Positions 1 through 64,000 of a stretch of 64,000 bases of DNA are shown here, piece by piece. Positions within the stretch are counted from its first letter, which is position 1. Every line of letters starts with the position of its first letter. The notes beneath the pieces are model-generated. The model worked only from the letters and a program-made list of their open reading frames with translations, was not told the DNA's origin and searched no databases. The stretch lies in the NCBI RefSeq assembly GCF_028607085.1, contig NZ_CP117411.1, positions 2,728,001 through 2,792,000 of the forward strand, written 5' to 3'. A program made the translations under genes and the position numbers. Source of the DNA: Sphingomonas naphthae (GTDB lineage Bacteria; Pseudomonadota; Alphaproteobacteria; Sphingomonadales; Sphingomonadaceae).

Positions 1-1
1 G

Positions 2-1168
2 AAGGCGACGCCGCTGATCGACGGGCATAACGATCTGCCGTGGGAATTGCGCAAGCGGCTCGATGCGAAGACGGGCTATCCCGACATCGCCGCCGGCACC
101 GACGCGGGGGCCGAGCCGCTCCACACCGATATCGCCCGGCTGCACGCCGGCGGGGTGGGTGCGCAATTCTGGTCGGCGTGGATCCCCGCGAAACTGTCGG
201 GCGACGCGGCCATCCGCACCACGCTGGAGGAGATCGACATCATCCGCCTGACGGTGGCGCGCTATCCGCGCGATCTGGAGCTGGCGACCACCGCCGACGA
301 TATCGTCCGCATCCACAAGGCCGGGCGCATCGCTTCGCTCATCGGGGTGGAGGGCGGCGCGCAGATGGGCAATTCGCTGGCCGCGCTGCGCCAATATCAT
401 GCGCTCGGCACGCGCTACATGACCTTGACCCACAGCCTGACGACAGACTGGGCGGATTCGGCCACGGATGACCCGACGCATCATGGGCTGACCGCGTTCG
501 GCAAGGTGGTGGTCGGCGAGATGAACCGGCTGGGGATGCTGGTCGATCTGAGCCATGTCTCGCCCGAGACGATGCGCGCGGCGCTGGCGGTGACGAAGGC
601 GCCGGTGATCTTCTCCCATTCGGGCGCGCGCGGCGTGACCGATCATCCGCGCAACGTGCCGGACGACGTGCTGAAGCTGGTCGCGGCCAACGGCGGCGTG
701 GTGATGGTGAATTTCTATCCCCTGTTCGGATCGGAGGCGGTGCGCAAGTGGGGCGCGGATCGATCGGCCGAACAGGCACGGCTGGGTGACCTGTATCTCG
801 GCCAGCCCGATGCGGTGAAGGCCGGCATGGCGGCTTGGGACAAGGCCCACCCCCGCCCCGCCGCCGACGTGAAGGCGATCGCCGACCATGTCGATCATAT
901 CGCGAAGGTGGCGGGCCACGATCATGTCGGCATCGGATCGGATTTCGATGGCGTGCCCTATCTGCCCGATGGGCTGGCCGGGGTGCAGGATTATCCGAAC
1001 CTGTTCGCCGAACTGATCGCGCGGGGGTGGCGCGACGGCGACCTGGCGAAGCTGGCGGGCGGCAATGTGCTGCGCGCGATGCGCGGCGCGGAGGGCACCG
1101 CCAAGTCCATGGCGGGTCTGGCGCCTGCGACCGTTAGGATAGAAGATGTGGATCGTGCAGTGCAGTAG
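2..1168 (+). CDS. membrane dipeptidase, M19 family (5' end outside window)
   Basis: Zinc-dependent dipeptidase of the renal/membrane dipeptidase (M19) family, which hydrolyses dipeptides in the periplasm or cytoplasm. The frame is open from base 2, where it reads [13 protein letters not shown], the metal-binding HxD motif that sits near the N-terminus in this family. Further support comes from the bridging Glu in SLIGVEGG, the SHSGAR metal-ligand region, and GIGSDFDG near the C-terminus. Only the signal peptide and first residues are missing, so the gene starts left of the window. An internal TTG at 47 lies after the first metal ligand and cannot be the true start. The RND operon behind it has its own leader. 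Confidence 0.9.
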
Positions 1169-1194
1169 ACAGCACAGGTTCATCGGAGAGGAGA

Positions 1195-1224
1195 CTACCG
1201 GTCACTTATGCAAAGACCCGGTAG
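1195..1224. promoter_or_regulatory. inverted repeat in front of the RND efflux operon
   Basis: CTACCGG at 1195-1201 is repeated inverted as CCGGTAG at 1218-1224 with a 16-base spacer, between the dipeptidase stop and the efflux operon. It has no T-run, so an operator is more likely than a terminator. A second short inverted repeat (GTTGC/GCAAC, about 1243-1255) lies just downstream. RND operons are commonly repressed by TetR-type proteins, but no such regulator gene is in the window. Confidence 0.35.
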
Positions 1225-1296
1225 CATTTCAGGACTGACACAATGTTGCGGCGCAACGAATTGACTTGTTGGAGATCGATTCATAGGCCCGCGACT

Positions 1297-2490
1297 ATGC
1301 TCGCTTGCCCCCCGAATCGCCGGCCAGGCGTCGCCCTGGCCGCAGCGCTGCTTTTGCTCGCCGGTTGCGGCAAGAAGGAAAAGCCCAAGCCGCCGACGCC
1401 CGAGGCCGGCTATATCGTCATCAAGACCGAGGACGTGCCGCTGCCGATCGAGCTGGCCGGCCGCACCACCGCCTTCGAGACGTCCGACGTGCGCCCGCAG
1501 GTATCGGGCATCATCAAGGCGCGGCTGTTCACCGAGGGCGCGCTCGTCCGGGCCGGGCAGACGCTCTACCAGATCGATCCGCGCGTCTATCGCGCCGATC
1601 TCAATCAGGCGGCCGCCAATCTCGCCAGCGCGCAGGCGCAGGCGCTCTCGACCCGCGAGCGGGCCAACCGGCTGGAGCCGCTGGCGAAGATCGAGGCCGT
1701 CGCCAAGCAGGATTATATCGACGCCGTCGCCACCGCGCGGCAGGCCGCCGCGTCGGTGCAGCAGACCCGCGCCGTGCTGGAAGCGTCGCGCGTGAACCTG
1801 GGCTTCACCAAGGTGCCCGCGCCGATCACCGGCCGCATCGGCCGGTCGCTCTTCACCACCGGCGCGCTGGTCTCCTCCAATCAGGCCGATCCGCTGGCGC
1901 AGATCCAGCGGCTCGACCCGATCTTCGTGGACATGCAGCAGTCGAGCGCGGAGCTGGTGCAGCTGCGCCGCAGCGCCAACGGCCGGGGCTCCTCCACCGT
2001 GCGGCTCAAGCTGGAAGACGGCAGCGACTATCCGCTGACCGGACAGGTGCAGTTCGCCGAGGCCGTGGTCGATCCGACGACCGGCGCCGTCACCCTGCGC
2101 GCGCGCTTCCCCAATCCGCAGGGGTTGCTGCTGCCGGGCATGTACGTGCGCGCCACCTTCGACCAATCGACCGCGCGCGGCGCGGTGCTGGTGCCGCAGA
2201 CCGGCCTGTCGCGCGATCCCAAGGGCGGCGCCACGGTGATGCTGGTCGGCGCGGACAATACCGCCGTGCAGACGTCGGTCACCGCCACCCGCACGGTGGG
2301 CGACAAGTGGCTCGTCACCGGCGGGCTGAAGGCGGGCGACAAGCTGATCGTCGAGGGGCTGGGCAAGATCAAGCCGAAGCAGGCGATCGTGCCGGTTCCC
2401 GCCGGATCGCCGCCCAAGGCCAAGCCGGCGGGTGCCGGTGGCGCCGCCGGCGACAGCGCGAAGGGCGGCAGCGCGCCGCGCGCGGGCTGA
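1297..2490 (+). CDS. RND efflux periplasmic adaptor subunit (AcrA/MexA type)
   Basis: Membrane-fusion protein that links the inner-membrane RND pump to the outer-membrane channel. From ATG 1297 the 397-aa product begins with a lipoprotein signal (LLLLAGC, lipidated Cys about residue 24). The biotinyl-lipoyl half (VSGIIKARLFTEGALVRAGQTL), an alpha-hairpin rich in Ala/Gln, and the beta-barrel (PAPITGRIGRSLFTTGALV) follow in the usual AcrA order. An in-frame ATG at 1243 would put 18 charged residues before the signal, so 1297 is preferred. The permease gene starts 7 bases after the stop. Confidence 0.93.
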   Translation: MLACPPNRRPGVALAAALLLLAGCGKKEKPKPPTPEAGYIVIKTEDVPLPIELAGRTTAFETSDVRPQVSGIIKARLFTEGALVRAGQTLYQIDPRVYRADLNQAAANLASAQAQALSTRERANRLEPLAKIEAVAKQDYIDAVATARQAAASVQQTRAVLEASRVNLGFTKVPAPITGRIGRSLFTTGALVSSNQADPLAQIQRLDPIFVDMQQSSAELVQLRRSANGRGSSTVRLKLEDGSDYPLTGQVQFAEAVVDPTTGAVTLRARFPNPQGLLLPGMYVRATFDQSTARGAVLVPQTGLSRDPKGGATVMLVGADNTAVQTSVTATRTVGDKWLVTGGLKAGDKLIVEGLGKIKPKQAIVPVPAGSPPKAKPAGAGGAAGDSAKGGSAPRAG

Positions 2491-2497
2491 TCGCACC

Positions 2498-5400
2498 ATG
2501 ATCAGCCGGGTCTTCATCGATCGCCCCATCCTGGCGTGGGTGATCGCGATCATCATCATGATGGGCGGCATCGGCGGCATCATGGCGCTGCCTGTCGAGC
2601 AATATCCCGACATCGCCCCGCCGCAGGTGAACATCCGCGCGACCTATCCGGGCGCGTCGGCCGAAATCCTCGAATCCTCGGTCACGCAGGTGATCGAGCA
2701 GCAGCTGACCGGCATCGACGGGATGCTGTATTTCACCGCCAGTTCGTCCTCCACCGGCAGCGTCACGATCAACTGCACCTTCAACAAGGGCACCGATCCC
2801 GATATCGCGCAGGTGCAGGTGCAGAACCGGGTGCAGCAGGCGCTCGCCCGCCTGCCGTCGCAGGTGCAGCAGCAGGGCCTGACGGTCACCAAGTCCAATC
2901 CGGACTTCCTGCTCGTCATGTCGATCGCCGATCTGACGGACAAATCGACCAACCGCGACATCGCCGACTTCATGGTCTCCAATCTGCAGGACCAGATCGG
3001 CCGGCTGGAAGGCGTGGGCGACATCAACGTGTTCGGCGCGCAATATGCGATGCGCATCTGGCTCGATCCGTTCAAGCTCCAGGGCTTCAACCTCCAGCCG
3101 TCCGACGTGACGTCGGCGATCACCGCGCAGAATACGCAGGTCGGCGCCGGCCAGCTGGGCGCCCAGCCCTCGCCCGACACGCAGATGCTGAGCGCGATCG
3201 TGACCGCCAAGTCGCGCCTCCAGACTCCGGAGGAATTCCGCAACATCGTGCTGCGATCCAACCAGAATGGCGCGCAGGTGCTGTTGAAGGATGTCGCGCG
3301 GGTCGAGCTGGGGTCCGAAAACTACAATATCGTCAGCGCGTTCAACGGCCATCCCGGCGCCGGCCTCGCCGTGAGCCTCGCCCCCGGCGGCGACGCGCTG
3401 AAGACGGCCGAGACGGTGAAGAAATATGTCACCGAGCGAGCCGGCAGCTTCCCCGCCGGTTACGAAGTGGATTTCCCGCGCGATTCCACGCCCTTCATCC
3501 AGGTTTCCATCGAGGAGGTGGTGAAGGCACTGTTCGAGGCGATCGTGCTGGTCGTGATCGTGATGTTCGTGTTCCTCGGCAGCTGGCGCGCGACGCTGAT
3601 CCCGGCGATCGCGGTGCCGGTGGTGCTGCTCGGCACGTTCGGCGTGCTCGCGATCTTCGGCTATTCGATCAACACGATGACGATGTTCGGGCTGGTGCTC
3701 GCCATCGGCCTGCTCGTCGACGACGCGATCGTGGTGGTCGAGAATGTCGAGCGCGTGATGCACGACGAGGGGCTCTCCCCGCGCGACGCCACCATCAAGT
3801 CGATGGGTGAAATCCAGACCGCGCTGATCGCGATCGGGCTGGTGCTGTCCGCCGTGTTCCTGCCGATGGCCTTCTTCGGCGGATCGACCGGCGTGATCTA
3901 CCGCCAGTTCTCGATCACGGTCGTCTCGTCGATGGTGTTGTCGGTGGTGGTGGCGCTCAGCCTTTCGCCGGCGCTGACCAGCACGCTCCTGAAACCGGTT
4001 TCCAAGGATCCCGAGGCCGCGCCCAATCGCGCGACGGCCTTCGTCCGCCGAATGAACCAGAAGTTCAACGCCTGGTTCGAGCGGGTCGCCGATCGCTATC
4101 TCAACGGGGTGAAGCGGGTGCTGCGCCACACGGCGCTGGCGCTGGGGGCCTATGTGGTCGTCATCGCCCTGCTGTGCCTGCTGTTCTTCCGCCTGCCGAC
4201 GGGCTTCCTGCCGGGCGAGGACCAGGGCCTCGCCCAGATCCAGTACACGCTGCCGCCGGGCGCCACCATCCAGCGGACGGTGGATGTTGCCGGCCGCATC
4301 CAGCGCTATTTCAACGAAGGGCCGATGAAGGACGACATCGGCAAGGTGTTCACCGTCGTCGGCAACAGCCAGCAGGGCTCGGGCCAGAACGCCGGGCAGG
4401 GCTTCATCGCGCTGACCCCGTGGGAGGAACGCAAGGGCAAGGACCATTCGGTCGAGACGATCACGCAGCGCGCCCAGCGCGATCTGGGGCCGCAGCTGCG
4501 CGACGCGCAATTCTTCGCGCTCAACCCGCCGGCGGTGCGCGGCCTCGGCCAGTCGAGCGGCTTCTCGATGCAGTTGCTCAACACCGGCGGGCTGAGCCGC
4601 GAGCAGTTCAAGGCGGCGCGCGACAAGCTGATCGCCGATGCCGGCGGCAACCCTTCGCTCTCCGCGGTCCGCACGAACGTGCTGGAGGACGTACCGACGC
4701 TGCACGTCAACGTGGACGAGAAGAAGGTGGGCGCGCTCGGCATCGCCCAGACCGACGTCAACAGCCTGCTCGGCACCGCCTGGGGCGGCGCCTATGTCAA
4801 CGACTTCGTCGATCGCGGCCGCGTCAAGCGCGTCTACGTGCAGGGCGACGCCCAGTATCGCGGGAAGCCGGAGGATCTTTCCAACTGGTTCGTGCGGACC
4901 GGCACGGGAACGATGGCGCCCTTCTCCTCCTTCTCGCGCGCCGAATGGACCCGCTCGCCGGTGTCGCTCAACCGCTTCAACGGCACGTCGTCCTATGAAA
5001 TTCAGGGGCAGCCGGCGGCGGGGGGCTCCTCGGGCGATGCGATGGCGGCCATCTCCGAACTGGCGGCGCAGATTCCGGGCACGTCGATCGCCTGGTCGGG
5101 TCTCTCCTATCAGGAGCGGCTGTCGGGCGGGCAGGCACCCTATCTCTACGGCCTGTCGCTGATCGTGATCTTCCTGTGCCTCGCGGCGCTGTACGAAAGC
5201 TGGTCGATCCCGCTGGCGGTGATCCTCGTCATCCCGCTGGGCCTCGTCGGCGCGGCGCTGGCGGTGACGCTGCGCGGCCTGGAGAATGACGTCTATTTTC
5301 AGGTCGGCCTGCTGACGACGATGGGGCTTTCCGCCAAGAACGCCATCCTCATCATCGAATTCGCCGAACAGGCCGAACTGAACGGGAAGTCGCCGATGGA

Positions 5401-5692
5401 TGCCGCGCTGGAGGCCGCGCGCCTGCGCCTCCGCCCGATCCTGATGACCAGCCTCGCCTTTATCTTCGGCGTGCTGCCGCTGGCCATCGCGACGGGCGCG
5501 GGCGCCAAGAGCCGGGTCGCGATCGGCACGGCGGTGATGGGCGGGATGATTACCGCGACGGTGCTGGCGATCTTCCTGGTGCCCTTGTTCTTCGTGCTGG
5601 TGCGGCGGATCTTCCCGACCAAGCTGCACAGCCATGGCGAGCCGAAGGCCGATGGCCCCGCCCCGCATACGCCAGAGGGGCAGCCGGCATGA
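2498..5692 (+). CDS. RND multidrug efflux permease, HAE1 family (AcrB/MexB type)
   Basis: Proton-driven trimeric inner-membrane pump that exports hydrophobic or amphiphilic drugs. The 1064-aa length is typical. It starts MISRVFIDRPILAWV (TM1), has a long porter domain, and carries the proton-relay Asp pair in TM4 (GLLVDDAIVVVENV). The second half repeats the layout, ending with the TM10-12 block (GLSAKNAILIIEFAEQ). ATG 2498 directly precedes TM1; upstream in-frame starts lie inside the adaptor gene. The stop overlaps the outer-membrane factor start (ATGA at 5689), so the three genes are translationally coupled. Confidence 0.96.
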   Translation: MISRVFIDRPILAWVIAIIIMMGGIGGIMALPVEQYPDIAPPQVNIRATYPGASAEILESSVTQVIEQQLTGIDGMLYFTASSSSTGSVTINCTFNKGTDPDIAQVQVQNRVQQALARLPSQVQQQGLTVTKSNPDFLLVMSIADLTDKSTNRDIADFMVSNLQDQIGRLEGVGDINVFGAQYAMRIWLDPFKLQGFNLQPSDVTSAITAQNTQVGAGQLGAQPSPDTQMLSAIVTAKSRLQTPEEFRNIVLRSNQNGAQVLLKDVARVELGSENYNIVSAFNGHPGAGLAVSLAPGGDALKTAETVKKYVTERAGSFPAGYEVDFPRDSTPFIQVSIEEVVKALFEAIVLVVIVMFVFLGSWRATLIPAIAVPVVLLGTFGVLAIFGYSINTMTMFGLVLAIGLLVDDAIVVVENVERVMHDEGLSPRDATIKSMGEIQTALIAIGLVLSAVFLPMAFFGGSTGVIYRQFSITVVSSMVLSVVVALSLSPALTSTLLKPVSKDPEAAPNRATAFVRRMNQKFNAWFERVADRYLNGVKRVLRHTALALGAYVVVIALLCLLFFRLPTGFLPGEDQGLAQIQYTLPPGATIQRTVDVAGRIQRYFNEGPMKDDIGKVFTVVGNSQQGSGQNAGQGFIALTPWEERKGKDHSVETITQRAQRDLGPQLRDAQFFALNPPAVRGLGQSSGFSMQLLNTGGLSREQFKAARDKLIADAGGNPSLSAVRTNVLEDVPTLHVNVDEKKVGALGIAQTDVNSLLGTAWGGAYVNDFVDRGRVKRVYVQGDAQYRGKPEDLSNWFVRTGTGTMAPFSSFSRAEWTRSPVSLNRFNGTSSYEIQGQPAAGGSSGDAMAAISELAAQIPGTSIAWSGLSYQERLSGGQAPYLYGLSLIVIFLCLAALYESWSIPLAVILVIPLGLVGAALAVTLRGLENDVYFQVGLLTTMGLSAKNAILIIEFAEQAELNGKSPMDAALEAARLRLRPILMTSLAFIFGVLPLAIATGAGAKSRVAIGTAVMGGMITATVLAIFLVPLFFVLVRRIFPTKLHSHGEPKADGPAPHTPEGQPA

Positions 5693-7224
5693 GCGCCGCC
5701 GTCAAGCGGGCGGTCGGCCTGACCGCGCTCGTCGCGACCCTGCTCTCCGGGTGCAGCATGGCGCCCAAATATGAGCGCCCCGCCCCGCTCGCCCCGCAGG
5801 GCTGGCCGGTCGGCGACGCCTACCTCCGCCGGAGCGAGGCCAGCCTGCCGGCGGTCGACTGGCGCGAGATCTTCCGCGATCCGAAATTGCAGGCGCTGAT
5901 CGAAAAGGCGCTGACGCATAACCAGAATCTCGCGCAGGCCGCCGCCAACGTGGCGCAGGCCCGCGCGCAATATCGCATCACCCGCGCCGATCTGTTCCCG
6001 ACGATCACGGGCGGCGCCGACGCCTCGGTCCAGCGCAGCCGCCGCACCACCGTCGTCACCGGCACGGGCGGCACCACGACCGGCGGGAGCACGGCGGGCG
6101 AGCGGCGGACGAGCTATTCCTATTCGGCCGACGTGGGGCTGAGCGCGTGGGAGATCGACCTGTTCGGTCGCATCCGCAACCAGACCAGCGCCAGCTTCAA
6201 CCGCTATCTCGGCACCGAGGCCGGCGCGCGCGGCACGCGGCTGACCCTGGTGGCGGAGGTGGCCAACGCCTATCTCACGCTGGCCGCCGACCGCGATCTC
6301 TACAAGGTCGCCGGGGAGACCGCCGCCAGCGCGCGGCGCAGCGTCGATCTGACGCAGGCACGCCTGTCGGGCGGCATCGCGCCGCGCACCGATCTGTCGG
6401 CGGCCGAGACCACGCTCGCCACCGCCGAGAGCGATCTGGCCGAGCAGACCACCGCCATCGCGCAGGACCGCAACGCGCTCAACCTGCTGGTCGGCATGCC
6501 GCTGACCGACGCCGAACTGCCGGAGTCGCTGGCCGAGGTGGACGGGATGCTCGGCGAACTGCCCGCCGGCCTCGATTCGGGCATCCTGCTGCGCCGGCCC
6601 GATGTGCTTCAGGCCGAATATGAGCTGCGCGCGACCAATGCGGAGATCGGCGCCGCGCGCGCCGCCTTCTTCCCGCGCATCACGCTGACCGGCCTCGTCG
6701 GCTTCGCCAGCACCGCGCTGTCGGCGCTGTTCACCGGCGGCGCCTTCGCCTGGTCGGGCGCGGCCGGGGCGGCGCAGACCCTGTTCGACGGCGGCGCCAC
6801 CGCCAACAATCTGAAGAGCGCCAAGGCCGGCCGCGACGCGGCGGTGGCGGGCTATCAGCTCGCCATCCAGACGGCCTTCACCGAAGTCTCCGACGCGCTC
6901 GCCCGGCGCGGCACGATCGACGCGCAATATGCCGCCCAACAGCGCCGCGACACGGCCGCCGCCAAGAATTATGAACTGGCCGACGCCAGCTATCGCGGCG
7001 GCATCACCGGCTTCCTCGACGCGCTGATCGCGCAGCGCACGCTCTATACCGCGCGACAGGCGCTGGTGGCGACGCGGCTGGTGAAGGCGCAGAATCTCGT
7101 CACCCTGTATCGCACGCTGGGCGGCGACCGCAGCATCGCCGACACGCCGATCGATCCGGCCCATGCCGATGAAGTGAATCGCGCCACGACAAGGGCGCTT
7201 GCGCCCCCCGATTCCGTCCGCTAG
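5689..7224 (+). CDS. outer-membrane factor lipoprotein, NodT family
   Basis: TolC-like trimeric channel that completes the tripartite efflux pump. The 511-aa product begins with a lipoprotein signal ending LLSGC (Cys about residue 22), then the typical MAPKYERP start of NodT/OprM proteins. Two repeats rich in Ala/Gln/Arg form the coiled-coil barrel, with the conserved LLRRPDVLQAEYELRATNA between them. Its start overlaps the permease stop by four bases. Overall size and order of genes match AcrA-AcrB-OprM operons. Substrate cannot be told from sequence. Confidence 0.94.
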   Translation: MSAAVKRAVGLTALVATLLSGCSMAPKYERPAPLAPQGWPVGDAYLRRSEASLPAVDWREIFRDPKLQALIEKALTHNQNLAQAAANVAQARAQYRITRADLFPTITGGADASVQRSRRTTVVTGTGGTTTGGSTAGERRTSYSYSADVGLSAWEIDLFGRIRNQTSASFNRYLGTEAGARGTRLTLVAEVANAYLTLAADRDLYKVAGETAASARRSVDLTQARLSGGIAPRTDLSAAETTLATAESDLAEQTTAIAQDRNALNLLVGMPLTDAELPESLAEVDGMLGELPAGLDSGILLRRPDVLQAEYELRATNAEIGAARAAFFPRITLTGLVGFASTALSALFTGGAFAWSGAAGAAQTLFDGGATANNLKSAKAGRDAAVAGYQLAIQTAFTEVSDALARRGTIDAQYAAQQRRDTAAAKNYELADASYRGGITGFLDALIAQRTLYTARQALVATRLVKAQNLVTLYRTLGGDRSIADTPIDPAHADEVNRATTRALAPPDSVR

Positions 7225-7293
7225 AGGCCGCACCTCAATTCGCTTTGATCGCGATTCACCGACCGGCCGAACCCGGAAAAGTGGCGCGATCGT

Positions 7294-7368
7294 GGGCGTG
7301 TAGCTCAGTGGTAGAGCACTGTGTTGACATCGCAGGGGTCGCAAGTTCAATCCTTGCCACGCCCACCA
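7294..7368 (+). tRNA. tRNA-Val (GAC anticodon)
   Basis: A full cloverleaf can be drawn. The acceptor stem GGGCGTG (7294-7300) pairs with CACGCCC (7358-7364). The D-stem is GCTC/GAGC and the anticodon stem CTGTG/CGCAG holds the loop TTGACAT, anticodon GAC. The T-arm is GCAAG-TTCAATC-CTTGC, followed by discriminator A and an encoded CCA. A strong terminator follows at once. The next thing downstream is a truncated integrase, so the 3' end of this tRNA is a likely attachment site. Confidence 0.93.
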
Positions 7369-7374
7369 GATTAA

Positions 7375-7406
7375 CCCCGCCTTCTCAATGAGTTGGCGGG
7401 GTTTTT
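7375..7406 (+). terminator. rho-independent terminator of tRNA-Val
   Basis: CCCCGCC (7375-7381) and GGCGGGG (7395-7401) form a perfect 7-bp stem, followed by TTTTT (7402-7406). It lies six bases after the tRNA CCA end. Confidence 0.85.
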
Positions 7407-7547
7407 CATTTCCGAACGAGCCTGTCGTACTGCCAGCCTTGGGTGAATCTTGGGTGAAACCCTGAGCGCCGTTTGGGCCCTCGGCAGAGCCATCCCGGTA
7501 GGACCTGCAGCCTCGTCGCGCTTGCCGCCGTGCTCGCCACCCCCCCC

Positions 7548-8328
7548 TCACCGCGCGCTGGGGAAGATGAGCGCTGCCGGTGCCATGCGGCTCAGTTCGT
7601 CGAAAAGCTCGTCAACCAGCCGTTGAAACGAGACCAGGTAGGAGGGATCGAAGATAACGTAGCGGGCGGTGGTGCCGACGATCGGCTCGTGACCCATGGC
7701 GATCTTGAGCTCGACCGGATTGATCCCCCGGTTGGCGAGAATCGTGGCGACCGAGTGCCTGAGCAGTCGCGTTCCCCAGCCTGCGGGGAGCTTGAGGTGG
7801 TCGCGCGCGGTGTCCCAGGCGCTGCGGACGCTGTCCAAGCCGATCTGCCGCAAGCTGGACTCTCCGGTCGCCGGATCCGTCTCCCGTCGGTGTGCGCAGA
7901 CGAACCAGTCGGTGGTGGAGTTCAGCCACTCGGCGAAGACGTCGCCCACCGGAAGCACCGCTCGGTACTTCTTGGTCTGGACGCGTCCTGCCGGATTGAG
8001 ATCGAGCCGCCGATCCTCGGCCAGCCACTGCGAGCGATTGGGCCTGACCGAGATGTCGAGGATCGAGTCGGGCCTTCCCAAAGTCGCCACGGCTGCGATC
8101 AGGTATCGCCTGAGACCGATGAGCCTTTCCGGCGTTGAGTATTTACCCGAACCTCCACGGACCGTGTAGTCGAGCAGCTCGCCGAGTGCGGACAGGGACA
8201 AACGATCGTTCCGTGCGGGGGTGACTTGATTCCGCGTAAGGTGTCCGACCTCGACCTTCTGCGCGATGCGCTTGGCATTCTTCGCATGGTTGAGCGCTGC
8301 CTTGAGCTGGATCACGCTTTCCTCGACC
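7548..8328 (-). pseudogene. tyrosine integrase, 5' part lost at IS insertion
   Basis: C-terminal about 260 residues of a phage/island integrase on the minus strand, adjacent to tRNA-Val. The catalytic domain is visible: LLRHSVATIL (LRH box), then MGHEPIVGTTARYV (GH and the nucleophile Tyr). Upstream is part of the core-binding domain (VEESVIQLKAALNHAKNAKR). The frame runs into the left end of the IS at 8329, and no N-terminal part is found beyond the IS, where an unrelated gene begins. The IS insertion was therefore followed by a deletion. This is probably the dead integrase of the island that entered at the tRNA. Confidence 0.85.
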
Positions 8329-8387
8329 TGACCTGCTCCCCGGAAATCATGCCATTGGTAGGTTAGCTCGTCAGATGGAGACGAGCG

Positions 8388-8651
8388 ATGCGTCGAGGCC
8401 GTTTTACCGAGGACCAGATTATTGGCGTGCTGCGTGAGCACGAGGCGGGCGTGAAGACCGCCGAGCTATGCCGGAAGCATGGCATCAGCGATGCGACGTT
8501 CTACAACTGGAAGGCGAAGTACGGCGGCATGACCGTGTCGGAGGCGGCGCGGTTGCGCACGCTCGAGGATGAGAACCGTCGGCTGAAGAAGCTGCTGGCG
8601 GAGTCGATGCTGGACGTGTCGGCGCTGAAGGATCTGCTGGGAAAAAACTGA
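8388..8651 (+). CDS. IS3-family transposase OrfA (HTH, leucine zipper)
   Basis: 87-aa DNA-binding subunit. Residues 1-40 are the IS3 helix-turn-helix ([27 protein letters not shown]). The second half is a coiled coil ([17 protein letters not shown]) used for dimerisation. The last codons contain the slippery heptamer A AAA AAC (8642-8648) in phase, directly before the TGA stop, so a -1 shift would give the OrfAB transposase. Confidence 0.93.
8642..8648 (+). promoter_or_regulatory. -1 ribosomal frameshift heptamer of IS copy 1
   Basis: A AAA AAC is in the correct phase relative to orfA and is followed immediately by TGA. The -1 frame stays open from here into orfB. This is the classical way IS3-family elements make the OrfAB fusion. 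Confidence 0.7.
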
Positions 8652-8659
8652 CCCGGTCT

Positions 8660-9508
8660 GTGGATCGCTACGCTGCGGTGGAGAAGCTGATGGCCGACCA
8701 CGGCTTCTCCGAGCGTCGCGCTTGCAGACTGATCGGGGTCAACCGGTCGGCATGGCAATATGAGCCGCTTCGCGGGAAGGACGACGCTGTGCGCGAACGG
8801 ATGCGCGAGATCGCCAACGAGCGTCGTCGGTTCGGTTATCGCCGGCTGGCGGTCCTGCTCCGGCGTGAAGGCAAGGGCATGAACCTGAAGAAGATGTACC
8901 GGCTGTATCGCGAGGAGCGGCTGACGGTGCGAAAGCGCGGCGGCCGAAAACGAGCGTTGGGCACGCGGGCGCCGATGGCGATTCCGCAGGAACCCAACCA
9001 GCGCTGGTCGCTCGACTTCGTGTCGGATGCATTGGCCTGCGGCCGGCGGTTCCGCCTGCTCAATGTCATCGACGACTACAGCCGGGAGTGCCTGGCCTGC
9101 ATCGTCGATACCTCGCTGTCAGGGCGGCGTGTCGTGCGGGAGCTGACGGCCATCGCCGAGCGTCGTGGGCTGCCATGCATGGTGGTCAGCGACAACGGGA
9201 CCGAACTGACCAGTCACGCCGTCCTCGCCTGGTGCCAGGACACGGGCGTGGAGTGGCATTACATCGCGCCGGGCAAGCCGCAGCAGAACGGCTTTGTCGA
9301 GAGCTTCAATGGTCGCTTGCGCGACGAGTGCCTGAACGAGCACCTGTTCTCCTCGCTGGCTGCGGCGAGACGGATCATCGAGGCATGGCGGACAGACTAT
9401 AACACCGTGCGTCCGCACAGCAGCCTCGGCGGCATGGCGCCCGCCGAGTTTACCAACCGCCCCCGCCAGGGGCATGAGGACACCGAAGCTAACTTATCAG
9501 CGGCATGA
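8660..9508 (+). CDS. IS3-family transposase OrfB (DDE integrase domain)
   Basis: 282-aa catalytic part of the transposase. The N-terminal HTH_21-like region ([19 protein letters not shown]) precedes an rve-type integrase core with D119 (SLDF), D178 (SDNG) and E214 (GFVESFNG), the DDE triad. The GTG at 8660 is the first start in this frame, but the main product is probably OrfAB made by frameshifting at 8642-8648. It is intact and may be active. Confidence 0.93.
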
Positions 9509-9533
9509 AAACGGGGAGCAGGTCAAGACCCAT

Positions 9534-10297
9534 ATGATCCTGATGACGCTCCAGAGAATCAGGGTGATAGACCTCGAGACGACGGGCTCGCGTCCGCCTG
9601 CCCACGACGTCTGCGAGATCGGTTGGCAGGACGTCGTGCTTGGAGACGACGGTCGCTGGTCGGTCAACGACGAGCGAGGCGCGATCCTGGTCAATCCTGG
9701 CCGCCCGATACCACCGGTGACGATGGCGGTGCATCACATCATCGATCAGGACGTGGCAGATGCGCCCTACTGGCGAGACGTGGCGCCTCCGGTTCTCCGG
9801 CCCGAGGGCGGGCATTGGCTCTTGCCGCCCATCGGGCGTCCTTCGAACAGCGGTTCTGCACGCCGCAGCTGTCGGGCGGAGCGCGCTGGATCTGCACATG
9901 GAAGTGCGCACTCCGTCTCTGGCCGGGCAGCCCGAGCTTCTCGAACCAGGTTCTGCGATACTGGCGCATGCCGACGGGCCTAGATCGCGACATTGGCCTT
10001 CCAGTCCACCGGGCCATGCCCGACGCCTATGTCACGGCGCATCATCTTCGCGACATGCTGAATGGGTCGTCGCTCGTCCAGCTGTTGGACTGGAGTTCCC
10101 AGCCCGGACTTCTGCCACGGGTACCGGCCGGGCCCGATCGCGGCCGTGGGTGGGAGGAGCTGGACATCGACCTGTTGAAACGCTTCGCAGGCGACCGGGA
10201 CGAGGACGTGAGGTTCTCGGCGCAGACCGAGCTTGCACGGCGCGGAGAGGAAGAGGCTCGCGTGCCCGAGCGGCCAAGGCAAGGAACGCTAATCTGA
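9534..10297 (+). pseudogene. DnaQ-like 3'-5' exonuclease, single-base frameshift
   Basis: The ExoI motif IDLETTG is read from ATG 9534. After about base 9800 the family signature continues in another frame: AAHRASFEQ (ExoII) and HRAMPDAYVTAHHLRDML (ExoIII, H-x4-D), ending at 10297. One extra base, or two missing, between about 9790 and 9815 explains this. The protein would degrade DNA or RNA 3' ends as a DEDDh exonuclease. The IS ends 9 bases before the start codon, so the native promoter is probably gone too. A sequencing error in the GC-rich stretch is the alternative. Confidence 0.75.
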
Positions 10298-10386
10298 CGG
10301 GCTCGACGGCGGAAGCGGGGAACGTGCCGGTCTTTCAGGGATTTAGTTTCCGATGGACAATGGATCTGTCGACGAAGGAGATTATC

Positions 10387-10566
10387 ATGAGCGTCGAAGG
10401 CAAGATCAAGGAAGCCGCTGGCTACGTTAAGGAAGAGCTGAACGAGCACGGCAAGACCCCCGAAGCCCAGCAGCGCGCTGAAGAAGGCCGCGAGCTTCGC
10501 AACGAGGGTCGTATCGAGGACGGTAAGGCGCCGAAGACCACCGAACCCGGCACCGGCGCGAAGTAA
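10387..10566 (+). CDS. CsbD-like small stress protein
   Basis: 59-aa very hydrophilic protein, MSVEGKIKEAAGYVKEELNEHGK, rich in Glu/Lys and Ala with no hydrophobic core. This resembles the CsbD family of general-stress proteins of unknown mechanism. AAGGAG (10375-10380) precedes the ATG by 6 bases. It stands alone with a strong terminator behind it. In alphaproteobacteria such genes are often in the general stress regulon, but I found no convincing EcfG-type promoter here. Confidence 0.75.
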   Translation: MSVEGKIKEAAGYVKEELNEHGKTPEAQQRAEEGRELRNEGRIEDGKAPKTTEPGTGAK

Positions 10567-10586
10567 TTCGATCAGATAACAGACGC

Positions 10587-10619
10587 GGCGTCGCCCCCTC
10601 GTGGGGCGGCGCCGTTTTT
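10587..10619 (+). terminator. rho-independent terminator after the CsbD-like gene
   Basis: GGCGTCGCCCC and GGGGCGGCGCC form a long GC stem with a short loop and one internal mismatch, followed by GTTTTTG. It lies 20 bases after the stop codon. Confidence 0.8.
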
Positions 10620-10989
10620 GTGTCCGGCGACTTCGGTGGGGCTACTCCAGCGGCGTGTGCTGGCCTACGAACCGGAACTCGGTTCGCTCGTGGGCCCGCG
10701 ATTCGGAAACGATGTGTAGGCTCTCGAAGAGACTGTCGAGTTCGAAGGCTCGCTTGGTCTTGTAGAGATCGTCACGATGCGCGTCCTACTAGCCGGTATC
10801 GTTGCGATGGCCCGCGCCCTGTTGGACGCGGCCGTCTTTGCGACCGAAACGTTCTTCTGCCCGCTGAGAAGTCGGTGGAAAGTATCCGCCGCACACCACG
10901 GCTTCGAAGACGAAATCGTGCTGATCTAGATCAGTTTACGGTATTTCTCGACTGTTACCCTGGCTGCCCAAACATCTGCGGAGGGCGGC
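10620..10989. other. 370-bp stretch without a well-supported gene
   Basis: Two weak coding hints are present. On the minus strand, 10642-10788 reads HRDDLYKTKRAFELDSL...ESRAHERTEFRFVGQHTPLE and then a stop. It looks protein-like but is closed upstream by two stops with no start codon, so it may be a gene remnant. On the plus strand, an ATG at 10777 opens a 50-codon frame with a hydrophobic start (MRVLLAGIVAMARALL). Neither can be called with confidence. A perfect palindrome sits at 10921-10934. Confidence 0.4.
10921..10934. promoter_or_regulatory. Fnr/FixK-like palindrome CTGATCTAGATCAG
   Basis: A perfect 14-bp palindrome 56 bases before the DUF1330 start. It differs from the classical Fnr/FixK box TTGAT-N4-ATCAA only in the outermost base pair. 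A related sequence, CTGATCGAAGTCAG, lies at 42711-42724 upstream of one of the two Crp/Fnr genes in this window, so one of those regulators may bind both. Confidence 0.5.
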
Positions 10990-11310
10990 ATGCCAGCGTA
11001 TGTGGTCGTAGAAATTCGGATGACCGATCCGGCGGCTGTCGAATCGTTTCAGGAATACGCCGCACGCACGACCGCGCTGTTGGCGGAGGTGGGAGCTTCG
11101 GTGAAGGTGTTTGATCAGAACCCCCGCGTGCTCGAAGGCGATTGGCATCCGGCAGCGCTCGTTATTCAACAGTACCCAGACTTGGAAACCGTCGAGCGCT
11201 TCCACCGGTCTGAGGCCTACGCTCCGCTCCGTGCGCTTCGCGATCGCTTCTCCAGGAACAACGTCGTGGCGGTCGACGCGTCGTCGGCGACCGTCGCGGA
11301 CGTCAGCTGA
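10990..11310 (+). CDS. DUF1330 domain protein
   Basis: 106-aa protein of the DUF1330 family, small ferredoxin-like alpha/beta barrels of unknown function. The features seen are MPAYVVVEIRMTDPAAVESFQEYA at the start, the GDWHPAALVIQQYP strand and FHRSEAYAPLRALRDRF near the end, which follow the family pattern. GGAGGG (10980-10985) gives a good ribosome site. The upstream palindrome suggests control by a Crp/Fnr-type protein. Confidence 0.8.
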   Translation: MPAYVVVEIRMTDPAAVESFQEYAARTTALLAEVGASVKVFDQNPRVLEGDWHPAALVIQQYPDLETVERFHRSEAYAPLRALRDRFSRNNVVAVDASSATVADVS

Positions 11311-11623
11311 ACCGCTATCCCTGCCGGAACGCTAGCCGCTGATGGTCAAGGCCGACCTTATTCCGCAACGGGATCGAGACCGCTGGCGTGTCGCTCGAGA
11401 TTGATGCTGGAACAAGTTTTCGCGGTCCGGGCGGGCATGTCTGCTCAGGGGCTGGGCTCGATTGACGGAACGGATTGCCGAGGCTCGACGTCGTCTCGGG
11501 AATGGAAGGAACAGCTTGGCCTTATCGGCTTTCGATATCCGGACGAGGGAACCTTGCTTTCCGGGAACGTCGTCTTCGGAGCTTCGCTCTGTCGGAGAGG
11601 CTCACCGCCTGGAAGGAGACGTA
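11311..11623. other. 313-bp stretch without a supported gene
   Basis: Frames on both strands are short and have no recognisable protein pattern. The 3' end serves as leader for the glutaredoxin-led operon. GGAAC occurs twice (about 11549 and 11567), and the second is followed after 16 bases by CGCT, a one-mismatch fit to the alphaproteobacterial general-stress promoter GGAAC-N16-CGTT. This fit is weak. Confidence 0.35.
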
Positions 11624-11869
11624 ATGCCTGACGACAAGACTGCGATCCTCTACAGGATGGTCCTTCCCGAGGAGACCTGTCCATTCGGCGTGCATGCCAA
11701 GCAACTGCTCGAAGAACACGGATTCGCCATCGAGGAGCACATCCTACGTTCCCGCGACGAGGTGGAGGCCTTCGAGCAGAAGGAGGGGGTCGCGACCACA
11801 CCTCTGGTCTTCATCGGCGGCAAGACGATTGGTGGCAGCGACGATCTGGAACGGTATCTCGTTTCGTGA
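11624..11869 (+). CDS. glutaredoxin-like protein (monothiol, CPFG)
   Basis: 81-aa thioredoxin-fold protein. The redox motif is CPFG rather than the dithiol CPYC. TTPLVFIGGKTIGGSDDLERYL is the usual glutathione-binding cis-Pro and GG region of glutaredoxins. GGAAGGAG stands 5 bases before the ATG at 11624. Upstream in-frame starts have no such site. It heads a run of five genes whose starts overlap or nearly touch the previous stops, ending at 13962, so it is probably the first gene of a stress operon. Confidence 0.82.
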   Translation: MPDDKTAILYRMVLPEETCPFGVHAKQLLEEHGFAIEEHILRSRDEVEAFEQKEGVATTPLVFIGGKTIGGSDDLERYLVS

Positions 11870-12393
11870 CGCATCCGACCGTTCCATCACGCTTGGAAGG
11901 ACTCTCGCCTGTCCTGGCTGCGGGCCTAGTGGCCGGAGTGCTCGGCGCCAGCGCGTTCATCGGGCGCCGCAACGCGCCAGATGCGGAGCACCCGGGCATC
12001 CGCCGGTGGTATCAGCATCTGGATAAGCCAGCCTTCACTCCGCCCGACGCGGCGTTCGGCGCCGTCTGGCCGGCCCTTGAGATCAGTATGGCCGTCGGTG
12101 GATACCGGTTGCTGAGGCATGCGTCGTCCAGCAAACGAAATGCGTCCATCGCCCTGTGGCTCGCCACGACAGGAATGATCGGCGGGTGGACCCAGCTTTT
12201 CTTCCGGGAGCGCGCGCTCGCAGGCAGCGCGGTGGCATCAGGCGCGATGTTGGCGACGGCTGGTGCGTACGTCGCGACGACCCACAAAGTCGACCGTGTC
12301 GCACAGGCCACCGCAATTCCTCTAGTGGCCTGGCTGGGCTTCGCTACTGTGCTCGCGACGAGCGTTTGGCGTCGAAACACGAAGGCGACATAG
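11866..12393 (+). CDS. TspO/MBR-family membrane protein
   Basis: 175-aa integral membrane protein of the tryptophan-rich sensory / translocator protein family, which binds tetrapyrroles and takes part in oxidative or light stress. The signature W-Y-x4-KPAFTPPDAAFGAVWP is at residues 48-70, followed by four to five hydrophobic segments. The GTG start overlaps the glutaredoxin stop (GTGA). The N-terminus (SPVLAAGLVAGVLGASAFIG) is the first membrane helix. Confidence 0.85.
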   Translation: MTHPTVPSRLEGLSPVLAAGLVAGVLGASAFIGRRNAPDAEHPGIRRWYQHLDKPAFTPPDAAFGAVWPALEISMAVGGYRLLRHASSSKRNASIALWLATTGMIGGWTQLFFRERALAGSAVASGAMLATAGAYVATTHKVDRVAQATAIPLVAWLGFATVLATSVWRRNTKAT

Positions 12394-12395
12394 AG

Positions 12396-12758
12396 ATGGG
12401 TCTTACCGTCTGGCACGACGGCGGCTGCCCGCTGTGCCGCCGGGAAATCGCTCTCATGCGCAGGCTAGACAGCCGCCGGCGCATAAACTTCGTCGACGTC
12501 AGCGACGACGCAAACGTCTGCCCTGCGGACAGAGAGAAGCTGCTTGCCCGCTTCCACGCGGAGGAGAATGGCCGAATGCTTGCGGGTGCGGCGGCCTTTG
12601 CTGCTATGTGGCGCGCGATCCCGGTCCTGCGGCCGATGGGCGTTGCGGCTCGCAATCCTACCATCTTGCGCATCCTCGAGCGTCTCTATTCCTCGTTTCT
12701 GCTCGTTAGACCGCGCCTTCAGGCGATGGCCCAGGCGTTCGAAAGACCGGTCCGGTGA
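12396..12758 (+). CDS. DCC-family thiol-disulfide oxidoreductase (DUF393)
   Basis: 120-aa protein with the motif DGGCPLC at residues 8-14, the DxxCxxC signature of the DCC (DUF393) family of thioredoxin-like oxidoreductases. The ATG is 2 bases after the TspO stop. The family is widespread in sphingomonads and is thought to act in thiol redox chemistry; no substrate is known. Its stop overlaps the next gene (GTGA). Confidence 0.85.
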   Translation: MGLTVWHDGGCPLCRREIALMRRLDSRRRINFVDVSDDANVCPADREKLLARFHAEENGRMLAGAAAFAAMWRAIPVLRPMGVAARNPTILRILERLYSSFLLVRPRLQAMAQAFERPVR

Positions 12759-13252
12759 TCCGACCTGTTCCGGATCGACCGCTCGCTAATCAGGAAAGCG
12801 TCTGGGACTTCCCCCGCCCCTCGATCGCCCAGCCGGTGTCGGCACAACTGCGGATCGTGCTTTCCGGTCGCACGATCGCAGACACGTTACGCGGCGTGAG
12901 GACGATCGAAACCAGCCATCCGCCGACCTACTACTTCCCAAGGGATGACGTGGAAGAGGAGGTGCTGCGCCCAGCGGATGGCAGCAGCTTCTGCGAATGG
13001 AAGGGGTCGGCAGTCTACCTCGATATCGTGGTCGGCGATGCAGTCCGTCGAAGGGCAGCCTGGTCGTATCCACGCCCTACGCCGTCATTCGCGATCATCC
13101 GCGACCACGTCGCCTTCTATGCCGACGCCATGGACGCCTGCTTCGTGAACAACGAGCAGGTGCGGCCGCAGCCCGGCGGCTTCTACGGCGGGTGGATCAC
13201 CTCCTCGCTGGCAGGCCCCTTCAAGGGCGTCCCAGGCAGCACCGGGTGGTAA
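12755..13252 (+). CDS. DUF427 domain protein
   Basis: 165-aa soluble protein. SHPPTYYFPRDDV, the W-K-G-S-A-VYLDI strand and FYADAMDACFVNNEQVRPQPGGFYGGWI are typical of DUF427 proteins, beta-rich folds of unknown activity often found in stress clusters. The GTG start overlaps the previous stop, and the next gene overlaps its end by 7 bases, supporting one transcript. Confidence 0.85.
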   Translation: MIRPVPDRPLANQESVWDFPRPSIAQPVSAQLRIVLSGRTIADTLRGVRTIETSHPPTYYFPRDDVEEEVLRPADGSSFCEWKGSAVYLDIVVGDAVRRRAAWSYPRPTPSFAIIRDHVAFYADAMDACFVNNEQVRPQPGGFYGGWITSSLAGPFKGVPGSTGW

Positions 13253-13962
13253 GTCTGCCGACGGCGGTCGTCATCGGCGCAGGCGGGGGCATCGGCGGAG
13301 CGTTCGTCGCAGCGCTGAGGAACACCGGAAGGTACGGCCGTATCCATGCCTTCGCGAGGACGCCGCCGACATCCTTCTCGAGCGTATTTGGCGGCCAGAT
13401 CAACGTCACCAATGAGGAGAGCATCGCCGCCGCAGCGATGACGGTCGGGTCGCCTGTCGATCTGGTTCTGATCGCTACCGGAATGCTGCACGAGGGAGGT
13501 AGGATGCCCGAGAAGGCTCTGCGCGAACTCGACGCGAACACCCTTGCTCGAATTTTCGAGGTAAATACGATCGGCCCAGCTTTGGCGCTTAAGCACTTCT
13601 CCCCGCTTCTCCCCAAGGACCGTCGTGCGATGATTGGCGTGATCTCTGCGCGCGTCGGCAGCATCTCGGACAACAGGTCCGGCGGTTGGTTTGGCTATCG
13701 CGCCTCTAAGGCGGCGTTGAACATGATCGTGAAGTCCGCCGCGATCGAGATCGCGAGGTCCCGCCCGGAAGCAGTATGCGTGGCCTTGCATCCCGGGACG
13801 GTGGACACGCGGCTAAGCCTTCCATTCCAACATGGCGTCGCTCCCGACCGTCTCTTCTCTCCCGAACGTGCGGCTCGTCAGCTCCTCGACGTCATCGACG
13901 GGCTGAAGCCGATCGACACGGGCAAGGTGTTCGGATGGGACGGCGAGGAGATCCAACCTTAG
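13246..13962 (+). CDS. short-chain dehydrogenase (CsgA/C-factor-like SDR)
   Basis: 238-aa classical SDR. GAGGGIGGAF is the NAD(P)-binding glycine motif, and YRASKAALNM holds the catalytic Tyr-x3-Lys. It looks most like the C-factor/CsgA-type SDRs. GTG 13246 gives MVSLPTAVVIGAGGGIGG, with the Rossmann motif at the right distance; the frame upstream of it is antisense-like. It is the last gene of the 11.6-14.0 kb chain. Confidence 0.82.
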   Translation: MVSLPTAVVIGAGGGIGGAFVAALRNTGRYGRIHAFARTPPTSFSSVFGGQINVTNEESIAAAAMTVGSPVDLVLIATGMLHEGGRMPEKALRELDANTLARIFEVNTIGPALALKHFSPLLPKDRRAMIGVISARVGSISDNRSGGWFGYRASKAALNMIVKSAAIEIARSRPEAVCVALHPGTVDTRLSLPFQHGVAPDRLFSPERAARQLLDVIDGLKPIDTGKVFGWDGEEIQP

Positions 13963-14169
13963 ATCATTTAATCAGTGAAGATCGGACACCGAGCCGACAG
14001 CTGACCGATCCGGCGGACCGCTCGCATGGTGCTGGTGACGTAGCTGTCTGATCGTTCGAGCCAAGGCTTGGCAAGCGAACGCTCTGATTGTCGTGCTCGA
14101 GGCGCAGGATCGAGGACGGCGCGACGTAACTTGCCAACTAATCGACTTGACGTAGGCGGGGCGCTGCCC

Positions 14170-14184
14170 GAACAAAGGGGGAAC
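14170..14184 (+). promoter_or_regulatory. LexA box (GAAC-N7-GAAC) of the imuA-imuB-dnaE2 operon
   Basis: GAAC AAAGGGG GAAC is an exact match to the direct-repeat LexA site of alphaproteobacteria. It lies 30 bases before the imuA start, where LexA would block transcription until DNA damage. Confidence 0.85.
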
Positions 14185-14213
14185 GGTCTGCCTTTCCGAG
14201 TCTTTATGTCGTT

Positions 14214-14945
14214 ATGCGAGTCCCCAATGTCCTTGCCGATTTACGCGCTCGAATTGCTGTGATCGAGGGCGTTTCGGTCCGGCACGGCGTCCTTCCGTTC
14301 GGGATCGACGAGGTCGACCGCCATCTTCCCGGGGGCGGGATAGCCAGCGGGGCGCTGCACGAGGTCGCCGGTAGTCCGGACCTCGCCGACGATGCGAGCG
14401 CGACCATTTTCCTGACGGGCATGCTGGCCCGACTGGACGGGCCGGTGATCTGGTGCCTAACGTGGCGCGACCTGTTCGCGCCAGCGCTGCACCTCGTTGG
14501 CCTCCACCCGGATCGGGTGATCCACGTCGAGGCGGGCAGTGACACCCAGGTGCTGCTCGCAATGGAGGAGAGCCTTCGTCATGCCGGCATCGCCGGAGTA
14601 GTGGGCGAGGTGGGGAAATATTCCACTACGGCTTCCAAGCGGCTGCAGCTCGCCGCGGAGTCGTCCGGCGTGACGGCGTTCGTCTTCAGGCGCGCATCGA
14701 AGGTCGAACAGGGCGCGGAAGGCACCGCTGCCGTGACACGGTGGCGCGTGAGGGCTGCACCGAGCCTTCCGCTCGGCATACCGAGCCTCGGCCGTCCTCG
14801 CTGGCAGGTGGATCTGGAACGCGTTCGAGGCGGCGAGCCCCGCACCTGGCTGATGGAGGGGTGCGATGCGCAGGGTCGTATCGCTCTTCCTGCCGCACTG
14901 GTCGACCGACCGGCTGCGCAGGAAGCGCACCACATCGCCGCCTGA
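14214..14945 (+). CDS. imuA: ImuA, RecA-like SOS mutasome protein
   Basis: 243-aa RecA-fold protein that supports translesion synthesis by ImuB and DnaE2. The N-terminus (VLPFGIDEVDRHLPGGGIASGALHEVAG) is the ImuA/SulA-like entry to the fold. The Walker A is degenerate, as usual in this family. The C-terminus has PSLPLGIPSLGRPRWQVDLERVRGGEPRTWLMEG, which matches ImuA proteins well. A LexA box is 30 bases upstream. imuB starts inside its 3' end at 14866, so translation is coupled. Confidence 0.92.
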   Translation: MRVPNVLADLRARIAVIEGVSVRHGVLPFGIDEVDRHLPGGGIASGALHEVAGSPDLADDASATIFLTGMLARLDGPVIWCLTWRDLFAPALHLVGLHPDRVIHVEAGSDTQVLLAMEESLRHAGIAGVVGEVGKYSTTASKRLQLAAESSGVTAFVFRRASKVEQGAEGTAAVTRWRVRAAPSLPLGIPSLGRPRWQVDLERVRGGEPRTWLMEGCDAQGRIALPAALVDRPAAQEAHHIAA

Positions 14946-16440
14946 TCGTCGCGACGGCGTAGACGCAAACGGGACGTCGTTCCCCCTCGTCACCGCCATC
15001 GCGGATCATGGTCGCCGCATAGTCGCGGCCGTCGACGCGGGCGCCTCGACGCTTGGCATCTCGCCCGGGATGACGATCACCAAGGCCCGCTCGCTCGCCC
15101 CCGACCTGGAGGTCGTCGAGGCCGACATCAATGCCGACCTCCAGGGCTTGCGGCAGCTGTCGTTCTGGGCGGGCCGACGCTACGCCCCGATCGTTGCGGC
15201 GGATCCTCCCGACGGCCTTTGGCTGGACATCACGGGCTGCGCGCATCTCTTCGGTAGCGAGCGGGCGCTCCTGAAGGATCTCCACCGCAGGGTGGCGGAC
15301 TTCGGGCTGGCCGTGCAGATCGCGGTTGCCGACACGGCGGGCTGCGCGCACGCGGTCGCCAGACATGTGCCTGCAGGCCGACCGGTCACGATCGAACCCG
15401 GCGATCATCGGAAGGCGATAGCCCTTCTGCCGGTGTCGGCGCTTCGGCTCGACGCGGACGTCGTCACCGGTCTGCGGAAGCTCGGCTTCGATCGGGTCGA
15501 GCAGCTCATCGGCACTCCTCGTGGCCCTTTGGCGAAAAGGTTCGGACGAAACCTCCATCGCCGTCTCGACCAGGCCTTGGGGACCGTGCCCGAACCGATC
15601 GAGCCGATCTTCCCGGAGACCCTGCCGCGCGCGCGGAGGGGCTTCATGGAGCCAATTATCACGGCTGACGCCTTCGTTCAGGTCATCGGCGACCTGACGG
15701 GCGACGTGGTCGCGCAGCTTGGTCGTGCGGGCAAGGGCGCGCGGCGACTGGACTGCTTCTTCCATCGCGTCGATGGACATGCGCAGGCGATCAGGGTTGG
15801 GACCGCGGCGCCGTCGCGGGACAGCCGACATCTCGCCAAGCTGCTGGGCGCACGCATCGAGACGATCGATCCCGGCCTGGGGATTGAGAGCATGACCCTG
15901 GTTGTCCCGTTGGTGGAACCGATGGGTGCCGAGGGCGGCGAATTCGATGCAATGCTGAGGAGCGGTCGGCATGAGCCGGACCTCGCGGGTCTGGTGGACG
16001 CTCTTTCGAACCGCTTTGGACAGCGTCGCCTCTATCGGATAACGCCAACTTCGAGTGTGATGCCGGAGCGGTCGGTGGCGGCTTATTCGCCCCTCGATCG
16101 CCGATCCGGCGTGGCGTGGGACGACGACCTTCCCCGACCGTGCCGGATGCTGGATCCGCCCGAGCCGATCGATGTTACCGCGATGATGCCGGACCACCCG
16201 CCCGCCATGTTCGTCTGGCGACGCAAGCGCTTCAGGGTCACGCAGGCCGATGGGCCCGAGCGGCTGCACGGCGAATGGTGGCGTGACCGGGGCCAGGAGG
16301 CGGACCTGCCGTTCGCCGTGCGTGACTACTATCAGGTCGAGACCCTGACGGGCGGGCGATACTGGGTCTTCCGCGTTGGGGATGGCGAGAACCAGTCGAC
16401 TGGTCCCATGCGCTGGTTCATCCACGGCGCGTTCGCGTGA
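14866..16440 (+). CDS. imuB: ImuB, Y-family polymerase-like mutasome hub
   Basis: 524-aa Y-family polymerase homologue. MRRVVSLFLPHWSTDRLRR is the standard start. The palm segment that carries the catalytic carboxylates in active polymerases reads PPDGLWLDITGCAHLFG, without the DE pair, as expected for ImuB, which acts as a clamp-binding adaptor. The little-finger and helix-hairpin regions follow. The C-terminus (DYYQVETLTGGRYWVFR) is characteristic. It overlaps imuA by 80 bases and is 31 bases ahead of dnaE2. Confidence 0.93.
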   Translation: MRRVVSLFLPHWSTDRLRRKRTTSPPDRRDGVDANGTSFPLVTAIADHGRRIVAAVDAGASTLGISPGMTITKARSLAPDLEVVEADINADLQGLRQLSFWAGRRYAPIVAADPPDGLWLDITGCAHLFGSERALLKDLHRRVADFGLAVQIAVADTAGCAHAVARHVPAGRPVTIEPGDHRKAIALLPVSALRLDADVVTGLRKLGFDRVEQLIGTPRGPLAKRFGRNLHRRLDQALGTVPEPIEPIFPETLPRARRGFMEPIITADAFVQVIGDLTGDVVAQLGRAGKGARRLDCFFHRVDGHAQAIRVGTAAPSRDSRHLAKLLGARIETIDPGLGIESMTLVVPLVEPMGAEGGEFDAMLRSGRHEPDLAGLVDALSNRFGQRRLYRITPTSSVMPERSVAAYSPLDRRSGVAWDDDLPRPCRMLDPPEPIDVTAMMPDHPPAMFVWRRKRFRVTQADGPERLHGEWWRDRGQEADLPFAVRDYYQVETLTGGRYWVFRVGDGENQSTGPMRWFIHGAFA

Positions 16441-16471
16441 CCTGCCGGCAGGCCGTCTGGGATCTTGAGCG

Positions 16472-19400
16472 ATGAATGCGGCGGAGGCCGACTACGTCGA
16501 ACTCCAGGTCACCACCCATTTCAGCTTCCTGCGCGGCGCTTCCAGCCCGGAGGAGCTTTTCGCGGCTGCGGCGCTGCTTGGCCTCCCTGCGCTGGGAATA
16601 GCCGATCGTAATTCCGTCGCGGGACTCGTGCGAGCCTGGGACGGAGAGAAGGCGACGGACGTCCGGGCGATCTACGGAAGCCGCGTCGATCTCCCCGATG
16701 GGACCGCGCTTCTGCTCTATCCCACAGATCGAGCCGGCTACGGCCGGATGTGTCGGCTCCTGAGCGTTGGCAAGACCCGCGCCGGCAAGGGCGCCTGCCA
16801 TCTCGAGTGGAGCGATGTGGAGGAATGGAGCGAGGGCCTGATAGCGATCCTCGTCCCCGATCGCGCCGATGCGGTTGCCGAGGCTGCCCTTGCTCGCATC
16901 CGTCGGATCTTCGCCGACCGCGCCTACATGGCGCTCACCATAAGGCGACGGCCCCGGGACGCCATCCGCCTGCGCGATCTGGCTGCCATGGCGGCGGCGG
17001 CGCGCGTCCTGACCGTGGCTACCGGGGACGTTCTGTACCATTCACCAGACCGCCGCCTGCTGCAGGACGTCGTGACCTGCATCCGCGAGCGCTGCATGAT
17101 CGACGAGCTCGGCATCCGCAGGGAGCGCTTCGCCGACCGGCATCTGAAGACGGGCGCCGAGATGCACCGCCTCTTCCGACGGTATCTGAAGGACACGGCC
17201 CCGGTGAGCCGCTCGGTCGAGATCGCCGCCCGGTGCCGCTTCAGCCTCGCGGAGCTCCGATACCAGTATCCGGACGAGATCAGCGTGTCCGGCCGCACGC
17301 CGCAGGAGGAGCTGGAGCGCCTGACCTGGGAGAAGGCGCCTCTCCGGTATCCGGAGGGTCTGGACGGCAAGGTTCGGCAGCAGCTCGAGCACGAGCTCCG
17401 CCTGATCGCCGAACTCGACTATGCGCCCTATTTTCTGACCGTCCATTCGATCGTCGCCGAAGCCCGAAGGCGCGATATCCTCTGTCAGGGCCGCGGATCG
17501 GCCGCCAACAGCGCGGTCTGCTACGTGCTGGGAATCACTTCGATCGACCCCGTGCGGTCGGAACTGCTCTTTGAACGCTTCGTGTCCGCGGAGCGGCGGG
17601 AGCCGCCCGACATCGACGTCGACTTCGAGCACGAGCGGCGCGAGGAGGTGATCCAGTGGATCTACGAGACCTACGGCCGAACGCGCAGCGCGCTGACGGC
17701 GGTCATCCACCGCTATCGCGCGCGCGGCGCCGTTCGCGACGTCGGGAAGGCGCTCGGTCTCTCCGAGGACGTGACGACCGGCCTGTCGTCCTCCGTCTGG
17801 GGCTGGAGCCGCGAGGGCGTCGAGGAGAAGCATGCCCAGGAGCTCAACCTGGACATGACCGACCGCCGCCTCGGACTTACGTTGGATCTCGCGAGGCAGT
17901 TGATAAACTCACCCCGTCACTTCTCGCAGCATCCCGGTGGCTTCGTGCTGACGCGCGATCGCTTGGACGAGATGGTGCCTATTGAGCCGGCTGCGATGGC
18001 CGACCGGCAGATCATCGAGTGGGACAAGGACGACATCGACGCCCTGAACTTCATGAAGGTGGATGTCCTAGCGCTTGGGATGCTGAGCTGCATGCGGCGG
18101 GCCTTCGAATTCATGGCGAACGACAAGGGCGTTCGACTGGATCTAGCCACAATCCCGGCGGAGGATCCTGCGACCTACGCCATGATTCGCAACGCGGACA
18201 CGCTGGGCGTCTTCCAGATCGAGAGCCGCGCTCAGATGGCTTCGATCCCGCTCATGGCACCGAGGACGTTCTACGATCTGGTGATACAGGTCGCCATCGT
18301 TCGACCGGGACCCATCCAGGGCGACATGGTCCATCCCTATCGGCGCAGGAGGAATGGGCAGGAGGCGGTGACGTATCCGACGCCGGAGCTGCGACGCGTC
18401 CTCGAGAAGACCTTGGGGGTTCCGCTCTTCCAGGAGCAGGCCATGCGCGTGGCCATAGAATGCGCCGGCTTCACCGCCAGCGAGGCTGATCTCCTCCGCC
18501 GCGCGATGGCGACCTTTAAGCTGACGGGCGGCGTCTCGCACTTTCAGGACAAACTGATCGGAGGGATGGTGGCCCGCGGCTACGAACGGGAATTCGCGGA
18601 GAAAACCTTCAAGCAGATCGAGGGCTTCGGCTCCTACGGGTTTCCGGAGAGCCATGCCGCTAGTTTCGCGCTGATCGCCTATGCCTCGTCGTGGGTGAAG
18701 TGCCATCATCCCGACGCCTTCTGCGCGGCTCTGCTCAACGCACAGCCGATGGGCTTCTACGCGCCCGCACAGATCGTGCGCGATGCGAGGGAGCATGGCG
18801 TCGAGGTGCGGCCCATCGACGTCAACCACAGCCAATGGGACTGCACGCTGGAGCCCTCGACCGGGCGTTACATGGCGGTGCGGCTCGGCCTGTGCATGGT
18901 GGCCGACCTGGCGAATGCCGACGGAGCGGCCATCGCCGCGGCTCGTGGCGACCAACCCTATCGGTCGGTGGAGGAGATTCAGCGTCGCGCGCATGTCGGT
19001 AGAGGGGCCCTGGACCGCATCGGCGACGCTGACGGCTTCGGTTCGCTGAACCTTTCGCGACGTGCCGGCCTGTGGGGAGTGAAGGGCCTGGGCAACGAGG
19101 CGCTGCCATTGTTCGCCGCCGCGGACGAGCGTGCCGGCAGGCTGCTCATGGAGGCCCCCGAGCCAGAGGTTCTCCTGGCTCCGATGACAGAGGGCTCGCA
19201 GGTGGTGGAGGACTATCGGGCATCTGGTCTGAGCCTGCGATCGCATCCAGTGGCGTTCCTTCGCGACGAGCTGCGGGCAAGGCGCATGATCACCTGCCAG
19301 GAGCTGCAGACCGTTAGGGACGGTCGATGGGTGGAGCTCGCCGGACTCGTTCTCGTCCGTCAGAAGCCGGGGTCGGCCAAGGGCGTGATGTTCATCACGC

Positions 19401-19789
19401 TCGAGGATGAGACGAACGTGGCGAACCTCGTGGTGTGGACCAATGTCTTCGAAGCCAACCGCCGCATCGTGCTTGGTTCGTCGATGATGGGCGTCCGGGG
19501 ACAGGTGCAGCGGGAGGGCGAGGTGATCCACCTTGTCGCGCAGCGCCTCGAGGACATGTCGCAGCTGCTTGCGAGCGTGGGGTCGCGGAGCGATGTCTCC
19601 AACGTCTACCGGGTCAGCCGCGGTGACGTGGCCAAGAATCCGGTGGCTCCCGATCCTCGGGATCCAGCCAATCGGACGCTGGGGCGTGCCGCTCGGGAGA
19701 TATACATCCCGGACCTCCGTCTCGGCTCAGGCATCATTCCTGGCCACCCGACGGAAGGCATCAAGATCAAGCCGCGTGATTTCCGCTAA
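16472..19789 (+). CDS. dnaE2: error-prone DNA polymerase III alpha subunit DnaE2 (ImuC)
   Basis: 1105-aa C-family polymerase that makes damage-induced mutations with ImuA and ImuB. The PHP domain is N-terminal ([22 protein letters not shown]). The polymerase core has [14 protein letters not shown] and the catalytic [13 protein letters not shown]. The finger region ([12 protein letters not shown]) and the C-terminal OB domain ([25 protein letters not shown]) follow. The ending [15 protein letters not shown] is typical of DnaE2. It is under the same LexA box. Confidence 0.96.
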
Positions 19790-19822
19790 TGGGAATCCGG
19801 TCTTTCGAACCCCGAGCTTTGA

Positions 19823-19849
19823 ACGGCAGCTGGAGCCGATAGCTGCCGT
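19823..19849. terminator. hairpin between convergent dnaE2 and sorB-like genes
   Basis: ACGGCAGCT (19823-19831) and AGCTGCCGT (19841-19849) form a perfect 9-bp stem with a 9-base loop between two genes that point at each other. There is no long T-run, so a bidirectional terminator is plausible but not proven. Confidence 0.45.
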
Positions 19850-19888
19850 CCCGAAAAGATGATGTTCGGGATGGTGGAAGAGGCTCGC

Positions 19889-20371
19889 TTAGCAGGTTCC
19901 CCCTGAAACATCGGGAGTCACCTTGGGGTCTGGGTCCTGCGCCTTGCCGCTTGCAGGTGTCGCTTTCTGGCTCGGCATAGCGATGAGATAGGCAACGATC
20001 GCGTCGACGTCCTTCTCGGCCACCGGCGCCTTGTACACCTCGCGCATCTTGGTGACGGTTGCCTTCCACTGATCCGCCGATAGCGCAGGCTGGGTCAGCG
20101 CCATGCTGGCCGAGTGGCACGAGATGCAGTTGGCGTTGATGACGTCGGCGTGCGGACCATCGGGATAGGTCGCGTCGTCGACCGGCAGGTCGACGCTGGT
20201 CGAGGCAAGCGAGAAGCCGCGCGCCGACACGCTGGCGGGCGGCGCCGGCTCGGACGTTTCGGAGATTGGGGCAGATGCCTTGCGGCTGCTCGGCGCACCG
20301 ATCGAGACGAGGACGATACCGGTCAGGCCGAGCAGGCCAGCGGCCATTACGCCGGGAGACGGGGTCTTCAT
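19889..20371 (-). CDS. sulfite dehydrogenase cytochrome c subunit (SorB-like)
   Basis: 160-aa secreted c-type cytochrome. An N-terminal hydrophobic segment (PGVMAAGLLGLTGIVLVSIGA) exports it. One heme site CISCH is at residues 82-86, followed by ALTQPALSADQWKATVTKM and DAIVAYLIAMP, typical of SorB. It would take electrons from the molybdenum subunit encoded directly upstream (10 bases between the genes) and pass them to the respiratory chain. ATG 20371 is chosen because it is followed by the signal. Confidence 0.85.
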   Translation of the reverse strand: MKTPSPGVMAAGLLGLTGIVLVSIGAPSSRKASAPISETSEPAPPASVSARGFSLASTSVDLPVDDATYPDGPHADVINANCISCHSASMALTQPALSADQWKATVTKMREVYKAPVAEKDVDAIVAYLIAMPSQKATPASGKAQDPDPKVTPDVSGGTC

Positions 20372-20381
20372 GGATCGCTCC

Positions 20382-21617
20382 TCAGGCCGCGATGATGTTG
20401 GTGGTCTCGACGTTGCCGCGCATGAACCCACCGGGGTTCCAGATCGGCTTCATCGGCTGGGCGACACCGTTGGTGTTCCAGCAGCGTACCATGATCGGAT
20501 TGGGCCCGCGCCTGAGCGGTACGCGACCGTCCCAGCGCCGGAAGCTGTACCTGCCCTCGTCCGCTCCGAGCGTCGTCCTGTACCAGGTGCGCCCGCCGTC
20601 TGATGACACATCGACTTTGGCGACGCCGCAGTCGCCGCCCATGGCAATGCCGCCAACCGGGATCGACGCCTCATAGGCAATCGCCTGGCCGTCGGGCAGG
20701 CTGGTCATCCAGCTGCGCGGGACCATGCGATTGATCGGCACGGTCGGAAAGTCCTTGGCACCGGGCGCGACATTCGCGCCGGGTGTCGCCGGTATCTTGT
20801 AGGCCTTGGCCATCCAATATTGGTCGTCAGGGCTGGGCAGAACCTCAATGGCGTTCAGCATCTTGACCCAGTAGGTCGAATACCAGCCCGGCACGATCAG
20901 CCGGCAGGGAAAGCCGTTGAGGAGCGGCAGCTGCTCGCCGTTCATGCCGAAGGCGATCATCACTTCGCCGTTGCGGGCATGGTCGATGTCGAGCGCCTTC
21001 TCGAAGTCAGGGGCGCCAGCGACTACCGGTTGGTCGAGCGCGCCGAAGCGCACCTGTACTGCGCCTGCCTTTACCCCGGCGAGGTCGAGCACATCGCGCA
21101 AGCGCACACCGAGCCATTTGGCGTTGCCCATCGCGCCGTTGCCCCACTGCGCGCCGGCGACACGAGGCTGGAACAACCCACGGCTGTTGCCCGAGCACTG
21201 ATTGACCGCCGCCATTTCGACCCGCGGCAGGCGCAGCAGCTGAGCAAGGCTGATCGACAGCCGCCGGTTGACGTGGCCGAAGACGTTGAGGCGGAAGCTC
21301 TCGACGTCGATCGAGGTCGGGATGTCGGCCCAGTGCCAGCGGACGAAGAACTGGTCGTTGGGCGTGAACACCGACTTGTCGAACACGTCCATCGGCGTCT
21401 CCAGCAAGGGCGGATGGACACGCTGGAGGATCATGCTGCCCTTGCCGGGAAAGGCGCTGGTCATCGGCCGCTCGGCATTGCCGCCGGGCAGCTTCAGGTC
21501 GACGAGCTGCTGCGCCAGCGCAGGTGCCGCGGCAAGGCTGACGGCGCCGAGCGCCGCGTGCCTGAGAAAGCGGCGACGGCTGGTCTCATTCGCCAGCGCG
21601 GCGTCAAAATTGTCCAT
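20382..21617 (-). CDS. sulfite dehydrogenase molybdopterin subunit (SorA-like)
   Basis: 411-aa periplasmic enzyme that oxidises sulfite to sulfate. The N-terminus carries a twin-arginine signal (SRRRFLRHAALGAVSLAAAPALA, residues 13-35), so it is folded with cofactor before export. The sulfite-oxidase fold is seen in NQCSGNSRG, whose Cys141 binds molybdenum, in FPCRLIVPGWYSTYWVKML, and in the C-terminal dimerisation domain (DVSSDGGRTWYRTTL). ATG 21617 has AGGAGAG about 7 bases upstream. It forms an operon with the SorB-like cytochrome. Confidence 0.92.
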   Translation of the reverse strand: MDNFDAALANETSRRRFLRHAALGAVSLAAAPALAQQLVDLKLPGGNAERPMTSAFPGKGSMILQRVHPPLLETPMDVFDKSVFTPNDQFFVRWHWADIPTSIDVESFRLNVFGHVNRRLSISLAQLLRLPRVEMAAVNQCSGNSRGLFQPRVAGAQWGNGAMGNAKWLGVRLRDVLDLAGVKAGAVQVRFGALDQPVVAGAPDFEKALDIDHARNGEVMIAFGMNGEQLPLLNGFPCRLIVPGWYSTYWVKMLNAIEVLPSPDDQYWMAKAYKIPATPGANVAPGAKDFPTVPINRMVPRSWMTSLPDGQAIAYEASIPVGGIAMGGDCGVAKVDVSSDGGRTWYRTTLGADEGRYSFRRWDGRVPLRRGPNPIMVRCWNTNGVAQPMKPIWNPGGFMRGNVETTNIIAA

Positions 21618-21706
21618 GAAAAGGCTCTCCTGTGGCCAGCAAGGCTGGCGGATCGAAGGGGCGTTCTGCAAGTGATCGGACCGACTGATCCGATCATCAT
21701 GGCGGA

Positions 21707-22858
21707 TCAGTTCGGGGTAGCGATGCAGGGCGAAACGAACAGGTTGCCGCGCCATGCTCCGGCGAGCGTCTTGGCACCGACCAGCAGCCACATCGCCGCG
21801 AGCGCGATCGTCAGCACCGTGCCGACGATACCGAAGAAGCCGAGGTTCAGCGTCGTGCCGAGGCGGAAGGTGGCGACGGTGTAGACGCCGAGCGGGAAGG
21901 CATAGCCCCACCAGCCAAGGTTGAACGGAACGCCGGCGCGCCAGTAGCGGATGGTGATAAGCGTCGCGAGCGCCAGCCACCACAGGCCGAAACCCCACAG
22001 GCAGAGCCCGGCGACAACGCCGATCCCTTGTGCGACGGTACCGACACCGGCCAGCCCGTGCGCCGCGAGGATTGCCGGCGCATCCGCCCCGAGCACCAGC
22101 ATACCCAGCGCCCCGGTGCCGATCGGCCCCAGCGCGAGCCAGGAGGATGCCGCCATGCTCTCGTGCGGGAGCTTATGGAGCGCCATGCGCAGGATCAGAA
22201 TGGCGAGGATGCCGAACGCGACCGGCACCGAATAGGCCCACAGCACGTAGGAAGTGGCGAGCACCACCAGCTGCGCTTGCGCGTCGACCAGATGCGGCGC
22301 GAGCAGCCCGCCGCTGGCGCCCGCAACCTCGGCTGCGACGACCGGCAGCAGCCATACCGCGGTCATGCCGTCCAGGCTGTGCTCGTGGCGGGTGAACATC
22401 AGGTACGGGATCAGTACGCCGCAGGCGAGCGACATGGCGACATCGATCCACCACAGGACATGTGCGACCGGCACGATGCCGTTACCGAACCGCGCGATCC
22501 CGAAGCCGAGGCATCCGTTGATGATCGTCGCCAGGCCCATCGGAATGGTCCCGATGAACATCGATACGGTGTTGTGCCCGAAAATGCGCCGCGCCTCGTG
22601 CCCGAACATCGTCCAGCGCGCGCCATAGAGACCAGTAAACAGCGCGAAGAGCGCGATGTTGAAGAACCACAACACCTCACCAATCGGTTTGAGCGAGGAG
22701 CCGATGCCGGGCACTTGCGGCAGCGCGAGGGCGAGGATACCGGTGCCCATCGTCGCGGCGAACCAGTTGGGTGTGAACTGGCGGATCATCTCGCGCGGAT
22801 GGTCGAGCCGGCTGAGCGGCTTGAGGCCGGTCAGGACCGAAGGTGTGTCGGCAGTCAT
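21707..22858 (-). CDS. TDT-family transporter, probable sulfite exporter
   Basis: 383-aa integral membrane protein with about ten hydrophobic helices. FTPNWFAATMGTGILA at residues 28-43 is the hallmark of the TDT family (TehA, Mae1, Ssu1). The place beside two sulfite-oxidising enzymes points to sulfite export, as in Ssu1; tellurite or dicarboxylate transport is the alternative. Its ATG overlaps the stop of the LysR gene (ATGA). It is probably co-transcribed with that gene and perhaps with sorA 89 bases downstream. Confidence 0.85.
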   Translation of the reverse strand: MTADTPSVLTGLKPLSRLDHPREMIRQFTPNWFAATMGTGILALALPQVPGIGSSLKPIGEVLWFFNIALFALFTGLYGARWTMFGHEARRIFGHNTVSMFIGTIPMGLATIINGCLGFGIARFGNGIVPVAHVLWWIDVAMSLACGVLIPYLMFTRHEHSLDGMTAVWLLPVVAAEVAGASGGLLAPHLVDAQAQLVVLATSYVLWAYSVPVAFGILAILILRMALHKLPHESMAASSWLALGPIGTGALGMLVLGADAPAILAAHGLAGVGTVAQGIGVVAGLCLWGFGLWWLALATLITIRYWRAGVPFNLGWWGYAFPLGVYTVATFRLGTTLNLGFFGIVGTVLTIALAAMWLLVGAKTLAGAWRGNLFVSPCIATPN

Positions 22859-23727
22859 GCGACCTGCTCCTTGATGAGGTCCGTAAGCGCGTCGGCCGCG
22901 CGGGTGCGATAGCGTTCCTTGTGTCGCAGCGCGTGGAAGGCGCGATCGGGCAACCCAAGCGGCAGCTCGACCAGATCGCCGGCCTTCAACGCACGTGCGA
23001 CGACCAATCGCGACAATACGGCGACGCCGGCACCTGCCTCGACCGCGGTGCGCACCGCTTCGTTGGACGGCAGCGTCATGGCTACTGTCAGTTGCGTCGG
23101 ATCAAACCCGCGCATTCGCAGCACGTCCTCGAAGGTCGAGCGCGTGCCTGATCCCTGCTCGCGGACAATCCAGCGTGCAGCGCGAAGCCAGTCTTCATCG
23201 ACGCGATCAGCGTCCTCGCGGCCGACCAGTACCATCGGATCACGCCCGACGTTCCAGTGCGCCAGCGACGATTCGTCCACCTCGCCTTCAACGAAACCGA
23301 GTTCCGCCGCGCCGCTCAGGACCTGCGCTGCCGCACCTTCCGTGTTGTCGATCGCCAGTTCGACCGCGATCTGCGGGTGGCGTTCGCGGAAGGCTGTGAG
23401 CTTTGCGGGCAACCAGTAGCTCGCGATCGTCTGGCTGGCGACGATCCGCAACGAACCACGTGCAAGCCCGGCATAGTCCGCCAGCATCGTCTCGGCATGC
23501 GCTGCCCGACCCAGCACCGCGCGCGCTTCCTCCAGAAAGCCGCGGCCTGCCTCGGTCAGCTGGATGCCACGCCCGACGCGGTGAAACAGAGGAACCCCGT
23601 AGCGCGCCTCCAGGGCTGCAACCGCACCAGACGCAGCGGACTGCGTGACGTTCAGCGCCTCTGCTGCCTTGGTGACGTGCTCGCGCTCGGCGACACCGAC
23701 GAAGATTCTGAGCTGCTCCAGGGTCAT
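22855..23727 (-). CDS. LysR-family regulator of the sulfite cluster
   Basis: 290-aa LysR regulator. The winged HTH is residues 1-60 (MTLEQLRIFVGVAEREHVTKAAEALNVTQSAAS), and the periplasmic-binding-type sensor domain follows. ATG 23727 gives the standard LysR N-terminus; an in-frame start at 23763 adds 12 unusual residues. It sits between the exporter/SorAB genes and the divergent cytoplasmic oxidoreductase. A T-N11-A palindrome (23785-23799) lies in the divergent promoter. The inducer is probably sulfite or a sulfur compound, by context only. Confidence 0.9.
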   Translation of the reverse strand: MTLEQLRIFVGVAEREHVTKAAEALNVTQSAASGAVAALEARYGVPLFHRVGRGIQLTEAGRGFLEEARAVLGRAAHAETMLADYAGLARGSLRIVASQTIASYWLPAKLTAFRERHPQIAVELAIDNTEGAAAQVLSGAAELGFVEGEVDESSLAHWNVGRDPMVLVGREDADRVDEDWLRAARWIVREQGSGTRSTFEDVLRMRGFDPTQLTVAMTLPSNEAVRTAVEAGAGVAVLSRLVVARALKAGDLVELPLGLPDRAFHALRHKERYRTRAADALTDLIKEQVA

Positions 23728-23784
23728 GCAGCTTATATCTCGCAATGTGATCGATACGACCAACCGTTTGATCCGTTCATTACA

Positions 23785-23799
23785 ATCTGAATATCAGAT
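23785..23799. promoter_or_regulatory. LysR-type operator (T-N11-A palindrome)
   Basis: ATCTGA-ATA-TCAGAT is a perfect inverted repeat containing T-N11-A, in the 146-bp region between the LysR gene and the divergent sulfite-oxidase-like gene. Its position fits control of both directions by that LysR protein. Confidence 0.6.
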
Positions 23800-23873
23800 C
23801 GATCGGTAAGCCTTCGTCTGCGATTGTCTTACAGGCTTGCAGCGGTTCGCTCGCTCGTTGCGTTTGATGGTCC

Positions 23874-24941
23874 ATGACTGAGATGATCGAGCGCAAACCA
23901 GATCCCTACAACGCCGAGCCGACGCCCGGCGCGCTGATCGAGCGGTTCCTGACGCCGCAGGCGCTGTTCTACGTACGCAGCCATGGTGCGGTGCCTGATC
24001 TGCCCGCCGATCACCGGATCGAGGTGAGCGGCACGAGTAGGGAAAGTCGCTTCTTCTCGGTGGAGGAACTGAAGAGCGCGTTTGCCACGCGCACGGTGAC
24101 GGCGGTTCTCCAGTGCGCCGGCAACCGGCGCACGGATTTTCAGCAGGTTGCCAGGACGTCCGGCGATCCGTGGGATGTAGGCGCGATCGGCAATGCGGAG
24201 TGGACCGGTGTGCGGCTGTCCGACGTGCTGGATGCGGTCGGTGCGCTGGATGCGTCCGACCTGTTCGTGGCGTTCACCGGCGCGGACGAGGTGGACGTGG
24301 AAGGCGAGGAAGCATTGTTCGGGGTCTCGATCGCCATGGACAAGGCGCGGCAGCCCGACGTCCTCATTGCCTGGGCGATGAACGGCGAGCCGCTGACGCC
24401 CGAACACGGCGCACCGCTCCGCATGGTGGTGCCGGGCTATGCCGGGGTGCGGAGCGCCAAATGGCTGACACGGATCGAGGTGCGCGACACGCCATCCGGC
24501 GCACCGATCCAGGAGCACGACTACAAGCTCTTTCCCGCCGATGTGACGAGCGACACCGTCGACTGGAGCCAGGGTCTGACCATCAATGCCATGCCGCTCA
24601 ACGCCGCGATCTGCGCGCCCAGCTCTGGCGAAAGCCTGCCGGCCGGGGAGGTGCGGATCGAGGGTTATGCCATTGCCTATGATCGCCGCATCTCTCGGGT
24701 GGAGGTGTCGGTGAACGGCGGTCGTGACTGGCAACAGGCGACGTTGGCACCTGATCCGGAGACGCACTGGGGCTGGCGGCGCTGGGCCTTCGACGCCATG
24801 CTCGCCAAGGGTCGCCAGCATCTTGTCGTGCGCGCCTTCGACGAGGCTGGACAGGGACAGCCCGACCGGCCGGACACGATGTGGAACTTCGCCGGCTATC
24901 TATGCACCGCTTGGCATCACGTGCACGTGCTGGTCGAATGA
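23874..24941 (+). CDS. sulfite-oxidase-like molybdopterin enzyme, no signal peptide
   Basis: 355-aa protein with the eukaryotic-type sulfite oxidase fold. AVLQCAGNRR holds the molybdenum ligand Cys81. GAPLRMVVPGYAGVRSAKWLTRIEV and the C-terminal dimerisation domain (VSVNGGRDWQQATL) follow. There is no Tat or Sec signal, so it should be cytoplasmic, unlike SorA. It is divergent from the LysR gene and overlaps the MgtC gene (ATGA). It may oxidise sulfite left in the cytoplasm; the electron acceptor is unknown because no heme domain is present. Confidence 0.9.
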   Translation: MTEMIERKPDPYNAEPTPGALIERFLTPQALFYVRSHGAVPDLPADHRIEVSGTSRESRFFSVEELKSAFATRTVTAVLQCAGNRRTDFQQVARTSGDPWDVGAIGNAEWTGVRLSDVLDAVGALDASDLFVAFTGADEVDVEGEEALFGVSIAMDKARQPDVLIAWAMNGEPLTPEHGAPLRMVVPGYAGVRSAKWLTRIEVRDTPSGAPIQEHDYKLFPADVTSDTVDWSQGLTINAMPLNAAICAPSSGESLPAGEVRIEGYAIAYDRRISRVEVSVNGGRDWQQATLAPDPETHWGWRRWAFDAMLAKGRQHLVVRAFDEAGQGQPDRPDTMWNFAGYLCTAWHHVHVLVE

Positions 24942-25450
24942 TCGAAGCATCGGCGGCATCGGACATCGGCTTCTGGATCGACGCGATCGGCCGGCTGGTC
25001 GTGGCGACCGCGGCCGGGATGGTGCTCGGTTGGGAACGCTCGCGCGAGAACCGGCAGATCATGGGCTTGCGGACGCTGGGCCTGGTCGGTCTGGCGAGCT
25101 GCATCGCCGTGCAGGCGATCGTGCATAGTGGCTTGCCGAATGTGAACGCCGATGCCGCAGGACGGGCGATGCAGGGCATTCTGTCCGGCGTCGGTTTCAT
25201 CGGTGCCGGCGCGGTACTGCGGGTCGGCCAGGGTCAGGAAGTACACGGACTGGCGACCGCCGCGTGCATCTGGGTCACAGCCACCATCGGCGCGGCAGCA
25301 GGGTTGGCGGTGTGGCCGCTCATCATCGGTGGGTTGAGCCTTGCGATGCTCGTACTGTTCGTGGGCGCTCCGCTGGAACGTCGCATTCGCGAACGCGCCA
25401 GGCTGACTCCGGCCGAGGCCGACAGGAAGGACGCCGAACGAAAGCCGTGA
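24938..25450 (+). CDS. MgtC/SapB-family membrane protein
   Basis: 170-aa membrane protein. GRLVVATAAGMVLGWERSRENR and the following GLRTLGLVGLASC are the conserved MgtC N-terminal region. GILSGVGFIGAGAVLR is the signature helix of the family. The usual C-terminal ACT-like domain is missing, as in short SapB forms. ATG 24938 overlaps the upstream stop. MgtC proteins affect ATP synthase and growth at low magnesium; why one is attached to a sulfite gene is not clear. Confidence 0.88.
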   Translation: MIEASAASDIGFWIDAIGRLVVATAAGMVLGWERSRENRQIMGLRTLGLVGLASCIAVQAIVHSGLPNVNADAAGRAMQGILSGVGFIGAGAVLRVGQGQEVHGLATAACIWVTATIGAAAGLAVWPLIIGGLSLAMLVLFVGAPLERRIRERARLTPAEADRKDAERKP

Positions 25451-26022
25451 TCCCGCTGGTCCTCTCAGTGCCTGTCGGCGCGGAGAAGCGGCCAGGCGCT
25501 ATCAGGACACAAGCGCCGCATCTGCCTGGCGCCGGACTTCATCGGCTTTCGGATGCAACACGGCCGCGGGAAGATCGCTCACCGCACTATAGCAGATCTC
25601 GCCGACGGCCCATGTGACATGCCCCATGGTCCCGCTGGACGTGCTGGTCTGACCAGTGTCGCGAAGCTCTCGCCATCTGCTGGCGGGTCGTGACTAGGCG
25701 CTTGCCGGCCGGCAGTTTTGGGCAGGGCGAATGGCGGCTTCTGTGCGCGACCGTCGTTCCATGGCAAGTAAGGGAACGGCCGGAGGTGGTCGATAGCTTA
25801 CCTCCGAACCATGCCGTGCCAGCACTCAAATTATCGGAAGCACCGAAGATTGCCGAACTGGCTCGGAATAGTCTTTTCCTTCGCGTAAAAAATCAAACCA
25901 CGTTTCGGCTCGGACACATTCTGGCCAGCCGACGGAAGGTATCAAGCGAGGCGATTTTCGTTAGCTTTGGGTCGCAGGCTGGATTCGAACATCCGATTAA
26001 ACGAAAATGAACCTGCGGTCCT
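25451..26022. other. 572-bp stretch without a supported gene
   Basis: Between the MgtC gene and a LysR gene that points towards it. Short frames on both strands have no recognisable pattern and mixed base use, and the right third is richer in A/T (for example 25861-26010). The string GGATTCGAAC near 25981 resembles a tRNA T-arm, but no cloverleaf can be drawn. It may be decayed DNA. Confidence 0.5.
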
Positions 26023-26910
26023 TCAGCTGGCTTGCGAGAGGCGGTCCAGCAGCCAGCGCCCCGCTGGACCCGGCAGGGCATTCGACCGGTAGACCGCTTG
26101 GAAGGGCATTATGCCGGCCGCCGGCCCCTCAATGACGATGGGAACGAGACGGCCGGCTCCGATATCCTCCTCGACCAGCCAGCGCGGCATGTGTCCCCAT
26201 CCGAGCCCTGCCCGAAGAAATGCCAGCTTTGCGCTGAGGTCGGACAAGCGCCAGATGTCCTTGCCCTGCACGCCGTAGTCGGTCCCATCCGTCAAACAGG
26301 ACCGGTCGGTGAGCACCAGCTGGGTCTGACCCAGAAGCATGCGCAGAGGAACGACGCCTTCCGACCGCGCCAGTGGCGAGCCGGGGGCAACGACGGTTAC
26401 GATCTGCTCCGTCATGAGAGGGGTCGCAGCCAGACTTGGCGGAGGAAACGGCAGCGTGCCGGTTATCCCCATGCTGCACACGCCATCGAGAACGAGTTGG
26501 GCAACAGCTCCGAGTGCCTCCACGTGCAGCCGCAGCGGCGTGGACGGAAATGTCCGCTTGAAGTCGAGCACGCCAGCCGTCAGCTGCGGCTGGGGGAACA
26601 TGACGTCGACGACGATCGCCAATTCGGCTTCAAGACCCTCAGCCAGGCTTCGCGCCCGCGCCCGCATCTGATCGGCATCGGTGACGATGCGGCGCGCGTC
26701 GTCGAGCAGGCTGGAACCCTGCGCGGTCAGGACCGGATAGCGCCCGATGCGCTCGAATAGCGCGACCCCGAGCTGGCCTTCCAGGTTGGCGATCGTCTGA
26801 CTGACGACCGACTGCGCCCGGCCCAGCGTCCGACCCGCAGCTGAGAAGCTGCCACCGTCAGCCGACGCTACGAAGGTGCGGAGTTGATCGAGGGAAACCC
26901 CGTTAAGCAT
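26023..26910 (-). CDS. LysR-family transcriptional regulator
   Basis: 295-aa LysR protein. HTH: SLDQLRTFVASADGGSFSAAGRTLGRAQSVVSQTIANLE. The effector domain extends to the C-terminus. It is divergent from the epimerase and SDR genes 84 bases away, which are its probable targets. The intergenic region is unusually A/T-rich for this window (26925-26955), as expected for a regulated promoter. Confidence 0.9.
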   Translation of the reverse strand: MLNGVSLDQLRTFVASADGGSFSAAGRTLGRAQSVVSQTIANLEGQLGVALFERIGRYPVLTAQGSSLLDDARRIVTDADQMRARARSLAEGLEAELAIVVDVMFPQPQLTAGVLDFKRTFPSTPLRLHVEALGAVAQLVLDGVCSMGITGTLPFPPPSLAATPLMTEQIVTVVAPGSPLARSEGVVPLRMLLGQTQLVLTDRSCLTDGTDYGVQGKDIWRLSDLSAKLAFLRAGLGWGHMPRWLVEEDIGAGRLVPIVIEGPAAGIMPFQAVYRSNALPGPAGRWLLDRLSQAS

Positions 26911-26994
26911 CCATCGGCTCCATAGATAGAAGATATCAAATTATATAGGCTAATACGAGACATCATCGCAACCGACATGCCTTTTCGAAGGAGC

Positions 26995-27921
26995 ATGTCA
27001 TTGCCAACGGCATTCATCATCGGCGCTACCGGCTTCGTGGGCGGCGGCATCGCGCGGCATTTGATCTCATGCGGCTGGCAGGTCCGGGGCCTGGCCAGAT
27101 CGCCGACCGCGCTCAAGCAGCTTCAGGATGCCGGCATCGACCCCATCGTCGGAAATCTCGAGCACGAGTTCGACGCCGTGTTGTCGGCGTCACGAGCTCA
27201 CGACGTGACCTTGTATGCCGCCCAGATTGACCCAGCAGCGGAGCAGATGACAGTCGCGAGGCTGCTCTCAGGCCTCGCTGACAGCCGTCGCAACTTCATC
27301 TTCCTATCCGGTTCGGGAGTGCTGTGTCAGCGGACCAAGGGTGCCTGGAGTGCCGACAGCTTTTCGGAAGCGGAGGCGTTCCAACCGGAGCCGCTGGCGG
27401 AACAGCGGGCGGCGACTGAGCGGCTCGTCCAGGCGGCATCGAAGCGTGGACTGCGGGCGATGGTGATCCGTCCCCCGCAGATCTGGGGCCCGGGCGATCA
27501 CGGACACGTCTCGATGGTTTACCGGTCGGTCTCCGCGACAGGCGCCGCATGCTACGTCGGAAATGGCCTCGCGACGTATGGCCATGTCCACATCGAAGAT
27601 GTCGCCACGCTCTTCGTGCGCGCGACCGAAGTTGGGGAGCCGGGCGCGCTTTACCATGGCGTCGCCGGTGAGGTGCCGAACCGCTGGATCGCGGAAGCGG
27701 TGGCTCGCGATCTCGGCGTGCCGCTCCGATCCATTTCGATGGAGGAGGCGGCCGCAGTCTGGGGCGACTTCGGCGCCTTGATAATGAGCGTCTCCAGCCG
27801 GATCCGCGACGCCTCCACGCGTGCCGCGCTGCGATGGTCGCCGCGCTACGCCGACATGCTTTCCGAGATCGGTGAGCCGCGCCTGCGCGCCCTCGCCGCC
27901 AACGTCACAACCAAGGAGTGA
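26995..27921 (+). CDS. NAD(P)-dependent epimerase/dehydratase-like protein
   Basis: 308-aa extended-SDR protein. AFIIGATGFVGGGIARHL at the N-terminus is the GxxGxxG nucleotide site. VIRPPQIWGPGDHGHVSMVY is the conserved substrate-side region. The usual YxxxK is not obvious, so it could be an atypical or NmrA-like member. AAGGAG stands just before ATG 26995. The next gene begins 4 bases after its stop, and both are divergent from a LysR gene. The substrate cannot be inferred. Confidence 0.82.
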   Translation: MSLPTAFIIGATGFVGGGIARHLISCGWQVRGLARSPTALKQLQDAGIDPIVGNLEHEFDAVLSASRAHDVTLYAAQIDPAAEQMTVARLLSGLADSRRNFIFLSGSGVLCQRTKGAWSADSFSEAEAFQPEPLAEQRAATERLVQAASKRGLRAMVIRPPQIWGPGDHGHVSMVYRSVSATGAACYVGNGLATYGHVHIEDVATLFVRATEVGEPGALYHGVAGEVPNRWIAEAVARDLGVPLRSISMEEAAAVWGDFGALIMSVSSRIRDASTRAALRWSPRYADMLSEIGEPRLRALAANVTTKE

Positions 27922-27925
27922 AGTT

Positions 27926-28666
27926 ATGAAAACCCATCAAGGAAAGGTCGCGATAGTGACCGGCGGTCGCCAAGGGATTGGCCGCGGCATCGCTGAACTG
28001 CTGGCACAACGTGGCGCGACGGTCGTGATCGTCGGACGGGAGGATGCGACAAGCGTCGCGGAAGCGCTTGGCGCTGACGCCCTCTCCTTGACCGCCGATG
28101 TTTCCGACGAGGCGGGTTGGGCTAACGTAGCCGAAGAGGTCGCTCGTCGGTTCGGAAAGGCAGATATCCTCGTGCACGCTGCCGGGATCTATCCTGTCGC
28201 TACAATCGACGAGATGACGCTCGACGCTTGGCATCAGGTGTTCGCGGTGAATCTCGACGCCCACATGCTGGGCGCCCGAGCGATTGCGCCACTGATGCGG
28301 AAGGCGGGCGGCGGAGCCATCGTCGCCATCGCGTCCGATGCGGTCGGCCTCGTCACTCCGCCAGGGATGGGCTTCTCGCACTACGTCGCTTCAAAGATGG
28401 GTGTCGTCGGCTTGGTCCGTGCCCTCGCCAACGAGCTTGCGGCGGACAACATCATCGTCAACGCGGTGCACCCGGGGATCACCGACACCGAAGGCGCCAG
28501 CGGCATGCCTGACGAGCAGAAGGCGCAGGTCTACATGACACAGGCGATCAAGCGGCTAGGCAAGCCAGCGGACATTGCAGGACCTGTCGCCTTCCTCACC
28601 AGCGATGACGCCCGGTTCGTGACCGGACAGACGCTGGCTGTCGATGGTGGATTGATGAGGCTCTGA
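27926..28666 (+). CDS. short-chain dehydrogenase/reductase
   Basis: 246-aa classical SDR. GGRQGIGRGIAELL is the cofactor motif, NNAG is replaced by HAAGIYP, and YVASKMG holds the catalytic Tyr and Lys. The C-terminal FVTGQTLAVDGGLMRL is the usual ending. AAGGAG precedes the ATG by about 9 bases, overlapping the end of the upstream gene. It probably acts with the epimerase-like protein on the same unknown metabolite under the divergent LysR regulator. Confidence 0.9.
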   Translation: MKTHQGKVAIVTGGRQGIGRGIAELLAQRGATVVIVGREDATSVAEALGADALSLTADVSDEAGWANVAEEVARRFGKADILVHAAGIYPVATIDEMTLDAWHQVFAVNLDAHMLGARAIAPLMRKAGGGAIVAIASDAVGLVTPPGMGFSHYVASKMGVVGLVRALANELAADNIIVNAVHPGITDTEGASGMPDEQKAQVYMTQAIKRLGKPADIAGPVAFLTSDDARFVTGQTLAVDGGLMRL

Positions 28667-28747
28667 GGCATGTCGGGAGGGCGGACGAGAGAGACGCCAA
28701 GGTCCGCCCTCACCCATCCATGCTGGCCTGATCTCATCGTTGGAGGG

Positions 28748-29740
28748 TCACGGCAGCGCGGCGAACCTGCGCTGGTGTCCCTCGACCATGTCGCTCAACG
28801 CCCTCGGTGCGAGCACTTCGACGGAGTCGCCCCAGGAGTAGAGGTGCCACGTCATCTCCAGATGCCCTGACGCTTCAAACCGCACGATGAGCGATCCGTC
28901 GTCGAGCTCCTCGGTCGTCTGCTTCGGGTGGAAGACATATCGACGTGCCCGCGCGGCGGCGTCCGGCTTGAATCGCCACGCGACCTCTCCGAACTCCCTC
29001 TCGCTTTCGTAGGAACCGAAGCCCTTCTCGGCGTGCTTCTTGAGATTGAAGCCGGGATCGATCTCGAAGGTTTCATCCAACAGCTCGGCCTTGTAGATCT
29101 CCTCTACCCGATAGTGCTGAAGGTTGGCCTTCGGGCCCTTGGCGGCGTCGCGCGCGACGAGATACCTGCGGACCCCGAGAAGCAGCCCGTGCGGTGCTAC
29201 GACGCGCTCCTTGGGCGCCTCATCCTCGCGTTTTCGGTAGAGGATGCGAAGCAGGTTGCAGCCCTTGAGCGCCTCATAGATCGCATCCACCACGTGTTCA
29301 TCGCCCGCAGGCCTGGGTCCCGGGCGGGCTGCATGACCCAACGCCTCGAGAACGGCCTCCTTGTCGACATCGAGCCGCGTGCCCTGCTCGGGCGGAATGA
29401 GAGCTTTGACTTTCCGCTCTAAGCTGCGCGCTCGAGATGCTTCCTGCTTCATTCCAGCGCGATCGAGCTGATTTATAGCCTCAGCAAGAGCAACAAGTTC
29501 GTCTGAAGATGGTGTAAGAAGGTGAGCTATATGTCGGGCGGGGATGGACCACCGAGCGCGCCGGTCATCCCCAATTCGATATTCGGTTTGGGGAAACGCT
29601 GCCTGCAGCGCGACTGTCATCCTTTGCGCCGTACGCTCCGAGCACGCAAATTCTTCTGCGATATCTTCCACGGTGACACCACGACGGCCTGTCGCGAGCA
29701 TCGCAAGTCTAAGAAGCTCCTGCGCTTTCGAAAATGCCAT
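28748..29740 (-). CDS. WYL-domain transcriptional regulator
   Basis: 330-aa regulator. The N-terminal HTH (ELLRLAMLATGRRGVTVEDIAEEFACSERTAQRM) is followed by a WYL domain (LRILYRKREDEAPKERVVAPHGLLLGVRRYLVA) and the C-terminal WCX-type extension (VAWRFKPDAAARARRYVFH). WYL proteins often repress or activate defence and DNA-damage genes. It is divergent from the nuclease-helicase gene, with only 64 bases between the chosen starts. ATG 29740 is preferred, as upstream in-frame starts run into the divergent gene. Confidence 0.88.
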   Translation of the reverse strand: MAFSKAQELLRLAMLATGRRGVTVEDIAEEFACSERTAQRMTVALQAAFPQTEYRIGDDRRARWSIPARHIAHLLTPSSDELVALAEAINQLDRAGMKQEASRARSLERKVKALIPPEQGTRLDVDKEAVLEALGHAARPGPRPAGDEHVVDAIYEALKGCNLLRILYRKREDEAPKERVVAPHGLLLGVRRYLVARDAAKGPKANLQHYRVEEIYKAELLDETFEIDPGFNLKKHAEKGFGSYESEREFGEVAWRFKPDAAARARRYVFHPKQTTEELDDGSLIVRFEASGHLEMTWHLYSWGDSVEVLAPRALSDMVEGHQRRFAALP

Positions 29741-29754
29741 GATACAAGCTCCCC

Positions 29755-29767
29755 GACAGCTTTTGAC
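29755..29767 (+). repeat. 13-bp direct repeat, copy 1 (before nuclease-helicase gene)
   Basis: GACAGCTTTTGAC, identical to 33129-33141. Similarity continues as CxCGCxTG in both places. It stands about 40 bases before the nuclease-helicase start. Confidence 0.7.
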
Positions 29768-29786
29768 ACCCACGCATGCTATGTCA
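29764..29786. promoter_or_regulatory. inverted repeat TGACA-N13-TGTCA in the WYL/nuclease divergent promoter
   Basis: TGACA at 29764-29768 and TGTCA at 29782-29786 flank 13 bases that include the short palindrome GCATGC. TTGACA here also fits a -35 box for the rightward gene. It overlaps one copy of the 13-bp repeat GACAGCTTTTGAC (29755-29767). A candidate WYL operator. Confidence 0.4.
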
Positions 29787-29804
29787 GTGAAAAGGGTGGT
29801 GTCG

Positions 29805-32800
29805 ATGCGTGTAACTGACGGCGGGTTGCGACTGTCCGCGTCCGATCTGATGAGGTTCAAGGGATGCCGTCACGCATCGACGCTCGATCTACGGCTGATC
29901 GAGATCGGCGATCTGACGCCCTGCGCGGACGGTGAGGAAGCCGAGTTGCTGCAGCGGCAGGGGGACGCGCACGAGCTAGCCTTCCTCGAGGAGCTCCGCT
30001 CGTCTGGTCGAACGGTGGTCGAGATCCCCAAGGACGGCATTTCACTCGAGAAGTCGGTCGGACTCACGGCGGATGCCATGCGCCAAGGCCCCGACATCAT
30101 CTTCCAAGGTGCGCTTCTTGGCGGTGTGTGGGGAGGCTATTCCGATTTCCTCCAACGCGTCGACACCCCTTCAGGACTGGGGGAATGGTCGTACGAAGTC
30201 GTCGACACCAAGCTCAAGCGGAAGCCTGATCCTAAGCACGTCCTTCAGCTCTCCCTGTATTCCGACCTCATTGCCGAGGTTCAGGGTGTTCGCCCGGAAG
30301 CCGCCCATCTCCAGCTCGGGGACGGGTCGCGTTTCACGGTCCGTCTGGGTGACGTGTCCTCGTACGCGCGGCACGCCCGCGCCGTGTTCGAGGTCTTCCT
30401 ACAGGAGCGTCCCGCGACCCGGCCCGATCCCGTCTCGAGTTGTAGCCTCTGCAGATGGCGGGAACACTGCCACTCGGAGTGGGAGAGGCTTGACAGTCTC
30501 TCGCTGGTCGCCGGCATCACGAAGTCGCAGCGCCGCAAGATCGAGGCGGCCGGAGTGACCACGCTCGCCGGGCTGGCGGATGCCGATGCCCGGATCCCGA
30601 AGCTCTCGACCGAGACCCAGTCCCGCCTGCGGGTTCAGGCTCAGCTCCAGAGACGCCGCCGGGCGGGCGGCGCTCCCGGCTTCGAACTGCGTGACTTCGA
30701 GCCCGGCAAGGGGTTGGGACTGCTGCCCGAGCCCGATGACGGCGATCTCTTCTACGACATCGAGGGCGACCCCTATTACGAGGGTGGGCTCGAATACCTT
30801 CACGGTGTCCGGTTCCGTGAGGGCGAGGACTGGGCATTCCGGGCCTTCTGGGCCCACGACCGCGAGGCCGAAGGCCGATCCGTCGCCGAGCTGCTAGATT
30901 TCTTCGTAGCGCATCTGCGCCGCCACCCGAAGGCGCGAATCTATCACTACGCGAACTACGAGATCGCTGCGCTCCGGCGCCTGACCTCGGAGCACCGGGT
31001 CGGCGAGGCGGCGATGGACCAGCTGCAGCGCGAGAGGCGCTTCGTCGATCTCTTCAAGGTTGTCTCTGGATCCCTCATCGCTTCGGAGAAGGGCTACTCG
31101 ATCAAGGACCTCGAGGCCTTCTACATGCCGAAGCGCGATGCCGACGTGGCCACGGCCGGCGCGAGCGTTGTCTTCTACGAGAACTGGCGCGAGTCGGGCG
31201 ATGATGGCCTTCTCGAGAAGATCTACGACTACAACAGGACGGACTGCATCTCGACGCAGCTTCTGCGCGACTGGCTCGTAAGCGACGTGAGGCCTGCTGA
31301 GATGCCTTGGCCTCAGCTCGGCGAGATCTCCGACGCTGGCGCCTTGGCCAACGTCGATGCCGAGGACGCCGAGGTCGCGGCTCTGCGGGCGAGGCTCGCG
31401 CCGGTCGGCGAACGTCTCGGCGACGGAGTCGCAGAGCTGCTTCTGGACCTGAACTTCTTCCACAAGCGGGAGGACAAGCCCGCATGGTGGGCGATCTTCG
31501 ATCGTCTCGCGCAGGAAAGCGAGGAATTGATCGACGACCTCGAGTGCATTCAAGGACTGGAGGCCGTCGGCGAGGCCGTGAAGGTGACCGCCAAGTCGTT
31601 CGAGCGCACCTACAGATTCCCCACGCAGGAGACGAAGCTGCGCGCCGGCAAGAAGCCCTGCGTGAAGCCCGCAGCGATGCCCGAGGACGTTGACCTTCGC
31701 GAGATCGATGTGACGGCGGGAACGCTCGTGCTGCGCCGATCGAGTGCGAAGGGCGCGCTTCCTGACAAGCTCGATCTGATCCCGGGAAAGCCGATTGCCA
31801 ACGCGACGCTTCGGACCGCCGTTGCCGCTGTGACCGAGGCCGTAATCCAAGACAGCGGCACGACTGCAGCGGTCGAACATCTCCTCACGCGTGCCGCTCC
31901 GCGGTTCGTCGACGGCTCTCGCCCTGAAGGCATCATCGACGAGACCGGAGATCTCCCCAGTCAGACGAGCGCCGCCATCGGTGCGATGGACGGCACGACG
32001 CTTGCGATTCAGGGGCCGCCGGGGACGGGCAAGACCTATGTCAGCGCGCTTTCGATCCTCGACCTTGTGCGGGCCGGCAAGCGTGTCGGCGTCTCGTCGA
32101 ACAGCCACAAGGCGATCGGCAATCTTCTTGAAGCGGTCGCGGATCGCGCGCTTGCGGAGGGTGCGCGCTGCCGTGTCGTGCAAAAGGCCAACGATGAAGG
32201 CGACGACGACCGACATCCCGGCATCTCCCTCGTGTCAGCCAACGATGCTCCCGAGATCGCGACCGCCGACGTCGTCGGGGCTACTGCTTGGCATTTCGCC
32301 AGATACGAGGCGCCTGCCTTCGACTATCTCTTCGTTGACGAGGCGGGGCAGGTCTCGCTCGCCAACATCGTCGCTATGTCGCGAGCAGCCAGGAACATCG
32401 TGCTGGTCGGGGATCCCATGCAGCTGCCGCAGCCGCTTCAGGGATCGCATCCCGGCCGGAGCGGAGAGTCTTGTCTGGAATACCTGATCGACGGCCACCG
32501 TGTCGTGCCTGCGGATCGGGGGATCTTCATGCCGGTGAGCCGACGCATGCACCCCGCCGTCTGCAGCTTCATCTCAACCGCAGTCTACGAGGACCGGCTC
32601 CACTCCGACGACGCAGCCGGCCGACAGGATCTCAGGCTCACGACGGGGCATTCGCTCATCGGTGCGGGGGTTCGCGCTGTCTCTCATGTCGGACGATCGC
32701 AGGTTTGTCCGGAGGAGATCGCGGCCGTTCGCGACCAGATCAAGGCGCTGGTCGGGTCGACCTACCGGAGCCGCGATGGCTCCGAGAGGGTTACTGACTA

Positions 32801-33140
32801 CGCCGACATCCTCGTTGTGGCACCCTATAACGCACAGGTGAACGCCCTTCGTGCGGCGCTTCCCCAGCAGGTCCGGGTCGGAACGGTGGACCGCTTCCAG
32901 GGGCAGGAGGCTCCGGTCTGTCTCGTGTCCATGGCGACGTCGAGCGGCGAGGAGCTACCCCGGGACATCGAGTTCCTGTTCTCGCTCAACCGGATCAATG
33001 TCGCGGTCTCCCGCGCTCAGGCGGCAGCCATAGTATTCGCCAGCCCGCTGCTGCTCGAAACGCCGTGCCGGTCGGTGCAGGAGATGTCGCTCGTCAACGC
33101 GCTCTGTCTCCTGCGGGAGCACGGGGGTGACAGCTTTTGA
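29805..33140 (+). CDS. RecB-like nuclease (TM0106 type) + DEDD exonuclease + SF1 helicase fusion
   Basis: 1111-aa protein with three parts. Residues about 1-220 are a RecB-like nuclease: GGYSDFLQ, EVVDTKLKRKP and HVLQLSLYSDL give the D...D-x-K...Q-x3-Y pattern, and a Cys cluster (CSLCRWREHC) may hold Fe-S. Residues about 300-490 look like an RNase-H-fold exonuclease (FYDIEGDP, YHYANYE, YNRTDCIST). Residues about 720-1110 are an SF1 helicase with Walker A GPPGTGKT (from 737), Walker B FVDEAGQ and C-terminal VDRFQGQE and NVAVSRAQ. ATG 29805 or 29781 could be the start. The partner is the divergent WYL regulator. A role in DNA repair or phage defence is inferred. Confidence 0.87.
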   Translation: MRVTDGGLRLSASDLMRFKGCRHASTLDLRLIEIGDLTPCADGEEAELLQRQGDAHELAFLEELRSSGRTVVEIPKDGISLEKSVGLTADAMRQGPDIIFQGALLGGVWGGYSDFLQRVDTPSGLGEWSYEVVDTKLKRKPDPKHVLQLSLYSDLIAEVQGVRPEAAHLQLGDGSRFTVRLGDVSSYARHARAVFEVFLQERPATRPDPVSSCSLCRWREHCHSEWERLDSLSLVAGITKSQRRKIEAAGVTTLAGLADADARIPKLSTETQSRLRVQAQLQRRRRAGGAPGFELRDFEPGKGLGLLPEPDDGDLFYDIEGDPYYEGGLEYLHGVRFREGEDWAFRAFWAHDREAEGRSVAELLDFFVAHLRRHPKARIYHYANYEIAALRRLTSEHRVGEAAMDQLQRERRFVDLFKVVSGSLIASEKGYSIKDLEAFYMPKRDADVATAGASVVFYENWRESGDDGLLEKIYDYNRTDCISTQLLRDWLVSDVRPAEMPWPQLGEISDAGALANVDAEDAEVAALRARLAPVGERLGDGVAELLLDLNFFHKREDKPAWWAIFDRLAQESEELIDDLECIQGLEAVGEAVKVTAKSFERTYRFPTQETKLRAGKKPCVKPAAMPEDVDLREIDVTAGTLVLRRSSAKGALPDKLDLIPGKPIANATLRTAVAAVTEAVIQDSGTTAAVEHLLTRAAPRFVDGSRPEGIIDETGDLPSQTSAAIGAMDGTTLAIQGPPGTGKTYVSALSILDLVRAGKRVGVSSNSHKAIGNLLEAVADRALAEGARCRVVQKANDEGDDDRHPGISLVSANDAPEIATADVVGATAWHFARYEAPAFDYLFVDEAGQVSLANIVAMSRAARNIVLVGDPMQLPQPLQGSHPGRSGESCLEYLIDGHRVVPADRGIFMPVSRRMHPAVCSFISTAVYEDRLHSDDAAGRQDLRLTTGHSLIGAGVRAVSHVGRSQVCPEEIAAVRDQIKALVGSTYRSRDGSERVTDYADILVVAPYNAQVNALRAALPQQVRVGTVDRFQGQEAPVCLVSMATSSGEELPRDIEFLFSLNRINVAVSRAQAAAIVFASPLLLETPCRSVQEMSLVNALCLLREHGGDSF

Positions 33141-33141
33141 C
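33129..33141 (+). repeat. 13-bp direct repeat, copy 2 (before beta-grasp-like gene)
   Basis: GACAGCTTTTGAC overlapping the stop codon of the nuclease-helicase gene, 46 bases before the small downstream gene. It is identical to 29755-29767. Confidence 0.7.
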
Positions 33142-33186
33142 GTGCCCGCGTGAGAAACCCTTCTTGTCGAAGAAGGAGACAGTGAC

Positions 33187-33447
33187 ATGGGTTTCTCGGA
33201 CATCGGACTGCGCCACATCGTCGACGTTGACGGTCAGCTCCTTGGGATCGACGCCGGTGTGATCGACACCAGCGCGCTTCTCGCCCGCGCGAACCGGCCC
33301 AGCGATCGGCAGCTCTGGGTGGTGAGGGCGGGAGAGCGTTTCCTGCTCCAGTCGAAGCAGCGAATTCACCTGTCCGAGGACGAAGTCCTGTTCTTCGAGA
33401 CGACGGCCGTGAACAGCTGGCACGCCGCGAACCTGCTCGCTGCCTGA
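33187..33447 (+). CDS. small protein, possible ubiquitin-like beta-grasp (multiubiquitin-type) fold
   Basis: 86-aa soluble protein. The pattern IVDVDGQLLGIDAGVIDTSALLARANRPSDRQLWV...LSEDEVLFFETT resembles one repeat of bacterial multiubiquitin proteins: an I-x-DG start, a T-x-x-LL helix, a central strand and an acidic turn ending in E-x-x-F-F-E-T. There is no C-terminal Gly-Gly, and no E1, E2 or JAB gene nearby. GAAGGAG precedes the ATG. The fold is a guess by eye; the gene itself looks real. Confidence 0.65.
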   Translation: MGFSDIGLRHIVDVDGQLLGIDAGVIDTSALLARANRPSDRQLWVVRAGERFLLQSKQRIHLSEDEVLFFETTAVNSWHAANLLAA

Positions 33448-33469
33448 CCGCCCGATCACGGAACGCAAA

Positions 33470-33502
33470 GGCCGCCAGACGCGGTGATCGCGAGTGGCGG
33501 CC
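33470..33502. terminator. hairpin between convergent genes
   Basis: GGCCGCCA (33470-33477) and TGGCGGCC (33495-33502) form a perfect 8-bp stem around a 17-base loop between the small 33.2-kb gene and the DUF4142 gene, which converge. A short CTTAT follows. Probably a two-way terminator. Confidence 0.45.
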
Positions 33503-33542
33503 CTTATCTGCTCTGCGGTTGCAAGACCGCGAAGCGGCTGGA

Positions 33543-34025
33543 TTAGAGGGTCGGCAGCATGGACGCATGCATCTCGACGACCGGCACGATCTTGGCGGCG
33601 GTCATCTTGAGGTGCGTGGCGGAGCCGTTCGCCGAATAGTCCTTCATGAGCGCCAAGGCTTCGGCATGCGCCGCCTTCTGCTGCTTCACGTAGAGCTCGT
33701 CCTTGGTCTTGCCCGCCGGGACTGCCTTCAGCGCCGTCAGGTCGGTACGCTGTGCCACCGTCAGGGATGGCGCCTTAAGCGCGAGGCCGTCGGCTTTCGC
33801 CGCGGCTGTGACCATCTTCGTACTCTTTGTGTGGTCCGTGATCATCTTCGTGGCGAACTTGCTGATCGTCGGGTTCTTCGACGTCGCCATGAGCTTCGCG
33901 GAGTCTATTTCGAACGTATCGGACGCGCCTGCCTTTTCGACGAACTCGGAAGGCTTGGGCGTTTCGGCATAGGCGGCCGACGCGACGAACCCTAGCGTGA
34001 GCGTCGCGGTGAGAAGTACTTTCAT
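33543..34025 (-). CDS. DUF4142 periplasmic protein
   Basis: 160-aa exported helical protein. A Sec signal MKVLLTATLTLGFVASAAYA is cleaved after AYA. The rest has the DUF4142 pattern: FEIDSAKLMATSKNPTISKFATKMITDHTKSTKMV, a ferritin-like four-helix bundle. ATG 34025 is preferred to 34031 because the purine-rich AGGGGA lies at the right distance only from the former. A CGAAC-N16-CGTT sequence just upstream resembles the general-stress promoter. Function unknown; common in alphaproteobacterial stress regulons. Confidence 0.85.
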   Translation of the reverse strand: MKVLLTATLTLGFVASAAYAETPKPSEFVEKAGASDTFEIDSAKLMATSKNPTISKFATKMITDHTKSTKMVTAAAKADGLALKAPSLTVAQRTDLTALKAVPAGKTKDELYVKQQKAAHAEALALMKDYSANGSATHLKMTAAKIVPVVEMHASMLPTL

Positions 34026-34051
34026 GATCATCCCCTACAAAGAACTATCGC

Positions 34052-34076
34052 AACGCGTCGCGCGGCATTTTGTTCG
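34052..34076 (-). promoter_or_regulatory. EcfG-like general stress promoter of the DUF4142 gene
   Basis: Read on the minus strand: CGAAC, 16 bases, CGTT, ending 27 bases before ATG 34025. The consensus for the alphaproteobacterial EcfG sigma factor is GGAAC-N16/17-CGTT, so one base of the -35 box differs. Confidence 0.45.
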
Positions 34077-34129
34077 ACAGCGCGCCGATAACTGATTTAG
34101 GTTAGTCCTTGTCTTATCTCGGTCCGAAG

Positions 34130-34273
34130 TCATCGCTTCTTGGCCGCGGCACCCTTCTTGCCGAGTTCGGACTGCGCCGCCGACGACTTGCGTGGATTCT
34201 TTTCGCCGTCTTTGGCCGCCTTTGCGTTGGCACGCTTCGCAGTCTCGCTTCCGTGCCCCTTCTTCTCCGCCAT
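34130..34273 (-). CDS. small basic Lys/Ala-rich protein
   Basis: 47-aa protein MAEKKGHGSETAKRANAK... ending GKKGAAAKKR, with about one third Lys/Arg and no hydrophobic segment. It may bind nucleic acid or resemble the KGG-type stress-induced proteins. It lies between the DUF4142 and aldo-keto reductase genes on the same strand. In-frame starts further upstream have no ribosome site. Compositional bias makes the call uncertain. Confidence 0.5.
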   Translation of the reverse strand: MAEKKGHGSETAKRANAKAAKDGEKNPRKSSAAQSELGKKGAAAKKR

Positions 34274-34351
34274 GAGCATTTTCCCGTCCCGGAACCTGAG
34301 TTTTGGAATGAACGCGCAACGCGATCGCAATCTCCGCGCATCTCGCCGGAG

Positions 34352-35182
34352 CTAGAGCATCTCCAACGGCCCGGGCTTCGTGGGCCGCGGAAAGGATTTT
34401 TCTAGCTCAATCATGTCCGCTTCATCCAAGGTCAGTTCCGGGGCGCAGCAAATCTCTCGGACGTGGGCGCGCTTCGCCGCTTTCGGGATCGCGATCATAC
34501 CAGGCGTCCGAAGGAGCCACGCAAGGGCTACCTGGACGGGCGTCACTCCCCTCCTGCGAGCCATGTTCTCGAGCGCGGGGTGGTTTAGCAGACGTCCCTG
34601 CTCGACGGGGCTGTAGGCCATTACGGGAATGCCTCGCCTCGAAAGCCAGGGGAGCAGTTCGAATTCGGGTCCACGCCGGCTCAGATTGTAGAGGATCTGG
34701 TCGGTGGCGCACGCTCCACCGCCGACCGCGACCAGCTCCTCCATGTCGTCGATATCGAGGTTGCTCACGCCCCAACGCAGGATCTTCCCAGCCTGGACGA
34801 GGCGTTCCATCGCCTCGACCGTCTCGGCGAGCGGCACGCTACCGCGCCAGTGAAGCAGATAGAGATCCAACCGGTCGGTGCCGAGCCGATCGAGGCTCGC
34901 CTCGCAGGCTTTGGCGATGCGGGCGCGGGAGGCGTTCTGCGGATAGGCCTTGCTGACGAGGAAGACCTCGTGCCTCCGGCCGCGGATCGCCTCGCCGACC
35001 ACCCTTTCGGCACCTCCGTCGGCATACATCTCGGCCGTGTCGATGAGGGTCATGCCCTGGTCGACCCCGAAGCGAAGAGCGTCGATCTCTTCGTCCCGCA
35101 AGGCGTCGGACTCGCCCATGTTCCAGGTGCCTTGTCCAAGCGCCGGAACGTTGGTGCCATCCGGGAGGCTGGCGGTCCTCAT
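34352..35182 (-). CDS. aldo/keto reductase
   Basis: 276-aa NADPH-dependent oxidoreductase of the AKR superfamily, (beta/alpha)8 barrel. LIDTAEMYADGGAERVVGEAI contains catalytic Asp and Tyr; LVSKAYPQNASRARI gives Lys; LDLYLLHWRG gives His. The C-terminal IPKAAKRAHVRE is the cofactor-phosphate-binding region. It resembles the YeaE-type AKRs that reduce methylglyoxal and other reactive aldehydes. Its ATG overlaps the stop of the ClpP-like gene by one base. Confidence 0.92.
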   Translation of the reverse strand: MRTASLPDGTNVPALGQGTWNMGESDALRDEEIDALRFGVDQGMTLIDTAEMYADGGAERVVGEAIRGRRHEVFLVSKAYPQNASRARIAKACEASLDRLGTDRLDLYLLHWRGSVPLAETVEAMERLVQAGKILRWGVSNLDIDDMEELVAVGGGACATDQILYNLSRRGPEFELLPWLSRRGIPVMAYSPVEQGRLLNHPALENMARRRGVTPVQVALAWLLRTPGMIAIPKAAKRAHVREICCAPELTLDEADMIELEKSFPRPTKPGPLEML

Positions 35183-35751
35183 CAGATCACCGCAGCGACG
35201 AGGCCGAGCTGCTGCGCCTCGCTCGCTTCGATGTACCAGTTCGAAGGTGCCTTCTCGAGCAGTTCATCCATCGTGACGCGGGAGCCGGCGATGAGGTTCT
35301 CGAACCCCTCGTTCTGGATCGCGATCGATGCCTCGATCTCGTGGAGGGTGGCCTTCACGGTGGCAATGCAGGTCGTCAGCGGTCCATCGATCGCGAGCTG
35401 CTTCGAGAGCTTCCGCTCGTGGATCATCAGCCTCGTGCCGCGCGTGAGGTAGCGGTTCTCGGGCGCGAAGAAGCTCATGAAGGTGGTGCCAGCCGAGTAG
35501 ATCGCGGCCTTGCCGAGGAAGACGATGCGCCGGCCGGGTTCGAGTTCGCTGTGGAACCGGACGTCTTCGCCCATCATGCGAGCCACCTCGGGGTCGCCTC
35601 CGAGGGTCGATAGCTCAACCACGATCAACCCCTCCGCCGGTGCACCTGCGAGTTGGTCCCTGAAGCTCTTGTACATTTCGTAATCGACCCCGCCGGAAAG
35701 CAGGATGACGGGATCTTTGAAGTCGTGTGCGGTCAGCGTTTCGGTGGCCAT
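35182..35751 (-). CDS. ClpP-like serine protease (S14 family)
   Basis: 189-aa ClpP-fold protein. STLGGDPEVARMM is the oxyanion loop (usual SPGG), IYSAGTTFMSFF holds the nucleophile Ser (usual SMGA), and LMIHER holds the catalytic His. It is shorter and more divergent than housekeeping ClpP, and no Clp ATPase is nearby. ATG 35751 with GGGA upstream is probably the native start; an in-frame ATG at 35763 touches the IS end at 35764. The insertion separates the gene from its original upstream region, so expression may be lost or driven by the IS. Confidence 0.8.
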   Translation of the reverse strand: MATETLTAHDFKDPVILLSGGVDYEMYKSFRDQLAGAPAEGLIVVELSTLGGDPEVARMMGEDVRFHSELEPGRRIVFLGKAAIYSAGTTFMSFFAPENRYLTRGTRLMIHERKLSKQLAIDGPLTTCIATVKATLHEIEASIAIQNEGFENLIAGSRVTMDELLEKAPSNWYIEASEAQQLGLVAAVI

Positions 35752-35780
35752 GTCGATTCCCATTGACCTGCTCCCCGTTT

Positions 35781-36629
35781 TCATGCCGCTGATAAGTTAG
35801 CTTCGGTGTCCTCATGCCCCTGGCGGGGGCGGTTGGTAAACTCGGCGGGCGCCATGCCGCCGAGGCTGCTGTGCGGACGCACGGTGTTATAGTCTGTCCG
35901 CCATGCCTCGATGATCCGTCTCGCCGCAGCCAGCGAGGAGAACAGGTGCTCGTTCAGGCACTCGTCGCGCAAGCGACCATTGAAGCTCTCGACAAAGCCG
36001 TTCTGCTGCGGCTTGCCCGGCGCGATGTAATGCCACTCCACGCCCGTGTCCTGGCACCAGGCGAGGACGGCGTGACTGGTCAGTTCGGTCCCGTTGTCGC
36101 TGACCACCATGCATGGCAGCCCACGACGCTCGGCGATGGCCGTCAGCTCCCGCACGACACGCCGCCCTGACAGCGAGGTATCGACGATGCAGGCCAGGCA
36201 CTCCCGGCTGTAGTCGTCGATGACATTGAGCAGGCGGAACCGCCGGCCGCAGGCCAATGCATCCGACACGAAGTCGAGCGACCAGCGCTGGTTGGGTTCC
36301 TGCGGAATCGCCATCGGCGCCCGCGTGCCCAACGCTCGTTTTCGGCCGCCGCGCTTTCGCACCGTCAGCCGCTCCTCGCGATACAGCCGGTACATCTTCT
36401 TCAGGTTCATGCCCTTGCCTTCACGCCGGAGCAGGACCGCCAGCCGGCGATAACCGAACCGACGACGCTCGTTGGCGATCTCGCGCATCCGTTCGCGCAC
36501 AGCGTCGTCCTTCCCGCGAAGCGGCTCATATTGCCATGCCGACCGGTTGACCCCGATCAGTCTGCAAGCGCGACGCTCGGAGAAGCCGTGGTCGGCCATC
36601 AGCTTCTCCACCGCAGCGTAGCGATCCAC
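35781..36629 (-). CDS. IS3-family transposase OrfB, copy 2
   Basis: 282-aa DDE transposase subunit, identical in sequence to the product at 8660-9508 (D119, D178, E214 all present). Probably expressed mainly as OrfAB by frameshifting. Confidence 0.93.
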
Positions 36630-36637
36630 AGACCGGG

Positions 36638-36901
36638 TCAGTTTTTTCCCAGCAGATCCTTCAGCGCCGACACGTCCAGCATCGACTCCGCCAGCAGCTT
36701 CTTCAGCCGACGGTTCTCATCCTCGAGCGTGCGCAACCGCGCCGCCTCCGACACGGTCATGCCGCCGTACTTCGCCTTCCAGTTGTAGAACGTCGCATCG
36801 CTGATGCCATGCTTCCGGCATAGCTCGGCGGTCTTCACGCCCGCCTCGTGCTCACGCAGCACGCCAATAATCTGGTCCTCGGTAAAACGGCCTCGACGCA
36901 T
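36638..36901 (-). CDS. IS3-family transposase OrfA, copy 2
   Basis: 87-aa HTH and coiled-coil protein identical to the product at 8388-8651. The in-phase slippery heptamer A AAA AAC is at 36641-36647 on the minus strand. Confidence 0.93.
36641..36647 (-). promoter_or_regulatory. -1 ribosomal frameshift heptamer of IS copy 2
   Basis: A AAA AAC in phase before the orfA stop, as in copy 1. Confidence 0.7.
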
Positions 36902-37181
36902 CGCTCGTCTCCATCTGACGAGCTAACCTACCAATGGCATGATTTCCGGGGAGCAGGTCACCATGATTCAATGGGGCTCGGAAACGCTCTCGGCAGACAA
37001 TGGAGCCATCAGCGAAGCAAATCGAAATCGCGTCTTCGGACCAACCGGTTCGGTGACCGAAGGCACGTTTGGTTTGGCGACGTTGTCGGAACGGCAATCG
37101 TACTAATCCAGGTTACACTCAGGCACGGAATGGGCGCGAAGGCGTTCGGCGCCAAGTTTCTGGAAAACGGGGTCCGACACG

Positions 37182-38477
37182 ATGCGTCCTTACGAATGCC
37201 CAAACTGCAGTCGTCCCACCCATTTTGAGGTGCGCGTCTGCCCGAATTGCGAGTTTACGCTCGGCTATGATCCGGCGAGCGATCAGCTCCTCTTCCTCGG
37301 GGACAATGCAACGACGTGGCGTGATGCTCAGAACGAGCAGCATGCCGTGGTCGTCTGCCAGAACAACAACGAGTATCAGATTTGCAATTGGCTCGTTCCT
37401 GCGGTGGGCGATCAGCCGCTGTGCCTTGCCTGCAAGCACAACCGTACCATCCCGGATCTGACTGCGCCAAGCGTTCCGGAGCGGTGGGCGAAGATCGAAG
37501 CGGCGAAGCGTCGGATGCTTCACACCGTGCTGCATCTCAACCTTCCGTGCGAGACCGTTGCCGAGGCCGAGGCGAACGGCACGCAGCCGGGTCTCGCATT
37601 CGACTTCCTGTATGATCCGGTCGGCGAGGAAACCGGCACGGTTCAGATTACTACCGGCCATGAAGCGGGCCTGATCACCCTCAACTTGATCGAAGCGGAC
37701 GATGTCCAGCGAGAGAAGATGCGGACGTCGCTGGGCGAACCCTACCGCACGCTTCTCGGCCATTTCAGGCATGAGGTAGGCCACTATTACTGGTCGCGGC
37801 TGATCGAGAACACGCCGGAGGTCGAGGGCTTCCGCGCCGTCTTCGGCGACGAGCGGATCAGCTACGAGGAGGCCATGGGTAAGCACTACGGCGGCGGCGA
37901 GGGTGGCGGCTGGACCAGCGACTTCGTCTCAGCCTACGCCACGATGCACCCCTGGGAGGACTTTGCGGAGACCTTCGCGCACCTCCTGCATATCATGGAT
38001 ACGCTCGCGACCATCCAGGGGTTCGGGATGCGGATGACCGAATGGCCGGGCTCGGAGGATCAGCCCGCCGTGGACTTTGATCCCTATCACGCCGAGACGA
38101 CCCAGCTGGTCTCCGAGTGGGGACCGTTCGCATTCGCCGCGAATGCAATAAACCGGGCGATGGGCCAGCCCGACCTCTATCCCTTCCGGCTGACGGACCC
38201 GGTCGTGCGTAAACTGGACTACGTCAATCGGCTCGTTCAGCGCGCGTGTCGGGTTGACATCGTCCAAGAGGACCGGTGCTGGCCGCAGCATGACCTGCCG
38301 GGCGGTGGACGGGAAACGGACGCCGCCCAGAATGCCGGTCAATTCGGTTGGACCTGTGTTACGCCCCCGTCCTGCCGGGAAAGCAGGTCGCTCATGCGTG
38401 CGGCAAGTTCGACCTGCCGGAACGGCTTAGGGAGCTTCGTGACATCGGCAGGAATGTCCTCGGCCGCATTGGCATAG
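37182..38477 (+). CDS. zinc-binding metallopeptidase (zinc ribbons + HExxH), extended C-terminus
   Basis: The N-terminal 80 residues hold Cys pairs for zinc ribbons (CPNC twice, CLAC). A zincin-like domain follows with HEVGHYYW, the HExxH active site, and ENTPEVEGFRAVFGDE. Family members usually end soon after the YVNRLVQ segment, near residue 355. Here the frame runs on for about 75 residues, most of them antisense to the histidine kinase gene. The native stop was probably lost by a small indel near 38250, so the last residues are unlikely to be meaningful. Confidence 0.8.
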   Translation: MRPYECPNCSRPTHFEVRVCPNCEFTLGYDPASDQLLFLGDNATTWRDAQNEQHAVVVCQNNNEYQICNWLVPAVGDQPLCLACKHNRTIPDLTAPSVPERWAKIEAAKRRMLHTVLHLNLPCETVAEAEANGTQPGLAFDFLYDPVGEETGTVQITTGHEAGLITLNLIEADDVQREKMRTSLGEPYRTLLGHFRHEVGHYYWSRLIENTPEVEGFRAVFGDERISYEEAMGKHYGGGEGGGWTSDFVSAYATMHPWEDFAETFAHLLHIMDTLATIQGFGMRMTEWPGSEDQPAVDFDPYHAETTQLVSEWGPFAFAANAINRAMGQPDLYPFRLTDPVVRKLDYVNRLVQRACRVDIVQEDRCWPQHDLPGGGRETDAAQNAGQFGWTCVTPPSCRESRSLMRAASSTCRNGLGSFVTSAGMSSAALA

Positions 38478-40313
38478 CCCGTGATGAGCAGCGTCGGCAG
38501 ATCCAGACCTTCGCTGCGGATCTCTTGAATCAGCTGGGCACCGGTCTTCCCAGGCATTAGGTAGTCCGTGACGAGTGCTTCGGCCTCAAGGCCGTCACGC
38601 AGTAGGGTGATGGCCTGTGCCGCTGAGGACACTTCATGCACGGTGTAGCCGATGTCGCGGAGCATGTCGGCCGTGGCACTCCTGACCAGGTCCTCGTCGT
38701 CTACTAGCAGGATCTGGGCATCCCGAGCCGCCTTTATCGGCTCATGCCCCGACGTGACGAGCGAACTTGCCGACTCTTCGGACGCCGGCAGCCAGAGCGA
38801 GATGGTCGTTCCCTCGCTGAGTACGCTCGAAAGCTGCAGCGTCCCGCCTGATTGAGCTGCCAACCCGTGGACCATTGAAAGACCGAGACCGGTCCCCTTG
38901 CCGACGCCCTTCGTGGAGAAGAAGGGCTCGATCGCCCTTGCAAGTGTAGCCTCGTCCATCCCCGTGCCGGTGTCGGAAGCCACGACCCGGACGTATCTGC
39001 CCGCCCGAAGGCCAGGCACTTCTTGTTCCGCCACGTCGACGGTTGCGGCCGATAGGGTCAACCGGCCCCCGTTTGGCATCGCGTCGCGCGCATTGATTGC
39101 CAGATTGAGCAACGCCAGCTCAAGCTGGTTGGGATCGACCCGTGCTGGTGCCAGCCCGTCCGGCACGTCGAATATGATGTTGATCGTTGGACCGAGCGAT
39201 CGCCTCATCAGATCCGAGATGCCGTCGATCAGTGCTCCGATGTTTACTGCCGAGGGTTGAAGCGTTTGTCGGCGCGCGAAGGCGAGCAGCCGCTGCGTCA
39301 GCGTCGATGCCCGCTCGGCCGCCTGTAAGGCGCCCGCGACGAGTTTTTGATCGCGCGTGTCGTCTCCAATCCGTCTGCGCAGGATATCCAGGCTACCGAC
39401 GATGGGTGTGAGGAGATTGTTGAAGTCGTGCGCCACGCCGCCGGTCAGCTGCCCGATGGCATCCATCTTCTGCGCCTGCGCCAGTTTGGCGTCTGCCTCC
39501 TTGCGCGCGGTTATGTCCGAGACGACACCGGTCAGACGCGTGGCCTTCCCATGCGCGTCGTGGCGAGCACGGCCTTGCAGGGCGATCCATCTGAGATCGC
39601 CGCTGGCAGCGGTGATTTGAAACTCGATCCCCAAGCCGCTCTTCGCGGGCGCCACCTCGAACGCGGCTGCCACCGTGGCGCTCACTCAAGACGACGTGCG
39701 AGATCAGTCGCTTGAGATCGAATTCCTGTTGGAACTCGTCGTACCCAAATATCTGATCGTGGCGGATGGTGCGATCGATCCGCCCCGTGGCGAGATCCAT
39801 GTCCCAGTTGCCCATCCCCGCAGCATCGAGCGCGACCTCCAAGGTTTCGCGGGCGGCCTCAAGCTGCGCGGTTCGATCGTCGACGGACTTTTCGAGCGTC
39901 GCAGCGAACGCGCGGATTTCATACTGGCGCCGACGCGCCTTGATCGCCGAGCGGATGGCCCCGACCATTGCGTCAGCGTGGAGCGGGCGTTCGAGGAGGA
40001 TTATGTTCCCGAGGTCATCGAGCCGCATCGTCGCCAGCGCGCTCCGAGGGGCCTTGTCCCCATTCGCGAGGACGACGAACGGGAGGTCGGACCATGTCGG
40101 CTGGCTGGTGATCCATTGCATAAGGCTGCCGCGGTCGCCGGTCGCGAGAGCTTCCTCGGTGATCAGCGCCGTTCCGGCTCCGTTTTGCAGCTCGCCGACG
40201 AGCGAAGCCAGATCGCTGCAGGTGAGACAGTCGAAACCGTGCCGCCGCAGGAGGTCGGAAGCGATCTGGGCGTCACGACCCCTCGGGGCGAGGATGAGTA
40301 CGCGGAGTTCCAT
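38339..40313 (-). pseudogene. hybrid histidine kinase (REC-like, PAS, HisKA, HATPase, REC), frameshifted
   Basis: Two frames make one gene. From ATG 40313: a receiver-like domain (ELRVLILAPRGRDAQIASDLLRRHG), a coiled coil and the first half of a PAS domain (LDAAGMGNWDMDLATGRIDR). Near 39680 the frame changes by one base and continues as the rest of PAS, HisKA (GGVAHDFNNLLTPIVG), HATPase (NLAINARDAMP, DTGTGM) and a C-terminal receiver (LVDDEDLVR, VTDYLMPGKTG). It lies 1 base behind the KaiC-like gene, a common pairing. Without the shift it would sense a signal with the KaiC-like ATPase. Sequencing error is possible. Confidence 0.8.
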
Positions 40314-40314
40314 G

Positions 40315-41835
40315 TCAGGCTTCGGCGGCGGCTTGTTGTCCGCCGGCGCCCTGTCCCATCAGGACGCCTCCGTCGCCGCGAAACTTGGGCGAACCGGTAA
40401 GCACGCCTTGGAATTCGCGGAGCGGATCCCCGAGGGTGAGCCCAGCCACATCGATCCGGAATTCGCGGATAGTGCGTTCATGCCGCGTGGTGCGCGTCTT
40501 GATCACGGAGATCGCCTGACGAACCTCGCCGTTTGCCTCGAAGAAGCGCTGCTGGACGACGGTGTCTGCGAGGTAGCTGATGTCGATGTCGGTGCGCATG
40601 TCCCCGACAACCCCGTGCTGCCCGAGGATGAGCAGCGTCGCGACGCCACTCTGACCAAGGTAGGCCAGGAGCTCGTGCATCTGGAGCGTCAGGAACTTCT
40701 CGTCCGGCATCGCCTGCAGGTAGGCGTTGAGACTGTCGATCACGATCGTGCGGACGCCGTCGCCCTCAACGGAGTCCTTGACGGCACCCGCGAACTCGCC
40801 GGGTGACAGCTCGGCAGGATCGATCGCCCTGATCATCAGCTTGCCGGAGTCGATGTATGGCCGGAGGTCCATTCCAAGCGCCGTGCAGCGTTTGAGTAGG
40901 GTCGGAAGACGCTCGTCGAACAGGAAGTACCCGGCGCTTTCGCCGCGTTCGAGGGCCGCGACCATGCATTGGACCGCGAGCGTGGTCTTCCCGACGCCGG
41001 CGGGCCCACTGAGGAGCGTGGCGGTCCCCGGGACCAAACCACCCCCGAGCAGCGAATCGAACTCTGCTGAGCCCGTCGACACGATCGTGTCGGGGACCTC
41101 GACGGGATGGTCGGCGGCGACGAGGCGGGGGTAGACCTTCAGCCCACCCCGCTCGATCTCGAAGTCGTGATAGCCGCCGCGGAAGCGGATGCCGCGCATC
41201 TTCACCACGTGCAGGCGACGGCGCTGGGCGCCGAAACCCGACAACGTCTGCTCGAGGGCGATCACTCCGTGGGCGATGCTGTGCAGTTGCAGGTCGCCCT
41301 CGTCCGAGCTCTTGTCGTCGAGGACGAGCACCGTGCACTGCCGGGTGGCGAAGAAGTGCTTGAGCGCCAGGATCTGACGACGGTAGCGGATCGGACTCTG
41401 AGCAAGAAGCCGGAGCTCGGACAGGCTATCCAACACCAATCTGCGAGGGCGGAGCTCGTCGACCTTCGCCATGATGTTGCGGACGGTCTCGCCCAGTTCG
41501 ACCTCGCTCGGATGCAGCAGCGTCTGCTCCTGATCGTCCGAGAAGCCAGCCTCCGGCACCATCTCGAAGATCGTCAGCGGTGAGAGCGACCAGCCATGCG
41601 TGCGGGCGGCGGCGTGCAGTTCGGCCTCGGTTTCAGAAAGCGTGATGTAGAGGCCGGCCTCTCCCACGCTGGCACCTGCCAACAGGAAACCAAGGCCCAG
41701 CGTCGTCTTGCCCGTGCCGGGCGTCCCCTCGATTAGATAGAGCCGCTCGGGAGTGAGACCGCCGATCAGAACGTCGTCCAGCCCAACGATGCCGGTCGAT
41801 GCCGGCGGAATGGCCTGATCGTCATTCTCTGTCAC
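40315..41835 (-). CDS. KaiC-like double RecA-domain ATPase
   Basis: 506-aa protein with two RecA/Rad55-type ATPase domains. Walker A motifs are GTPGTGKTT (about residue 38) and GPAGVGKTT (about 278); Walker B-like strands are RRLVLDSLSEL and RTIVIDSLNAYL. It is close to cyanobacterial KaiC in layout, but no KaiA or KaiB gene is present. In proteobacteria such proteins are stress-signalling partners of hybrid kinases, one of which follows directly (though frameshifted). Confidence 0.9.
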   Translation of the reverse strand: MTENDDQAIPPASTGIVGLDDVLIGGLTPERLYLIEGTPGTGKTTLGLGFLLAGASVGEAGLYITLSETEAELHAAARTHGWSLSPLTIFEMVPEAGFSDDQEQTLLHPSEVELGETVRNIMAKVDELRPRRLVLDSLSELRLLAQSPIRYRRQILALKHFFATRQCTVLVLDDKSSDEGDLQLHSIAHGVIALEQTLSGFGAQRRRLHVVKMRGIRFRGGYHDFEIERGGLKVYPRLVAADHPVEVPDTIVSTGSAEFDSLLGGGLVPGTATLLSGPAGVGKTTLAVQCMVAALERGESAGYFLFDERLPTLLKRCTALGMDLRPYIDSGKLMIRAIDPAELSPGEFAGAVKDSVEGDGVRTIVIDSLNAYLQAMPDEKFLTLQMHELLAYLGQSGVATLLILGQHGVVGDMRTDIDISYLADTVVQQRFFEANGEVRQAISVIKTRTTRHERTIREFRIDVAGLTLGDPLREFQGVLTGSPKFRGDGGVLMGQGAGGQQAAAEA

Positions 41836-41883
41836 GTGAGATGCTCCCTGGAGTGGGTTCTGGGTGTCTGGTGAGGATTGCCC

Positions 41884-42606
41884 TCACGTAGTCGTTTCGG
41901 GCACGATATAGAGGTAGTTGGACTTGAACTGACCGCGACGGGCTAGAGCTTCTGGATCATCGATCTGAACGAGCCCGGATCGGAACACGCAGAGGCGTTC
42001 CTCCCGCAGCGACCGCATCACCCGGTTCACATGAACGCTGGTGAGGCCGCAAATCTCCGCAAGGTCGTTCTGCGTGATCCCAAAGGCGTATCGGTGTCCG
42101 TCGCTCAGGCCGACCGCCATGAGCCTGAGGTTGGTCTCCGAAAGAAAGTGCGCGACCCGACCGATCGCGTCGAGGCGGCCGAGGCGAAAAAGCCAGGCCC
42201 TATGGATCGCGGCGTCGAGGACCGTCGCGAACCAGAGCTTCTTGGTGAGTGCCGGCATCTCGTCGTTGATCGCCTGCAGCGCGGTGTGCGGGAAGATGGC
42301 CGTGCTGGCCGGTGTTAGCGTCGAGACGTTATGATCGAGCGACTTGAGCGGATAGGCGTGCAGGTCGACGAAATCGCCGGGGACGTGAATCGCCACGAGC
42401 TGCCGCAGGCCGCGCTCGTCGTCGATGTATCGGCACATGTATCCTTCGAGCAGGAGGGTGCTGTGATCAAGGACCTGATCAGCCTGCACCACCAGCGTGC
42501 GCGAGCGCAGCTGGTTCACGCCTGCGATTGATCCCTCGAGGCGTTCCCTTTCTTCGGTGGTTAGTTCGATGTGCCGGCGGCTCTGGAGGAAGCGGGTGGT
42601 CAGCAT
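41884..42606 (-). CDS. Crp/Fnr-family regulator A
   Basis: 240-aa regulator: cyclic-nucleotide-like sensor domain (residues 20-140; GFV-like VPGDFVDLHAYPL) and C-terminal winged HTH (FGITQNDLAEICGLTSVHVNRVMRSLREE). No Fe-S Cys cluster is seen, so it is not a classical Fnr. It is a close paralogue of the regulator at 47.2 kb. It is followed by the KaiC-like gene on the same strand, 48 bases downstream of its stop. A palindrome-like CTGATCGAAGTCAG stands about 105 bases upstream. Confidence 0.92.
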   Translation of the reverse strand: MLTTRFLQSRRHIELTTEERERLEGSIAGVNQLRSRTLVVQADQVLDHSTLLLEGYMCRYIDDERGLRQLVAIHVPGDFVDLHAYPLKSLDHNVSTLTPASTAIFPHTALQAINDEMPALTKKLWFATVLDAAIHRAWLFRLGRLDAIGRVAHFLSETNLRLMAVGLSDGHRYAFGITQNDLAEICGLTSVHVNRVMRSLREERLCVFRSGLVQIDDPEALARRGQFKSNYLYIVPETTT

Positions 42607-43003
42607 TGGCGCGTCCCTCCCCTCAGAGCGCAGACAGCGTCTCGCCCTTCGAAGGTGGGAGCGCGTTGGAAGAGTGAGGCGATCGCAGGGGGGTGATGGT
42701 CCTGCACTGATCGAAGTCAGCTAGCGGCATTCCGAATCCTGTAGGGTCGGTATGCCGGAACGGCCGACCGATGTTTTTGCGGCCATATCCACACCGTTAA
42801 GCCCCCGTCTCACAAGCATATTCGTTACAACCGAGATTAGTTTTAGGGGCCCGGATGCAACCCTCGGACGACGCCGACTCTTTGAGCTTCAGGCGTATCG
42901 GGGCGGGCTCTCGACCTCGGTGTTTGCCTTTCATCCGGCAGGCTTTGCGGCATCATGAAGCCGCCGCCTTCCTGCGCGTGATCCAGATTAAGGACGTTCG
43001 ACA
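42607..43003. other. 397-bp divergent region between Crp/Fnr A and catalase
   Basis: No supported gene. It must hold the promoters of both genes. CTGATCGAAGTCAG (42711-42724) resembles the palindrome at 10921. A comparatively A/T-rich block (about 42780-42845) probably includes the catalase promoter. I found no exact EcfG or OxyR site. Confidence 0.5.
42711..42724. promoter_or_regulatory. Crp/Fnr-type site candidate CTGATCGAAGTCAG
   Basis: Arms CTGA/TCAG with a 6-base centre, close to the perfect palindrome at 10921-10934. It stands upstream of the Crp/Fnr A gene, which would fit autoregulation. Confidence 0.4.
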
Positions 43004-45176
<2,173 letters not shown>

Positions 45177-45184
<8 letters not shown>

Positions 45185-45740
45185 CGGCGAACTGCCCCCG
45201 CTGCCGTCGGTGGAACGTCTTCAGGAACTCCTGTCCGATGCGGCCAGATTGGGCCGCACGGACATGGTGGAACCGCTCCTGGCGGCAGGGGCGGATGTCG
45301 ATGCGAAGGACGGATCGGGCTACACACCCCTGATCCTGGCGACCTACAACAACCGGCTTGAGACCGCACTCGCTCTGCTGTCGGCTGGCGCGGACGTGGA
45401 TGCGCAAGACGGCGGCCGCGGCAATACCGCGCTGATGGGAGTGGCCTTCAAAGGCTACTGTGACATAGCGCGGGTTCTGATGTCGGCCGGCGCTGACGTG
45501 GAATGCCGCAACAATGCCGGTCAGACTGCGCTGATGATGGCCTCCCTGTTCGGTCATTCCGAGATCGCAGCGTCGCTCCTGGCGGCCGGCGCCGATCCTG
45601 ATCGCGTCGATGCGGCGGGCAATTCCGCGCGCTCGGTTGCCGCGGCCCAGCGCAACGAGCGTATGGTGGAGCTGTTGGCCGGAGACACGCGAACCGAATC
45701 CAGTGCCGGCGAGATGACGGCGGCGGACCGGACGGCTTGA
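45177..45740 (+). CDS. ankyrin-repeat protein
   Basis: 187-aa protein with four to five ankyrin repeats, visible as [59 protein letters not shown] and [19 protein letters not shown]. There is no signal peptide. It overlaps the catalase stop by 8 bases and is surely co-translated. Catalase-ankyrin pairs are known from other proteobacteria (for example KatB-AnkB), where the ankyrin protein is needed for full catalase activity. Confidence 0.9.
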
Positions 45741-45820
45741 ACCAACGCAGGGTGTGCTTTGACTCCTCGTGCATCCGCAGACTATGTTCTTCCTACGTTC
45801 CAGAACACGGCCATTCCGAT

Positions 45821-46481
45821 ATGTCCAGGATTCACATATTTGCCAGAGGTGCGAAGGACACGGCCTCTCTGTTCGACGCTGACCTGTCGGACGATATCGA
45901 GCTATCGTCCGAGACGACCGAAGGAGCGCTAGGAATGGCGATCATCGAGGCAGGCGGGCGGCGTCGACTGAAGGCCATGGATTGGGGCTTCCCGCGACAG
46001 ACGCGCGAAGTGCGCGCGCATGGAGATCCGCCATCGCGCGTCGGGCTCGTTGCTGACCTTACCAATCCGATGTGGAGCAGTCTCGTCGTCGACACACGAT
46101 ACCGTTGCCTCATCCCGTTGTCCCACTTTGCCAATCCCGATGGTCATCAGGGTTCGAAGACGCGGACTTGGTTCTCGATCCAAGACTGCCCTAGCGTGGC
46201 CTGGGCATGCTTCTGCCGCAATGTGCCGGAATACGGACCGGTCTACGCCGGCATGACGATGACTGCGAACGCCGCCGTGATGCCGACGAACGATCGGATG
46301 CCGGTGGTTACTCGATGCGAAGGAGCAGGAATGCTGGCTGCGAGAGCCGATAGACGACGTTCTTCGCTTCCAATTTCGCGAACCAATGGCGGCCGATCGG
46401 ATAGTGGTCGAGCGCACGGATGATCCTTGGCGAAGTGGTATCCTATCGCGTTCGGCCAGACCGCAATTCAGCTTGTTCTGA
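45821..46481 (+). pseudogene. HMCES/YedK-like protein, frameshifted and lacking Cys2
   Basis: Homologue of SOS-associated YedK/HMCES, which shields abasic sites by a bond from Cys2. Conserved parts: WGFPRQTR, NPMWSSLVVDTRYRCLIPLSHFA, TRTWFSIQD, GMTMTANAAVMPTNDRMPVV. After about 46312 the family sequence continues in another frame (ECWLREPIDDVLRFQFREP...VVERTDDP) and ends at 46481. The N-terminus is MSRIHIF, so the catalytic Cys2 is absent. It is probably inactive on two counts. Confidence 0.75.
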
Positions 46482-46502
46482 TCGTGCTGAGTCGGGCAGT
46501 TC

Positions 46503-46862
46503 ATGTCGTCTGAGGTCGGTATGCGATATCCCGTGACTCCCGACGGTCGATATTTCGTCGTGCGTGGACGCCTATGGCGCACCTCCAACCCGAACCTGTC
46601 CGAGGCGGATCGGCAGAAGCACGTCAATGCGCTGATGGACGCGCGCCGTGACGTCGGACAGGCGATGCGGGCGAAGGACGACGTGGCGGTCAAACGCGCT
46701 CGGAAGTCCGTGGAGGTCGCGAAGACGGCGTTGGGTGAGCGGGGCCCGGTCTGGTGGGACGATGGGGCACCCGACTGCAACAGGCACATGGCACGCAACA
46801 CGAGCTACGCCGACTGGTTCGACGAGCTGCCGGCGACCGCGAAGGCAGCGCAGGACGACTGA
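46503..46862 (+). CDS. conserved hypothetical protein, YedK neighbour
   Basis: 119-aa soluble protein. MRYPVTPDGRYFVVRGRLWR, LMDARRDV, and LGERGPVWWDDGAPDCNRH are highly patterned and look like a conserved family that I know from sphingomonad and rhizobial genomes without a function. It follows the YedK remnant by 21 bases. Either ATG 46503 or 46521 could be the start. Confidence 0.7.
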   Translation: MSSEVGMRYPVTPDGRYFVVRGRLWRTSNPNLSEADRQKHVNALMDARRDVGQAMRAKDDVAVKRARKSVEVAKTALGERGPVWWDDGAPDCNRHMARNTSYADWFDELPATAKAAQDD

Positions 46863-46877
46863 CCAGCCCAAATGGCC

Positions 46878-47078
46878 TCAGTCGGTGTCGGCTGTTCCTT
46901 GAGCGCGCTGCGGTTCAGTGCCGAGGATCTTGTCGGCTGCCAGGTTGAGACTGCTCGCGGTACCCCGAGCGGCCTCGGCCGTCATTGTCACCGCGACGCC
47001 GTCCGGCCCATCGAGGACCACGACACCCTTCTCGGTGTGAGCACGCCCCGGTTCCTTCTGGATAAGTGGATCGGACAT
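46878..47078 (-). CDS. small hypothetical protein
   Basis: 66-aa acidic protein, MSDPLIQKEPGRAHTEKGVVVLDGPDGVAVTMTAEAARGTASSLNLAADKIL. The VLDGPDGVAVTMTAEAA stretch looks like a beta hairpin and helix. AGAGGAG stands 6 bases before the ATG. It is divergent from the Crp/Fnr B gene. Unknown function; upstream in-frame starts lack a ribosome site. Confidence 0.6.
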   Translation of the reverse strand: MSDPLIQKEPGRAHTEKGVVVLDGPDGVAVTMTAEAARGTASSLNLAADKILGTEPQRAQGTADTD

Positions 47079-47177
47079 AAGTGCTCCTCTGTCTGAGAAG
47101 GAAGACATGACCCTTTTCTTAGTTCCCGCGGGCAATGACCGTTGGACCATAATTCGAATAGATGCGTATTAACTTTT

Positions 47178-47906
47178 GTGCTCACGGAACGATTCCTCTG
47201 CAACCGCCGTCGACGCGAACTCTCCAAGGAGGAGCTCGAAGTCGTTGAAGGTGCCATCGCCGAGGTCCGGACGATCCCGCCACGCAGCCAGGTCGTCACG
47301 GCAGGCAAGCCGATCCATGCGAGCACCCTCCTCGTCGAGGGGCTGATGTGCCGGTACATGGACGATCGCGCCGGCAACCGTCAGATCGTGGCGATCCACA
47401 TACCGGGCGATTTCGTCGATCTCCACGGCTTTCCGCTGAAGCATCTCGACCACGACGTGGCCACGATCACGTCGTGCAAGGTGGCCTGCGTGCCGCATGA
47501 GAATCTCGAGACCATAATCGGGACCCATCCCCACCTGAGCCGCCAGCTCTGGTTCTCCACGTTGATGGATGCGGCTATGCACCGGGAATGGACCTTCCGC
47601 CTCGGCCGCCTCGACGCCAACCAGCGGATCGCCCACCTCTTCTGCGAGCTCTACTGCCGCATGAACGCCGTCGGCCTGGCGAAGGACGGCAGCTTCAGCC
47701 TTGCCATCACGCAGCAGGACGTGGGCGAGACGTGCGGGATAACGTCGGTGCACGTCAACCGCGCCTTGCGAAACCTTCGGAACGACGGGCTCGTTACCTT
47801 CCGCTCCAAGAAGGTGGTGATCCCGGATCGCGCCAAGCTCGCCAAACTCGCCGATTTCGAGCCGAACTACCTCTTCTTCGACCCGGACTTCGAGGCTCTC
47901 AGCTGA
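47178..47906 (+). CDS. Crp/Fnr-family regulator B
   Basis: 242-aa paralogue of regulator A at 41.9 kb: LLVEGLMCRYMDD, VAIHIPGDFVDLHGFPLKHLDHDVAT and the HTH LAITQQDVGETCGITSVHVNRALRNLRNDG align along the whole length. GTG 47178 gives VLTERFLCNRR, matching MLTTRFLQSRR of the paralogue, so it is chosen over a TTG at 47142. Target genes are not known; the neighbours are small stress genes and a phasin-like gene. Confidence 0.9.
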   Translation: MLTERFLCNRRRRELSKEELEVVEGAIAEVRTIPPRSQVVTAGKPIHASTLLVEGLMCRYMDDRAGNRQIVAIHIPGDFVDLHGFPLKHLDHDVATITSCKVACVPHENLETIIGTHPHLSRQLWFSTLMDAAMHREWTFRLGRLDANQRIAHLFCELYCRMNAVGLAKDGSFSLAITQQDVGETCGITSVHVNRALRNLRNDGLVTFRSKKVVIPDRAKLAKLADFEPNYLFFDPDFEALS

Positions 47907-48016
47907 CCGTTCGAGCGCGTGAATAGGCCGCAGAAATAAAGACGGAAGCCAGCTGCCCGTTTGAGATCGGCATTCGTTGAGACAGGCGAACGAGCTGACC
48001 GCGATTGGGGATACAG

Positions 48017-48460
48017 ATGACGACTGTTTTCGATGGCATGCTCGCCCTTTGGTCATGGCCGTTGCAGATGGCCAAGTTGGGAAGCGACATGGCTGAAACG
48101 GCCGTCGGCGCCCAGCGAGTCGTCGGGGCGCGCATGCCGGTCATCGAGGCGGCCATGCGCAACCCGTTCACCGCGGATCACGCCGAACTTGGTCTCATGG
48201 TCAGCGAGAAGGTGGCGGCCTTCGGCAAGTCGGGCCGCTCCGTTTCGGCGGCTGGTGGCAAGATGGGGCGGGCTGCCAAGGCCAACGCTGCGGCGGCGGG
48301 CAAGATGGCTTCCGGGCGGATCCTGTGGCCTACGGATTGGCTCCAGCTGATGGAGACGAACCTCGCGGCAGCCACCGCATTCGCGGAGCTGCCAGCCGCA
48401 GCCCTGCATCCGATCCACAGCGGGGTGAAGGCCAACGAGCGGCGTCTGAAGCGGACCTGA
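48017..48460 (+). CDS. phasin-like protein
   Basis: 147-aa helical, Ala/Met-rich protein (MLALWSWPLQMAKLGSDMAETAVGAQRVVGARMPVIEAAMRNP) with long amphipathic helices, as in phasins that coat polyhydroxyalkanoate granules. No granule synthase gene is in the window. ATG 48017 is preferred to a TTG 12 bases earlier. The gene converges with xth, with stops adjacent. Confidence 0.6.
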   Translation: MTTVFDGMLALWSWPLQMAKLGSDMAETAVGAQRVVGARMPVIEAAMRNPFTADHAELGLMVSEKVAAFGKSGRSVSAAGGKMGRAAKANAAAAGKMASGRILWPTDWLQLMETNLAAATAFAELPAAALHPIHSGVKANERRLKRT

Positions 48461-49303
48461 TCACGGGTCGGATGACGCAACAGCGGCCGGTGCCTTGGTC
48501 GACCTCTTGGTGGGCGGACGGCGCTTCGGTCTGTCGGAGAGCTTGACCCATACCGGTGCGTGGTCGCTGCTCTTCTCCCATCCGCGGACGTGACGATCGA
48601 CCTGCGCATCCGCGAGCCTTCCTGCGAGGGATGGACTGAGAAGGAGATGGTCGATCCGCAGGCCCGCGTCGCGGGCATAGGCGTTTCGGAAGTAGTCCCA
48701 GAACGTGTAGATGGTTTCGTCAGGATGGATGTTGCGCAGAGCGTCCGTCCATCCTTGGCCGGTCAGCCTGAAGAAGAGATCCCTCACCTCCGGAGCGAAC
48801 AGGGCGTCGTCCAGCCAGCGCTCCGGTTTGTAGACGTCGCGCTCGGTCGGCATGACATTGAAGTCTCCAGCCAGCATCACGGGTAGCCCGGACCCGAGCA
48901 GGCCGGCCGCATGTTCGATCAGCCTCTCGAACCAGCGCAGCTTGTAGTCGAACTTCGGCCCCGGCCTCGGATTCCCGTTCGGCAGATATAGCCCTCCGAT
49001 CAGTATTCCGTTCACCGCGGCTTCGATGTAGCGGCTCTGGCTCGCATCCGGATCGTCTGGCAGGCCGCGCCGCGTCTCGTGAATCTCCCCGACGCGGCTC
49101 AGCATCGCGACGCCGTTCCAGCTCTTCTGCCCGTGCCAGATGGCATCATAGCCGAGGTCACGGATGGCAGCTTCCGGAAACTTCTCCTGAGGCGCCTTCA
49201 ACTCCTGGAGAACAACGATGTCGGGCTCGCACTCGGTCAACCAGCGCAGCAGGACGGGCAGCCGTCCGTTCACGCCGTTTACGTTGTAGGTGGCGACCCT
49301 CAT
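48461..49303 (-). CDS. exodeoxyribonuclease III (AP endonuclease, Xth family)
   Basis: 280-aa EEP-fold nuclease that cuts at abasic sites and trims 3' ends. Motifs: ATYNVNGVNGRL (Asn), LQELKAPQEKFP (Glu), YLPNGNP (Tyr), AGDFNVMPTERDVY (Asp-Asn), RIDHLLLS and SSDHAPV (Asp-His). A basic tail (RPKRRPPTKRSTKAP) is added at the C-terminus. It begins 7 bases after the LigD stop, so the two work from one transcript, probably in base excision or end repair. Confidence 0.93.
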   Translation of the reverse strand: MRVATYNVNGVNGRLPVLLRWLTECEPDIVVLQELKAPQEKFPEAAIRDLGYDAIWHGQKSWNGVAMLSRVGEIHETRRGLPDDPDASQSRYIEAAVNGILIGGLYLPNGNPRPGPKFDYKLRWFERLIEHAAGLLGSGLPVMLAGDFNVMPTERDVYKPERWLDDALFAPEVRDLFFRLTGQGWTDALRNIHPDETIYTFWDYFRNAYARDAGLRIDHLLLSPSLAGRLADAQVDRHVRGWEKSSDHAPVWVKLSDRPKRRPPTKRSTKAPAAVASSDP

Positions 49304-49310
49304 CGCTTGC

Positions 49311-51221
49311 CTACAGGTCCGGCAGAACTTGGTCGGCACGTCCCCATCCGACCAGGGCCTTGGATGCTGCCCTTTTCAGAAGCGTCGCGGCATCTCCGAC
49401 ATGGAAGTTCGCCGGCGACGAGATACTCTCCATTTCCTTCCACGTTATCGGTGCCGCGATCGGAGCCTGCGGTCGCGCGCGGACGGAATACGGCATCACA
49501 GCAGTCGCGCCACGCTGGTTTCGAAGGTAGTCTACGAAGATGCGGCCCTTCCGCTGCGCCTTGGGGAGCGCCGCCGTGAAGTTGGCGGGATCGGTCTGGG
49601 CGACGGCTTGCGCGAGGCGGTGCGCGAAATCCTTGACCTCAGGCCATTCCGCCTTCGGAACGAGAGGCACGATGACGTGGATGCCCTTGCCGCCCGTCAC
49701 CATCGGAAAGGTCTCGAGCCCGATCGTCCCGAGGATGTCGCGGAAGTGGAACGCGGCCGTGCGGACTGCTTCGAAATCCAGACCCTCGTCCGGATCCAGA
49801 TCGAAAACGAGGCGATCCGCCTTCTCCACGTCCTCGATGCGGGCGCCCCAGCCGTGGAACTCGATCGTGCCCATCTGCACGCAGGAGAGCAGGCCGTCCG
49901 GCGTGTCGACGAAGAGGTAAGGCTCCTCGTGGCCGTCCTTCTCGAGGATGCCGACATGCTTGACCGTCTCTCCGAACGTGCCGGCATCATGTTTCTGGAA
50001 GAAGCACTTCTTGGCTCGTTCCTGCGGGCATCGAACGAGGCTGATCGGGCGGCTGCCCGCCCAGGGCAGCATGATGTCCGCCACGGCTGCATAGTGGTCG
50101 GCGAGCTGACCTTTCGTGATGTTGGATTCCGGGTAGATCACACGATCGCGGTTGCTGATTGCGATCGTCGTGGTCGTAGGAGCTGCGGCGTGGGATGCCG
50201 CCGCTTCGACCGCCGCAGGGGTCTCGAGGACGACCGCCTCGGCCTTCTTGTCCTCGCGGAGACCGAGGTAGCTTGGGTGCCGCAACGTGCCTTCGTTGGT
50301 CATCTCGGTGAACGCGATCTCGGCGACGAGGCTCGGATCTATCCAATGCGCCCCGCGGACCTCGACGCGCGGCGCCGCCACCGTTGCATCCTTGCGGGCC
50401 ATCGGCCGCATCAGTTCGAGCAGCCGGAACATCTCGTCCATGGAGAAGCCGGTCCCGACTTTTCCCGCATAACGCAGTTCGCCAGCGTCATGGACGCCGA
50501 GGATCAGTGATCGGAATCCCCTCGATTTGTCCGAGGGGGTCCAGCCAACGATAACGAACTCCTGCCGCCTGATGCACTTGGTCTTCAGCCAGCCGCCTGA
50601 TCTCGAACCGACGTATTTGCCATCTGCCTTCTTCGAGATGACGCCTTCGAGGCCCGCCTCGCAGAAACTCTGCAGCAGCTTCTCGCCGCTGCCCGCGATG
50701 TGGTCCGAGAAGCGGATGCGGTCTCCGCTGGCGGGCAGGATCGACCGCAGCCGCTTCTTCCTCTCGGTTAGAGGAAGCTGCGTCAGGTCCTCGCCGTCGA
50801 GTTCGAGCAGATCGAACGCGATGTAGTCGATCGCCGCCGGCGCGCCCTTCAGCGCATTCTGCAGGGCTTGGAAACTCGACCGTCCTGCTTCGTCGAGGAC
50901 GACGGCCTCGCCGTCGATCAGGGCGGAGCGCACTTCCAGACCGCTGGCGCTCTCAACAATGTCTGCGAACTTTTCGGACCAGTCGAGGCCCGAGCGGGTG
51001 TAGGCCTTGGCTTTGCCGCCACCCACGGCCACCTCGAGCCGATAGCCGTCGTACTTCATCTCATGAACCCAGCGGTCGCCAGCGGGAACGCTGTCCACCA
51101 GAGTGGCGAGCTGGACCGCCATGAATGGACGAATCGGAAGCTCACTCGGCCCGCGCGACTTCGCAGGAGATCTCTTCGAACGAGTGGGTCTGCCAGTGCC
51201 GGCCATCCCATCAAGACTCAT
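49311..51221 (-). CDS. ligD: ATP-dependent DNA ligase D, without phosphoesterase domain
   Basis: 636-aa enzyme for non-homologous end joining. The ligase domain comes first, with the nucleotidyl Lys56 in EMKYDGYRLE and FVIVGWTPSD in the OB part. The polymerase/primase domain follows from about residue 360 (ISNRDRVIYPESNITKG, VFDLDPDEG, GGKGIHVIVPL). The N-terminal 3'-phosphoesterase of typical 800-plus-aa LigD is absent; only a basic stretch precedes the ligase. No Ku gene is in the window. ATG 51221 gives MSLDGMAGTGRP; the frame further upstream is unconvincing. Confidence 0.92.
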   Translation of the reverse strand: MSLDGMAGTGRPTRSKRSPAKSRGPSELPIRPFMAVQLATLVDSVPAGDRWVHEMKYDGYRLEVAVGGGKAKAYTRSGLDWSEKFADIVESASGLEVRSALIDGEAVVLDEAGRSSFQALQNALKGAPAAIDYIAFDLLELDGEDLTQLPLTERKKRLRSILPASGDRIRFSDHIAGSGEKLLQSFCEAGLEGVISKKADGKYVGSRSGGWLKTKCIRRQEFVIVGWTPSDKSRGFRSLILGVHDAGELRYAGKVGTGFSMDEMFRLLELMRPMARKDATVAAPRVEVRGAHWIDPSLVAEIAFTEMTNEGTLRHPSYLGLREDKKAEAVVLETPAAVEAAASHAAAPTTTTIAISNRDRVIYPESNITKGQLADHYAAVADIMLPWAGSRPISLVRCPQERAKKCFFQKHDAGTFGETVKHVGILEKDGHEEPYLFVDTPDGLLSCVQMGTIEFHGWGARIEDVEKADRLVFDLDPDEGLDFEAVRTAAFHFRDILGTIGLETFPMVTGGKGIHVIVPLVPKAEWPEVKDFAHRLAQAVAQTDPANFTAALPKAQRKGRIFVDYLRNQRGATAVMPYSVRARPQAPIAAPITWKEMESISSPANFHVGDAATLLKRAASKALVGWGRADQVLPDL

Positions 51222-51346
51222 CGGCGGCAGGACTCGTTCCGGCGCCCAAGAGACTCTTCTTGTCGCACAAGCCCGCGAGCGCTTTGTTTTGCGCAACTGT
51301 CAGGAATCGATTGCGTTGTGCGGAGATCATCGAACAGGAGGCAGAC

Positions 51347-51523
51347 ATGTCGGACGACAAGACGCTGCGGGCACCGCAGGACAGCTCGCGGATCGCTATG
51401 GGCGAGGACTACGAGGTCGAATACTGGACCCATAAGTTCGGCGTCACCCGCGAAGAACTTCAGGCTGCAGTCAGCGCCGTCGGCAACAGCGCCGCCGCGG
51501 TTGAGGCACACCTGAGGAAGTAA
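51347..51523 (+). CDS. DUF3606 domain protein
   Basis: 58-aa protein, MSDDKTLRAPQDSSRIAMGEDYEVEYWTHKFGVTREELQAAV and a GNSAAAVEAHL ending. This is the full DUF3606 pattern: short acidic start, YEVxYWxxKFGV, and two helices. CAGGAGG precedes the ATG. Function unknown; common beside LigD and stress genes in alphaproteobacteria. Confidence 0.85.
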   Translation: MSDDKTLRAPQDSSRIAMGEDYEVEYWTHKFGVTREELQAAVSAVGNSAAAVEAHLRK

Positions 51524-51581
51524 CGGCGACGTAAGAGCGGCGCTTCATTGTGGAGCGCCGCGATCGTGTTACCACTTGCCC

Positions 51582-52228
51582 ATGTGCAATCTGTACACCG
51601 TCAGGAAGAGCGCGGCCGAGGTCGCCGCCCACTTCGGCGTCGCCGATCCCACGCAGTCCAATGCTGGTGAAGAGGTCTATCCGGGATACCCCGGAATGGT
51701 CGTCCGCGAGGAGGCTGGCGCTCGCGTGATGCAGTCGATGGCTTGGGGCTCCCCCTTCGCCTCAAGGGAATGAAGCCGGATGCCAAGCCCAAGCCGGTCA
51801 ACAACATCGCGGATTTGACCAAGAACATGTGGATCGGTCTTGCGCGAAAGCCGCAGTGGCGCTGCCTCATACCGGTGACGCAGTTCGCCGAGGCGGAAGG
51901 GGAGAAGGGCGCGAAGACGCGCACCTGGTTCAGCCTGAAGGACCGACCGATCTTCGCCTGGGCGGGCCTGTGGCGCATAAGCGACGAGTGGGGACCGGTG
52001 TATTCCGGCGTCATGACGGACTGCAACGAGGCGATCCGGCCGGTGCACGATCGGATGCCGGTTCTGCTCCTACCCGACGAATACGACACCTGGCTCAGCG
52101 GCAGCTTCGAGGATGCCGTCGCGTTTCAGAACCGCTGCTTTCCGGACGACCTCATCAGCATCGAGCGAACGCGCGACCCGTGGGTGAAGCGGAAGGTAGT
52201 CGAGACGTCCGCAGGACTGTTCGCGTAG
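51582..52228 (+). pseudogene. HMCES/YedK SOS response-associated protein, single-base frameshift
   Basis: From ATG 51582 the protein begins MCNLYTVRKSAAEVAAHF, with catalytic Cys2 intact. Near 51747 one base seems to be missing (expected WGFPLRL, read WGSPF), and the rest continues in another frame: LRLKGMKPDAKPKPVNN, QWRCLIPVTQFAEAEG, TRTWFSLKD, MTDCNEAIRPVHDRMPVLL, ending at 52228. If the base is really absent the gene is dead; if it is a sequence error this is a normal abasic-site-shielding YedK protein. Confidence 0.8.
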
Positions 52229-52252
52229 GCAAATGCTACGGAGGCCACAGGC

Positions 52253-52489
52253 CTACGCTTTGGGCTCCTCGATCGGCAACCCCTTCAGCAGATCTCCGAA
52301 GTCGGCCTTCAGCGCAGTAGCGATCCTAGCGAGCGTCTCCAGCGAGACGTTCTGCGTGCCGCGCTCGATCTTCCCGTAGAACGATCGCTCCACGCCGGCC
52401 TCCCGCGCGAAATCCTCCTGGGAAGTCCCGAGGGCTTCCCGGCATGCGCGGATGCGCTGCCCCACTTCGACAAGCAGATCGCTCTTCAC
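52253..52489 (-). CDS. XRE-family HTH regulator
   Basis: 78-aa protein consisting almost wholly of a lambda-repressor-type HTH: VGQRIRACREALGTSQEDFAREAGVERSFYGKIERGTQNVSLETLARIATAL. It is divergent from the operon at 52.6-56.6 kb and likely represses it, with an operator-like repeat between them. Similar small XRE proteins regulate toxin-antitoxin and restriction systems. Confidence 0.88.
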   Translation of the reverse strand: MKSDLLVEVGQRIRACREALGTSQEDFAREAGVERSFYGKIERGTQNVSLETLARIATALKADFGDLLKGLPIEEPKA

Positions 52490-52542
52490 GCGCGCCGCTT
52501 AGCAGGCTCGGCGCCATCCCTCCACCCGCTTGAAGACAGCCG

Positions 52543-52594
52543 TTGACACGACTGTCCCAAAACGATACGAGTTATATATGACCACGGTATATAT
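52543..52594 (+). promoter_or_regulatory. promoter/operator region of the 52.6-kb operon
   Basis: TTGACA at 52543-52548 is a perfect -35 box; 17 bases later stands TACGAG, a poor -10. TATATAT at 52573-52579 and 52588-52594 flank a GC core and could be the -10 region or an operator. The A/T content is far above that of the surroundings. The divergent XRE protein is the probable binder. Confidence 0.45.
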
Positions 52595-52628
52595 CACCCA
52601 CAGCCGTTGGTCAGTCAGGGAGACGACC

Positions 52629-52775
52629 ATGATCGATGCGCCGCTTCAGCACCAGCCCGGAGCCTTCGGCTCCGCACCGACCGTCGAGGAGGAGGACACC
52701 ACCGAACCGCCACCATGCGGCGCCCCGCGGCCGATCCTGCGGGCACGAGGACCACCATGGGAGCTTTCGACATGA
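52629..52775 (+). CDS. small leader protein of the 52.6-kb operon
   Basis: 48-codon frame MIDAPLQHQPGAFGSAPTVEE... rich in Pro and Glu. GGGAG lies 6 bases before the ATG. Its TGA overlaps the ATG of the next gene (ATGA at 52772), as all following genes overlap, which is the main reason to believe it is translated. No fold or function can be suggested. Confidence 0.4.
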   Translation: MIDAPLQHQPGAFGSAPTVEEEDTTEPPPCGAPRPILRARGPPWELST

Positions 52776-53110
52776 CCGACACGATTGATGCACTTCACGA
52801 ACTCAAGACGATGCGCTCCTCCTGGCAGGCGCTCGCGCGCCGCTGGGAGTTCACCGGCCGCGAACTGGCGCAGTTGCTGCCGGAGGGGGGATGGGACACG
52901 CCGTCTCCCCCGGCCGACACCGAGCGCCGCATGCGGCTCATGCTGTCGGTCGACTACCGCCTCCCGTTCGGCTCCGGGAGCTACGAGCTCAGTTCGTGGG
53001 CTCGCACGCCGATCGACGAGCTCGACCTGTTCACGCCGATCGAGCTGATCGCCGCGGGCCCGCCCCACATCCGCGCCCTGCGCGATTTCGTCGAATGGAA
53101 GTTCTCGTGA
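52772..53110 (+). CDS. MbcA/ParS-like protein 1
   Basis: 112-aa protein: MTDTIDALHELKTMRSSWQALARRW with helices, then RRMRLMLSVDYRLP and the C-terminal LFTPIELIAAGPPHIRALRDFVEW. The last part resembles the MbcA/ParS/Xre toxin-binding region (usual TPLELL-x-G). It is followed by a second such protein. Start ATG 52772 overlaps the leader stop; its own end overlaps the next gene. Confidence 0.65.
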   Translation: MTDTIDALHELKTMRSSWQALARRWEFTGRELAQLLPEGGWDTPSPPADTERRMRLMLSVDYRLPFGSGSYELSSWARTPIDELDLFTPIELIAAGPPHIRALRDFVEWKFS

Positions 53111-53463
53111 GCGCCCCGCCGCCTGGTGTGGCCACGCTGGACATCGAGGTCGTCCTCGATCTCTGGCGGACGGTCGCGGTCGACTGGGAGCTCGATCCCT
53201 CGGAGGCGCTGGCCCTTCTGGGCTGGCGCGACAGGGGCGGCGCGCTCTTCGACCACCGCGACGTCCGTCAGGCCGCATACCGCTTGGAGCTCATCATCGA
53301 GTTCGCTCCGGTCGCGGCCGACCTCCTCGGATCCGAGCGTGCCGTCCGGATCTGGCTCCGGAGGCCGAGCGAGGCGCTCTCGGGAGCGACGCCGATCCAG
53401 CACATGTCGGTCGCCCCGGATTGGATCCGCTTCCTGATCGACAATCAGGTTCCGCTCGCGTGA
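53107..53463 (+). CDS. MbcA/ParS-like protein 2 (Xre-type antitoxin family)
   Basis: 118-aa protein. LDPSEALALLGWRDRGGALFDHRDVRQAAYRLELIIEFAPVAADLLGSERAVRIWLRRPSEALSGATPIQHM has the order of the Xre/MbcA/ParS antitoxin family, including WLRRP-x2-AL-x-G-x-TPIQ. The partner toxin in known systems is a RES protein; none is present, and the next gene is unknown. GTG 53107 overlaps the previous stop (GTGA); ATG 53095 is an alternative. Confidence 0.75.
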   Translation: MSAPPPGVATLDIEVVLDLWRTVAVDWELDPSEALALLGWRDRGGALFDHRDVRQAAYRLELIIEFAPVAADLLGSERAVRIWLRRPSEALSGATPIQHMSVAPDWIRFLIDNQVPLA

Positions 53464-54125
53464 GCAGGCGGGGGTTCGATTGGCGCGCCAGGGAGATTAA
53501 CCGGGTCGCAGTGGACATGAGCGCCCTGCAGGTCGCCATCGAGGCGTCGAGGGTGCTGCTCTTCCGGCGCTACCTCCAGGCGAGCATCCGGTGGGCACCC
53601 CCGATCCTCATCGATGCGGTCCTGCCGGCGGTGCTGATACGGGCCCTCTATCTGCTCCGCCCGGAGGATCCTTGGCCTATGATGCCCATGCCCGTCGGCT
53701 ACACCGATCCGTTGATGGGGACTAGAAAGGGGTACAACAACATCCCCTCGCGGAGGGCCAGGCGCTTCATCGACAGGTTCGTTCGCTACGGCGTGATCAT
53801 CAGGCAGCCGACCGATCCCGCCGGGGGTCTTGCGCTCCGTGTCGCCGGGGAGGATCTCGAGGTTGGGCTCACCTTCGGCCGGTCGCTCATGTCGACACGC
53901 CGCGGCGTGCTCAGGATCGAGATCCCGCGCGGCCTTCCCGAGACGCTGCAGCTTGGTGCCGTCGGCAGGCGGATCCACGAGGTCATCGGGCACGAGCTCC
54001 TAGACGGAAGAGACTATCCCGTGACGCGCGTCACGTCGACGCCGGCCCACACCGTCTTCGAGGTCAGGGTGGATAGGGTCGCCTACGAGATGCCCTGGGC
54101 CGACCTGGTCGACGGGCGGAACTGA
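53460..54125 (+). CDS. hypothetical protein, in operon with the MbcA-like genes
   Basis: 221-aa protein I do not recognise. The first half is helical and Arg-rich with a hydrophobic stretch (PPILIDAVLPAVLIRALYLL). The centre (GTRKGYNNIPSRRARRFIDRFVRYGVIIRQ) is basic. The end (VFEVRVDRVAYEMPWADLVDG) is beta-like. It stands where a RES toxin would stand in a TA operon but shows no R-E-S motif. GTG 53460 overlaps the previous stop. Confidence 0.65.
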   Translation: MSRRGFDWRAREINRVAVDMSALQVAIEASRVLLFRRYLQASIRWAPPILIDAVLPAVLIRALYLLRPEDPWPMMPMPVGYTDPLMGTRKGYNNIPSRRARRFIDRFVRYGVIIRQPTDPAGGLALRVAGEDLEVGLTFGRSLMSTRRGVLRIEIPRGLPETLQLGAVGRRIHEVIGHELLDGRDYPVTRVTSTPAHTVFEVRVDRVAYEMPWADLVDGRN

Positions 54126-54302
54126 CCGCCCGGCGGGCTTCCAGCGGCTGCCGCCCCGATGGAGCCGATCGAGCCGCCAGGCGGAGTGACCCCACCCGAC
54201 CACGCACACGTGATCCGCAGCCTGTCGGATCCCGCCGCATACTGACGGCCGCGCGTCAGTGGACCGCGCGGCCTCCCGCAACGACTTCAGAGGCGACAGC
54301 CG

Positions 54303-56015
54303 ATGCCTTCCCATCGCAACAATGGCACCTTCGTGACCGAACGGCAGGCTGCCGTGCACGCGCTCTTCATGCTGCATCGATCGATGTCGATCGTCGCCCG
54401 CCTGATGCGGGTGAGCCAGATCACCGTCCGCGAGACCCTCGTCCAGTACCAGCGCAACAAGCTGCGGGACCAAGGCATCGTGCCGCCGCCGCTGCGCGAG
54501 ATGTTGAGGGGCGACGTCACCACACGCTTCGGCATCCCGCGGGATGAGCTCGGCGGCCGGCCCGCGAAGCATCGGCAGATAGACCCCGCCGTCTCGTCCG
54601 AACCCCGCCCCGAGCCGGCACCCGCCCGGAGGCGGCGCTTCGTCGCCGCACCCGCGACCGGCGTAACCCGGATGGTGGTGACGTCTGCGGAGGCGGGCGC
54701 GCGGCTCCATGTCGGCTTCTGGCGCAACCTCCGGGCCTACGCGGCCGACATCGGTGCGGAGCTCGTCGTCCTACGGCTCGGTGGGTCCGAGCCCGTGAGG
54801 CCCGGTCCCCACGACAGCGAGCTCGCGGAATTCGTAGTCGGCAGTCAGGTGGACGTTGCCGGCCAGGTCGACATCGCCGCCGACGTCAGGATCCGTCTGG
54901 GCAACTCCCGTCCGCTGACCAACATGCAGTCGCGGAGCTCGTCGACCTGGACCGTCTTCCGCCATCCCGTCGTCCAGCTCGAGACGCTCGAGCGTGTGCG
55001 CGCCGACGGCCTCAGGGTGCAGCTGACCACTGGGGCCGTAACCCTTCCCCGCAGCCGCTTCGACCAAAGCGGCTGCAGCGAGGTCGGGGCCGTCGTCATC
55101 GACGTCGGCGCGGACGGCTACGCCCACTGCAGGCACATCCTCGCCCCGAGCGACGGGGATGGCAGCTTCCAGGATCTCACGACGAGGGTCGAGGGCGGGA
55201 GGATCGCGCGCGGCTGTCCGGTCGAGGCGCTGGTGTTCGGCGACGTCCATCACGCGCACATCGACCCCGCCGTCGCCGCCGCGACGTGGGGGATCGGACC
55301 CGATGTGCATCCGCACACCTCCCTCGTGGACCGTCTCCGGCCGGGAACGCAGATCCTCCACGACGTGAACGACTTCTCCGCCCGGAGCCACTTCGACGCG
55401 CGCGACCACCTCAAGCGCTTCGCCCAGTTCACGGCCGGCGGCGGCGACGTCCGCCGGGAGCTTGAGGGAACGGTCGCCTTCCTCGAGGCCGTGAGGCGGC
55501 CCTGGTGCCGGAGCCTCGTCGTGGGCTCCAACCACGACGCCATGCTGCTGCGCTGGCTCCGCGAGGCCGACTTCCGGGAGGATCCGGTCAACGCCGTGTT
55601 CTTCCTCCAGACGTCGCTGGCCCTCCACCGGCGTGTCGCCGACGGTCTGGCGATTGACACGTTCTTCGAGCAGACCATGCGCTCGCTGTCGTGCGACGCA
55701 CTGTCCGGGATCACGTTCCTCCGCGACGGGGACAGTCACAAGATCGCGGGTGTCGAGGTCGGCATCCACGGGCACAGGGGTGCGGACGGCCGCATTGGTG
55801 GCATCCAGGCGTTCGAGAGGCTCGGCATCCCCGCCACCATCGGACACACGCACCGGCCTACGACCCGCGGTGGCATCTACTCGGCCGGCGTCTGCCAGAC
55901 GGAGCTCGCCTACGCTTCCGGAGGGCTGACCGCCTGGGCGGTGGGCCATGTCGTCGAGTACTTCAGCGGGGCCCGGCAGCACCTCCTCTTCCACGGAGGG
56001 CGCTTCCATGCGTAA
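54303..56015 (+). CDS. calcineurin-like metallophosphoesterase with N-terminal HTH (phage A1-like)
   Basis: 570-aa protein. Residues 10-60 look like a helix-turn-helix (RQAAVHALFMLHRSMSIVARLMRVSQITVRETL). From about residue 310 it has two-metal phosphoesterase motifs in order: FGDVHHAHID, ILHDVNDFSARSHFDARD, VVGSNHDAMLLRWL, GIHGHRGADG and IGHTHRP. The HDVNDF and SNHD-x5-RWL pattern reminds me of the A1 protein of T5-like phages, involved in host DNA degradation and DNA transfer; this comparison is from memory. Possible nuclease or nucleotide phosphatase. Confidence 0.75.
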   Translation: MPSHRNNGTFVTERQAAVHALFMLHRSMSIVARLMRVSQITVRETLVQYQRNKLRDQGIVPPPLREMLRGDVTTRFGIPRDELGGRPAKHRQIDPAVSSEPRPEPAPARRRRFVAAPATGVTRMVVTSAEAGARLHVGFWRNLRAYAADIGAELVVLRLGGSEPVRPGPHDSELAEFVVGSQVDVAGQVDIAADVRIRLGNSRPLTNMQSRSSSTWTVFRHPVVQLETLERVRADGLRVQLTTGAVTLPRSRFDQSGCSEVGAVVIDVGADGYAHCRHILAPSDGDGSFQDLTTRVEGGRIARGCPVEALVFGDVHHAHIDPAVAAATWGIGPDVHPHTSLVDRLRPGTQILHDVNDFSARSHFDARDHLKRFAQFTAGGGDVRRELEGTVAFLEAVRRPWCRSLVVGSNHDAMLLRWLREADFREDPVNAVFFLQTSLALHRRVADGLAIDTFFEQTMRSLSCDALSGITFLRDGDSHKIAGVEVGIHGHRGADGRIGGIQAFERLGIPATIGHTHRPTTRGGIYSAGVCQTELAYASGGLTAWAVGHVVEYFSGARQHLLFHGGRFHA

Positions 56016-56592
56016 CGGAGGGGAGCGGCGGCACGACTGCGGAGCCGCCGGAACCGATGAGGCCGGCTGTCATCCCCGCGGGGTGAGCGGAGACAGCATG
56101 CGCCGCAGGAATTTAACACGTCCCCGCTCCGGCGCAGCCAGTCCCAAATCCGAACCCGCCGCCCCCGCCCACCGTTGGGAGGTCTGGTGGCGCGTCGCTG
56201 TTGTTACCCCCGGCAGGGCATCGCCGTTCATGATCCGGCGAATGTCCGCGCGGGCGTCTGCCGACCTACCGGCTCGGATCGGGAGGGAGGCCCGCGACGC
56301 GTATGCCGGGGAGCTGAGGATGTTCTCGCCCGCATCGCGTGAGGTCTGGACCGACCTGGTCCGCATCGCGCGCTGGGATGGCGTCGATCTGCCCGAGGAG
56401 ACCAAACGCGGCTTGTGGCGCGAGGAGGTGCGGTTCCGGGACGCGAGCGGTGCGTTCCTGCGGAGCCTCGACGAGGCAGTCGGCATCGGGCTGCGCTCCG
56501 GGGTGCTCCTATCGCACGACGGCGCGGCGCTGATCGCCCTGGCGGAACTGGGAGCGGCCAACTCGAGGCTCCCCTGCCGCCTTCGCCAATAG
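56008..56592 (+). CDS. hypothetical protein, last gene of the operon
   Basis: 194-aa protein whose ATG overlaps the previous stop by 8 bases. The first 60 residues are Arg/Pro-rich and low in structure; a later ATG at 56098 with GGAGA in front is possible. The rest (ARIGREARDAYAGELRMFSPASREVWTDLVRIARWDGVDLPEETKRGLWREEVRF) is helical. No family recognised. Its stop is 8 bases from the end of the convergent recombinase module. Confidence 0.55.
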   Translation: MRNGGERRHDCGAAGTDEAGCHPRGVSGDSMRRRNLTRPRSGAASPKSEPAAPAHRWEVWWRVAVVTPGRASPFMIRRMSARASADLPARIGREARDAYAGELRMFSPASREVWTDLVRIARWDGVDLPEETKRGLWREEVRFRDASGAFLRSLDEAVGIGLRSGVLLSHDGAALIALAELGAANSRLPCRLRQ

Positions 56593-56600
56593 CGTTCGCG

Positions 56601-57173
56601 TCAAACCGGGGGCGGCCCGCCGTCCCCGGGGTGCGGCTGCATCGGCGGCCGCAGCCCCTTCATCAGGCGGGAGTTGATCTCCTTTGCGTTGGCGACGATC
56701 TGCTTAAGCTGGGCGATGGCCTCGTCCCGCTCCCTCAGTTCGCTCTCCAGTCGGCGCACCCTGCGCCGTTCGAGCTCCAGCGGCTCGGACGCCGGATCCG
56801 CGCAGCTGGCGCACGTGCAGGCTGCCTCGCCGGGGTCGACGGATTTCGCGCGGCTGCCCGCGGCCTTCCTCTCGTCGATCGACTCGGGATCCTGCCAGTG
56901 CGGGTTCGACCCGTTCAGCCGAACCCAGCGTCGACGCGCCTCCAGCAGCGCGCCGGGATGGTGCGCGACGTTCCCGCGCGAGAGCGTCGGATCGTACTCG
57001 CTCACCTTCGCCGGGCTCGGCCAGACGCCGGCGTCGACCAGCCGGTCGGCCGCTTCGGCGATGCGCTCGCGCGTGAGGCGTACGGCGTCGGAGATGGTGC
57101 CGGGCTCCGCGGGCTTCCTGCCGGGCCGCAGCTTTACCGCGACCTTCCTGTCGCCGATCTCTTCCTTATTCAT
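56601..57173 (-). CDS. TnpC-like accessory protein of recombinase trio (HTH + coiled coil)
   Basis: 190-aa protein. After a basic start (RKVAVKLRPGRKPAEPGT), SDAVRLTRERIAEAADRLVDAGVWPSPAKVSEYDPTLSRGNV resembles an HTH, and RRVRRLESELRERDEAIAQLKQIVANAKEINSRL is a coiled coil. This is the layout of TnpC-type small proteins that accompany paired tyrosine recombinases (Tn554-like). ATG 57173 is 4 bases after the stop of the 811-aa recombinase, so the three genes form one operon. Confidence 0.7.
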   Translation of the reverse strand: MNKEEIGDRKVAVKLRPGRKPAEPGTISDAVRLTRERIAEAADRLVDAGVWPSPAKVSEYDPTLSRGNVAHHPGALLEARRRWVRLNGSNPHWQDPESIDERKAAGSRAKSVDPGEAACTCASCADPASEPLELERRRVRRLESELRERDEAIAQLKQIVANAKEINSRLMKGLRPPMQPHPGDGGPPPV

Positions 57174-57177
57174 GACT

Positions 57178-59613
57178 TCAATTCTTCCCTTCGGATCGGA
57201 CCCCCGCCCGCCCCGCCTGCAAACTCGCCGCACCGATCCGGCGCCCGCGCCGCTGGATAGCCGCCTCCATCCGAGCCCGCCTTGCATCGGGGCTCATGTA
57301 CCAAGCCGTGGACTTCAGAGACTTGTGGCCCAGGATCGCCTGGACCACACGCTCGGGCACGCCCATCTGGCGCAGTTGGTTCGCGGCCGCATGTCGAAGC
57401 ACGTGGGGGGTGACTCGGCCTCGGTTGGCCATCAGCCAGGACACGAGTTCCGCGACCTCGGCCGGAGGCAGGGCTCTACCCCGCCACTGGAATACGAGCG
57501 GACGCCGCCGCGGCGGGACCACGTTTCCCGAGGCATCGGCCTCGCCCGGACGCCCCGGCGGCTCGTCGACCGCGGGAAGCCATCCGTCCGCATGCCCATT
57601 GGCTCGGGCGATCTCTTCGGCCGCAGCCATGATGCTCTCGAACAGCGGATCGGAGACGCCGAGCGGCCTCGGCATCTGCTTCGGCTTTCCGGGATGAGCC
57701 TTGGTGGCCGCGAGGAAGCCCATGACCGGCGGGACGATCGCCTCGTCCAGTTTCCAACGGGCGATGTCCTGCTCGGGCTGGATAGCCTCGGAGAGCCTGG
57801 CCAGCGTCTCGGTGAGAATGTCGAAGCCCAGCGTCCCGAACAGCGTTGCGAAATAGACCTCGTGGATGGGCACCATGACGCGGTTGCGCGCATTCATCCA
57901 CCTGATGAGGACGGACTTGTCGTTCTCGAACGTGAGGAGCCCACCCGGGGTCTTGATGTGCGGGACGATGTTCCAGTTCTGCATCAGCCTGTGCCGCCGG
58001 CGCTGGCACCTAGCCATAAGGTGACTCGGTGCGATGTCGACGCCAAGCCTGGCCAAGGTGACAAAGCGCGGCTCTTGGCAGAGGCCGCCCGGCCTGTCGG
58101 GACGGCAGCCGCGGTACTCGAAGACGACGTCGCCGTACTTCCCCTCGTTCGCCTGGACGTCCTTGATCTTCATGTCCAGCGCCGCGTCGACCAGCGCGCG
58201 CTTCGCAATCGACTGAGCATCCTTGCGGCCTTTCGGCCGCATGCCCCGCTGGCGCCTGAGCGCACCATGTTCAAGCGAGAGCCAGGCGTCCCTTTCCCGC
58301 CATGCCCAGAAGACGAGCGTCTGACTCGCGCCGCGCACGATGTCGCCCTTCGGGTCGAGGACGGGGACGGTGACGAGGAACTCTCGAAAAGCCGGCGTCC
58401 GCCGCGCCTCGGCTTCACCCATTGCGTCCCGTCTGACGGCCTGTAGGACGACCTCGTCGGCCGCAACCAGCGCATCCTCTCTGATCGCGGTGATCTGCTC
58501 CATGGCGGATCGGTTGGCCGCGATGTGCCGGTCGAGGTTAACTGCCGCGCGGTTGCTGAGGCGCTTGCGCCTTACGCCCCCTTCCAGCACCACGACGTTC
58601 TTCGCCTCGGCGAGCGCCTTGTAGACCCTGGTTGGCGAGGACGGATCGGGGGGGAGGTGGGCGGCCAGTCCGCGGGATCCGTCGCCGTCGACGCGGGCGA
58701 CGTAGCTCCGCAGGTAGCGCGTCGCCGTCCGATAGCGTTGGCAGGTCTCATAGAGAGAGGCGCACCCGCGCCCGCCCTTCGCCGCCTCCTCCAGCATCGA
58801 TACCAGCAGTCTCTCGATGTCCTCACCGGTGATGGCGGACAGATCCTGCACGCCCAGTTGGGCATCGACGTTGGCGAAGCCGCGCACGTAGGTGCGCAGC
58901 AGCTTTTCGTCGCGATCGGAGGCGGTGGCTACGAAGGCGAACATTGTAGCCGCGGCCGCGAAGGGACCCAGCGCCATGGCCCGGCCTATCAGCCCGGTCG
59001 AGGGCTCGGCCGGGTCCGCGGCCTGCGGGTCGAGCGACGTGTCCGGCAGACCGTCCACCGCAGGGAACCTCGCGACGACGGCCCACGACTCCACGCGGGC
59101 GGTGGAATGGCTTCCGCTCGGCGCCCAATCGCTGGTAGCGAGTTGGGCTCGCAGCCGGTCGCGGTCTTCCGCCTTCCGGTCCTTGTCCACGAAGAATGCG
59201 GTGCACTCGAGACGTGACGAAGTGCCGATCCTCGCAAAGGTCTCGCAGCAGAAGCGGTCCAGCCCGGACGGCTGCGGATGATCGGCCGGGATTGCGCAGG
59301 CGGCCCGCAGATCCTTGTGGATGACGGCGGTCTGGTGGTTCCAGCACCGCACGCGGGCCAGCCAGGACTCATATATGTAGGCGCGGTCGGCGCCAGGCTG
59401 AAGGTGGAAGCGGTATTCGCGCTTGAGGCCGCTGTCGATAACCGTCACCTTGATCGCGCCGAGGTAGGCGATCTTGAAGATGGTGTTCAGGGCGCACCCC
59501 AACTGGGTCTTGGCCTGCTGGGGAGCGAGCGGCACCGCCCCATCACCGCGTGGGAACGGCGCGACGTCGCGCTTCGATCGACCATTCCTGGGCGCATTGG
59601 TCACTCCGGTCAT
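57178..59613 (-). CDS. large tyrosine recombinase (TnpB-like), 811 aa
   Basis: Long N-terminal part with a region resembling DNA-binding and zinc-finger sections (CRPDRPGGLCQEPRF), then a C-terminal catalytic domain with RVTPHVLRHAAANQLRQMG (H-x-x-R), LGHKSLKSTAWYMSP (GH and nucleophile Tyr). The size and its place between a second recombinase-like gene and a TnpC-like gene fit Tn554-type trios. The start overlaps the 507-aa gene (ATGA). Intact, thus possibly active. Confidence 0.85.
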   Translation of the reverse strand: MTGVTNAPRNGRSKRDVAPFPRGDGAVPLAPQQAKTQLGCALNTIFKIAYLGAIKVTVIDSGLKREYRFHLQPGADRAYIYESWLARVRCWNHQTAVIHKDLRAACAIPADHPQPSGLDRFCCETFARIGTSSRLECTAFFVDKDRKAEDRDRLRAQLATSDWAPSGSHSTARVESWAVVARFPAVDGLPDTSLDPQAADPAEPSTGLIGRAMALGPFAAAATMFAFVATASDRDEKLLRTYVRGFANVDAQLGVQDLSAITGEDIERLLVSMLEEAAKGGRGCASLYETCQRYRTATRYLRSYVARVDGDGSRGLAAHLPPDPSSPTRVYKALAEAKNVVVLEGGVRRKRLSNRAAVNLDRHIAANRSAMEQITAIREDALVAADEVVLQAVRRDAMGEAEARRTPAFREFLVTVPVLDPKGDIVRGASQTLVFWAWRERDAWLSLEHGALRRQRGMRPKGRKDAQSIAKRALVDAALDMKIKDVQANEGKYGDVVFEYRGCRPDRPGGLCQEPRFVTLARLGVDIAPSHLMARCQRRRHRLMQNWNIVPHIKTPGGLLTFENDKSVLIRWMNARNRVMVPIHEVYFATLFGTLGFDILTETLARLSEAIQPEQDIARWKLDEAIVPPVMGFLAATKAHPGKPKQMPRPLGVSDPLFESIMAAAEEIARANGHADGWLPAVDEPPGRPGEADASGNVVPPRRRPLVFQWRGRALPPAEVAELVSWLMANRGRVTPHVLRHAAANQLRQMGVPERVVQAILGHKSLKSTAWYMSPDARRARMEAAIQRRGRRIGAASLQAGRAGVRSEGKN

Positions 59614-61052
59614 CGGACCGCCTCCTCGGGACGTTGTGCTAGTCGGTCCAGGCGACGCTGGACGGATGCCGACAGCCGTTGGCTGCGAAGGGGGGACTCG
59701 CCCATGCTGCGTTCGGCCGCCTGCTGCTGCTCACGCCGCTCGGCCATCCGGATCGTGGTCCGCCTGGCCTCCAGCTCGTACTCCCAGTCGGCGTAGACCT
59801 TCGTCTGGTCGGTCGACTGGTAAAAACGGTCGCAGATCTCGTCGAGGCCTTCCTGCCGCGCCTCCCTGTCGATGCTGCCGTCACTACTAGTAGTCCGGGC
59901 GAAAAGGGCCTTCACGGCGGCTGCGATGGCGGCCTTCCGGAAGACTATTGACGTCGGAAACCAAGGCCCGTGATTGGTCTGGACGACCACGCCGCCTGCT
60001 AGCGCGGCCTTCCGCAACCAGTAGCGGTAGGCGTCGTAGGAGATCGTGTCGCCGTCGTCCTCCCGGACGAAGAGATTGTAGCCCTTCAGTTCGTCCGCAG
60101 CTGCGATCGATGCCTGTCCGCCCAGCGCCAGTCGGGGAGCGAGCTCCACGATACGGTCCCACAGGCTGCGCGCGTGGTCGTGCGGATGCGGGGCCGCCTC
60201 GAACCGGCGCCGGACGGCAGCCTGCACGCCCGAAGGCATGCTCGCCGACTTGCTGAGGTCGTCGCCGCCCTGCTTGTTGCGGCAGCGGAAGTGGTCCTCC
60301 AGGCCCGCGAGCGCGTAGCCGTGGGCCGTCGCGAAGGCAAAGTCGGAGAACCGCAGGCCGTTGACGCGCTGCACCTCCTTGATCTGAACGACGGCCGCCG
60401 GAGCTCCGATCCCGTCGACCGCGTGGCTCAGCGCATCGGCGGCTTCGTAGGGGCTGTAGAGCATGCGCGGTTTCGGCGGTGTAACGTTCGCGAAGAACCG
60501 GTGGCCGGCATGCTCCATCCCGTAGATGGGGTGGTAGTTGCGGGCCTTCGCCCACCGCTCCCGCTGCGGAATGCTCATTGTGCGCCAGCCCGTCACGTCC
60601 ATCGGATTGTCCGGATGGTGGAGGCGGGCACCGCAGAGCTCGCGGTAGAACTGTCTGATTGTGACCAAGAGGACGCGAAGGTAGGTCGCGCTCGGGTGGG
60701 TCACCTTCGTGGTCCCGTCGAATGCGACTTTCTCGAGCTTGCAGCCGAGCGACGCCAGCAGCAACCGCATACGCTTTTCGGTGTCGCCCTCCGGTTCGTG
60801 GAGGAAGGCGTCCCACCGCTCACCCTTCGTCATTACGAACGAGGTGAATTCGCGGATGCGGCGTAGCGCCTTCATCTGGTCCTTACGATCGAACCGCTTG
60901 AAGACGACGTCGACGATGACCTTGGTGAGCTGTTGGCAGTAGCCGTCGGGGGTGATCGCATCACCCTGGTCGGAGATGTAGAGCCGACCGAACACAACAC
61001 GGTCCGCGGATCGGAGGGCGCCACCCGCGCCTGTGCTCGCCTTAGTACTCAT
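59610..61052 (-). CDS. recombinase-like partner protein (TnpA-like), 480 aa
   Basis: Shares the layout of tyrosine recombinases (N-terminal SAM-like part: LRVLLVTIRQFYRELCGARLHHPDNPMD; then QIKEVQRVNGLRFSDFAFATAHGYAL), but the usual H-x-x-R and GH motifs are not clear; FYQSTDQTKVYADWEYELE may hold the Tyr. It may be a degenerate or structural partner of the 811-aa enzyme. ATG 61052 (MSTKAST) is preferred over 61133, which adds an unusual stretch. The region in front probably holds the promoter. Confidence 0.7.
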   Translation of the reverse strand: MSTKASTGAGGALRSADRVVFGRLYISDQGDAITPDGYCQQLTKVIVDVVFKRFDRKDQMKALRRIREFTSFVMTKGERWDAFLHEPEGDTEKRMRLLLASLGCKLEKVAFDGTTKVTHPSATYLRVLLVTIRQFYRELCGARLHHPDNPMDVTGWRTMSIPQRERWAKARNYHPIYGMEHAGHRFFANVTPPKPRMLYSPYEAADALSHAVDGIGAPAAVVQIKEVQRVNGLRFSDFAFATAHGYALAGLEDHFRCRNKQGGDDLSKSASMPSGVQAAVRRRFEAAPHPHDHARSLWDRIVELAPRLALGGQASIAAADELKGYNLFVREDDGDTISYDAYRYWLRKAALAGGVVVQTNHGPWFPTSIVFRKAAIAAAVKALFARTTSSDGSIDREARQEGLDEICDRFYQSTDQTKVYADWEYELEARRTTIRMAERREQQQAAERSMGESPLRSQRLSASVQRRLDRLAQRPEEAVR

Positions 61053-61533
61053 GGCGTGCTTGTATGTTCGTCGATCGGAATTCCCAAACGGGCCAAGGGT
61101 ATTACGAAAAAAATCCCATATTATATGGTTCAACCACCTAACAGTTGCACCGGGGGAGGCGAAGTAACTCCGTCACAACTATATCGTGATCACCCCACCG
61201 TTTATCCTCCATCCTGAAAACTCCCATTGCACAGCACGTAACTTCCGTCAAACACTCCATTCCCATCCTGAAACTGAAGTACACGAACGCCGGACCGGGT
61301 ATCGGAGAAGCCGCGACCAGTCGGCGGTCGCCACTTGAGCCCGGAATTTTGAAGTCATGAGCACACGATTAGATATCGCTTATCGCCGCGCGACGAACGG
61401 AGACCCAGAACCGCCAAAGCATATCGTCCGCAATCAACCAGCATATTCACGAGGCAAGCCGTCAGGTTTTCTACCGCGAACCCGCGAGACTGCCCCCTCC
61501 GAGCTCGCCACAGGTGATCGCAGACCTCGGGCT
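61053..61533. other. 480-bp region left of the recombinase trio, no supported gene
   Basis: It contains the promoter of the trio and possibly its element end. A/T-rich at 61080-61130 (ACGAAAAAAATCCCATATTATATGG). CATCCTGAAA occurs at about 61211 and again at about 61264, a short direct repeat. Overlapping open frames on both strands at 61355-61650 look like GC-driven artefacts. Confidence 0.5.
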
Positions 61534-62250
61534 TCACCCGCCCAAGTCCTGGTTGAGGCCAAGAAGGAAGGGCGCCCGAAATTGCTCCAAGTGCGGGGCC
61601 CGGACGGCGGGTTCGCCGAGGAATTTCGACAGCGCCCGCCAACCTGCAGATAGCGAAGCCGCCGACGCCCGCGCGGCCGCCGTCTCGAAAAGGAAGAGTA
61701 GGAAGGTGCCGACGACGTCGGCTTGGCTCTTCCTGACCGAGGCCGCGCGGGGTTCCGATGCCGACGGCACGAGAAGATGGTTCATCGGGATGCCCAGAGC
61801 CGCGCAGCTGTCACGCAGCGATGGCCAGGGCTTCAGGGGGCCCCGGGACGACATACGCATGAGATCGAAGTGCCTGATGTCGCCGAGCGCGGCGATACCG
61901 GCGAGATCGAACGCCCAGTTTGCATTCCGCCGGCGGCGGAGGCACGTGAAGTCGTGGGAGACGCCGTTGTAGGTCAGAAGGGTGCCGCCTTCGATATGAA
62001 GCCATTCGAGTCGGCGGTTGATCAGCTTTAGCATCCGCATCTCGTCGTCGGTTGCGGCCGAGACGAGCTCGAAGCTGCCCCAGCCATCGGCGTCTTCGCA
62101 TCCCACTAGCATCGAGACCGCGACCAGCCGGTGGAGGGCAGCCCGATCGATCTCCCGGCCGCGCCCGGCGATTGCGACGACCGCCGGATCCGGAGCGGTC
62201 TCGATGTCGAGCACGATCACAGGGCCGAGAGGTTCCACCATTTCATTCAT
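61534..62250 (-). CDS. PolB-type 3'-5' exonuclease (DEDD)
   Basis: 238-aa protein with RNase-H fold. VIVLDIETAPDP is ExoI, GTLLTYNGVSHDFTCLRRR is ExoII, and SQADVVGTFLLFLFE is ExoIII (D in the DEDDy position). It matches the predicted 3'-5' exonucleases related to PolB. GAGGA stands about 10 bases before the ATG. It could process DNA for the neighbouring recombinases or act in a separate repair or defence role. Confidence 0.8.
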   Translation of the reverse strand: MNEMVEPLGPVIVLDIETAPDPAVVAIAGRGREIDRAALHRLVAVSMLVGCEDADGWGSFELVSAATDDEMRMLKLINRRLEWLHIEGGTLLTYNGVSHDFTCLRRRRNANWAFDLAGIAALGDIRHFDLMRMSSRGPLKPWPSLRDSCAALGIPMNHLLVPSASEPRAASVRKSQADVVGTFLLFLFETAAARASAASLSAGWRALSKFLGEPAVRAPHLEQFRAPFLLGLNQDLGG

Positions 62251-62410
62251 CGATTTTATCCTCTTGGGGCGTGCTTCAACTTCGCGCGCGCTCGTTCCAC
62301 GCGCGGCTCAAGCTGCGGAAACATCCATTCGCAAAGCGACGGCGGCCGATGTCGCAGGCGGTGGCACAGGCTCCCGCTGCGCGGTCGAACGCGACGGATC
62401 CGGTCCGCGC

Positions 62411-62432
62411 GGGCCCCGCGGGGGCGGGGCCC
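62411..62432. repeat. perfect GC hairpin (9-bp stem)
   Basis: GGGCCCCGC (62411-62419) and GCGGGGCCC (62424-62432) with a 4-base G loop. Confidence 0.75.
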
Positions 62433-62610
62433 ATGATCTGGAAGTAGAGCGGAAAAGCACCCCTGAACCGCCTTCCGGCGTTCAGAAGGAGACCCGAGCA
62501 TGCTGTCGCGGCCTTCTACGGGCGCGCTTGACCGTCCGGCGGACAAACCCGTCGTCGGCGTCGGCGCTGCCGTGATCCGACGCGCTGACCCGACGGGCGA
62601 CCGCCGGACC

Positions 62611-62632
62611 GGCTCCGCTTGCGGGCGGAGCC
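62611..62632. repeat. perfect GC hairpin (8-bp stem)
   Basis: GGCTCCGC (62611-62618) and GCGGAGCC (62625-62632) around a 6-base loop. It directly abuts the stronger hairpin at 62634. Confidence 0.75.
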
Positions 62633-62633
62633 G

Positions 62634-62674
62634 GGCAGGGACGCACGGGACCTCTCTTCCCGTGCGTCCCTGCC
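62634..62674 (-). terminator. very strong hairpin (16-bp perfect stem) behind the 62.7-kb gene
   Basis: GGCAGGGACGCACGGG (62634-62649) pairs with CCCGTGCGTCCCTGCC (62659-62674), loop ACCTCTCTT. It begins 9 bases after the stop of the minus-strand gene at 62683. There is no long U-run, so it may act as terminator, RNA stabiliser or protein site. Confidence 0.6.
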
Positions 62675-62682
62675 GACGGCTG

Positions 62683-63414
62683 TCAGGATCGGACCAGCCG
62701 AAGTGCCGGCCACTTCCGCTTGGCAGGCGAGGTAACGGGCTTCGCGAAAGGTTCGGACGAGCCGAAGGCCGGTGGCGCCTGATAGTCGTCGAGCCACGGG
62801 ATGTGGCTCAGTGACCTCTGCCGCTTGATGTCGAGGAGCTTCGCCACCTCGTTCGGCATGAGGCCGAGCGTCTCGATCCGGCGCGCTGGACTGATCTTCG
62901 TCGTCTTCGTGTAGCCCCACGGGCGCAGCACCGTCTCGAATCTGCCTTCCATCCTCCCGCCGCCGCTCAGCAGACACCTGGGCGCCTGTTGCAACGCGAG
63001 CGCGGCGATGGGACGCCTGAGCCCACCGACGATGGCCAGAGACGATCGCAGCGCACCGGTGAATTCGAGGTTTGGGTCGTCGTTGGCGTCCGAATAGTGC
63101 CCGCCCTGGAAGTTCAGATAGAGGTTGGCGAGGCCGTGCTGCTCGGTCATAAATCCGGTGGCTCCGTCGAAACCAGCACGGAGGCGCATGATGTCCTTTC
63201 GCCGGAAGTCGATCGGCAGCCTGCCGCGCTTCTCGATCTCGGTCCGGAGCAGAGATGCGAACTCCTCGGTTGTGAAGCCGGCGAGCCGGTAGGCTTCGGC
63301 CGTGACGCCGCCGACGACCCTGAGCCAGTCGCAGTCGCCGAACCGCTCGCGCAGTTCAAGCACCCGTTCCCTGATCGCGAAAGGTTCGGGGGCAATGTCC
63401 GTTGTTTTCGTCAT
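62683..63414 (-). CDS. hypothetical protein
   Basis: 243-aa soluble protein I do not recognise: FGDCDWLRVVGGVTAEAYRLAGFTTEEFASLLRTEIEKRGRLPIDFRRKDIMRLRAGFDG, later CLLSGGGRMEGRFETVLRPWGYTKTTKISPARRIETLGLMPNEVAKLL. It is helical with even composition, so the gene looks real. CGAGGA precedes the ATG. It has the strong hairpin pair behind it and a 586-bp non-coding region in front. Confidence 0.65.
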   Translation of the reverse strand: MTKTTDIAPEPFAIRERVLELRERFGDCDWLRVVGGVTAEAYRLAGFTTEEFASLLRTEIEKRGRLPIDFRRKDIMRLRAGFDGATGFMTEQHGLANLYLNFQGGHYSDANDDPNLEFTGALRSSLAIVGGLRRPIAALALQQAPRCLLSGGGRMEGRFETVLRPWGYTKTTKISPARRIETLGLMPNEVAKLLDIKRQRSLSHIPWLDDYQAPPAFGSSEPFAKPVTSPAKRKWPALRLVRS

Positions 63415-64000
63415 GATGTTCCTCGTGGAGTTGCCCTCCCACTCGCACGCGCGCGCAGCGCTTCGAAGACTGCCGTCCCGAATTTCAGGTTCAGGAATGA
63501 GGGAGGTAGGATGAGGGGAAAAGCGCCACTATGGCGGCGCGTTAACTCCTTCTTAAGGGCTTGAGCCGATAGGCTCCGCCCGGGGTCTTACTTCTTCCTT
63601 TTTCCCCTCTCCTAGATGTTACACTCTAGTAACAACTGTTGAGACGCGCGCACGGGCGCCCGCAGGGGAGGTGAAAATGGTCCGGCGATACGCCGCTGAC
63701 AGCGTCACCTAAGGCCCCCGGAGGCCGTACCCGGCGGTCTGGGTTCGACGCGCTCGCAGCCTTCGGTACGTGGCGGAGGTGGATGGAGGTCTATTGCCTC
63801 CACCCATCTCCGCGGCGTTACTCCGTCGCTCGCACCTATGTGACTAATCGCGGTACTTACTCGGATAGCGGCGTAACCTCGACGAAGATCTTCCGGCCCA
63901 CGTTGCTGAAGCGAGTTACCGCGCAGCCCTCAGAGGCGTTGCGAAGCTCACCGGAATTCAGCAGCCGGACTCGGCGAGCGGCGGCCCTCCGGAGGCCGGG
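63415..64000. other. 586-bp non-coding end region with inverted repeats
   Basis: No supported gene. Pyrimidine runs (63587-63612: CTTACTTCTTCCTTTTTCCCCTCTCC), the A/T-rich ATGTTACACTCTAGTAACAACTG, and several inverted repeats: CGGGCGCCCG (63653-63662), a 15-bp stem with two mismatches at 63775-63811, and CCTCCGGAGG at 63986-63995. CCGGAGGCCG occurs twice (about 63718 and 63989). It could hold a regulatory RNA, an element end or a replication-type site. Confidence 0.45.
63775..63811. repeat. imperfect 15-bp hairpin
   Basis: GGAGGTGGATGGAGG (63775-63789) and CCTCCACCCATCTCC (63797-63811) pair at 13 of 15 positions around a 7-base loop, in non-coding DNA. Confidence 0.6.

Follow-up and report, generated by a model that had tools for sequence, protein, structure and literature searches.

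The window analysed here, a 64,000-nt stretch of the Sphingomonas naphthae genome (contig NZ_CP117411.1), contains a regulator gene, a gene for a large fusion enzyme and a small downstream gene, all three confirmed as genuine (Table 1). The regulator exhibits the domain order HTH, WYL and WCX and aligns with DriD over its full length; its HTH_23 and HTH_11 matches were significant by E-value and lay below the Pfam cut-off.

Table 1 Genes and predicted regulatory elements of the locus, with positions counted within the window
Feature	Position	Strand	Remarks
HTH-WYL-WCX transcription regulator, 330 aa	28748..29740	-	Transcribed away from the fusion gene; WYL and WCX exceed the Pfam cut-off
Operator 1 (putative)	29751..29771	+	CCCC-GAC-AGCTTTT-GAC-ACCC; WYL/fusion intergenic region; position kept in relatives and held-out rhizobial plasmids
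Predicted -10, TATGTC	29780..29785	+	12 nt after operator 1, G at -14
TM0106-family fusion, 1111 aa	29805..33140	+	RecB-like nuclease, DEDD exonuclease, SF1 helicase
Operator 2 (putative)	33125..33145	+	GGGT-GAC-AGCTTTT-GAC-GTGC; overlaps the fusion-gene stop codon, serves the small gene
Predicted weak -10, GAAACC	33154..33159	+	Offset of 12 nt from operator 2; many relatives have GAATCT
Small beta-grasp (multi-ubiquitin fold) protein, 86 aa	33187..33447	+	Disordered tail ends LLAA

The fusion protein scored 300 bits against TIGR03491 (curated cut-off 97) and matched PF13482, PF13086 and PF13087, bearing out the three activities that a sequence-only reading of the locus had proposed for one chain. 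Its nuclease part holds four cysteines (C21, C213, C216, C222), followed by an RNase_H_2 DEDD exonuclease (aa 315–492) and the SF1 helicase (aa 719–1079). The predicted catalytic residues, checked across 63 homologues, are all present (D114, D134, K136, Q148, D318, E320, D480, K743, D845, E846, Q1032, R1070), so that the nuclease, exonuclease and helicase appear intact as judged from sequence. As a member of an annotated family, the enzyme as such is already known; a limited literature search yielded no functional paper on TM0106/TIGR03491, and no homologue of the fusion gene was found in phage records. In PADLOC-DB 2023, none of the three proteins had a full-length match to a defence-system component: the fusion gave partial helicase or nuclease matches only (MkoA, MkoC, Hhe, Cas4), the regulator matched generic WYL models and the small protein matched none.

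For the small protein, the AlphaFold2 model (core pLDDT 85–88, mean 77) gave bacterial multi-ubiquitin proteins as best Foldseek matches (probability 1.00, TM-score by query length 0.58–0.67). The modelled fold is thus that of bacterial multi-ubiquitin (BubA-like) proteins, in line with the earlier suggestion of a beta-grasp-like product. By sequence, PF14452 matched two of 16 family members (best 8.9e-6) and left the window protein unmatched, a sequence-profile search against solved structures returned no significant match, and neither did a comparison with a viral structure library. The family members end in AA in 18 of 19 cases and in VA in the remaining one, compared with an AA terminus in 11 of 176 long ORFs, and the preceding tail is variable in length and sequence. 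This disordered, AA-ended tail resembles the genome's own tmRNA tag, ANDNEALAIAA. By this analogy the small protein is probably short-lived, its terminus serving as a candidate ssrA-like degron for ClpXP.

Repeat and promoter architecture

The 13-bp repeat GACAGCTTTTGAC, noted before as preceding both the fusion gene and the small gene, was confirmed at 29755–29767 and 33129–33141. An exact-match search of the whole 4.31-Mb genome returned these two copies in total on either strand, and zero copies of the reversed control pattern. Scanning the window alone with mismatches allowed yielded 3 matches against 0.81 expected, a number equalled in 7 of 100 shuffles and hence not significant; the significance of the repeat accordingly derives from its exactness and its conservation in relatives. 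The repeat corresponds to a single strand of the palindrome GGTGAC-N7-GTCACC, which is conserved, and the proposal that both genes share a regulatory site is supported.

The fusion gene ends within the second copy (stop codon TGA, 33138–33140; protein end GGDSF), and conservation of the coding sequence was therefore a possible origin of it, with the upstream copy arising by chance, a view with which the outcome of the window-only scan agrees. The loci of relatives contradict such an origin. In L008 and L009 the fusion gene ends in GGNAF and the intact site lies ~155 nt further on, beside the small gene, while in L014, L153 and L154 the site goes with the small gene, remote from any fusion-gene end. 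In L008, L014, L153 and L154, operator 2 thus accompanies the small gene and is free of coding overlap; moreover, the site continues symmetrically beyond the stop codon and is confined to the cassette genome-wide. We therefore rejected a coding artefact, which retains only a negligible probability.

The TTGAC end of the repeat had been read as a -35 box. This assignment was not borne out: in copy 1 the gap between TTGACA and the -10-like TATGTC is just 11 bp, and the palindrome overlaps the -35 position in such a way that the true -35 falls inside the N7 spacer. At that position the mean match to TTGACA is 1.2–1.3 of 6, below the 2.3 of random DNA. In 23 aligned promoters the -10 element follows operator 1 at a fixed offset of 12 nt, with G-14 in 18 of them. 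For the promoters behind operator 2, an offset of 12 was again the best -10 position, with A as the second base in 94% and G-14 in 14 of 16. DriD-type promoters are described as having this arrangement, in which the palindrome, with its 7-nt spacer, covers the -35 position and keeps a fixed distance to the -10. Our first idea, taken from the TGTCA to -10 spacing, was a single half-site promoter of the PafBC type, and it was dropped in favour of this palindrome. As the -35 match is nearly absent, the promoters look activator-dependent.

Relationship of the regulator to DriD

DriD, a DNA-damage activator of Caulobacter, recognises ATACGAC-N7-GTCGTAT, activates a divergent operon without activating its own gene, and has a regulon of repair and checkpoint genes (PMC12340889). 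The window WYL protein matched the DriD structures 8tp8/9pfq with a phmmer E of about 1e-46 and falls in a clade beside DriD in our tree. We rejected orthology, as another homologue in the same genome is closer to DriD (43% versus 37%), the clade is separate and the outer operator bases differ. In the WYL pocket, one arginine conserved in DriD is kept (YR), the second is replaced by Q in the window protein, and the third is Glu/Asp clade-wide. With the pocket residues only partly conserved, the ligand may differ from ssDNA. The DriD similarity and the promoter geometry together support the suggestion that the divergent WYL protein is the probable regulator, which would bind both operators.

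Conservation and distribution

The trio and its gene order are kept in loci of Sphingomonadales, and the WYL/nuclease pair with its sites is kept in Sphingomonadales and in Rhizobium plasmids, with varying flanks. Repeat and neighbourhood in homologous loci had been set beforehand as the check on the three-gene hypothesis; both are present, and the view of the trio as one system is supported by the conservation of genes and sites in relatives. The small gene was not recognisable in four loci (L007, L017, L019, L022), and two genomes (G011, G166) carry the WYL and small genes without a match to the fusion gene, indicating that the trio is not obligate.

Over 12 carrier genomes searched, the 18-base motif gave 12 matches (in nine genomes), every one inside the cassette and none outside it, and the control pattern gave no match. 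Among 250 relatives, mostly of the same order and comprising about 0.8 Gb, the motif occurred in 8 genomes only, four of which fall among the 13 genomes with the same WYL type (P = 3e-4). A matrix scan of 40 clade loci detected 67 sites, a count that takes in the 23 sites used for building the matrix, compared with 0–1 in shuffles. The same two sites are present in Rhizobium, Shinella and Sphingomonas plasmids left out of matrix building. When the palindrome was sought genome-wide with one mismatch allowed, 18 places matched, compared with 5 for the reversed control; the two window sites were not among the 18.

TM0106 and the WYL regulator co-occur (P = 3e-5). The cassette shows a patchy distribution (16 of 250 genomes), the flanks in the window are shared with none of 39 related loci, and in relatives the cassette sometimes resides on plasmids, many of them conjugative. 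In relatives the same motif also lies upstream of other slot genes, encoding an SbcD-like exonuclease, a DrmD helicase and RmuC. The neighbours that carry the site encode DNA nucleases and helicases. Relatives' cassettes further adjoin restriction and other defence genes (DrmD, McrBC, TIR, SIR2), and on one plasmid the WYL/nuclease pair stands beside an error-prone polymerase, dinB and alkB.

Discussion

On balance, we consider it probable that the trio constitutes a mobile regulon in which a DriD-like WYL activator, acting on GGTGAC-N7-GTCACC, controls the nuclease-helicase and the ubiquitin-fold protein, probably triggered by ssDNA. The activator would bind the palindromes centred on the -35 position, recruit RNA polymerase to promoters nearly devoid of a -35 of their own and thereby turn on both the divergent fusion gene and the small gene. 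As in DriD and PafBC, the activator would respond, without LexA, to ssDNA derived from DNA that is damaged, stalled or invading. Thereupon the fusion enzyme would unwind and degrade DNA, either in repair resection or in the destruction of foreign DNA, and the small protein would act transiently, as an effector or regulator. Among relatives, this operator would draw further enzymes into the slots, SbcD, DrmD and RmuC among them.

Alternatively, the WYL protein could repress a defence cassette and be released when phage or damage supplies its ligand. WYL proteins beside defence systems are known repressors (PMC9122601), an operator overlapping the core promoter is compatible with repression too, and defence genes do adjoin the relatives' cassettes. 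We nevertheless regard a BrxR/CapW-like repressor as unlikely, because the poor -35 match suggests activator dependence, an activator in contact with the polymerase needs a constant distance to the -10 such as the 12 nt seen here, and the nearest homologue of solved structure acts as an activator. Less likely still, the small protein could act as a genuine ubiquitin-like modifier that becomes conjugated to targets, and not as a degron-tagged effector. Its multi-ubiquitin fold would fit such a role, as would two Rhizobium plasmids whose small-gene slot holds genes for a multiubiquitin-domain protein, a ThiF adenylyltransferase and a DUF6527 protein; in the window, however, no ThiF, DUF6527, E1 or peptidase gene adjoins the small gene, the tail ends in AA instead of GG after a variable stretch, and an E2-family search of the genome was empty, although, run with no positive control, it does not count as proof of absence.

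A regulon devoted to repair of broken or stalled chromosomal DNA, with no part in phage defence, is a sub-version of the activator model that differs from it in purpose and not in mechanism. We hold it to be quite possible, if short of probable: the repair and checkpoint genes of the DriD regulon (PMC12340889), SbcD and RmuC among the site-marked neighbours, and the plasmid pair beside error-prone polymerase, dinB and alkB speak for it, whereas the patchy occurrence, unrelated flanks, plasmid carriage and the DrmD, McrBC, TIR and SIR2 neighbours are features usually associated with defence genes. Judged by the neighbours of the site, a part in phage defence is plausible, and a response to DNA damage explains the locus equally well. 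Tentatively, and as a somewhat unlikely extension of the activator model, the cassette may represent a mobile defence regulon of an undescribed, SOS-independent kind: a WYL activator resembling DriD, with an operator of its own unlike that of chromosomal DriD, would sense ssDNA of invading or damaged DNA and command both a nuclease-helicase core and interchangeable modules marked by the operator (SbcD, DrmD, RmuC, a ubiquitin-like operon), and a self-destructing ubiquitin-fold protein would limit or execute the response. If so, new modules would join by gaining a single 20-bp site.

These results link the SOS-independent, ssDNA-sensing class of WYL regulators (DriD, PafBC) to mobile defence-like cassettes. 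The precise operator rule, GGTGAC-N7-GTCACC with 12 nt to the -10, apparently places unrelated DNA-processing and defence genes under one control and offers a means of finding new members, namely any island gene behind the site.

Comparison with known systems

With DriD of Caulobacter crescentus, the window system shares the HTH-WYL-WCX architecture, the GAC-N7-GTC core, a site over a poor -35 with G-14, a regulator gene divergent from the activated operon and, presumably, an SOS-independent DNA-damage logic. It differs in the outer operator bases (GGT/ACC versus ATAC/GTAT), in the separate clade of its WYL protein and in its targets, which form a local cassette and are not scattered over the chromosome. 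BrxR (BREX) and CapW (CBASS) likewise are WYL proteins beside a DNA-targeting, defence-like cassette with an operator at the promoter; they repress, whereas the palindrome geometry at -35 and -10 points to activation here. The fusion is a member of the TM0106 family with a C-terminal SF1 helicase by the curated cut-off, although many genomes carry TM0106 without a WYL regulator of this type (L028-L082). The Bub systems have the fold of the small protein in common with the window, and their multiubiquitin-ThiF-DUF6527 operon occupies the equivalent slot of the Rhizobium plasmids; the window protein is, in contrast, single-domain and AA-ended, and stands apart from any E1 or peptidase gene. Mycobacterial PafBC belongs to the same WYL-WCX activator family and is triggered by ssDNA, but is a heterodimer with one subunit on DNA that binds only together with RNA polymerase, whereas the window site is a palindrome. 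pafBC forms one operon with pafA, encoding the ligase of the ubiquitin-like modifier Pup (PMC5656591), and a ubiquitin-fold gene under a DNA-damage-type regulator would parallel this arrangement.

Conservation of the operator and its restriction to the cassette

The WYL regulator, the fusion of a TM0106-family nuclease with a DEDD exonuclease and a helicase, and the small ubiquitin-fold gene all proved to be real genes in the window. The sequence-only reading had placed a 13-bp repeat, GACAGCTTTTGAC, ahead of both the fusion and the small gene, and both copies were confirmed in the window sequence. No further exact copy exists in the 4.31-Mb genome, and the second one contains the fusion-gene stop codon. 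Comparison with relatives completed the picture, bringing out the palindrome GGTGAC-N7-GTCACC, referred to here as the operator.

Coordinates of the cassette genes and of related features
Feature	Coordinates	Strand	Remark
WYL regulator	window 28748-29740	minus	divergent
Fusion gene	window 29805-33140		start ATG to stop
Cysteine-bearing part of fusion gene	window 29865-30470		C21, C213, C216, C222
Small gene	window 33187-33447		86 codons
IS3-type transposase ORF pair	window 35781-36901	minus	~2.3 kb from small gene
L102, DriD-like stretch	G000:C1:601556-601897		internal TGA
L017, ORFs directly behind operator copies	683-946, 5483-5671
L019, ORF directly behind operator copy	8437-8640
L026, ORF directly behind operator copy	7478-7732
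L181, slot genes	12386-16005		Rhizobium plasmid
L182, slot genes	12386-15998		Rhizobium plasmid
L190, WYL/TM0106 pair and neighbours	1-10321		Novosphingobium plasmid pSA2

When 40 clade loci were scanned with a position matrix trained on 23 sites, 67 sites emerged, compared with 0 or 1 in shuffles; the total is partly circular because it includes the training sites. The held-out plasmids (Rhizobium plasmids NZLR1 and etli 8C-3, R. leguminosarum, Shinella and S. changnyeongensis) had both sites in the corresponding two places, scoring 25–32. Independently of the matrix, the exact pattern TGACANNTTYTGWCAYSC yielded 12 matches in nine of the 12 carrier genomes searched, all of them inside the cassette after conversion to locus coordinates; a control pattern gave no match in the same 12 genomes. 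Among 250 relatives, mostly of the same order, TGACANNTTYTGWCAYSC occurred nine times in eight genomes: five occurrences adjoin a window-type WYL gene or lie at most ~17 kb from one, and at least two of the other four fall within unrelated coding genes.

Distribution and variable content of the cassette

The WYL and fusion genes are common to the window and 39 related loci, which otherwise have no flanking genes in common with the window save weak single matches. Of the 250 relatives, 16 carried the fusion, 13 the window-type WYL gene and 4–5 the small gene, with co-occurrence P values of 3e-5 (WYL/fusion) and 5e-6 (small gene/WYL) that ignore kinship and serve as guides only, because the related species are not independent. 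Homologues were found in plasmid records, many of them conjugative (fusion, 47; WYL, 43), and no fusion homologue was present in the phage records searched. An IS3-type transposase ORF pair, named from its sequence only, lies near the small gene, and transposase and integrase genes also occur near the relatives' plasmid cassettes. In two genomes (G011 and G166; loci L153 and L154) the operator separates tandem WYL and small genes; a genome-wide search found no TM0106 match in either, suggesting that this pair forms its own unit. On pSA2, where no operator copy was scored, the WYL/TM0106 pair adjoins genes for an error-prone polymerase, dinB, alkB and an SOS-response-associated peptidase.

The operator-marked genes in the slot differ between relatives. 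The operator precedes an SbcD-like metallophosphoesterase (L003, L004, L007), a DUF4258 gene followed by a DrmD helicase (L005, L006, L018), RmuC (L013, L020) or, with weaker spacing, a small ORF followed by a DUF2235-like gene (L017, L019, L026). The DUF2235 (Tle1-like) assignment is profile-based in L014 only, where the gene lies 3' of the site-marked small gene, and was made by the look of the sequence in the other three. The operator-marked ORFs of these three loci encode uncharacterised proteins of 60–90 residues, one a DUF3892, with the DUF2235-like genes downstream. Genome G042 harbours a DrmD helicase and a McrBC pair within the cassette island. In L181 and L182, both Rhizobium plasmids, the fusion gene is followed in the slot, behind the same operator, by genes for a multiubiquitin-domain protein, a ThiF adenylyltransferase and a DUF6527 protein, together with rmuC; these amount to a ubiquitin-like operon linked to a DNA-damage-type regulator. 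The ubiquitin-like protein ends in GQS and in sequence looks unlike the window small protein, so that the common slot need not mean common descent.

Properties of the fusion enzyme and the small protein

The fusion protein matched TIGR03491 with 300 bits (cut-off 97), besides RNase_H_2 and AAA_11/AAA_12 helicase domains; PADLOC returned partial matches only. The tested nuclease, exonuclease and helicase residues are near-invariant across 63 homologues. About 24 of the 63, this clade among them, carry four cysteines whose arrangement is that of Cas4-like iron-sulphur nucleases; the others have replacements at these positions, which provides a natural split for testing the role of an iron-sulphur cluster in the TM0106 enzyme.

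AlphaFold2 predicted a confident core (residues 10–72) and a disordered tail for the small protein. Foldseek matched this model best to multi-ubiquitin proteins of bacteria, BubA among them (probability 1.00, TM 0.58–0.67). Pfam Multi_ubiq was matched by 2/16 family members (best E 8.9e-6) and not by the window protein alone. Tail sequence and length differ among the members, yet 18 of 19 end in AA and the remaining one in VA, compared with an AA ending in 11/176 long ORFs. The genome's tmRNA tag is ANDNEALAIAA, and the simplest reading of the AA tail would be a ClpXP degron.

The WYL regulator and its relation to known systems

DriD structures are the best solved relatives of the window WYL protein (E about 1e-46). 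The genome encodes a closer DriD homologue of its own, L167 (same as L100; 43% identity), which groups with DriD in the tree, whereas the window protein and its orthologues form another group with strong support. This rules out the window protein as DriD itself and identifies it as a DriD relative with its own operator. A third DriD-like stretch in the genome, L102, is probably a broken paralogue. The WYL pocket retains the arginine of YR. At a second basic position the window protein has Q where most relatives have R, and a third is occupied by Glu or Asp in the clade.

Alignment of 23 fusion-gene and 16 small-gene promoters placed the best -10 match exactly 12 nt past the palindrome in both sets, with G at -14 in 18/23 and 14/16, respectively. 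The -35 position coincides with the palindrome spacer, where the match to TTGACA averages 1.3 (fusion gene) and 1.2 (small gene) out of 6, less than in random DNA (2.3). The reported DriD site, ATACGAC-N7-GTCGTAT, also lies over the -35 element, and DriD activates the operon divergent from driD; its promoters keep a constant distance to -10, have 1–2 of 6 matches at -35 and conserve G-14 (PMC12340889). The architectures thus agree closely, although the outer half-site bases differ, and this agreement is the main reason for considering the window WYL protein an activator. The main rival, a repressor like BrxR, a WYL protein found beside defence genes, is disfavoured by the same promoter geometry.

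Our best reading is that a DriD-like activator would turn on those enzymes of DNA degradation and processing that stand behind its operator. Its switch would probably be ssDNA; as the basic pocket positions are only partly retained, this ligand is inferred. The cassette may serve repair, defence or both. The literature searched, which covered few subscription papers, contained no description of the regulon, the operator rule, the mobility or the exchangeable cargo; the fusion enzyme family, the WYL family and the ubiquitin fold are already known.
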